IMG/VR virus record: IMGVR_UViG_3300042879_000458
Span: 1-29,786 of that record
Origin: a virus
Reading direction: 5' to 3' (one strand)
DNA: 29,786 bases
Below are positions 1 to 29,786 of the stretch, in pieces; within the stretch, counting starts at the first letter, position 1, and every line of letters begins with the position of its first letter. The position numbers and the translations under genes were made by a program. The notes under the pieces were generated by a model. It saw only the letters and a program-made list of their open reading frames with translations. It was not told the DNA's origin and made no database searches.

Positions 1-180
1 GGTAAGCAGGAGTTCGTCGTCTGGCGACGTGGCCCTGATGGCAAGGCTATCCCCAAGAACCTTGGCGTCTTCGACACGTTCGACAAGGCAGCGGCGAGGG
101 CCGAGGAGGCCAAGTACGAAGAACTACCGAAGGCCAGCAAGATGATCGGATGGAAGTCTGACGCGGACGATTGGCGATGA
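1..180 (+). CDS. C-terminal fragment of an unrecognised phage protein
   Basis: Frame 1 is open from the window edge to the TGA at 178-180, giving the last 59 residues of a protein whose start lies outside the window. The fragment reads like a compact beta-strand plus helix unit: a strand around FVVWRRGPDGK, then NLGVFDTFDKAAARAEEAKY. That faintly resembles an AP2-type DNA-binding domain (a strand, a 'lGxFdTxeeAaxAy'-like stretch and a helix), but the resemblance is weak and only one domain end is visible. Its stop overlaps the ATG of the next gene (ATGA at 177-180), which supports it being a real translated gene in the same transcript. Function cannot be given from this fragment. Confidence 0.6.
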   Translation, partial: GKQEFVVWRRGPDGKAIPKNLGVFDTFDKAAARAEEAKYEELPKASKMIGWKSDADDWR

Positions 181-470
181 GGAAGAATTGCCCGATATGC
201 GGAGTCGCGAATACAGGTGGCTTGCCACACACCTGGCACAAGTCTGCGCACCGAAAAAAGAAATACACGGTCGAGCAGATTGCCGAGATGTCCGAGAAGG
301 CGAGAGAGATCAATGCACTTGTGCAAATAGTGTCGTATGCGGTAGATATAGCGCGTCAACCGGACTATTGGGTGAGACGTGGGAAAACGACAACGACAAC
401 GCGGCGCAGAAACCGAAAGGGAAGTATGCGAGGAAATAGCGAATCAAACGGGCTGGGTGGTCAAGCGTGA
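177..470 (+). CDS. Small zinc-finger-like hypothetical protein
   Basis: A 97-residue protein starting at the ATG at 177, which overlaps the preceding stop as ATGA; a TTG at 171 is a less likely start. The N-terminus carries CPIC (residues 5-8) followed by histidines in HTWHKSAH (about 19-26), a plausible single zinc-binding knuckle, then basic KKK and a helix around residues 32-57. The last third (after about residue 67) is a Thr/Arg/Gly/Ser-rich run lying over the start of the next gene in another frame, so it may not be under selection. No family is recognised. The context next to a nuclease-like and a zinc-ribbon gene suggests a small DNA- or RNA-associated phage protein; this is inference. 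Confidence 0.55.
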   Translation: MRKNCPICGVANTGGLPHTWHKSAHRKKKYTVEQIAEMSEKAREINALVQIVSYAVDIARQPDYWVRRGKTTTTTRRRNRKGSMRGNSESNGLGGQA

Positions 471-702
471 GCTAGGGCAAGCCAGAGATGGCGGTGCCGA
501 TATTCGGCTGGCCCAGTTCGTCATCGAGGTAAAGCGCCGCAAGTCCATTGCGGTGTACGAATGGATCGACCAGGTAAAGGCGGCTTGCGCTGGCTATGAC
601 GTGCCGGTCGTCATCTGCCGTGGCGATAAGCGTGAGTTCCTCGTGATCCAGCCGCTTGAGGATTGGCTGAAGATCGCAAAGAAAGAGCTGCCCGAGAGAT
701 GA
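379..702 (+). CDS. PD-(D/E)XK nuclease-like protein (Holliday-junction-resolvase-like)
   Basis: A 107-residue protein beginning with GTG at 379; a stop at 373-375 in the same frame fixes this as essentially the first possible start. The order GKRQRQRGAETEREV (basic N-terminus and helix with a conserved Glu), a GGADI strand (Asp41), and FVIEVKRRK (Glu50, Lys52) is the layout of small PD-(D/E)XK nucleases such as archaeal Hjc-like and phage VRR-NUC-like enzymes. A helix and a strand (VPVVICRGDKREFLVI) complete the fold. Such phage enzymes cut branched DNA during replication or packaging. It overlaps the upstream gene by 92 bases, which is long for this genome, and its TGA overlaps the next ATG. 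The fold assignment is fairly sure; the exact substrate is not. Confidence 0.75.
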   Translation: MGKRQRQRGAETEREVCEEIANQTGWVVKRELGQARDGGADIRLAQFVIEVKRRKSIAVYEWIDQVKAACAGYDVPVVICRGDKREFLVIQPLEDWLKIAKKELPER

Positions 703-1004
703 AATGTCCAAAGTGCGGGAAACCGAGCGAGGTCGTGAAGGTCTACCAATTCCCGACCGAGGCGAGACGACGCAGAGAGTGTATGACCTGTGGGCACAGA
801 TTCTCCACGAGCGAACGCGTTTGGCGGCGAGTCTATGCCGACGAGATCAAGAACAGGCCAATCAAGGGCATGAAGAAGTCGCACCTGGAAGACAACCAGC
901 AGCGCCCGAAAAAGACTTATAGCAACTTCGACGTCGTGGCTCTCGAGGGCTACGACCAGGACTGGGAAGACGTGACCACTTACGTTCATGTGAGCGACGA
1001 CTGA
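699..1004 (+). CDS. NrdR-type zinc ribbon protein
   Basis: The start is the ATG at 699 (ATGA overlap with the previous stop), giving 101 residues; an upstream in-frame start at 663 is less likely. Residues 1-40 carry CPKC (Cys3, Cys6) and CMTC (Cys28, Cys31) with the flanking sequence ARRRREC..C..RFSTSE. This is very close to the zinc ribbon of the bacterial repressor NrdR, which binds NrdR boxes upstream of ribonucleotide reductase genes. The ATP-cone that makes up the rest of bacterial NrdR (about 150 residues) is absent: the remaining 60 residues are charged (KNRPIKGMKKSH) with an acidic end. It is therefore not a full NrdR. A DNA-binding regulator, or a protein that competes with host NrdR, are possible roles; both are inference. 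Confidence 0.7.
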   Translation: MKCPKCGKPSEVVKVYQFPTEARRRRECMTCGHRFSTSERVWRRVYADEIKNRPIKGMKKSHLEDNQQRPKKTYSNFDVVALEGYDQDWEDVTTYVHVSDD

Positions 1005-1519
1005 TGGCAGGATCACCACAGAAACGAGAGAAGCGTGAGAAGGCTCTGGCATTGCTCGAGAGTCCTAACTTCATGCCAGAGCTTTGCGAGTACGTCTCAA
1101 CGGGCGGCAGCTTGACCGAGTTTGCGGTCGCGAGCGGTATTCCGTATGGGCGGCTCCATCGATTCTTGATGAGCAACGAGGAGCGCAAGACGCAGATCGA
1201 CATTGCCAGGAAGGCGAGAGCGCAGTGGCACGTCGACCGAATGGAAGGGTTAGCAAACTCTGTGGAGCAGGAGCAGATTGATCCTCATGCCGCAAGGGTT
1301 GCGAGCGATATTCGCCGCTGGGTTGCCTCACGATTGGATATGCAGCAATGGGGCGACAAGATGCAGACCAAGGTTGAGATCACCGACACGACGCAATTGC
1401 ATCTGGAAGCAGTGAGAAATCTTATGCGAACGGTGAGCGTGATCGAGCCCGAAAAGCTTACTCGCGACACGCCGACAGACCCCGAAACGGACACGCGCGA
1501 GTCATCAGAACCGACGTAA
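1004..1519 (+). CDS. terS: Terminase small subunit (Sf6-like)
   Basis: A 171-residue protein starting at the ATG at 1004, one base into the previous stop (TGATG). The N-terminal half is helical with a helix-turn-helix-like stretch (LTEFAVASGIPYGRLHRFL), as in small terminases that bind the packaging-start site. The central segment has the Sf6/P22-type pattern ARKARAQWHVDRMEGLAN followed by ARVASDIRRWVASRLDMQQWGDK, which is typical of Sf6-like TerS. The C-terminus is polar and probably disordered. In phages of this type TerS forms a ring that recognises the pac site and regulates TerL. TerL lies downstream, but across a 275-base gap rather than adjacent to it. Confidence 0.85.
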   Translation: MAGSPQKREKREKALALLESPNFMPELCEYVSTGGSLTEFAVASGIPYGRLHRFLMSNEERKTQIDIARKARAQWHVDRMEGLANSVEQEQIDPHAARVASDIRRWVASRLDMQQWGDKMQTKVEITDTTQLHLEAVRNLMRTVSVIEPEKLTRDTPTDPETDTRESSEPT

Positions 1520-1530
1520 TGTTATAACAT
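1519..1530. promoter_or_regulatory. Perfect 12-base palindrome just after terS
   Basis: ATGTTATAACAT is its own reverse complement and starts at the last base of the terS stop codon. It is followed by another AT-rich stretch (ataacac). The composition contrasts with the GC-rich coding DNA around it. Such a site could bind a dimeric regulator or be part of a packaging signal; only the symmetry is seen directly. Confidence 0.35.
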
Positions 1531-1706
1531 AACACTCGTTTTATGCACGATCCCGCAGATTCTATGCACCGAGTAAAATTACACAACGCGCAAGTGCTTG
1601 ATTCGCAAGGCATTGTCAGAGTCAGTGCGTATAATACCCATTATGTAAAGTTGTCCACCAGACGGTCAGCGCGTAGGTAACTCGTTGATTCTCCTAGCAT
1701 TCCCGA

Positions 1707-1727
1707 TTTCCGACCCGTTTCCGACCC
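1707..1727 (+). repeat. Tandem 10-mer TTTCCGACCC x2
   Basis: TTTCCGACCC occurs at 1707-1716 and again at 1718-1727, one helical turn apart (11 bases start to start), and the second copy runs straight into a C9 tract. Two copies with helical phasing are suggestive of a protein-binding site, for example for TerS, but two copies alone are weak evidence. Confidence 0.5.
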
Positions 1728-1741
1728 CCCCCCGGCACCTA

Positions 1742-1754
1742 CCCCCGGCGGGGG
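1742..1754. repeat. C5-GGC-G5 hairpin-capable stretch
   Basis: CCCCC at 1742-1746 can pair with GGGGG at 1750-1754 around a three-base loop, and further G runs follow (1755, 1757-1759). No T-run follows, so it does not look like an intrinsic terminator. It may simply be part of an extreme C/G skewed patch between 1725 and 1760. Confidence 0.35.
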
Positions 1755-1794
1755 GCGGGCGCTGGCGTAACCCCACACCTACCAATTTGAAAAA

Positions 1795-3192
1795 ATGCAG
1801 AATCCGTACTTTGACTTCGTAAAACGCTACCACAAGGCTCCTGTGGCCTTCGTGGAGGAAGTGCTAGGGGTGACCCCAGACCCATGGCAACGTCGCCTCC
1901 TAGAGCTTCTGGCTGCGAATGAGCGCAAGATCAGCGTCCGCTCTGGCCACGGCACCGGCAAGTCCACCGTCGCCTCGTGGGCCATGCTCTGGTTCATGCT
2001 CACCCGCGTCCCGGTCAAGGTGGTGGTCACAGCCCCCACCGCCAGCCAGCTTTTCGACGCCCTCTTCGGCGAATGCCGCCGCTGGGCCAAGCTCCTACCC
2101 CCCGCCGTGGCCGACCTGCTCGAGATCAAGTCCGACCGAATTGAACTAAAAGCCAGCCCCGAGGAGGCGTTCATCTCCGCCCGTACCAGCCGCGCCGAGC
2201 AGCCCGACGCCCTGCAGGGTATCCACGCCGAGTTCGTGCTGCTGGTCGTGGACGAAGCCCCCGGCGTATCCGAGGCCGTGTTCGAATCTGCCGGCGGCAG
2301 TATGTCCGGCCACAACGCGACCACGCTCCTCCTCGGCAACCCCACCCGCACCAGCGGGTACTTCTACGACACCTTCCACCGCCTGTCGTCCGAGTGGAAA
2401 AACCTGCACGTTAGTTGCCTCGACTCGCCCCGCGTCTCAACCGATTACGTCTCGGAAATGGCAAGTCGCTACGGCGAAGGGTCGAACGCCTACCGGGTAC
2501 GCGTGCTCGGCGAGTTCCCCGTCGCCGACGACGACACGTTGATCGGCCTCGAGTTGGCCCAGAGCGCCATCGACCGTGACGTGGTACAGAACCCATCCTC
2601 ACCGATCCTCTGGGGCTTGGACGTAGCCCGCTACGGCACCGACTCCTCGGCGCTCTGCAAGCGCCAGTCGAACGTGGTGCTCGGCCCGGTCAAGACGTGG
2701 AAGAATCTTGACCTCATGTCGCTGACCGGCGCGATCATGCACGAGTGGGAATCGACCGACCCCAAAGACCGCCCCGCCGAGATTCTGGTCGACAGCATCG
2801 GCTTGGGCGCAGGTGTAGTCGATCGATTACGGGAGCTCAAGCTCCCCGCCCGTGGCATCAACGTCGGCGAGTCGCCTGCCTTTAAGGGACAGTTCGCGAA
2901 CCTTCGCGCCGAGTTATGGAGCAAGGCTAAGGCGTGGCTTGAGGCCAAGGACTGCAAGTTGCCGCGTGACGAGAGGCTGGTCAATGAACTATCCTCGCCG
3001 CGCTATTCGTTTATGAGCAACGGCAAACTCAAGCTCGAGAGCAAGGACGACATGAAGCGCCGAGGGCTGGCGTCACCCGACGTGGCCGACGCTTTCGTGC
3101 TGACGTTCGCGAGCGAGGCGGCAACCGGCGGCGGAGCCTATGCGCCCACTTGGGCCAAGCCCGTCAAGAGACAGATTCGAGGGGTGGTATGA
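1795..3192 (+). CDS. terL: Terminase large subunit (packaging ATPase-nuclease)
   Basis: A 465-residue protein with the full terminase layout. The ATPase domain has Walker A SGHGTGKS (residues 50-57), Walker B VLLVVDEA (148-155, with Asp153-Glu154) and the coupling motif LLLGNPTR (178-185). The RNase H-like nuclease domain has its three acidic positions in WGLDVARYGTD (Asp266), ILVDSIGLG (Asp323) and SPDVADAF (Asp422). It powers DNA translocation into the procapsid through the portal and cuts the concatemer. Length is normal for the family. The ATG at 1795 is the first start after a stop at 1768-1770; the ribosome-binding site is poor. Its stop overlaps the next gene (ATGA). Confidence 0.97.
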   Translation: MQNPYFDFVKRYHKAPVAFVEEVLGVTPDPWQRRLLELLAANERKISVRSGHGTGKSTVASWAMLWFMLTRVPVKVVVTAPTASQLFDALFGECRRWAKLLPPAVADLLEIKSDRIELKASPEEAFISARTSRAEQPDALQGIHAEFVLLVVDEAPGVSEAVFESAGGSMSGHNATTLLLGNPTRTSGYFYDTFHRLSSEWKNLHVSCLDSPRVSTDYVSEMASRYGEGSNAYRVRVLGEFPVADDDTLIGLELAQSAIDRDVVQNPSSPILWGLDVARYGTDSSALCKRQSNVVLGPVKTWKNLDLMSLTGAIMHEWESTDPKDRPAEILVDSIGLGAGVVDRLRELKLPARGINVGESPAFKGQFANLRAELWSKAKAWLEAKDCKLPRDERLVNELSSPRYSFMSNGKLKLESKDDMKRRGLASPDVADAFVLTFASEAATGGGAYAPTWAKPVKRQIRGVV

Positions 3193-3860
3193 ACTGGCGT
3201 GATTTCTTTTTGGTCAACCCGTACCAAGGCGCAAAGCTCGTCGAGCACGACTTGCAGGGCTGGGGCTCAGATGACCCGATGTTCGAGCAGGTCATTGAGG
3301 CCGTGCGCCCGACGACGATTATCGAGGTCGGCTCGTGGAAGGGGCGCTCTGCCGCGAACATCATGGCGATCTGCAAGCGTCTTGGGCTAGATGCGACTTT
3401 GCTTTGCATCGACACATGGCTAGGCTCGCTCGAGAACTACGACCGCCACGACGGCGAGAACAAGTGGCTGCATGAGGCACTGCGCTTGGATGTTGGCTAC
3501 CCTAAGCTGCATCAATTGTTCGTCTCCAACATGAAGCACCTTGGGCTAGAGGATCGCGTCATACCCCTCCCCCTACCCGCCTCCATCGCAGCGCGTGTCG
3601 TGGCCGAGAAAAAAATTCTGGCGGACGTGATTTACATCGACGGCTCGCACGACTACGAAGACTGCAAGTCTGACCTGCGCAATTACTGGCCGCTGCTGCG
3701 TGATGGTGGGATTTTATTCGGCGACGATTATCTCGCATGGCCCGGTGTCACCCGCGCCGTTGAGGAGTTCTGCGACGAGTTCCGGCTGCAGGATGTCGCC
3801 GTCAAGCGATCCGGTAAGTTCGCCATTGGCAAGGGCCGTGGAGTACAGGGGATCAAGTGA
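3189..3860 (+). CDS. Class I SAM-dependent methyltransferase (Methyltransf_24-like)
   Basis: A 223-residue protein started at the ATG at 3189, overlapping the terL stop; an in-frame start at 3150 inside terL is rejected. Motif I is IIEVGSWKGRSA (about residues 44-55), the SAM-binding loop. A later strand and loop, VIYIDGSHDYEDCKSDL (137-153), and GGILFGDDY (163-171) are the hallmark of the Methyltransf_24 / TylF / cephalosporin-hydroxylase-like group, which often acts on sugars or small molecules. It is the first gene of a block with two carbohydrate-related genes, so O-methylation of a glycan (a virion glycan or a host surface sugar) is a reasonable guess. It is not a recognisable DNA methyltransferase, since no DPPY-type or cytosine PC motif is seen. 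Confidence 0.82.
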   Translation: MNWRDFFLVNPYQGAKLVEHDLQGWGSDDPMFEQVIEAVRPTTIIEVGSWKGRSAANIMAICKRLGLDATLLCIDTWLGSLENYDRHDGENKWLHEALRLDVGYPKLHQLFVSNMKHLGLEDRVIPLPLPASIAARVVAEKKILADVIYIDGSHDYEDCKSDLRNYWPLLRDGGILFGDDYLAWPGVTRAVEEFCDEFRLQDVAVKRSGKFAIGKGRGVQGIK

Positions 3861-4465
3861 AGTATTACTGCATCACACTCGCAGAGACTCCCGAGCGCAC
3901 CGAACACGCTCGAGCGCAGGCTGCTAAGGCCGGCATAGAGCTCGACTTTATCCAAGGCATCTTTGGCAAGACCATGCAGGTCAAGTCTGAGATTCCGATG
4001 CACACGGATTATTACGTCACCCGTGGCGCGACTTGCCTTGTCTTGTCATGGCACATCGCGTGGCAGATCGCATGGCGCGACGGTCACGAGGAGTTCGTGA
4101 TCTTTGAGGATGATTTCATCCTGCCCGATAACTTCAACGAACGCTTTGCGCAGATTCGCGAGGAGATACCGCACTGGTGCGACCTCGTGTACTTGAACTC
4201 CTGTTGCACGACCGACAAACCCGGCAAGAAGGAGTCCACGAACCTGTGGGAGATTAAGTACCCGCTATGCACCGCCGCGATCTGGCACCGTCGCCGTGCG
4301 ATTCCGACGCTGCAACAGTACACCAAGCCCGCTAATACTCCGGTCGATATACTGCTCGAGTGGCACGCCCTGCCGCACCTGCGAGTTTTGACAGCCGTCC
4401 CGCCACTGGTATCGCAGGCCACGCAAGACTTGGCCGTGCCGATGCCATCCACGATCCATATGTGA
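3857..4465 (+). CDS. Glycosyltransferase family 25-like protein
   Basis: A 202-residue protein starting with GTG at 3857, overlapping the preceding TGA by four bases. The N-terminus (YYCITLAETPERTEHARAQA) matches the opening strand and helix of GT25/LPS-type galactosyltransferases ('I.L....R......'). The central FVIFEDDFILP stretch (Glu84-Asp86) is the acidic metal/nucleotide-sugar motif typical of that family. A later LVYLNSC strand and a paired aromatic/basic region follow. GT25 enzymes normally add a hexose to LPS core or to hydroxylysine. In a phage structural operon it may decorate a virion protein or alter host LPS. The length is at the short end of the family, but the fold appears complete. 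Confidence 0.72.
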   Translation: MKYYCITLAETPERTEHARAQAAKAGIELDFIQGIFGKTMQVKSEIPMHTDYYVTRGATCLVLSWHIAWQIAWRDGHEEFVIFEDDFILPDNFNERFAQIREEIPHWCDLVYLNSCCTTDKPGKKESTNLWEIKYPLCTAAIWHRRRAIPTLQQYTKPANTPVDILLEWHALPHLRVLTAVPPLVSQATQDLAVPMPSTIHM

Positions 4466-4469
4466 GGAG

Positions 4470-5483
4470 ATGATGAATGCTAAAACCAAGCGACGTGGCG
4501 CTATTCCAAAAGCGCCTCGACAAGAAAGCGCCGCCGAAGCCGGAAGCCAAGAAAGCGCCGGAGCCGAAAGACCCGAAGCCGCCTTCCCCGCCGAAGGCGG
4601 CGTAATTTTAGGCGACCACTTACCGGCTGACGCCTTCGTGCGCCTGTCGGTGCCGGAGTCGGAGAAGTATCTGCCGTGCAACCCGTCCATCGCCAAAGAT
4701 GCTGACGGGAACTTGGCGTGTCTAACCCGCACGGTGAACTATGAGCTCGGCGAGGAAGACGGCATCTGGTTCCGTGGCGACCCTGCGCCAAATACACGAA
4801 ACTATTTTCTAACCCTTGACTCTAAGGCGCACCAAAAGTCGGTCGAGTGGGTGGACGATCTAACCGTGCGCCACACCCGAGTCCCCGCACGAGACGGCCT
4901 TGAGGATGCGCGGCTCTTTTGGTTCGACGGTGCGTGGCAGTTTACCTGCTCGGCCCTACATCACGGACCCCGGGTGCGCACCACGATGGCGCTAGCCAAG
5001 CTAAGTAAGACCAGCATTGACCGCTTTGAGTTCCTCCATAGCCCTCACAGCCGTGAGATGGAGAAGAATTGGATGCCGTGCGTCAACGGCGCACGCTTGG
5101 CGTTCGTGTACTCGCATCACCCGGCTGAGTCGTTTGAAATTTACCCGGCTAAGACGCGAATCTGGCTCGGCGCCTTCCCTATCTTGCAAGGCTGGTCTGG
5201 CGGCTCGCAGATTATTCCCTATAACGGCGAATGGCTGGGCGTCGTCCACCAGCGCCGCAAGCGCAAGAACCGCGTTCACTATGCCCACCGGCTAGTCGCC
5301 TACAATGCCAACCTTGAGCCGGTACGGGCGGGGCGCGAGTTCTACTTTAAGGGCGAGCAGATTGAGTTCTGTGCCGGTATCGTCGAGCACAGTGGGTACT
5401 TCATCCTCTCCTTCGGTGTCAAGGATCGCGAGGCGTGGCTGGTTAAGCTAACGCCGACCCAGATTGCCTCGCTTTTCGTTTGA
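4470..5483 (+). CDS. GH130/GH43-like five-bladed beta-propeller glycosidase or phosphorylase
   Basis: The frame from 4470 encodes up to 337 residues. The recognisable domain begins near residue 48 (GDHLPADAFVRLSVPE) and runs to the end. Features of the GH130-type (mannoside phosphorylase-like) propeller include CNPSIA (70-75), LTRTVNY (85-91), EDARLFWFDG (145-154), EKNWMP (198-203), a GGSQ strand and a late EFCAGIV stretch. The ED..L and EKNW motifs occur in catalytic or sugar-contact loops in that superfamily. The first ~45 residues are low complexity and lie over the better-supported small frame at 4477-4605. The true start may therefore be later, for example GTG at 4638. It probably cleaves or rearranges a glycan made or attacked with the two upstream genes; the substrate is unknown. 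Confidence 0.68.
   Translation: MMNAKTKRRGAIPKAPRQESAAEAGSQESAGAERPEAAFPAEGGVILGDHLPADAFVRLSVPESEKYLPCNPSIAKDADGNLACLTRTVNYELGEEDGIWFRGDPAPNTRNYFLTLDSKAHQKSVEWVDDLTVRHTRVPARDGLEDARLFWFDGAWQFTCSALHHGPRVRTTMALAKLSKTSIDRFEFLHSPHSREMEKNWMPCVNGARLAFVYSHHPAESFEIYPAKTRIWLGAFPILQGWSGGSQIIPYNGEWLGVVHQRRKRKNRVHYAHRLVAYNANLEPVRAGREFYFKGEQIEFCAGIVEHSGYFILSFGVKDREAWLVKLTPTQIASLFV
4477..4605 (+). CDS. Possible 42-residue Lys/Pro/Ala-rich protein overlapping the next gene
   Basis: The ATG at 4477 opens a frame running to the TAA at 4603-4605. It begins MLKPSDVALFQKRLDKKAPP and continues as a Lys-Pro-Ala-Glu repeat-like tail. A GAGGAG at 4464-4469 sits seven bases upstream of this ATG, ideal spacing, whereas the overlapping ATGs at 4470 and 4473 are too close to it. 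Third codon positions are mostly G or C in this frame but mixed in the competing frame. So this frame is the better coding candidate over 4477-4605. It may be a separate small protein or the true N-terminus of the downstream beta-propeller protein joined by frameshifting. Function unknown. Confidence 0.5.
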   Translation: MLKPSDVALFQKRLDKKAPPKPEAKKAPEPKDPKPPSPPKAA

Positions 5484-5503
5484 CAATAGGAGAGACACAC
5501 TTT

Positions 5504-5517
5504 CGGCACGGGTGCCG
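5504..5517 (+). promoter_or_regulatory. Hairpin between ribosome-binding site and portal start
   Basis: CGGCAC (5504-5509) pairs with GTGCCG (5512-5517) around a two-base GG loop, in the 39-base spacer before the portal gene. The only strong Shine-Dalgarno, AGGAGAG at 5488-5494, is 28 bases from the ATG at 5523. If the hairpin forms, the effective distance shrinks to about 14 bases. A tight two-base loop is not ideal, so one base pair may open. It could tune portal translation or act as a weak terminator or mRNA-end signal (GTTTTA follows). Confidence 0.4.
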
Positions 5518-5522
5518 GTTTT

Positions 5523-7757
5523 ATGTATAACCAAGACGGTTCGTTAATTGAGCAGACTGAGGCCGCTTTAGGGGTCGTGGAGCCGATGGCGGACTCTGAC
5601 CTAGAGGCTTTGGTCGGGATGGAACTGACCGACGCCACGTCGTTTATCGACGCGGAGTTGTCGCCGGTTCGTGCCCGCGCCATTCAATACTATCGCGGCG
5701 AGCCGTTTGGCAACGAGGAAGAGGGCCGCTCGCAGGTTGTCTCAACCGATGTCCGCGACACTATCGCCGGCATCATGCCGTCGCTGATGAAAGTATTTTT
5801 TGGTTCAAAGAAGATCGTTAACTTTGCGCCGCGCAATCCAGAGGACATCGCGGTATCCGAGCAGGCGACTGATTACGTCAACTACATTTTCACGAATGAC
5901 AACAACGGATTTTTGGTCTGTCATTCGGTGTTCAAAGATGCTTTGCGCGGTGCGCTAGGTATCGCCAAGTACGTCTGGGAAGAAAAGGTCGAGATCAAGA
6001 CCGAGTACTACACCGGCCTCGACGAGTCGGCGCTGACGGTGCTGCTGTCCGAGCCGGGTGTTGTCGGTAGCGCCATCACCTCAATGGACGACCCGTCGTA
6101 CCAGCCGCCCGTTGACCCGATGACCGGGCAGATGATGATTGACCCGATGACGGGTATGCCGCTCCCTGTTCCGCAGATTTATTCGGTGGAACTGAAGCGC
6201 GAAATCCGCGACGGTCGGGTGCGTGTTGAGGCGATCCCGCCGGAAGAGTTTTTGATTGACCGTCGCGCTCGCTCGGTTGAGGACGCAACGCTCGTCGCCC
6301 ACCGTCGCATGATGCGCGTCTCTGACCTTGTGGCCTTGGGCTACAACGAGGAGGAGGTGCAGGAGCAGATGGGTGTATACGAGCTAGATACAAACGACGA
6401 GTATCTGGCGCGTAACCCATACGCGCAGTCTTACGGCCCTGGCGGCACGCAAGACGACAAGCGCGTGCTCTACTGCGAGGCGTACATTCGCGTCGACTAC
6501 GACAAGGATGGCATCTCGGAGCTGCGCAAGATTTGCACCATCGGCCCGTCGTACAAGATGGTGTCGAACGAGCCGTGCTCTCACGCGCCGTTCGCGCTCT
6601 TCTGCCCAGACCCAGAGCCGCACGCGCTGATCGGGCTGTCCATGTTTGACATGACCGCCGACCTGCAAAAGATCAAGTCGGCGATCATGCGCAATATGCT
6701 CGACTCGTTATCGCTCGCGATTCATCCTCGCGTCGGCGTCGTCGAGGGCCAGGTCAACATGGACGACGTGCTCAACACCGAAGTCGGTGGCGTCATCCGT
6801 ATGCGCCAGACCGGCGCCGTGCAGCCGTTCTCCGTCCCCTTCGTGGGGCAGGCCGCGTTCCCGATGCTCGGGTATCTTGATGAGGTACGCGAGACGCGCA
6901 CCGGCATGAGCAAGGCCGCGATGGGCCTTGACGCTGGCGCACTACAGAGCACCACCCGCGCGGCGGTCGCCGCGACCGTTACAGCTGCGCAGCAGCATCT
7001 TGAGCTGATAGCCCGAATCTTCGCAGAAACCGGGATGCGCGCCTTGTTCAAAGGCATTCTCAAGCTGGTCGTCGAAAATCAAGACCGAGCGCGGGTGGTG
7101 CGCCTCCGTAACCAGTGGGTGCCGATTGACCCACGGTCGTGGGATGCGAACATGGACGTCGAGATCGACGTCGCCTTGGGCGGCGGCACCGAAGAGCAAA
7201 AGATTGCGGTGCTCACGTCGATTGCGCAGAAGCAAGAGCAGATCATGCAGCTCATGGGGCCGCAGAATCCGCTCGTCACCCCACAGCAGTACCGCAACAC
7301 GCTCGTGCGATTGGTTGAGGCGTCGGGTTACAAGAACGCCGACGAGTTCTTCTTGAACCCGGCGATGATGCCGCCTCCGCCTCCGCAGCCTCCGCCGCCG
7401 CCAGACCCGGCGATGATCTTGGCCCAGGTTGAGCAGCAGAAAATCCAGGCGGATATCCAGAACACGCAGGCAGAGCTTGAGCTCAAGCGCCAGCAGACGC
7501 TTCTCGCTGACGACCGTGAGCGCGACAAGCAAGAGGCCGACCTCATGCTCCGCGCTTATGAGGTGCAGCTCAAGTACGGCTCGCAGCTGGACATGGCGGA
7601 GATCAAGGCGATGGTGGAGCGTCCGCGTATCGCGTCGCCCTCGGTGCAGCGCCCGGTGATCCCAGAGATCGTGCCCTTTGAGCCGCTGCCGCCGATTGCA
7701 CCGCAGATGCCGCAAGAGATGGCGCCACAGCCTCCGGTTCCGCCGCAGGTAATGTGA
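5523..7757 (+). CDS. Portal protein (P22-like)
   Basis: A 744-residue protein matching P22-type portals in length, position after TerL and sequence character. It has the N-terminal SPVRARAIQYYRGEPFG segment, the STDVRDTIAGIMPSLMKVFFG stretch that opens the core, and RVEAIPPEEFLIDRRAR. The later LIGLSMFDMTADLQKIKS and GMSKAAMGLDAGALQSTT segments precede the tunnel-helix region. Around residues 195-215 there is a PMTG-type short repeat insertion. The C-terminus is unusual in its proline stretches (from about residue 615), a coiled-coil segment (about 640-685) and a Pro/Gln-rich tail. Twelve copies form the packaging and ejection channel at one capsid vertex. The ATG at 5523 is the only plausible start in the frame. 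Confidence 0.93.
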   Translation: MYNQDGSLIEQTEAALGVVEPMADSDLEALVGMELTDATSFIDAELSPVRARAIQYYRGEPFGNEEEGRSQVVSTDVRDTIAGIMPSLMKVFFGSKKIVNFAPRNPEDIAVSEQATDYVNYIFTNDNNGFLVCHSVFKDALRGALGIAKYVWEEKVEIKTEYYTGLDESALTVLLSEPGVVGSAITSMDDPSYQPPVDPMTGQMMIDPMTGMPLPVPQIYSVELKREIRDGRVRVEAIPPEEFLIDRRARSVEDATLVAHRRMMRVSDLVALGYNEEEVQEQMGVYELDTNDEYLARNPYAQSYGPGGTQDDKRVLYCEAYIRVDYDKDGISELRKICTIGPSYKMVSNEPCSHAPFALFCPDPEPHALIGLSMFDMTADLQKIKSAIMRNMLDSLSLAIHPRVGVVEGQVNMDDVLNTEVGGVIRMRQTGAVQPFSVPFVGQAAFPMLGYLDEVRETRTGMSKAAMGLDAGALQSTTRAAVAATVTAAQQHLELIARIFAETGMRALFKGILKLVVENQDRARVVRLRNQWVPIDPRSWDANMDVEIDVALGGGTEEQKIAVLTSIAQKQEQIMQLMGPQNPLVTPQQYRNTLVRLVEASGYKNADEFFLNPAMMPPPPPQPPPPPDPAMILAQVEQQKIQADIQNTQAELELKRQQTLLADDRERDKQEADLMLRAYEVQLKYGSQLDMAEIKAMVERPRIASPSVQRPVIPEIVPFEPLPPIAPQMPQEMAPQPPVPPQVM

Positions 7758-7761
7758 TGCT

Positions 7762-9123
7762 ATGGCAGAGCTTCTCGAGGGAGTTTTTGTACCTCAGCCG
7801 CCAAATCCCAACGTGGCGCCGCAGGTGTATTCCGCGCAATATGTAAACCAGATCAACAATCAGCTCAAGTTGTATTTGAGCCTATTGGCCGGGAATCAGC
7901 TTGAGATCGTTAAATTCATCAATAGTCTTGAAAACTTGAACCTACTAGATAAAAACAACTTTGATGCGTTTGGACGGTTGCGAGTCTCGCAGCCGTTCAC
8001 GCTCTTTGATAGCCAGAACCGCTACGCGTCAGACCCAGCGTTTGATACGTCGCTGACCGGATCTGGCACGACTACGTTTTTGTCTAACGAGTCTGCCGTA
8101 AGGATGGACGTCACGACGGCATCAGGCGATAAGGTGATCCGTCAGACAAAGCGATATTTTCCGTACCAGCCTGGAAAAAGCTTGCTCATCATTTCAACAT
8201 TTGTCATGGCGGCAGCCAAGACAGGGCTGCGCCAAAGGGTTGGATATTTCGACACCAACAACGGCGTTTTCCTGCAGCGCGAAAACGCAGAGCTGTCGTT
8301 CATTATCAGAACGTACACGAGCGGATCTCCGAGCGACACCAGAAAGGTCGCGCAGTCGTCATGGAATGGCGACAAGCTGGATGGAAGCGGGGCGAGCGGG
8401 ATAACGCTCGACACGACCAAGGCTCAGATCATGTTTATGGATTTTGAGTGGCTTGGCGTGGGCTCCGTTAGAGTCGGGTTTGTCGTTGATGGTGAGTACA
8501 TTACGGCCCACACATTCGACAATGCTAATGAGGTCACGGCGGTCTATATGCAGACCGCGACCCTACCGATTCGGTTAGAGATTGAGAACACGGCGCTAAC
8601 GGCATCAGCCTCAAGCATGAAGCAGATTTGCTCCTCTGTCATGTCAGAGGGCGGATATGAGCAGATGTCCGTTGAGCAGGTGGCAAGACGAACGACGACA
8701 TTAACAGGAATCGGAACTTCTTTTGTGCCGCTTGTCTCCATTCGTCTTGCTTCCGATGCTCTTGGTTCTGTAATCATCCCCAAGCAAGTTAGAGTGCTGC
8801 CAATTGCTAACGGAGAGTATGAGATTGCGCTGATTAAAAACGCAACGCTGACCTCCGCATCTTACGATACGACAACATTTGCAAACGTAGACTTTGATGT
8901 TTCTGCGACCGCCATGACCGGCGGTGATGTCGTGCTAAACGAGTACGCAACGGCCAGCAACCAATCTGGCGTGCAGTCACAGAATGACTTGGTTTATAAC
9001 TTCGATATGCAACTCGGATCGACAATCGCCGGGACGAGTGACGTGTACACCGTGGCCGTTAGAATTCTGAGCGGCACCGGCTCTGCGATTGGGTCTTTGG
9101 CTTTCTACGATTTGACGGCATAG
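7762..9123 (+). CDS. Phage virion structural protein of unknown fold
   Basis: A 453-residue protein beginning four bases after the portal stop. After a helical N-terminus (YVNQINNQLKLYLSLLAGNQ) comes FDAFGRLRVSQPFTLFDSQN (about 72-91), a motif I associate with conserved virion proteins of environmental tailed phages. The rest is strand-rich with many Thr/Ser/Gly and conserved aromatic residues (GYFDTNNGVFLQ, FMDFEWLGVG), suggesting a jelly-roll or lectin-like beta structure. It may be a head decoration, fibre or receptor-contact protein. Base composition is visibly less GC-rich than the portal and capsid genes. I cannot name a specific role; its virion location is inferred from its place between portal and scaffold. 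Confidence 0.7.
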   Translation: MAELLEGVFVPQPPNPNVAPQVYSAQYVNQINNQLKLYLSLLAGNQLEIVKFINSLENLNLLDKNNFDAFGRLRVSQPFTLFDSQNRYASDPAFDTSLTGSGTTTFLSNESAVRMDVTTASGDKVIRQTKRYFPYQPGKSLLIISTFVMAAAKTGLRQRVGYFDTNNGVFLQRENAELSFIIRTYTSGSPSDTRKVAQSSWNGDKLDGSGASGITLDTTKAQIMFMDFEWLGVGSVRVGFVVDGEYITAHTFDNANEVTAVYMQTATLPIRLEIENTALTASASSMKQICSSVMSEGGYEQMSVEQVARRTTTLTGIGTSFVPLVSIRLASDALGSVIIPKQVRVLPIANGEYEIALIKNATLTSASYDTTTFANVDFDVSATAMTGGDVVLNEYATASNQSGVQSQNDLVYNFDMQLGSTIAGTSDVYTVAVRILSGTGSAIGSLAFYDLTA

Positions 9124-9131
9124 GGTGAAGT

Positions 9132-9809
9132 ATGAGCAACGCATTTAGAGGGCAGACTCAGTACCAGCAGTCTCCCATGATGGGATACGGCGGCTACGGC
9201 GTCGGCGGATTGGGCGGCAATATTTACGCCCAGCTCGGCGGCAGCGCGGGCGGCTACGGTGGCGGCTACGGCAGCCCATTCTCGAGCAGCATCGGGGGCG
9301 GCTACGGCACGACCTTCGGCGGCTACGACATGGGCGGTGGTTACGGTGGTGGTTATAGCCAGCCGTCTCTTGTGCCGCAGTACCGGCCGACTATCAATGA
9401 TGCCTTCTCGCGGTACTTCTCGCAGCAATACTACGGCGGCGACGCCTTTAATCCTTTCGCGGCTACGTCGCTCTTCGGCGGCGGCTACGGCGGAGGATTT
9501 GGCGGCGGCAGACGTGGCGGCATGGGCGGCCGTATGCGCCGACGTCGTCAAATGTTTGAGGATTTGTTTGGGCCGCAGCAGCCGGCTGCACAGCCGGCAC
9601 CAGCCCTGCCAGAGCCGATGCCAGCGCAAAACGATTTAGTCATGTACGCCGGCGGATCGCCCGGGTTTTACTCGCAGCAGCAGCCTGTTATGCAGGAATT
9701 ACCGCAGCAAGCACCAGAGCTGCCGCCGCAGTTGCCGCCAACGATTGACTTCTCTCCGATTCAGAGAATGGGTGCAGTCCCGATGATTTATGGCGGATCT
9801 TTTTTTTAG
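9132..9809 (+). CDS. Gly/Tyr-rich low-complexity protein
   Basis: A 225-residue protein with a GGTGAAG ribosome-binding site just upstream. Residues 1-80 and 110-135 are dominated by GGYGGGYG-type repeats, broken by a short ordered-looking stretch (PQYRPTINDAFSRYFSQQ). A basic cluster RRGGMGGRMRRRRQ (about 127-140) precedes FEDLFGPQQP, and the C-terminus is Pro/Gln/Ala-rich with a final hydrophobic IYGGSFF. Such Gly-Tyr-Arg composition is typical of disordered or self-associating (prion-like) proteins. A structural or DNA-coating role inside the head is possible. No family is recognised, but proteins of this composition do occur in phage virion modules. Confidence 0.7.
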   Translation: MSNAFRGQTQYQQSPMMGYGGYGVGGLGGNIYAQLGGSAGGYGGGYGSPFSSSIGGGYGTTFGGYDMGGGYGGGYSQPSLVPQYRPTINDAFSRYFSQQYYGGDAFNPFAATSLFGGGYGGGFGGGRRGGMGGRMRRRRQMFEDLFGPQQPAAQPAPALPEPMPAQNDLVMYAGGSPGFYSQQQPVMQELPQQAPELPPQLPPTIDFSPIQRMGAVPMIYGGSFF

Positions 9810-9816
9810 GTGATTT

Positions 9817-9966
9817 ATGAAACAAGGACTCTATAGCAACATTTGGGCAAAACGAGCACGCATCGCAGCCGGTAGCGGAGAGAAGATGCGCAAGCCTGGC
9901 GCGAAGGGTGCGCCGACCGCATCAGCGTTCAAGGCTGCGGCGAAGACGGCGAAGAAGCGCAAGTGA
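9817..9966 (+). CDS. Small basic phage protein (49 residues)
   Basis: Starts at the ATG at 9817 and reads MKQGLYSNIWAKRARIAAGS, then a Lys/Ala-rich half (EKMRKPGAKGAPTA, ending KTAKKRK). Proteins with the opening GLYxNIxAKRxRIxxGSGEKMRKPGxKGAPT are frequent next to phage head genes, so this is a conserved small phage protein rather than a chance frame. It is strongly basic and could bind DNA or acidic scaffold. Its TGA overlaps the GTG start of the next gene by four bases (GTGA). Confidence 0.75.
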   Translation: MKQGLYSNIWAKRARIAAGSGEKMRKPGAKGAPTASAFKAAAKTAKKRK

Positions 9967-10289
9967 AGACGCCGGCATGGCAGCGCGCTGAAGGCAAGTC
10001 CAAGAAGGGCGGCCTCAACGCCAAAGGTCGCGCGTCGTACAAGGCGCAGACTGGCGGTACGTTGAAGCCACCCGTGAAGGGTGCGCCAGACTCGCCGCAG
10101 GAGATGCGCCGCAAAGGATCATTCCTGACGCGCATGGGGTCAATGCCGGGACTGCTCTTTGACGAGCAGGGAGACAAGACGCGTCTTAAGTTAAGCCTTG
10201 AGGCGTGGGGGCATCGAGGGGATAAGGCGAGCGCCGTTACCAAGGGGCGACGGTTGCTCGAGCGATATAGGAAGAAGAAAGATGGCTGA
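9963..10289 (+). CDS. DUF6321 domain protein
   Basis: A 108-residue, highly basic protein with a GTG start at 9963 embedded in the preceding stop. It shows the family's characteristic order: KSKKGGLNAKGRASYKAQTG, then LKPPVKGAPDSP, then RKGSFLTRMGSMPG and a C-terminal TRLKLSLEAWGHRGDKASA. DUF6321 proteins are found in phages and are of unknown function. The charge and position before the scaffold and capsid genes suggest DNA or head assembly, which is inference. It overlaps the next gene by eight bases. Confidence 0.82.
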   Translation: MKTPAWQRAEGKSKKGGLNAKGRASYKAQTGGTLKPPVKGAPDSPQEMRRKGSFLTRMGSMPGLLFDEQGDKTRLKLSLEAWGHRGDKASAVTKGRRLLERYRKKKDG

Positions 10290-11748
10290 AGCAAGACCAT
10301 ATAGCCCGACGCTGCGACAGAGACTTGTCGATAGCATGGCGTCTGCGCTTAAAAAGGCAGGATATTCTGACTCCGAAGCAAAAGGCGCAGCGGATCGCGC
10401 GTCTCAAGTTTTTGGCGGTATTTTTGACGTGCAAGAAGGCGGGATGACTGCGCAAGAAGGCGCATCATCTGTGCAAAAAGGAAATGTCGGAAGCGGTCTT
10501 TTAGATGTTTCTCTTGGTGCGCTGCAAGCTGCCGCAGGAATTACTCCTGTCGTTGGCGGAACGGCATCAAAAGCTATTAAAACTGGGCGCAGCACAATAA
10601 AGGGCGCACTTAGAAAAGCATTCCCTGGTATTTACGATGACCCGAGGCTTGTTGCAGAGCGAGCCGAAGCTATGGTCATGCCAGAAAGCCCAAATCTTGC
10701 TCGTCTTTTTGGTGTAACTCGAGAAGATTTATCGCGCGCAGCGCAAACACCGGGAACCGCTCCAGGTGTAATTCCAAATGCACCGAAAAAGCCTCGCGGT
10801 TCTGAAAAAACAGAACAAATTATGTCTCCTGCAAATACTAGGAGATTGGTTGAGGGTTTACAGGCCACAGAAGAGTTTGCGCCAAGGTTACGGCAAGGCA
10901 TGACTGGCTGGTACATGATGGATCCAGCCTATCAACGCCTTGTTGAGCTTGTTGGGCCGGAAGAGGCTACTCGTAGATATGAACGATTCAATGCCCTCAC
11001 ATCAATGTCGAGCCCATCTAGCGATGTCATCACAGAGCTGCGCAGAGGAACAGCGGCGAACAAGCTAGCGCAAGAAGGTAGATTTAATGAGTTTATGGAA
11101 TATGGTGGGCTTTCTATTGAAGACAGAATGAGGATGGGCCTACCTACCGATCTTTTAGATTTCCCTGCTCACGCATATCACTCAACAGCGCAAGCTCCGG
11201 CAATGGATGCGTTTTTGAGAGAGGGAATGCCAAAACTAAAAAGTCCAAAAGTGCCTTTGTATATGCAAGCTAGCCAAGCATCAGCAATTGGTAGACAGAG
11301 TGATATTCCAGTTGGCGACGCGCACTGGTCTCGCGCCGTAGGGTTGGCAGATGTTCGTCCTATGAGAATGGTAAAAGGCCAGCCGAAGATACCTGGACAA
11401 AGCGTCTCGACTGGCGAGCTCGCGGTTCTCGCCCCTTGGTGGAGAGAAAACGTAGCCCAGCAAGCCGGGATGGAGGCAGTGCCAGGACAAGCAACTGCAT
11501 GGGGTTTGTACTCTCCAGCAACCGGCGTGGATACTCCGGTAGGCCAGCCAAAGCTTGAGATTTTGTCTGACCTAATTGAAAAAACCTCCCAGCGACTTGA
11601 TGTTCCAATTGAGCGAGCGCGCGACATGGTATTGCTCGGAGAGGCTCAAGCCGGAAGAATATCTCCAGAAATGCTCGGAGCTTTGGGAGCTAGTGCTGCT
11701 GCGGTTGCGGCATATTTTGAAATGCAAAAAGACGAGGAGCAGAAGTAG
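10282..11748 (+). CDS. Large hypothetical phage protein of atypical base composition
   Basis: A 488-residue protein started at the ATG at 10282, inside the end of the DUF6321 gene; an upstream in-frame start at 10198 is unlikely. The N-terminus is helical (LRQRLVDSMASALKKAGYSDSEAKGAADRA). It is followed by a Gly/Ala hydrophobic stretch around LGALQAAAGITPVVGG (about 73-88) that could touch membrane or pack against DNA. The centre has ordered segments such as GMTGWYMMDPAYQRLVELVG and a YHSTAQAPAMDAFLREG segment. The C-terminus is again Ala-rich (LGASAAAVAAYF) with an acidic end. Codon third positions are richer in A and T than in neighbouring head genes, suggesting later acquisition. Function unknown; a virion or ejected protein is plausible. 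Confidence 0.7.
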   Translation: MAEARPYSPTLRQRLVDSMASALKKAGYSDSEAKGAADRASQVFGGIFDVQEGGMTAQEGASSVQKGNVGSGLLDVSLGALQAAAGITPVVGGTASKAIKTGRSTIKGALRKAFPGIYDDPRLVAERAEAMVMPESPNLARLFGVTREDLSRAAQTPGTAPGVIPNAPKKPRGSEKTEQIMSPANTRRLVEGLQATEEFAPRLRQGMTGWYMMDPAYQRLVELVGPEEATRRYERFNALTSMSSPSSDVITELRRGTAANKLAQEGRFNEFMEYGGLSIEDRMRMGLPTDLLDFPAHAYHSTAQAPAMDAFLREGMPKLKSPKVPLYMQASQASAIGRQSDIPVGDAHWSRAVGLADVRPMRMVKGQPKIPGQSVSTGELAVLAPWWRENVAQQAGMEAVPGQATAWGLYSPATGVDTPVGQPKLEILSDLIEKTSQRLDVPIERARDMVLLGEAQAGRISPEMLGALGASAAAVAAYFEMQKDEEQK

Positions 11749-11750
11749 CC

Positions 11751-11927
11751 ATGCCTAGTAAATCCGCTAAACAAGCCCGCCTCATGGCCGCCGCCGCGCA
11801 CTCCAAGGAGTTCGCCAAGAAGGTCGGCATTCCGATGAAAGTCGCCAAGGAATTCAACAAGGCTGACAAGGGTGGTAAACTCTTGAAGAAAGCCATGAAG
11901 AAACCTAAAGGCGGCCTTCTCGCTTGA
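11751..11927 (+). CDS. Small basic phage protein (58 residues)
   Basis: The ATG at 11751 opens MPSKSAKQARLMAAAAHSKE, followed by FAKKVGIPMKVAKEFNKADK and a Lys/Gly-rich end. The pattern 'PSKSxxQxxLMAAxAHxxxFAKKVGIPxxVxKEFxxADKG' is shared by many small phage proteins near head genes, so it is a real conserved gene. It is strongly basic and probably helical. Its TGA overlaps the TTG start of the next gene (TTGA). Its function is unknown. Confidence 0.75.
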   Translation: MPSKSAKQARLMAAAAHSKEFAKKVGIPMKVAKEFNKADKGGKLLKKAMKKPKGGLLA

Positions 11928-12193
11928 GCGAACGCAATCCCTACATCGACGCCCGCAAGGGCCAGGAAGCCAAAGACCTCCTAGAGCACCCGATGCTCGT
12001 GGAGGCTTTTGCCGTTCTGGAGTCTGAATACCTCAAGGCGTGGCGGCAGAGCAAACCCGCCGACCAAGAGGAGCGCGAGCGGTTATGGCTCGCCGTAGGG
12101 ATTCTTGAGGAAATCCAGCGCCACCTGCGGATCGCCGTTGAGAATGGCGCGATGGCAAAAAGAGACATCGACAAGATTTCTGGGCGCAAATAA
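11924..12193 (+). CDS. Small helical phage protein upstream of scaffold
   Basis: Eighty-nine residues with a TTG start at 11924 overlapping the preceding stop. The sequence is entirely helical in character: AKDLLEHPMLVEAFAVLESEYLKAW, then QEERERLWLAVGILEEIQRHLRIAVENG. Short proteins with this two-helix 'LLxHPxLxEAFxxLExxxxxAW...LxxxLxxLExIxxxLxxxxxxG' pattern are common just before scaffold or capsid genes in tailed phages. The role is not established. Coupling by the TTGA overlap suggests coexpression with the 58-residue protein. Confidence 0.75.
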   Translation: MSERNPYIDARKGQEAKDLLEHPMLVEAFAVLESEYLKAWRQSKPADQEERERLWLAVGILEEIQRHLRIAVENGAMAKRDIDKISGRK

Positions 12194-12219
12194 TCCCTTG
12201 AATCTTGCACAATAGAGAT

Positions 12220-13188
12220 ATGAGCGAAACCGGCACGGGTGTACCCCCGGGAAACGTACAAACCACGCAAGATGTTTTCGAGCAGATGCTCGCCGCCGAT
12301 GAAGGCGAAAACGAGCAGCAAGAGACGGAAGGCGTGGATGAGGGGCTTGAGTTAGCGGACAGCGAGTCGGCTGACGAGAGCGATGAGCAAACCGAAGGCG
12401 ATGAGGAGGCCGAAGAGGCGCCCCAGCAGGCCCAGAAATTCCGCGTCAAGGTTGACGGGGAAGAAGTCGAGGTGCCGCTGGATGAGCTTCTAAAAGGCTA
12501 CTCACGCACCGCGGATTACACGCGCAAGACGCAAGCCATTGCGGAGGCCCGTAAACAGGCCGAAGCAGAGGCCGCGCTGGCGCGGGAAGAGCGGCAACGG
12601 TATGCGCAGACTTTGGCGGCCCTTGATGGCACGCTCAAGTCGCTGCAACCACCCGAGATCGACTGGGACAGACTCTACCAAGAGAACCCGGTTGAGTGGG
12701 TGAGACAGCGCGAGCTGGTGCGATCAAGGCAGGAGCAGGCGGCTTGGGTGCAGGCCCAGAAGCAGGCTCTCGTGGAGAAGCAGCAGGTTGAAGAGAGAGT
12801 CGAGGCTGAAAAGACCCTCGAAGCCGAACGCGGCAAGCTCTTGGAAGCCCTGCCAGAATGGCGCGACGCCGATAAGGCTCGCACCGAGAAGGCGAAGATC
12901 GTCTCTTATGCCACCGAAAGACTTGGCTTTAGTGTCGAGGAGATTTCGGACATATACGACGCCCGAGCCGTGCTGGCGCTGCGTAAGGCGATGATGTTCG
13001 ACGAGCTGATGAGCAAACGCGATCAGATGCGTCCGAAGATCATGCAAAAGGCGAAGCCGATGAAGGCTGGCGCCGCGTCCACGCCACAATCGTCCAAGGT
13101 CGTAGCATCCAAGGCGGCTCTTTCTAGACTCGCAAATAGTGGCAGCCACAAAGATGCGGCTGCTGTGTTTGAACAGTTTTTAGATTGA
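12220..13188 (+). CDS. Capsid assembly scaffolding protein
   Basis: A 322-residue protein directly before the capsid gene, started at the ATG at 12220 (a TTG at 12205 is less likely). The N-terminus (to about residue 70) is extremely acidic. It is followed by the strand/turn segment KFRVKVDGEEVEVPLDEL (73-90) and GYSRTADYTRKTQ, a signature of many phage scaffolds. A long coiled-coil rich in Glu, Gln, Ala and Arg (about 105-215) follows. The C-terminal part (KIMQKAKPMKAG...) is basic and probably binds the capsid shell, as in P22 scaffold. It guides capsid assembly and leaves or is degraded before packaging; no protease domain is seen here. Confidence 0.85.
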   Translation: MSETGTGVPPGNVQTTQDVFEQMLAADEGENEQQETEGVDEGLELADSESADESDEQTEGDEEAEEAPQQAQKFRVKVDGEEVEVPLDELLKGYSRTADYTRKTQAIAEARKQAEAEAALAREERQRYAQTLAALDGTLKSLQPPEIDWDRLYQENPVEWVRQRELVRSRQEQAAWVQAQKQALVEKQQVEERVEAEKTLEAERGKLLEALPEWRDADKARTEKAKIVSYATERLGFSVEEISDIYDARAVLALRKAMMFDELMSKRDQMRPKIMQKAKPMKAGAASTPQSSKVVASKAALSRLANSGSHKDAAAVFEQFLD

Positions 13189-13201
13189 GGAATTTTCACT
13201 A

Positions 13202-14182
13202 ATGTCACAGACAGCTAATACTTTCGATACCTTCGGCGCGAAGGGCATTCGTGAGTCACTCTCGAATGTCATCTATAACATCTCGCCCGAAGAGACCCCG
13301 TTCATGTCGAACATCGGCCGCGAGAACGTCAAAAACACGTTCTTTGAGTGGCAGACGGATGCCCTCGCTGCGGCCTCCACGACCAACGCGCAGATCGAAG
13401 GCGACGACGTGTCGTCCTACGATTCGACCACCGCGACGGTTCGTGTCGGCAACTACACGCAGGTCAGCCGCAAGACGCTCATCCTCTCGGGCACGCTCGA
13501 GTCGGTGGACAAGGCCGGCCGTCGCTCGGAGCTGGCCTACCAGCTTGCCAAGCGTTCTGCCGAACTGAAGCGCGACATGGAGTCGATCATGCTCACCAAC
13601 CAAGCCGCCTCGGGTGGCTCGGCTGGTGTCAGCACGGCGCTCCGTAAGACGGGCTCGCTCCTTGCCTTCATCAAGTCCAACACGGACAAGGGCACGACCG
13701 GCGCTGATCCGTCGTACACCACGCAGCCGAACGCGACCCGCACGGACGCGACCGACGCCAACCTGCGCACGTTCACCGAGACGATTCTCAAGAGCGTGAT
13801 CCAGAAGGTGTGGGCCGCTGGCGGTACGCCGAAGATTCTGATGGTCGGCCCCGTCAACAAGCAGCGCGTTTCGGGCTTCGCGGGTATCGCGGAACTCCGT
13901 CGCGATGTTGCCGGCAACAAGCCGGGCGTCATCATCGGCGCCGCCGATGTTTACGTCAGCGACTTCGGCGCGGTGTCGGTTGTCCCCAACCGCTTCCAGC
14001 GTGAGCGTGATGCTTTCGTGCTCGACCCCGAGTACGCAAGCGTTGCCTTCCTGCGTCCCTTCCAGACTGTGGAACTTGCGAAGACCGGCGACGCCGAGAA
14101 GCGCATGATCCTCGTCGAGTGGGGCTTGAAGGTCAACACCGAGGCCGCGCACGGTCTCGCCGCTGACCTCACCACGACTTGA
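13202..14182 (+). CDS. Major capsid protein (SU10/DUF5309 family)
   Basis: A 326-residue HK97-fold capsid protein of the DUF5309/SU10 family. The N-terminus TFDTFGAKGIRESLSNVIYNISPEETPF is diagnostic. It is followed by FFEWQTDAL, then QVSRKTLILSGTLESVDKAGR (the E-loop to P-domain region) and ELKRDMESIMLTNQAA (the spine helix). The tail end has RDAFVLDPEYASVAFLRPFQ and EWGLKVNTEAAHG. It forms the icosahedral shell around the DNA. A GAGG lies about ten bases upstream of the ATG at 13202. Codon use is strongly GC-biased, as expected for a highly expressed late gene. A large reverse-strand open frame over this gene is a composition artefact. Confidence 0.95.
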   Translation: MSQTANTFDTFGAKGIRESLSNVIYNISPEETPFMSNIGRENVKNTFFEWQTDALAAASTTNAQIEGDDVSSYDSTTATVRVGNYTQVSRKTLILSGTLESVDKAGRRSELAYQLAKRSAELKRDMESIMLTNQAASGGSAGVSTALRKTGSLLAFIKSNTDKGTTGADPSYTTQPNATRTDATDANLRTFTETILKSVIQKVWAAGGTPKILMVGPVNKQRVSGFAGIAELRRDVAGNKPGVIIGAADVYVSDFGAVSVVPNRFQRERDAFVLDPEYASVAFLRPFQTVELAKTGDAEKRMILVEWGLKVNTEAAHGLAADLTTT

Positions 14183-14201
14183 TCGTAGTGATGTAAACTC
14201 G

Positions 14202-14229
14202 GGGGCGGCGGCAATCGTGCCGTCGCCCC
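14202..14229 (+). terminator. Strong hairpin after the major capsid gene
   Basis: The left arm at 14202-14213 pairs with the right arm at 14218-14229: 12 pairs including one G-U wobble, around the loop ATCG. It starts 20 bases after the capsid stop. Only TTAG and a short T-poor stretch follows, so termination would be weak. It could equally protect the capsid mRNA end and lower expression of the genes downstream. Confidence 0.6.
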
Positions 14230-14244
14230 TTAGTTGAGGATCAC

Positions 14245-14565
14245 ATGAATTCATCGGGCAAGCGTTTATTTGATTACGACCCGAACACAGGCACCACGAA
14301 GTGGTGGCACTACGATGCCGACAAAGATGAGGCCACGATTGAGACGGTCTTTGAAGTCGGCGATCTGATTGAGCAGAACAAAAAGCAGTATGCCGCGACC
14401 GACGAACGGGCGCGGTGGGGCGAGTGGAACAAGGTGGCGTCGATCCCGATGGCACTCTTCTACAAGCTCAAGCAGCAGGGGATCATTGACGATCCCAAGA
14501 AGATGAAAGCCTGGTTGAACGATAGAGACAACCAGTTATTTAGAACACGGGCGGGTCGCGTATGA
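14245..14565 (+). CDS. Conserved phage protein in the head-tail region (function unknown)
   Basis: A 106-residue protein with AGGA about six bases before the ATG at 14245. It reads FDYDPNTGTTKWWHYDADKD, then IETVFEVGDLIEQNKKQY, then WGEWNKVASIPMALFYKLKQ, ending KKMKAWLNDRDNQLFRTRAG. This pattern ('D..TG....f.yd......i....dv...le.Nk...n......g....w..vA.IP..v...w...G....d....k.lnd.....lR') is a widespread phage family next to capsid genes. It has no agreed function. Its stop overlaps the next ATG (ATGA). Confidence 0.8.
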   Translation: MNSSGKRLFDYDPNTGTTKWWHYDADKDEATIETVFEVGDLIEQNKKQYAATDERARWGEWNKVASIPMALFYKLKQQGIIDDPKKMKAWLNDRDNQLFRTRAGRV

Positions 14566-15230
14566 GCCGCTCGGTTGCGATTTTAGTCCCCGCAAGGGAC
14601 ACGGTGATGACCTCGTTTGCCTATGACCTAGCGCGGGCGATGTCATTCCACACCGCGACAACGGACGACCGCGTGATGCTTTATACATCGCACGGAACTC
14701 TGATCGCCTCTCAGCGTATGGAGCTTGCGCGTCAAGCACTCGAGGAGAAGGCAGACTATCTCCTCTGGCTTGATTCAGATATGCGGTTCCCGAAGGAAAC
14801 CATCGGGCACTTGATTCTGCGTGACAAGCCCATCGTGGCCGCGAACTATGCGACGCGTCGTATGCCCGTCAAGCCGGTGGCGATGATGGACGACGACGGG
14901 AAGATAGGCCGCGTGTATACCGCCCCAGACTCGGAAGGGCTGCAGCCGGTGGACTACATCGGCATGGGCGTAATGATGGTCAAGCGCGAGGTGTTTGAGA
15001 AACTCGACGCGCCGTGGTTTGCGATCCCGTACTCAACGATCGGGTCGCACTACATCGGGGAAGACGTGTTCTTCTGCCGCAAGGCGCGCGAGGCTGGTTA
15101 CGAGGTACTGGTCGACCACGACCTCTCGCACCAGGTCAAGCACATCGGTACGTTTGAGTACTCGCACGAAGGTGCGTGGGCGATGAAGGAACAGGTGGAC
15201 GGTGGCTCTAACATCATACAGCGCGCTTAA
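14562..15230 (+). CDS. GT-A type glycosyltransferase
   Basis: A 222-residue protein, started at the ATG overlapping the previous stop. The fold features are clear: the SVAILVPARD strand at the N-terminus (instead of the usual 'vsivIPt'), ADYLLWLDSDMRFP with the DxD metal/nucleotide motif at Asp71-Asp73, and KPIVAANYATR. A GEDVFFCRKAREAGYEV stretch (167-183) is the acceptor/catalytic Glu-Asp region seen in family 2 enzymes. HQVKHIG near the end is a likely third metal/phosphate contact. It is inserted between head-completion genes rather than in the sugar cassette near the portal. A role in glycosylating the virion or host surface is inference. It overlaps the adaptor gene by 29 bases. Confidence 0.8.
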   Translation: MSRSVAILVPARDTVMTSFAYDLARAMSFHTATTDDRVMLYTSHGTLIASQRMELARQALEEKADYLLWLDSDMRFPKETIGHLILRDKPIVAANYATRRMPVKPVAMMDDDGKIGRVYTAPDSEGLQPVDYIGMGVMMVKREVFEKLDAPWFAIPYSTIGSHYIGEDVFFCRKAREAGYEVLVDHDLSHQVKHIGTFEYSHEGAWAMKEQVDGGSNIIQRA

Positions 15231-15834
15231 AAGCAGCATCGCCGACTGGCTCAACCGAGACGATCTGACCTCGGTTATTCCAGACTTCATCACGCTCGCA
15301 GAGGCGCAGCTGGAGCGAAGGCTGCCGACCCAGAAGATGGTGAAGCGCGCCAACGCCACGATCGACACGCCCTTCTCTGCCCTGCCGTCCGACTTCTTGT
15401 CTTGCAAGTCTTTGGTGCTGACCTCTACGGCTCCGGTGCAGCCTCTCGTGTTTCTCACAGAGGACGAGCTTGACGCCAAGAAGTACGTCTACCGCACCAC
15501 CGGCAAGCCGCTGTATTTCGCTCTGGTCGGGAACCAGATCGAAGTGCTACCGGCGCCAGACACCGGGTACACGGCAGAGATCACCTACGTCGCGACGCTC
15601 GCGAAACTGTCTGACAGTAACACGTCAAACTGGATTCTCGACCGCCACCCAGACGTGTACCTATACGGATCATTATTGCAGGCGGCCCCGTACTTGAGAG
15701 ACGACGAGCGTATCGCAACGTGGTCGTCGCTTTACGAGACGGCTGTGGCTGACATGATCCTGCAGAACGAAAGAGCGGCCTTCAGCCAGGGTCGCACCGC
15801 TATGACTGTTAAACCGACGAGGGTTATTCCGTGA
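15202..15834 (+). CDS. Head-tail adaptor protein (SU10 adaptor-like)
   Basis: A 210-residue protein with a GTG start at 15202, inside the end of the glycosyltransferase gene. The opening MALTSYSALKSSIADWLNRD, then VIPDFITLAEAQLERRL and a central PSDFLSCKSLVL stretch, match the phage adaptor family that sits under the portal in SU10/P22-like virions. Later VYLYGSLLQAAPYLRDDERI and a helical end (ETAVADMILQNERAAF) complete the pattern. It forms the ring joining portal to tail and closing the channel. A match to gp6-like or gp4-like connectors of other podoviruses is less close than to the SU10 type. Confidence 0.85.
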   Translation: MALTSYSALKSSIADWLNRDDLTSVIPDFITLAEAQLERRLPTQKMVKRANATIDTPFSALPSDFLSCKSLVLTSTAPVQPLVFLTEDELDAKKYVYRTTGKPLYFALVGNQIEVLPAPDTGYTAEITYVATLAKLSDSNTSNWILDRHPDVYLYGSLLQAAPYLRDDERIATWSSLYETAVADMILQNERAAFSQGRTAMTVKPTRVIP

Positions 15835-16214
15835 GTGCATTTTCAAACTATCTTGAGAACAAGATTCTCCTTCACGTTCTCGACAACACTGCTTATACGT
15901 CGCCGACGACCGTGTACCTTGGCCTGCATACTGCAGACCCTACGGATGCGGGCAGCGGCACGGAAGTTAGCGGTGGCTCGTACGCGCGCCAGTCTGTCGC
16001 CTTTACGGTGACGGATAACGCCGCGACCAACGACAGCGCGATTGAGTTCCCGACCGCGACCGGGACGTGGGGCACGATTGGCTGGGTTGCCGTATGGGAC
16101 AACTTGACCAGCGGAAATATGCTGTTCCACGGCTCGCTGACCAGCAGCAAGACGATTGCCTCGGGCGACGTGTTCCGCGTGCCTGCTGGCGACCTCGACA
16201 TCACGCTGGACTAA
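15831..16214 (+). CDS. Gp80-like tail/fibre protein
   Basis: A 127-residue protein with GTG start at 15831 (GTGA overlap). It has the conserved opening FSNYLENKILLHVLDNTAYT, then PTTVYLGLHTADPTDAGSGT, the GSYARQSVAFT strand, and IGWVAVWDNLTSGNMLFHG near the middle, ending in FRVPAGDLDITL. This is the compact beta-sandwich family often annotated as Gp80-like tail fibre protein or minor virion protein in siphoviruses and podoviruses. Its exact position in the virion is not settled. It sits directly before the repeat-containing protein, and the two may form one appendage. Confidence 0.78.
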   Translation: MSAFSNYLENKILLHVLDNTAYTSPTTVYLGLHTADPTDAGSGTEVSGGSYARQSVAFTVTDNAATNDSAIEFPTATGTWGTIGWVAVWDNLTSGNMLFHGSLTSSKTIASGDVFRVPAGDLDITLD

Positions 16215-16217
16215 TTG

Positions 16218-17003
16218 ATGGCAGGCTACGGCTCGGGGTTATATGGCCGTGGCAATTATGGCATCGACCCGAAAGAGGGCGCTGCCAGTCTAAGCGCGTC
16301 CGGCACGTTATCGTGCGCCGGGGTGCGTGTGGCGCTTGGCGCCTCGGCGATGAGCGCCACGGCGTCGCTGACGGCGGTGGGGAATCGCGTACAGTTCGCA
16401 TCGGCGGCAATGTCTGCTTCGGCGACTGTCACGGCGGCGGGAGAGCGGATCGCGCTAGGCGCGTCGGCGATGAGTGCAAGTGGCACCGTCGCCTGTGCGA
16501 GCCAGGTCGTGATGCTGGGCGCGGCCGCGATAAGCGGCACGGCGACGTTCTCGGCGTCCGCGACGAGGGTGCGACTCGGCGACTCTGCCATGTCGGCCTC
16601 GGCGACGGTCAGCGCGGTCGGGGTGCGCGTCGCCCTTGGCGCGTGCTCGGCGAGCGCATCGGCAGCGCAGACGGCGGCCGCGCAGAGGGTGCGACTTGGC
16701 GCGTCGGCGATGGCCGGCGCGGCGACGGTCGCGGCCAACGCGGAGGCAGTGTACGAGAGCGGGTCGAGCATGGCTGGGGTGGCGTCTCTCGCCGCCTCAT
16801 GTGAGCGGATCCAGCGCGCATCGTGCGCCATATCCGCCACAGCGGTGCTGACGTGCGCGGGGCGCAAGAAGTGGGAAGACGACCCAGACACGCCGGAGTC
16901 GTGGTCGCAGATTTCGGATACGGCAGAGACATGGACGCCGGTCGCAGACACGGCGGAGACTTGGACAGAGAAAACACACCCGGCCTACTTACAGGCCGCT
17001 TGA
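16218..17003 (+). CDS. Protein of ten 20-residue repeats, probable virion appendage
   Basis: A 261-residue protein with the ATG at 16218; a TTG at 16215 directly before it is less likely. It opens MAGYGSGLYGRGNYGIDPKE, a Gly-Tyr-rich start seen in several phage appendage proteins. Residues 21-220 are ten consecutive units of exactly 20 residues, typified by GASAMSASATVSAVGVRVAL: small and polar residues alternate with hydrophobic ones and a Gly or Ala sits at each unit boundary. This is the pattern of a beta-solenoid or a trimeric beta-helix stalk. The C-terminus has three 10-residue repeats (DTAETWTPVA type) with conserved Trp, then a short tail. The repeat-number variability expected of such DNA makes this a likely host-contact or spacer element. 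No named family is recognised. Confidence 0.72.
   Translation: MAGYGSGLYGRGNYGIDPKEGAASLSASGTLSCAGVRVALGASAMSATASLTAVGNRVQFASAAMSASATVTAAGERIALGASAMSASGTVACASQVVMLGAAAISGTATFSASATRVRLGDSAMSASATVSAVGVRVALGACSASASAAQTAAAQRVRLGASAMAGAATVAANAEAVYESGSSMAGVASLAASCERIQRASCAISATAVLTCAGRKKWEDDPDTPESWSQISDTAETWTPVADTAETWTEKTHPAYLQAA
16278..16877 (+). repeat. Ten-unit 60-base coding repeat
   Basis: Each unit is exactly 60 bases (20 codons), phase-locked with no insertions over 600 bases. Divergence between units is substantial (for example units 2 and 6 share GASAMSA/GDSAMSA and the SA.ATV core), so the array is old rather than a recent expansion. The strict length shows strong structural constraint at the protein level. 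It is a coding repeat, not a CRISPR array, since there are no unique spacers. Confidence 0.9.
16887..16976 (+). repeat. Three 30-base coding repeats with conserved Trp
   Basis: Residues 224-253 of the repeat protein read DTPESWSQIS, DTAETWTPVA and DTAETWTEKT, each ten residues. Each unit has one Trp and an acidic D-x-x-E/D-x-W pattern. These look like short surface repeats and may bind a partner or sugar; the function is unknown. Confidence 0.8.
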
Positions 17004-17014
17004 GGTAACTAGCG

Positions 17015-18433
17015 ATGGCTGACACAACTACTACCAACCTTGGCCTGACGAAGCCGGAAGTCGGCGCGTCGGCAGACACCTGGGGCGGAAAGATCAACAC
17101 CAACCTAGATTTGGTTGACGGCATTTTCAAGGGCGACGGCACCGGCACGTCTGTCGGTCTGAACGTCGGCTCCGGCAAGACGCTCGCCATCGCCGGCACG
17201 CTGTCCAACAGCGCCGGCACCGCCAACGGCGTGCTGTATCTGAACGGCAGTAAGGTGGCGACGAGTGGGAGTGCGCTGTCGTTTAGTGGAACGCAACTCG
17301 CCGTAACTGGGTCGGTTAGCAGCAGCAATTCTGGTAACGAAAATTATTTTTTGTCAGATGGATTAACTCGCACGTCGTTGCAGCAAAGCGGCAATGCGTT
17401 GTATTACAACATTAATGACAACAGCGCGACTACCGGTTCGTTTATTTGGCGTAACACCAATGCACTTTCTGAGTTAATGCGCCTCACCTCCACGGGCCTC
17501 GGCATCGGGACGAGTTCGCCTACCGCAAAACTCCACGTTTGGCAAACCGGTGCTGCGACAAGTCTTAATATAGATGGTATAGAAAATCCAATCTTTGCTA
17601 CCCGTTACGCCGCCAACGCTGATGGCGCTACGATTTTCCTTGCTAAAAGCAGAAACGCTACCGTTGGCTCGCAGACTATAGTGCAGAACGGTGATGAACT
17701 TGGCGCACTAAAAGCGCGTGGTAGTAATGGCAGTTCGTTCGTAGATGCGGCAGCAATTTTCTTTAATGTCGATGGCACACCCGGATCAGGGTCGGACATG
17801 CCGGGGCGTATTGTATTTGGCACGTCTCCGGATGGCACCGCAGGTATTTTAGAACGCGCCAGAATCGACTCGTCTGGGAATATGGGAGTGGGTACGACTT
17901 CTCCTTCAAACAAATTTGTAGTGTCCAACGCAGGTGCGGCGGGTCTTGAAATCGCCCCAACTGGTACGGCCTCTAACCCGACAATCTTAAGTTTCAATCG
18001 CTCAACGGCTGCTTACGGTCAGTTGACGTTCGCAAGTGACTTCCTCGTTTTTATGACGAATGGAACGAACGAGCGCGCCCGCATCAGTTCAACAGGAGCA
18101 ATAACCGCGCAGCAGTCAACGCTTAAAGGCCCATACATTTCTGCTGGAGACGTTGTAAGTGTTGCAAGCGGCGGAACAGTAACGATTTGCTCTACTGAAG
18201 CCGGTGCTTTATTGGTATTGGCTTATAACCCCTCAAACGGAAGGGGAGGTGTATTTTTTGAAAACTATGTTGGAACAGGCACAAAAATAGCAGGTGACGG
18301 AGAAGCAACAGATACTGGGTCAACTTTTGCTATTTACAAAAGTAACAACAGCCATACCGTAACTTTTAAAAATAAGGAAGCATCGACTCAATCGTATCGC
18401 TTCGCCGTTTACTCTGCCAATGCCGTATTTTAA
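17015..18433 (+). CDS. Tail fibre protein
   Basis: A 472-residue protein starting at the ATG at 17015. The N-terminus [20 protein letters not shown] followed by [19 protein letters not shown] is the typical virion-attachment start of phage tail fibres. The remainder is Gly/Ser/Thr/Asn-rich beta structure with the repeated '[13 protein letters not shown]' and '[13 protein letters not shown]' motifs found in fibre shafts that often precede an S74 or other tip. Here no S74 domain follows and the end is a compact strand-rich tip ([15 protein letters not shown] region). The base composition shifts from GC-rich in the first 100 codons to AT-richer after about 17300. That is consistent with exchange of the distal host-recognition part. 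Confidence 0.85.
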
Positions 18434-18447
18434 TTAAGGAGATACTT

Positions 18448-18690
18448 GTGAAAGTTAAGATTAAGAATTTTGAAAATGATGGAGCTAACAAGCTTGTTGG
18501 CTTTTACATTGAAGATGCAAACGGCAAATTATTTGCCATTGACAAGCGCGTTCCGCTGCAAAACGGGAAATCTGAAGAAGAATATGTTTCAGAAGCGTAT
18601 GCGCTTTGCAAAAACGAGATTGATGAATGGCAATCCTCGTTTGCTAACGTAGGAAAGGAATTCAATCCTGTAACCGGGAAAATTGAGTAA
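18448..18690 (+). CDS. Small protein after tail fibre (possible fibre partner)
   Basis: An 80-residue protein with GTG start at 18448 and a strong AAGGAGAT ribosome-binding site five bases upstream. It reads VKIKNFENDGANKLVGFYIED, then GKLFAIDKRVPLQNGKSEEE, then YVSEAYALCKNEIDEWQSSF. This is an alpha/beta pattern without membrane segment. Its AT-rich codon use matches the distal end of the tail fibre, suggesting both came together. Position suggests a fibre accessory or chaperone, but this is inference. Confidence 0.65.
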   Translation: MKVKIKNFENDGANKLVGFYIEDANGKLFAIDKRVPLQNGKSEEEYVSEAYALCKNEIDEWQSSFANVGKEFNPVTGKIE

Positions 18691-18863
18691 TGTCCGACGC
18701 AAAGTTAGAAATGACGCTGGTGATGGAGCCAGCCGAAGCCGTCGCCATCGTGAATCTGCTGGGTAGCCTCCCGACGAGTCAAGGCGGGTTCCCGCTCTGG
18801 CAGAAACTGAAGGCGCAGGTGGAGGCGCAAATGCCGAAGACAGACGAGAAGCCTGCGGAGTAG
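18690..18863 (+). CDS. Small hypothetical protein (57 residues)
   Basis: ATG at 18690 overlaps the previous stop by one base (TAATG). The frame reads MSDAKLEMTLVMEPAEAVAI, then VNLLGSLPTSQGGFPLWQKL and a charged C-terminus. A strand-then-helix small protein with good GC third positions. Similar short 'xxLP(T)xxGxxPLxxxLxxQ' proteins occur near phage lysis/tail genes. No function is known. Confidence 0.6.
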   Translation: MSDAKLEMTLVMEPAEAVAIVNLLGSLPTSQGGFPLWQKLKAQVEAQMPKTDEKPAE

Positions 18864-18866
18864 GCC

Positions 18867-19088
18867 ATGTCGGAGAATGAAGTGGAACTCGCGATGCTAC
18901 GAAAAGACCTTGAGCTGCTACAGTCTGACTTGTCAGAACTCAAGGCCGACGTGAAACAGCTCGCGACGGCGTGGAAGACGGCGGAAAACCTTGTGGCCTT
19001 TGTCAAAGGGCTTGCAGGGCTTGGCGCCGCGATCATGCTTCTAGTTGGCATATTTAAGGGCTGGTTCGTACCATCCTCAAAGGAGTAG
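18867..19088 (+). CDS. Small coiled-coil plus membrane protein, holin-like
   Basis: A 73-residue protein with ATG at 18867. Residues 5-40 form a coiled coil (EVELAMLRKDLELLQSDLSE...). These are followed by VAFVKGLAGLGAAIMLLVGIF (about 44-64), one hydrophobic segment, and a short C-terminal tail GWFVPSSKE. This is the layout of small phage membrane proteins often annotated as holin-like. A better holin candidate sits with the endolysin at 26528. This one could be an anti-holin, a pinholin partner or a tail-associated membrane protein. Confidence 0.65.
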   Translation: MSENEVELAMLRKDLELLQSDLSELKADVKQLATAWKTAENLVAFVKGLAGLGAAIMLLVGIFKGWFVPSSKE

Positions 19089-19092
19089 CGCC

Positions 19093-20568
19093 TTGGCGTT
19101 AGTTCCCATCAATCTGCAGCCGGGCGTTTATCGCAACGGCACCGACTACCAGAGCAAGGGCCGCTGGCGAGACGCCAGCCTCGTGCGCTGGTACGAGGGC
19201 ACCATGCGCCCGGTGGGCGGCTGGCGCAAGCGCGCCTCGGGCCAGCTTACGGGCAAGGCGCGAGGTCTGATCGCGTGGCGCACCAATGCCAACGCCAGAT
19301 GGATCGGCATCGGCACACACAGCAAGCTCTACGCGATGAACGAGGCGGGCACGATCACCGACATCACCCCGGCAGGGTTTACGGTCGGCAACGCCGACGC
19401 GGTGCTGAACTTGGGCTATGGCGGCGGCCCCTACGGTCTTTTCACCTACGGCACCCCGCGCGCTGACACCGGCACGCTGACGCCGGCGACGACGTGGACG
19501 CTCGACAACTGGGGCGAGTACCTCCTCGCCTGCTCCAACGCGGACGGCAAGATATACGAGTGGCAGCTCAACACGGCGAACGACGCGGTGGCGCTGACCA
19601 ACGCGCCGACCGGCAACAAGGCCGTGCTCGTCACCGCAGAGCGGTTCGTGTTCGCGCTCGGCGCGGGCGGCAACGCGCGAAAGGTGGCGTGGTCTGATCA
19701 AGAAGATAACACGATGTGGACGCCTGCGGTCACGAACCAGGCGGGCGACATTGAGCTTGAGACGGTCGGCTCCATCGTGACCGCGAAGCGTCTGCGTGGC
19801 GTAAACCTTATCTTTACCGACGTGGACGTGCACACCGCGCAGTACCAAGGCGCGCCATTTGTGTACGGCTTTGAGCGTATCGCGACCGGGTGCGGCGTCA
19901 TCAGCGCGCAAGCCGTTGCCGCCGTGGAGTCGGTCGCGTACTGGTGGTCGCCCGCAGGGTTCTTCATGTACGACGGTTTCGTGCGCCCGCTCAAGTGCGA
20001 CGTGCTCGACTACCTCGTCAACAACCTCTCGCAGACGCAGCGTTCCAAGGTGTACGCGGTCGCTAACAACCAGTTTGGCGAGGTGTGGTGGTTCTACCCG
20101 AGTGCGTCTAACACTGAGGTAGACTCCTACGTCGCGTACAACTACCGCGAGGGGCACTGGACTATTGGCTCGCTCGCGCGCACCTGCGGCACCGACCGAG
20201 GTGTCTTCACCTACCCGATCATGGTATCCGTTGACGGGTACGTCTATGAGCACGAGGTGGGTGTCACCTACGACGGCGCGGTGCCGTTCGCGCGCACCGG
20301 GCCGATTGAATTCGGCGACGGTGATCGGTTGATGGTCGCGAAGCAGCTTATCGCCGACGAGAAGACGCAGGGCCAGGTCGGGGTGCAGTTCATCACGAAG
20401 TTTGCGCCGAACGGGTCGGAGACGACCAAGACCTATACAATAGACTCTATTTATACGCCGGTACGCTTTACCGGCAGGCAGGTAGAGATGAAGGTCACGG
20501 GCGACTCCATGACCGACTGGCGCGTGGGCGTAATGCGCCTCGACGCGGTGCCGGGTGGGCAGCGATGA
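19093..20568 (+). CDS. P22 gp10-like DNA stabilisation / tail hub protein
   Basis: A 491-residue protein started with TTG at 19093, supported by AAAGGAG about ten bases upstream; the in-frame start at 19045 overlaps the previous gene and is rejected. The opening VPINLQPGVYRNGTDYQSKG, then GRWRDASLVRWYEGTMRPVG and a repeated 'xxWtxxxGxxLxxcxxxGxxYxW' blade pattern indicate a beta-propeller. This is typical of P22 gp10-like tail hub proteins that close the channel below the adaptor. A late VEMKVTGDSMTDWRVGVMRL segment is also conserved in the family. It would stabilise packaged DNA and join the tail tip or needle. Confidence 0.75.
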   Translation: MALVPINLQPGVYRNGTDYQSKGRWRDASLVRWYEGTMRPVGGWRKRASGQLTGKARGLIAWRTNANARWIGIGTHSKLYAMNEAGTITDITPAGFTVGNADAVLNLGYGGGPYGLFTYGTPRADTGTLTPATTWTLDNWGEYLLACSNADGKIYEWQLNTANDAVALTNAPTGNKAVLVTAERFVFALGAGGNARKVAWSDQEDNTMWTPAVTNQAGDIELETVGSIVTAKRLRGVNLIFTDVDVHTAQYQGAPFVYGFERIATGCGVISAQAVAAVESVAYWWSPAGFFMYDGFVRPLKCDVLDYLVNNLSQTQRSKVYAVANNQFGEVWWFYPSASNTEVDSYVAYNYREGHWTIGSLARTCGTDRGVFTYPIMVSVDGYVYEHEVGVTYDGAVPFARTGPIEFGDGDRLMVAKQLIADEKTQGQVGVQFITKFAPNGSETTKTYTIDSIYTPVRFTGRQVEMKVTGDSMTDWRVGVMRLDAVPGGQR

Positions 20569-20945
20569 TTAATACAGAGGACGTTGAAGGGCTGGAGTAC
20601 GTCGCCCCGTTTCGCGAGCTGATTGAGCGCGCGCTGGCGCACAACTACGGCCAGCTCAATTACGCTGACGTGATCGAGGGCATCAAGGCCGGTGAGTACC
20701 AGTTCTGGTCGTCGGAAAACTCCTGCGTCATCACGACCGTGGACGTGTTCCCGCGACTCAAGCAGCTGACGGTCATCATCGGCGCAGGGGACTTGGGCGA
20801 GATCGACAAGATCATCCGCCCGGTCATTGAGGAGTGGGCGCGGCACATCAACTGCGACACGATGCTGATTATGGGACGCCCTGGCTGGCAGCGGGCGCTT
20901 GAAGGATACAGACGCACGGCGGTCGTGCTAGAGAAAAGACTATGA
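20565..20945 (+). CDS. Internal virion protein A-like small protein (GNAT-like)
   Basis: A 126-residue protein, its ATG overlapping the previous stop. It has a helix near the N-terminus (APFRELIERALAHNYGQLNY), a strand region with QFWSSENSCVITTVDVFPR, then LTVIIGAGDLGEIDKIIRPV and a conserved end MGRPGWQRALEGYRRTAVVL. The ending 'GR.GW.r.L.g...tavvLek.l' matches the group of T7 gp13-like or GNAT-like phage proteins that act in internal virion assembly. Catalytic acetyl-CoA residues are not evident. The neighbouring ejection-type genes support a virion role. Confidence 0.72.
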   Translation: MINTEDVEGLEYVAPFRELIERALAHNYGQLNYADVIEGIKAGEYQFWSSENSCVITTVDVFPRLKQLTVIIGAGDLGEIDKIIRPVIEEWARHINCDTMLIMGRPGWQRALEGYRRTAVVLEKRL

Positions 20946-22636
20946 GTAAACTGTTCCAGTCAAAGAAGAAGGAAGTCTCCAAGACGGAGATTGACCCGCA
21001 GATCTATAACCGCGTACTGGGCAACCTCCAGTTTGCGGAGCAGGTCGCGGCGATTCCTTATGAGCCGTACCGTGGCCTCATGGTCGCACCGTTCACGCGC
21101 GACTACATGGCCGGCGAAGCGGCGACGCGACGTATCGCACAAGAGGGGGGATTTGTCCCAGAGGTTGAGGCCGCCGCGCGTAACGCGATGGGCCTCATGG
21201 GGTTCCAGCCCGAGCGGGTGGGTGCTGAACGTGTCGGCGCCTCACTCGCTCGCGGGCCGGAGCGTATCTCTGCCGGTCGCGTCGGTACGACCTTTGCGCC
21301 AGAGCGCATCGGTGCGGGACGAGTAGGCACCACGTTCGCGGCGCGTGATATCGCCGCACCGGGTGCCGCGCCGACCGTGCAGGCCGCCTCCTTCTTGGGC
21401 CAAGACCTTGGCCGCTACATGAACCCCTTTGAGCAGGCCGTCATCGAGACGGGGCTTGAGGACTTGGATCGGGCCGAGCGCGCGCGGCAGGCAGAGCTTG
21501 GGCGTCGCGCGACCGCAGCGCGCGCCTTTGGCGGCTCGCGACAGGCCGTAGAGGCGGGCATCGCCGCCGGTGAGGCAGCCCGCGAGCGCAATCGGTTTGT
21601 CGCCGAGCAGCGCGCGCAAGCCTTCCGCGAGGCGGCTGCCTTGCGACAGGCGGACGTAGGCCGCGAGCAGGAGGCGGCGCTTGCCAACCAGTCGGCGGCG
21701 CAGAACGTGATGGAGCTCGCGCAGCGCGGCCAGATCACGAACCAGCAGCGCGACCTTGAGCTGGCGCGCCTTGGTTTGACCTCGGAGCAGGCAAACGTCG
21801 ACGCGCAGATGCGCGCCGCGCTTGCGAACCAGCAGGCAATGCAAGAGGCAGAGCGTGCGCGGCTCACGGCAGAGACGACGAACGTGCAGGCGGGACTTGA
21901 GGCCGAGCGCGCTAACCAGCAGGCGATGCAGCAGTATATGCAGATGGGCCTGTCCGCCGAGGAGGCGAACCAGCGCGCGATGCTCGAGGCGGGTCGCGCC
22001 AACCAAGCGGCAGGGCTGCAGGGCGCAGAGTTTAGGCTCGGCGCTGGTCGCGAGCTTGCCGGGTTTGGCACGACGGCGCTGCAGAACCGCTACGGTGCCG
22101 CGTCGGCGCTCATGGGTCTCGGCAGCGCGCAGCAGAACCTCTACCAGCAGTTCCTCAACGCGCAGCGTGAGGAAGACTTGCGCCGGCAGCAGTTCCCGCT
22201 CCAGCAGCTTGCGATTCGGCAGGGTGCGGTGTCGGCGAGCCCGTATAACGTGACCCAGACGGGGACCGTAACTGGCCGCCCAAGTTATTGGGAAATGGCT
22301 GGAAAGGTCGCCACGGCCTTTGCTGGGTCTGACGAAAACATGAAGGTCGATATCCGCGGTATTAAGAATCCGCTCGACAAGATCAACCGTCTCAAGGGGA
22401 TTGAGTTTGAGTGGGCTGACGGATATGGCAGCAAGGAAGGCGATGACGAGGGCGGCGAGACTGATATGAGCCTCTCAGCCCAAGACGTTGAGAAGGTGAT
22501 GCCGGAAGCGGTAAGCCGTCGCGAGAGCGACGGTATGCGGCAGGTTGACTTCCCGCAACTTGTGGGTCTTTTGACCGAGGCTGTTAAGGAACTAGACAAG
22601 AAAGTAGAAGGCGGCAAGCGCCGCAGGAAGGCTTGA
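20942..22636 (+). CDS. Large helical virion protein with C-terminal S74 auto-processing domain
   Basis: A 564-residue protein. Residues 85-135 hold short repeats (PERISAGRVGTTFA then PERIGAGRVGTTFA). Residues about 165-425 are a long Ala/Gln/Glu/Arg-rich helical body with recurring ANQQAM segments (295, 324, 342). The C-terminal ~100 residues are a Peptidase_S74 intramolecular chaperone: SDENMKVDI carries Ser463 and Lys468, the presumed catalytic pair, followed by INRLKGIEFEW, LSAQDVEKVMPEAV and VDFPQLVGLLTEAVKELDKK. This domain normally trimerises a tail spike or fibre and then cuts itself off before the Ser. Here it is on a mainly helical protein among ejection-type genes, which is unusual. 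It may be a tail-tip or internal protein whose assembly needs trimerisation. Confidence 0.82.
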   Translation: MSKLFQSKKKEVSKTEIDPQIYNRVLGNLQFAEQVAAIPYEPYRGLMVAPFTRDYMAGEAATRRIAQEGGFVPEVEAAARNAMGLMGFQPERVGAERVGASLARGPERISAGRVGTTFAPERIGAGRVGTTFAARDIAAPGAAPTVQAASFLGQDLGRYMNPFEQAVIETGLEDLDRAERARQAELGRRATAARAFGGSRQAVEAGIAAGEAARERNRFVAEQRAQAFREAAALRQADVGREQEAALANQSAAQNVMELAQRGQITNQQRDLELARLGLTSEQANVDAQMRAALANQQAMQEAERARLTAETTNVQAGLEAERANQQAMQQYMQMGLSAEEANQRAMLEAGRANQAAGLQGAEFRLGAGRELAGFGTTALQNRYGAASALMGLGSAQQNLYQQFLNAQREEDLRRQQFPLQQLAIRQGAVSASPYNVTQTGTVTGRPSYWEMAGKVATAFAGSDENMKVDIRGIKNPLDKINRLKGIEFEWADGYGSKEGDDEGGETDMSLSAQDVEKVMPEAVSRRESDGMRQVDFPQLVGLLTEAVKELDKKVEGGKRRRKA

Positions 22637-22637
22637 C

Positions 22638-22940
22638 ATGGACTTTTTCAAAAACCTAACCGAAAAGCTCGGGACCATGGGTGACGACTCTGTTTTGGCG
22701 GCTCGCAAGACATACGGCGATGCATACGACAAAGCTAGTCCAATGAAGCAGGCCGCAATGCGCGCTGCGATGAGCGGTGCTTTCAAGAGTGATCCTGGTT
22801 CCCCAGGCTCAGAGCAAAATCTTGATAGTTTTTTAACCGTCAAGCCAGGCACGCCTAGCATGGCAAACCCGATGCAAGCGTACTCAAGCCTTTACAATAT
22901 GTACGGTGGCCGCAAGACTCGCGGTCTGCTGTTTGATTGA
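22638..22940 (+). CDS. Small hypothetical protein in the internal-protein cluster
   Basis: A 100-residue protein two bases after the S74-protein stop. It reads MDFFKNLTEKLGTMGDDSVL, then a helical stretch KASPMKQAAMRAAMSGAF, then a flexible Gly/Ser/Pro part, and ends SSLYNMYGGRKTRGLLFD. A short helical start with a disordered rest is typical of minor virion proteins. No family is recognised. Its place in a chain of overlapping ejection genes suggests it is in the virion, which is inference. Confidence 0.65.
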   Translation: MDFFKNLTEKLGTMGDDSVLAARKTYGDAYDKASPMKQAAMRAAMSGAFKSDPGSPGSEQNLDSFLTVKPGTPSMANPMQAYSSLYNMYGGRKTRGLLFD

Positions 22941-22950
22941 GGTATAGACC

Positions 22951-24111
22951 ATGGCAGACGGTATATTCAAAAACATCGGCAGCGCATTCAATCGCTACAT
23001 TGGTGGCTTGCTTGGTGAAGACGTTGAAAGCATGACACCAGAAGAGCGTCGCCGAGCGCGTATGGCCGCCATTGGCGCCATTGGGCGTGCAATGTCAAAT
23101 CCAGAGCTTGGAACGGCTCCGATTGAGGCTGTCCGTGCTAGTCGCAAAGCGGCTCAAGATCAGCAAGAGTTAAAGCGACGACAGGCGGCTGCAGAGGCCG
23201 CGCTTCCAGACATCTCTAGCCGCATATTCGGTGGCCGCACTGGCACTATGATTGAGGATGTTGAGGGCGGCCCTGCGACGCCGTTGATGGCGCGTCGCGC
23301 ACCAACCGCTGCCGGCGCTCGAGAAGCGATTGGCATGATGTACGGCACGCAGGCTGGACGTGATGTCGCGACGATGGCGCCAGGATTAATGACGGCTGCG
23401 CAGGAACAGATGAGGCCTGGCGAGTTTGTTTATCAGAACGTGCCGAACGTCGGCCTCGTTGCGGTAAGCAAGACCAATCCGTCTGACGTGCGAGTTGTTC
23501 AGAAAGTTGGCAGGGAACCTGCTGCTCCTGCAAAGCCGGAGTTAAAAGCTATTCGTCTTGCCAATGGCATGATGCAGGATATGTGGATTGCGCCGGGACA
23601 AAATGAATCGCAAGGGGTTAGAGTAGGCGCGCCTTATGTTCCGAAGGGCGCGGATGGCGAAACACTAAATGCTCGCCAAAGAACTGGCGTAGCAATGACT
23701 CAAGACGCTGCAGTTAATTATGCAGTAAATGTCACTGGCCTGCCAAAAGCTGAAATTGAAAAAATGAGTCCGGCGCAAGTTGAGGCTGCAATCATTAAGC
23801 GTGGCGGCAGAGTATTGCAGGGCGGAACTGCAAGAATAGTGTCTGGCCTTCCTGTTATTGGAGACTTCGCCAGCACGTTCGTTGCTGCCGCCAATGCTGA
23901 TTTGCTTGGCCCGGCAGCTCAAGGAGCTGCAGGTATTGCAAACCTTCAAAATCCTTCCGGTACAATTACTGGCACAGATTTGACTGCAGCAGGAACACAG
24001 TTCCCGAATGCAATGATGCCCATTGAAACTCAAGCGCAAATGATTAGATCATTGCTTGAGCAGTCAAGGCAGATCGAGCAGTACGACGCAAACGGAAACA
24101 AGGTGCGATAA
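22951..24111 (+). CDS. Putative internal/ejected virion protein (386 residues)
   Basis: ATG at 22951. The N-terminus is MADGIFKNIGSAFNRYIGGL followed by ESMTPEERRRARMAAIGAIG and a helix (about 45-85). This pattern recurs in phage proteins encoded just before the long ejection protein. The middle contains a compact strand region (GEFVYQNVPNVGLVAVS). The C-terminal half (from about residue 190) is AT-richer and has an ordered helix segment (TQDAAVNYAVNVTGLPKAEI) and a hydrophobic stretch (GLPVIGDFASTFVAAANADL). No catalytic motif is visible. It probably helps the next gene's protein enter the cell envelope. Confidence 0.65.
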   Translation: MADGIFKNIGSAFNRYIGGLLGEDVESMTPEERRRARMAAIGAIGRAMSNPELGTAPIEAVRASRKAAQDQQELKRRQAAAEAALPDISSRIFGGRTGTMIEDVEGGPATPLMARRAPTAAGAREAIGMMYGTQAGRDVATMAPGLMTAAQEQMRPGEFVYQNVPNVGLVAVSKTNPSDVRVVQKVGREPAAPAKPELKAIRLANGMMQDMWIAPGQNESQGVRVGAPYVPKGADGETLNARQRTGVAMTQDAAVNYAVNVTGLPKAEIEKMSPAQVEAAIIKRGGRVLQGGTARIVSGLPVIGDFASTFVAAANADLLGPAAQGAAGIANLQNPSGTITGTDLTAAGTQFPNAMMPIETQAQMIRSLLEQSRQIEQYDANGNKVR

Positions 24112-26039
24112 TGGCCATCATAGTAGAAATGCCAGACGGCACGACGGCTCAATTTCCAGACGGCACCAAGCCGGAGGTCATTGAGCGCGTCAAACGCGAG
24201 AAGGCTGCTGCGATGCAGCGCAGACAACCAGAGCAGCAGACACCGGGGATGCTGCAGACAGCGATCCGCGCATTTGGGCAGGGCGTCACCTATGGCGGAT
24301 CGGATGAGGCTATTGCCGCCGCAGAATCTGCCCTTGGCCGTATGCCATACGCCAAGAGCCTTGAGGAGCAGCGCCGAGAGCAGGACGCTATGCGCCGCGC
24401 TAATCCGATTACTTACGGTGTCTCTGAATTGGCCGGAGCATTGGCCTCACCGTATCCGTTTGGCAAGGCCGGCGCGGTTACGTCTGCAGGTGGCAGACTG
24501 CTACGCGAGGCCGGCATCAGCGGCGGCATCGGTGCCGTGCAGGGTGCCCTTGAAGCCGAACCAGGAAGCCGTGCCGCGGGCGCTGCTACAGGCGGCGCGA
24601 CCGCTGCCGTTGTCGGCCCTGCATTTGCGAGCGCGATGGACTTTGCTCGTGGCGGCAGAGAAGTTCTCGGACGCGCATTTAGACCAGACGAGCCGCGTAT
24701 TGCGTCGCAGCAAGTACTTAACGCCATGCGAGAGGCTGGCGTAACCGGGCCAGAGCTTCGGCAGCAAATTCTCACCGGGCGACCGGATGAGACGGTGCCG
24801 TTTGGTATGCGCCTAGGTATGCCGGGTCAGCTCGCGGCAGAGCGTGCCGCAATTGGTGGCGGAGCCGCTGCTGATATCTCTCGAGAAACTTCTGAGAACA
24901 TACTCTCCGAGTCTGGCGCCCGAGTGATGAACGTCGTCAACGAGATGACCGGGAACGATCGCAGGTTCACGCAAGACATTCTTGATACGTTTAAGAAAGC
25001 GCGAGACAAGAACGCGAGCGATCTTTACGGAAAGGCGCGCGCGGTCGGTATCGTGCAAGATGACGAAATCGTGGACATGATCGTCAGAGACCCGCTGACG
25101 AGGAGCCTCTACAAGCAGGCCCAGGTAAACGCGCAAAGAAAGGAAAACCTAAAGCTGCCGGATTTGGTGGACAAGGATGGCAACCTAATACAGAACGCTT
25201 ACCCGTCTGTGGCGGCGCTTGATTATCTTTTGCGCGCGCTTCGCGCCAAGAAAGATCAAGCCTTCAAGCAGGGCAACGTCAACGCTGATGGAATTAAATC
25301 GCTATTTGATAGCCTTGACTCGCGTGTTAAGGAGCTTGTGCCAGAGTACGCTGCTGCGCGATCAAGGTTTGCAGACGACTCTGAGTTAATCAAGCTGTCG
25401 CAACTTGGCCAGCAGTTCATCAATATGTCGGAGTCTGCTCGTAAAGTGGCATTGCGCGGCCTTGACCCAGATAAAATGGATGTGGTGCGAGCGACTGCGC
25501 GTGATGCTCTTTTCAATAGACTCGCCTCTGCCGATGACGTTGGCCTTGCTAGGATGCTGACCGCATCAAAGCAAAACCGCGACCTTCTTGAATTTCTTGC
25601 CGTATCTCCCGAGCAGGCCGCGCAGGCCGCGCTTCGGATTCGGCAGGAGCGGCAGCTTCAAGAGTTCTCGAGAGCGATCAACCCGAACATCGGGTCACGC
25701 ACCGCGAGGACGATGGCCGCTGCCGGAGAGGGCGTCGATCAATTGGCTAGCGCAGAGCGTGCCACGCAATTCTTGAGCGGCAACGCGGCGTCTCGGTTTA
25801 TGACAATGCTCAACATCGCCGGCGGTCGTCTGCGCGGGCTCACACCTGGAGCCAGAGAAGACATGGCGCGAATGCTGACGGAACTTGAGCCGCAGCAGCA
25901 GATGCAGATTCTCGACCGGCTCGACCTTGAGGATCAGAGGCTGATGCGAGAGACGATTGACCGCGCCAACAAGAGAATGCGCAGCGTGCAGACCGGCGCG
26001 CGTATTCCGGGCCTGCTGTCAACAGAGGAGCGCGAATGA
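24111..26039 (+). CDS. Large putative ejection protein with glycine-zipper-like segment
   Basis: A 642-residue protein, ATG overlapping the previous stop by one base. The opening IIVEMPDGTTAQFPDGTKPE followed by VIERVKRE is a motif seen at the N-terminus of many phage internal virion proteins. Residues about 105-175 form a Gly/Ala-rich hydrophobic stretch (SGGIGAVQGALEAE...GATGGATAAVVG) resembling a membrane-inserting glycine zipper. The rest is long and helical (residues about 200-600), with charged Arg/Asp/Gln content. Such proteins are ejected with the DNA and form a channel through the Gram-negative envelope. No lytic transglycosylase motif is seen. The protein is the largest of the internal cluster. 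Confidence 0.72.
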   Translation: MAIIVEMPDGTTAQFPDGTKPEVIERVKREKAAAMQRRQPEQQTPGMLQTAIRAFGQGVTYGGSDEAIAAAESALGRMPYAKSLEEQRREQDAMRRANPITYGVSELAGALASPYPFGKAGAVTSAGGRLLREAGISGGIGAVQGALEAEPGSRAAGAATGGATAAVVGPAFASAMDFARGGREVLGRAFRPDEPRIASQQVLNAMREAGVTGPELRQQILTGRPDETVPFGMRLGMPGQLAAERAAIGGGAAADISRETSENILSESGARVMNVVNEMTGNDRRFTQDILDTFKKARDKNASDLYGKARAVGIVQDDEIVDMIVRDPLTRSLYKQAQVNAQRKENLKLPDLVDKDGNLIQNAYPSVAALDYLLRALRAKKDQAFKQGNVNADGIKSLFDSLDSRVKELVPEYAAARSRFADDSELIKLSQLGQQFINMSESARKVALRGLDPDKMDVVRATARDALFNRLASADDVGLARMLTASKQNRDLLEFLAVSPEQAAQAALRIRQERQLQEFSRAINPNIGSRTARTMAAAGEGVDQLASAERATQFLSGNAASRFMTMLNIAGGRLRGLTPGAREDMARMLTELEPQQQMQILDRLDLEDQRLMRETIDRANKRMRSVQTGARIPGLLSTEERE

Positions 26040-26524
26040 GCGAACCTTCCTGGCTCACCCTCGCACGCCGCTACCGTGGCGTTTCCGAGGTTCCCGGCAA
26101 GGCGACGGCGCCGACCCTCTCGCGCTGGCTGCGTAGCCTCAAGGCGTGGTGGTCGGACGACGAGACGCCGTGGTGTGGCGTGTTCGTGGCCGCTGTCATG
26201 CAGGAGGCGGGTTATACGCGCCCCAAGCATTGGTATAGGGCTAGGGCGTGGGCAGAGTACGGCAGCCAGCTCGTAGGGCCGGAGGTGGGCGCTATCGTGG
26301 TCTACGACCGCAAGGGTGGCGGCCACGTTGGGTTCGTCACGGCGGTCGACGTCAATGGCCGTATCTTCACGCTAGGCGGCAACCAAGGCAACCGCGTCAG
26401 CGTGGTGCCCTTTGACCCGTCGCGGGTGATTGGGTTCCGCTGGCCGCCGGGGGCTCCTCCTCCGCATCATACGCTGCCGGTTATCGCGGCAGCGCATATC
26501 AAGTCGAGTAATAACGAGGCATAA
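26036..26524 (+). CDS. Endolysin, CHAP/NlpC-P60-like (TIGR02594 type)
   Basis: A 162-residue protein with ATG at 26036 in the stop of the preceding gene. DETPWCGVFVAAVMQEAG puts the catalytic Cys at residue 47. GHVGFVTAVD puts the His at 97, and FTLGGNQGN supplies the third residue (Asn116). This Cys-His-Asn order and the W-C-G-F-V context match the TIGR02594-type peptidoglycan amidase/endopeptidase of phages. No signal peptide is seen, so it needs the holin to reach the wall. It opens the lysis cassette together with the next genes. Specificity (amidase versus endopeptidase) cannot be read from sequence. Confidence 0.85.
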   Translation: MSEPSWLTLARRYRGVSEVPGKATAPTLSRWLRSLKAWWSDDETPWCGVFVAAVMQEAGYTRPKHWYRARAWAEYGSQLVGPEVGAIVVYDRKGGGHVGFVTAVDVNGRIFTLGGNQGNRVSVVPFDPSRVIGFRWPPGAPPPHHTLPVIAAAHIKSSNNEA

Positions 26525-26527
26525 GTC

Positions 26528-26722
26528 ATGTTGAAAGGCGCATTGAAATCCAAGACCGTGTGGTGGAACGTACTGCTCGCCGTGCTCGGTGGGCTTGAGC
26601 TCATCGGCGCGCATCTAACCACGCTCCTCGGGCCGCAGGTGGCAGCTGGCATCCTTGCCGCCGGTGCGATGGCGAACATCGCCCTGCGCACGATCACGAC
26701 CCAGCCGCTCTCGGCTAAATGA
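26528..26722 (+). CDS. Holin-like membrane protein
   Basis: A 64-residue protein, ATG at 26528, three bases after the endolysin stop. It reads SKTVWWNVLLAVLGGLELIG (about 8-27), one membrane segment, then LGPQVAAGILAAGAMANIAL (34-53), a second. It ends RTITTQPLSAK. Two membrane segments, short size and position between endolysin and Rz fit a class II holin. The opening 'SKTxWWN' and ending 'R..T..PL' are common in phage holins. It would make the membrane lesion that releases endolysin. Its stop overlaps the Rz start (ATGA). Confidence 0.78.
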   Translation: MLKGALKSKTVWWNVLLAVLGGLELIGAHLTTLLGPQVAAGILAAGAMANIALRTITTQPLSAK

Positions 26723-27213
26723 TCCAAGCGTGGCTCTTAAAGCAGGCGCCGCTGATCGTCATTTCCTTGACGGTCATCGGTGCCGGTCTATGGGTCGGCC
26801 ACACCCTCATTGAACGTGGGCGCAACGAAATGCGACCTATTCTTGACAAAGCATTAGCAGAGCGTGATAACCTCGCGGCCACGTTGGAAAATGAGCGGGC
26901 CGAGCGGCGACGTGCCGAGGAGGCAGTAGGTGCATATTCCAAAGAGATTGCAAGTTTGCGGCGCCGCCCTCGTGGTGAGCCTGTCCGCGTGTGTTTCGAC
27001 GAAACCGCTCCAGTGCCCGCCCCCGGCGCAGCCGCCGGCGATCCTGATGGAGCCGCCGCCCTCGCCGGGGGACTTCCAGGAACGGCTCGAGGCGATCTTG
27101 AAGCCCTCCGTGAGCTTGCGTACCAATGCGACGCGGTAAGCGCGAGATTGAGGGCACTGCAGAAGTGGGCCTCCCCGTCCGCTCAGACGGAATCCCCAAA
27201 AAGTTCCAACTAG
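26719..27213 (+). CDS. Rz: Rz-like inner-membrane spanin
   Basis: A 164-residue protein with ATG overlapping the holin stop. Residues about 8-30 (KQAPLIVISLTVIGAGLWVG) are a membrane anchor. Residues 33-85 are a coiled coil (ILDKALAERDNLAATLENER...). The C-terminal half is Ala/Gly/Pro-rich and polar, with two Cys. This layout and place directly after the holin are those of an i-spanin, which spans the periplasm with Rz1 to fuse the membranes at lysis. The low-complexity C-terminal half is shaped by the Rz1 frame read through it, and by the start of the next gene. Confidence 0.82.
   Translation: MIQAWLLKQAPLIVISLTVIGAGLWVGHTLIERGRNEMRPILDKALAERDNLAATLENERAERRRAEEAVGAYSKEIASLRRRPRGEPVRVCFDETAPVPAPGAAAGDPDGAAALAGGLPGTARGDLEALRELAYQCDAVSARLRALQKWASPSAQTESPKSSN
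26930..27139 (+). CDS. Rz1: Rz1-like outer-membrane lipoprotein spanin, nested inside Rz
   Basis: A 69-residue protein, GTG at 26930 with GAGGAGG just upstream, read in the +1 frame wholly within Rz. The N-terminus HIPKRLQVCGAALVVSLSAC is a lipoprotein signal ending in the lipobox LSA-Cys21. The mature part is proline-rich (CPPPAQPPAILMEPPPSP), typical of o-spanins. It would be lipidated, anchored in the outer membrane, and pair with Rz. The nested Rz/Rz1 arrangement is classical for lambda-like phages, but both proteins here are divergent. This is the clearest evidence of a Gram-negative host. Confidence 0.85.
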   Translation: MHIPKRLQVCGAALVVSLSACVSTKPLQCPPPAQPPAILMEPPPSPGDFQERLEAILKPSVSLRTNATR

Positions 27214-27491
27214 CAGGGCACACCATTGAGGTGCGCACCGTGCCGCGTGGTAAGTGGCGGCACGGCAAGGACTGTATTGGCATTTGGCTGCCAGAAAAGA
27301 ACCGTATTGAAATCATCAGCACCATTAAAGGTACTGCTAGGCAACAGGTTTGGGCGCATGAGGCTATTCATGCCACGCTTGACGTGGCCGGATATGGGCC
27401 CATCCCAAAGACTGACGACCTCTCCCGTGACGAGCAATTCGTGGACAGGCTTGGGCATTTGTTGCAGCAGATGCTCACGACGATGGAATGA
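27126..27491 (+). CDS. HExxH zinc metallopeptidase-like protein
   Basis: A 121-residue protein. After KFQLAGHTIEVRTVP (27-41) come WLPEKNRIEI and the helix QVWAHEAIHATLDVAGY, in which HEAIH (78-82) is the HExxH zinc motif. LSRDEQFVDRLGHLLQQML follows, with Glu103 as a likely third ligand. Its size is close to the ImmA/IrrE or SprT-like minimal zinc peptidase core found in phages. The ATG at 27126 overlaps both Rz and Rz1. The conserved part begins only near residue 27, so the true start could be later, for example GTG at 27165. The substrate is unknown. Confidence 0.7.
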   Translation: MRRGKREIEGTAEVGLPVRSDGIPKKFQLAGHTIEVRTVPRGKWRHGKDCIGIWLPEKNRIEIISTIKGTARQQVWAHEAIHATLDVAGYGPIPKTDDLSRDEQFVDRLGHLLQQMLTTME

Positions 27492-28231
27492 AACGACACC
27501 TCATCATCCCCGACGTACAGATTAAACCGGGGTCAAAGACAGAGCATTTGAAGTGGGCCGCCGAGGCGATCCTAGACTACCGCCCCGATGTGGTGGTGTG
27601 TTTAGGAGACTTCTGGGACTTGCCTTCGCTCAACAGCCACGCTGAGAAAGGCAGCGCAGAGCTAGAAGGCGCTCGCTATCAGGAAGACATTGACGCGGGG
27701 AATGTATCCTTTCGGATACTCGACTCATGCTTTCGCAAGTCGCGCAGCAAGACGTGGCAGCCGCGCAAGGTGTTTCTCGAGGGCAACCACGAGAACCGCG
27801 CGAACCGTATCTCGAGCAACGACCCCAAGTGGAAGGGCATCATCGGTTCCCAGAACTGCCAGACGCTTGACTGGGAGCGGCACAAGTTTCTAAAGATCGT
27901 GGAGATTGATGGCATCAAGTATTGCCATTACTTCCCGAACCCGTTTAGCGGGAAGCCTATAGGCGGCACTATCGTCAGCCGCCTCAACAACATCGGCGCG
28001 TCGTTCGTGCAGGGGCATCAGCAGGGCTTTCTGTACGCCAGCAAGCAATACCCCGACCATGTGAAGCACGGCCTCGTCGCGGGGCGCTTCTATCTGGACT
28101 ACGAAGGCTACCGACCCAACGACGTACAGGCCACCGAGTGGTCTGGCATCGTCGTGCTCAACGGTGTCCGTCGCGGCGACTACGATCTGATGCCGCTGCG
28201 CATGGACTACCTCAAGCGCAAGTACGGCTAG
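27488..28231 (+). CDS. Calcineurin-like metallophosphoesterase
   Basis: A 247-residue protein, ATG overlapping the previous stop. It has motif I IIPDVQIKP (Asp9, with Gln11 where the family usually has His), motif II CLGDFWDLPS (GD at 40-41, Asp44), motif III LEGNHENRAN (GNHE, 99-102), and GHQQG (176-180) for the late metal site; KYCHYF adds another His. This is the two-metal phosphoesterase superfamily. The DVQ variant and GHQQ occur in a phage subgroup commonly annotated as metallophosphatase. Possible substrates include nucleotides, nucleic acid ends or signalling nucleotides; the sequence does not decide. It is the last + strand gene and its stop is shared with the opposing operon. Confidence 0.85.
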   Translation: MKRHLIIPDVQIKPGSKTEHLKWAAEAILDYRPDVVVCLGDFWDLPSLNSHAEKGSAELEGARYQEDIDAGNVSFRILDSCFRKSRSKTWQPRKVFLEGNHENRANRISSNDPKWKGIIGSQNCQTLDWERHKFLKIVEIDGIKYCHYFPNPFSGKPIGGTIVSRLNNIGASFVQGHQQGFLYASKQYPDHVKHGLVAGRFYLDYEGYRPNDVQATEWSGIVVLNGVRRGDYDLMPLRMDYLKRKYG

Positions 28232-28329
28232 TCTTTATCCTTCCAGCGCAGCGCGGGCCAGAGCACGAATATCGCGAACGTCACACCGAGTGTGATGCCA
28301 AGCCCGAAGGCAAGATAGGCGTCGGTCAT
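28228..28329 (-). CDS. Tiny single-span membrane protein (33 residues)
   Basis: Reverse frame from the ATG at 28329-28327 to the TAG at 28230-28228. It reads MTDAYLAFGLGITLGVTFAI, then FVLWPALRWKDKD. Residues 5-25 are a clear membrane segment with a basic C-terminal tail. Its ATG overlaps the stop of the coiled-coil gene (ATGA), which supports real translation. Its own stop overlaps that of the + strand metallophosphoesterase on the palindrome CTAG (28228-28231). Function unknown; small membrane proteins like this are frequent in phage operons. Confidence 0.6.
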   Translation of the reverse strand: MTDAYLAFGLGITLGVTFAIFVLWPALRWKDKD

Positions 28330-28637
28330 GTCGGCCTCAGTGCCGTCTCAGCGACGACCGCAGCCTCGGCAGAGTGATCCATCTTAGAGATCGTCTCAAG
28401 CGCCGTCTTGTAACGCTGGATGATCGCCTTCTGCATCATGTCCATGTACGTCGTCTCGACCTGCCAGCGGATCATCTCCTTGCGCTCAGCCTCGAGCTTC
28501 TCAATCGTCTTGACGTAACTATCAAGCCGATCCTGCTGCTCATAGATCACTTGCTTGAGCTGTTGCTTGGTGTTGGCGTTCTCGACCCACTCTGTGAGCC
28601 AAGAACGCGGCGGGCTTTCTGTGTCTATTGTTGGCAT
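28326..28637 (-). CDS. Coiled-coil protein (103 residues)
   Basis: Read leftward from the ATG at 28637. After a short polar start (MPTIDTESPPRSWLTEWVEN) the chain is one long helical coiled coil: QLKQVIYEQQDRLDSYVKTIEKL and onwards through a Met/Gln-rich middle. It ends in ETISKMDHSAEAAVVAETAL. No enzymatic motif is seen. It may be a structural or regulatory small protein of the DNA-metabolism operon. A 65-base gap separates it from the DUF3310 gene, in contrast to the overlaps elsewhere in this operon. Confidence 0.65.
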   Translation of the reverse strand: MPTIDTESPPRSWLTEWVENANTKQQLKQVIYEQQDRLDSYVKTIEKLEAERKEMIRWQVETTYMDMMQKAIIQRYKTALETISKMDHSAEAAVVAETALRPT

Positions 28638-28702
28638 AAAGTTCCGGCTGTCGCGACGGGGCCGGTGCTCCGAAGTGGTATGGCGCGACTCCTGTGGAGG
28701 AA

Positions 28703-29065
28703 CTAGAATTTCAGCTCGGGCTCAATATCTTCTGCAACCTGAGCGGCCTTGGTACAGAACCACGCCGCCTTTCGTAAGTCTTGCGACGCACGATCTTTGC
28801 GGCCAGCGCGTGACAGGTACTTGATGGCGGAACCTTGGCAGTAGGCGAGCATTCCTTCGTCGCCGAGTACGGCCTGAATATAATCAATCGCCTCAATCTC
28901 TGTCCCATCTGGAAGTGTCAGATGGTAGTGATGCGGACTGTTTACCGGGTCATCGTTGTCGTCTTTGTCGCCACGCAGGAATTTGTTGACCTCATCCTGT
29001 ACGCGCAGAAGTTCATTCATCTCATCTTGCGTGATCTTCACGGCTTCTTGCAGTCTGGTTTTCAT
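28703..29065 (-). CDS. DUF3310 family protein
   Basis: A 120-residue protein whose ATG at 29065 overlaps the stop of the preceding small gene (ATGA); longer starts up to 29149 are not needed. Residues 1-35 are helical (ITQDEMNELLRVQDEVNKFL). Then come the DUF3310 signatures DPVNSPHHYH (39-48), EAIDYIQAVLGDEG (58-71), and YCQGSAIKYLSRAGRKD (75-91), ending in DLRKAAWFCTKAAQVAED. DUF3310 proteins are common in phages, sometimes called nucleotide kinase-related; their biochemical role is not firmly known. It lies in an operon with a nuclease, fitting nucleotide or DNA metabolism. Confidence 0.85.
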   Translation of the reverse strand: MKTRLQEAVKITQDEMNELLRVQDEVNKFLRGDKDDNDDPVNSPHHYHLTLPDGTEIEAIDYIQAVLGDEGMLAYCQGSAIKYLSRAGRKDRASQDLRKAAWFCTKAAQVAEDIEPELKF

Positions 29066-29190
29066 CCTGCCACCCATTTCGCTACGAGCATCATAATTCC
29101 AAAGAACAATCCGCCTGCGACGGCGATGGCAATAGCAAACGCCGTCCACACGAGTATGTAAACAATCAGCGAGTCGGTATCCTTTTTCAT
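29062..29190 (-). CDS. Tiny membrane protein (42 residues)
   Basis: Reverse frame from the ATG at 29190-29188 to the TGA at 29064-29062. It reads MKKDTDSLIVYILVWTAFAI, then AIAVAGGLFFGIMMLVAKWV and AG. About residues 8-38 are hydrophobic, one long or two short membrane segments. Both ends overlap neighbouring genes by four bases (ATGA), which strongly supports it being real although short. Function unknown. Confidence 0.65.
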   Translation of the reverse strand: MKKDTDSLIVYILVWTAFAIAIAVAGGLFFGIMMLVAKWVAG

Positions 29191-29786
29191 GCTGCCCTCT
29201 TCTTGAGTTTTTCGTTTAAGTCATAGAGTGCGCGAAGGTGCAGGAAGGCAGGCCAGGCGTCATCGTCGAGCGACGGGTAAAAGTGGTGCCCAAAGTCACC
29301 GTTCTCCTTGCTGAAGCGCAGTATGTGATACCCGCCGTCGATCTTGTTGCCGGTGCACTCCTCATAAGCCTTGGCGTATGCGGACACCTGCATCAGATAC
29401 TCGGGCCAGATGCCGTTGCTGGTCTTGAAGTCGCCCAGCACCATCTTGCCGTTGAGCTTGCCGATGAAGTCGAGCGTGCCGCCGAAACGGTGCGTCTCGC
29501 TAATCACCTGCACCTCACAGTCTACGATCTCCAACTGCGTACCCTTGCACCAGAACTCAAAGGCTGAGTAAGCCGATGCGGCCTGTGCGCGGAACGTCGC
29601 CTTGTCGTTGACCGTCTCCTCCTCCAGCGCCTTCTCGAGCACCAGCATCGGCTCATCGCCCTTCACCCACGCCTCGCACATGGAGTGCACGCAGGTGCCG
29701 ATGGCGAGGATGTCGCTGCCTTCGTAGAGGCCAGAGGGGGCAGGCTGACCCTGCCCCTCCAGCACACCGTGCTCACGACCTGTCCG
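29187..29786 (-). CDS. Cas4/RecB-like PD-(D/E)XK exonuclease, cut by the window edge
   Basis: The frame is open leftward from the edge to the TGA at 29189-29187, so the N-terminal part is missing. A GTG at 29765 is only an internal candidate. The visible part has IGTCVHSMCEAWVKGDEPML, a helix with the His that begins the nuclease core in RecB/Cas4 types. It then has GGTLDFIGKLNGKMVLGDFK with the catalytic Asp of TLDFIG and the Asp-x-Lys of LGDFK. YLMQVSAYAKAYEECTG follows as the QxxxY helix. This motif set is that of RecB/Cas4-family and lambda-type exonucleases, which process DNA ends for recombination. The Fe-S cluster cysteines of true Cas4 are not visible in the available part. Confidence 0.8.
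   Translation of the reverse strand, partial: RTGREHGVLEGQGQPAPSGLYEGSDILAIGTCVHSMCEAWVKGDEPMLVLEKALEEETVNDKATFRAQAASAYSAFEFWCKGTQLEIVDCEVQVISETHRFGGTLDFIGKLNGKMVLGDFKTSNGIWPEYLMQVSAYAKAYEECTGNKIDGGYHILRFSKENGDFGHHFYPSLDDDAWPAFLHLRALYDLNEKLKKRAA

Follow-up and report, generated by a model that had tools for sequence, protein, structure and literature searches.

A probable DNA-ejection protein with a C-terminal peptidase S74 domain in a phage of the SU10/LUZ24 short-tailed type

Here we report that the protein encoded by ORF 20942-22636 of a virus record from IMG/VR is probably a DNA-ejection (internal virion) protein of an SU10/LUZ24-type phage with a removable C-terminal S74 domain, as judged from sequence comparison. 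The S74 domain is best known for folding tail fibres and for self-cutting, and is usually taken as the mark of a fibre or spike. A literature search for S74 together with ejection or injection proteins found no paper discussing the combination. Ejection proteins with S74 are already present within PHROG 4287 and in annotated genomes of isolated phages, under fibre or spike names, and the group described here adds a full-length S74 with a coiled-coil helix and a repeat-expanded body. The data suggest that phages use S74 as a device for folding and cutting beyond their tail fibres. Should ejection proteins carry a terminal S74 as well, many fibre and spike names may be mistaken, and predictions of receptor-binding proteins that rely on S74 may point to the wrong genes. 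A directly testable question also arises, namely whether ejection proteins form trimers on assembly and are processed at their C-terminus.

Genomic setting and family of the protein

The window, meaning the whole stretch of DNA that was analysed, is the 29,786-base virus record IMGVR_UViG_3300042879_000458 (positions 1 to 29,786). Its portal (Pfam PF23899, E=2e-210) and adaptor (PF24175, E=5e-36) are of the SU10 type, and the record is therefore assigned to a phage of the SU10/LUZ24 short-tailed type. ORF 20942-22636 (564 aa) lies between the gene of a tail stabilisation or nozzle-position protein (19045..20568; phrog_3287, E=4.7e-84), whose product shares 60% identity with the MW202879 “phage stabilization protein”, and internal virion genes, including that of a large helical, probable internal virion protein (24111..26039; phrog_5880, E=8.1e-35) with an N-terminus similar to phiM5 internal virion protein 31 (E=8e-8); all three genes are on the + strand. 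The neighbourhood of ejection-type genes described in the initial annotation is thus borne out, and the order of nozzle/stabilisation, ejection-family and internal virion genes is shared with phiM5, Ochrobactrum OH, Microcystis MJing1 and MW202879.

Directly 5' of the ORF, and overlapping its ATG with a stop codon (ATGA), is a small acetyltransferase-like gene (20565..20945, + strand; 38% identity, E=2e-28 to a putative acetyltransferase of MW202879). Such a gene is seemingly found at the same place in phiM5, OH, MJing1, DB2, LUZ24, VPp1 and MW202879, the last being the one that was aligned. Methyltransferase- and glycosyltransferase-like genes occupy 3150-5483 and 14562-15230, one stretch lying between the terminase and portal genes and the other between the capsid and adaptor genes. 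Two further products gave no PHROG match: a protein of ~25-residue repeats like “VRLGASAMSASATVSAVG” just 5' of the tail-fibre gene (16215-17003), and a Gly/Tyr-rich protein of 225 residues 3' of a virion structural protein gene (9132-9809).

The body of the ejection-family protein, upstream of S74, is rich in Ala, Gln, Glu and Arg, as had been noted initially; the AF2 model of the full-length protein (39 sequences, pLDDT 42.7) predicts mostly helix for it at very low confidence, and that of the S74 domain alone (20 sequences, pLDDT 51.1) was likewise poor, both being monomer models. Several segments can be told apart within it on the + strand. Variable-length repeats (ERVGAERVGASL / ERISAGRVGTTFAPERIGAGRVGTTF) at residues 91-145 (21212..21376), with copy numbers that shift among aligned relatives, precede a conserved core at residues 156-250 (21407..21691) with the signature YMNP...ARAFGGSRQ, recognised by alignment and profile comparison. 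The ANQQAM-like repeats of the initial annotation proved to be a 29-residue tandem unit (autocorrelation peak at 29, confirmed in the alignment), present in three copies starting at residues 276, 305 and 334 (residues 276-362; 21767..22027) and in 2-8 copies in relatives, as counted with a simple motif. The length of the relatives, 563-829 aa or more, varies with repeat number in these two places; as both arrays change copy number between close relatives, ejection-protein length is evolving fast. A charge-poor tail (residues 437-462; 22250..22327), the predicted mature C-terminus, closes the body at a place equivalent to the end of S74-less relatives, and is less hydrophobic than the corresponding tails of phiM5 or SU10.

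Over the whole of both proteins, S74 included, the window protein is collinear with phiM5 gp27 (26% identity, BLASTP E=4e-22), a protein that according to its record was detected in the proteome of the phage particle. The “DNA ejection protein” family phrog_4287 is matched by phiM5 gp27 (6.5e-91), SU10 gp21 (9.5e-118) and SU10 gp22 (3.5e-109). The window protein itself matches it at 1.4e-8 over residues 320-540, partly within S74, and the body alone has no PHROG ejection match below E=1; family membership therefore derives from the relatives and the whole-length alignment. An iterated profile search linked the body to phiM5 gp27, OH gp40 and proteins of MJing1, MW202711, MW202496, MW202879 and Octadecabacter DB2, all at the same gene position, and an HMM of the body matched the phiM5, OH, MJing1 and MW202711 proteins at 1e-24 to 1e-29. 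The core is common to phiM5 gp27, OH gp40 and MJing1, and is degenerate in LUZ24 gp53 and in SU10 gp22-type proteins. In profile comparisons, remote family members matched the SU10 gp22 type (4.6e-7) and the LUZ24 gp53 type (1.8e-7), and these two types matched each other (2.9e-11); reversed controls reached 0.02 at best. It was through gp22-type proteins and PHROG 4287 that the connection to SU10 emerged; hhalign with an alignment weighted to the close family gave no signal against SU10 gp18, gp19 or gp21. SU10 gp20-24, as a set, are found in virions and are lost on genome release (PMC9509320). By these alignments and profiles, the body is placed in a short-tailed-phage DNA-ejection family with phiM5 gp27 and SU10 gp21/gp22. 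The names “tailspike” for phiM5 gp27 and “tail fiber domain-containing” for OH gp40 most likely rest on S74.

Close relatives of the window protein are numerous in IMG/VR. In the phage collection no record covered 80% of it, DNA searches of phage records found nothing, and a scan of genome contigs based on the diverse alignment turned up no relatives. Octadecabacter DB virus 2 has the family divided between two neighbouring genes, of which one (12180-12833) corresponds to the N-terminal part and the next (12834-13739) to the core plus S74.

The S74 domain and its predicted removal

As initially proposed, the protein ends in an S74 domain with the pair Ser463/Lys468. The Peptidase_S74 (intramolecular chaperone) domain spans residues 463-564 (22328..22633, + strand), with a Pfam PF13884 match over residues 463-524 (E=2.1e-12; score 47.6 bits, cut-off 22). 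Its predicted catalytic dyad lies five residues apart in SDENMK (22328..22345, + strand); S463, D464 and K468 are invariant in an alignment of 29 sequences, and S-x4-K is kept in all 68 close relatives that have body plus S74 (64 by automatic matching, 4 by visual inspection). For the domain, dN/dS was 0.016-0.108 in the three pairs with unsaturated dS, and the domain is therefore under strong constraint. A C-terminal helix at residues 536-556 (22547..22609, + strand) carries Ile, Leu, Val, Met or Phe at all a/d positions, with a period of 3.50 (p=0.022 by shuffling). Judged by domain match and substitution rates, this is a real, intact S74 domain under purifying selection, carried by a helical virion-type protein.

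The dyad corresponds to S911/K916 of endoNF and S587/K592 of MyRF (PMC8326128). In both proteins S74 trimerises the chains and the dyad cuts in the trimer (PMC8326128, PMC3742443), and in MyRF trimerisation is reported to be driven by the helix equivalent to the C-terminal one described here (PMC8326128). We propose that in the window protein the heptad helix would likewise trimerise, keeping three chains associated while the protein folds or the head is assembled; Ser463/Lys468 would then cut before Ser463 in the trimer, at a site predicted between Gly462 and Ser463, and free about 102 residues. The product, residues 1-462 with an exposed, weakly hydrophobic tail, would be packaged and then ejected ahead of the DNA, possibly as part of a channel through the envelope. 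Both cleavage and trimerisation are inferred here from the conserved residues and the helix. An analogous precedent for processing of an ejection protein is P22 gp7, from which a host protease removes the N-terminal 20 residues before packaging (PMC4992974).

S74 is an optional module in this family. It is missing from the proteins of L069, L070, L071, MW202879, MW202711 and MJing1, as well as from SU10 gp21, SU10 gp22, LUZ24 gp53 and VPp1 gp17, and because such relatives exist it is not essential to the family's fold. The S74-less members end after a charge-poor tail rich in Gly, Ala and Ser. From a shared anchor, 33-54 residues lead to the C-terminus in the S74-less proteins of L069, L070, MJing1, MW202711 and MW202879, and 21-59 residues lead to the predicted cut in S74-bearing members, so that cleavage before Ser463 would yield a protein corresponding to the S74-less forms. 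This match of tail lengths is the main, though indirect, evidence suggesting that S74 is removable. Shortened S74s that lack the C-terminal helix occur in phiM5, OH, DB2 and Grimontviridae relatives. Among the last, the DNA injection proteins of Cronobacter A24 (L110, 2366-3598), Aeromonas BUCT695 (L111, 2378-3580) and Proteus P59 (L112, 2369-3598) terminate with an S74-like domain that is short and divergent and scores no higher than the Pfam cut-off; none is annotated as such.

These shortened domains also indicate that S74 here need not act as it does in endosialidases, and it is conceivable, if unlikely, that an uncleaved S74 is kept on the ejection protein as a permanent trimerisation or docking module. 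In endoNF an upstream triple beta-helix helps to trigger cleavage (PMC8326128), and no such structure is apparent in the window protein, where the low-confidence AF2 model predicts no strands upstream of S74. A helical upstream region would be no bar to cleavage, since in MyRF the stalk residues play no role in the cleavage reaction (PMC8326128). A permanent module is further at odds with the S-x4-K spacing, found in every S74-bearing member inspected, shortened S74s included, and with S74-less members that end at the predicted cut.

We tentatively suggest that proteins ejected into cells may have acquired S74, on one or more occasions, as an assembly cap that removes itself: it would trimerise the ejection protein, mask a membrane-active tail until assembly and then cut itself off. 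If true, intramolecular chaperoning would reach beyond surface fibres to the machinery of genome delivery, and a trimeric state would be implied for the ejection protein described here.

Needle and tail-fibre readings

The initial annotation raised the possibility of a needle or tip, with S74 assisting the assembly of its trimeric coiled coil; in such a reading the long coiled coil would plug the nozzle. The gene does follow the nozzle-position gene, as SU10 gp18, the needle (PMC9509320), follows gp17, and trimeric tail parts are the normal clients of S74. Profile comparison with SU10 gp18 shows, however, no similarity (hhalign probability 0.2%, E=0.38), while the relation to ejection proteins of the phiM5 gp27 and SU10 gp21/gp22 kind is clear. 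Hydrophobic periodicity in body residues 170-260 and 240-372 does not rise above that of shuffled sequences, and a heptad pattern was found in the C-terminal helix of S74 but not in the body. A repeat that ranges from 2 to 8 copies among close relatives would also be odd for a needle of fixed reach. We therefore regard a needle as quite improbable; the coiled-coil proposal finds no support, and an ejection protein is preferred.

The same annotation contrasted the S74 on this protein with its absence from the tail fibre gene. For the window this holds: the tail-fibre-like protein at 17015..18433 (+ strand; PHROG tail fibre matches) lacks S74, and a combined S74 profile found ORF 20942 alone. 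It does not hold as a general contrast, since, of the 33 relatives with enough upstream sequence for a judgement, 20 have a second, mostly fibre-like S74 ORF upstream. Fibre without and ejection protein with S74 in the window, the reverse in L070, and S74 on both in L009, L014 and others indicate, at the level of gene content, that S74 on the tail fibre is independent of S74 on the ejection protein; the contrast in the window is a local coincidence. A swap of S74 from the fibre to the ejection gene was considered and rejected, as S74 is found on the ejection protein alone in the window, on the fibre alone in L070, and on both in L009, L014 and others.

In an unrooted tree of S74 domains, in which FIB_L030 was cut at the wrong serine and P59 dropped out, the ejection S74s of the window group cluster in a single clade (100/99), distinct from fibre S74s on the same contigs and from the short S74s of phiM5, OH, MW202496, DB2, A24 and BUCT695 (97/94). 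That S74 is a passive remnant, acquired by recent fusion from a tail fibre of the same phage, would fit its frequency on fibres of the same phages but is hardly credible, being contradicted by this tree, by the strong purifying selection seen in dN/dS, and by body plus S74 in 68 relatives.

Comparison with known systems

The closest known system is phiM5 gp27 (ARV77528.1, “putative tailspike protein/chaperone of endosialidase”), which shares with the window protein whole-length collinearity, the FGGSR core, a hydrophobic tail (less so in the window protein) followed by an S74 with S-x4-K, and the internal virion protein genes that follow. It differs in having no 29-residue array and a short S74 (78 aa) without the C-terminal heptad helix. 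Within PHROG 4287, A24, BUCT695 and P59 resemble the window protein in their S74-like end after a Gly-rich tail, whereas SU10 gp21/gp22 have no S74 and that of Grimontviridae is short. LUZ24 gp53 and VPp1 gp17 (phrog_7477) are likewise virion particle proteins encoded in the same neighbourhood. They carry a degenerate ...GSSRAGVAEGIA motif, and LUZ24 gp53 has a Gly/Ala-rich C-terminus, but both proteins lack S74 and the repeat array. The S74 (ICA) domains of endosialidase NF and MyRF share with the window S74 the Ser/Lys dyad at +5, the C-terminal placement and the C-terminal heptad helix; the window S74, whose cleavage and trimerisation are predicted, follows a helical, low-complexity region in place of a triple beta-helix.
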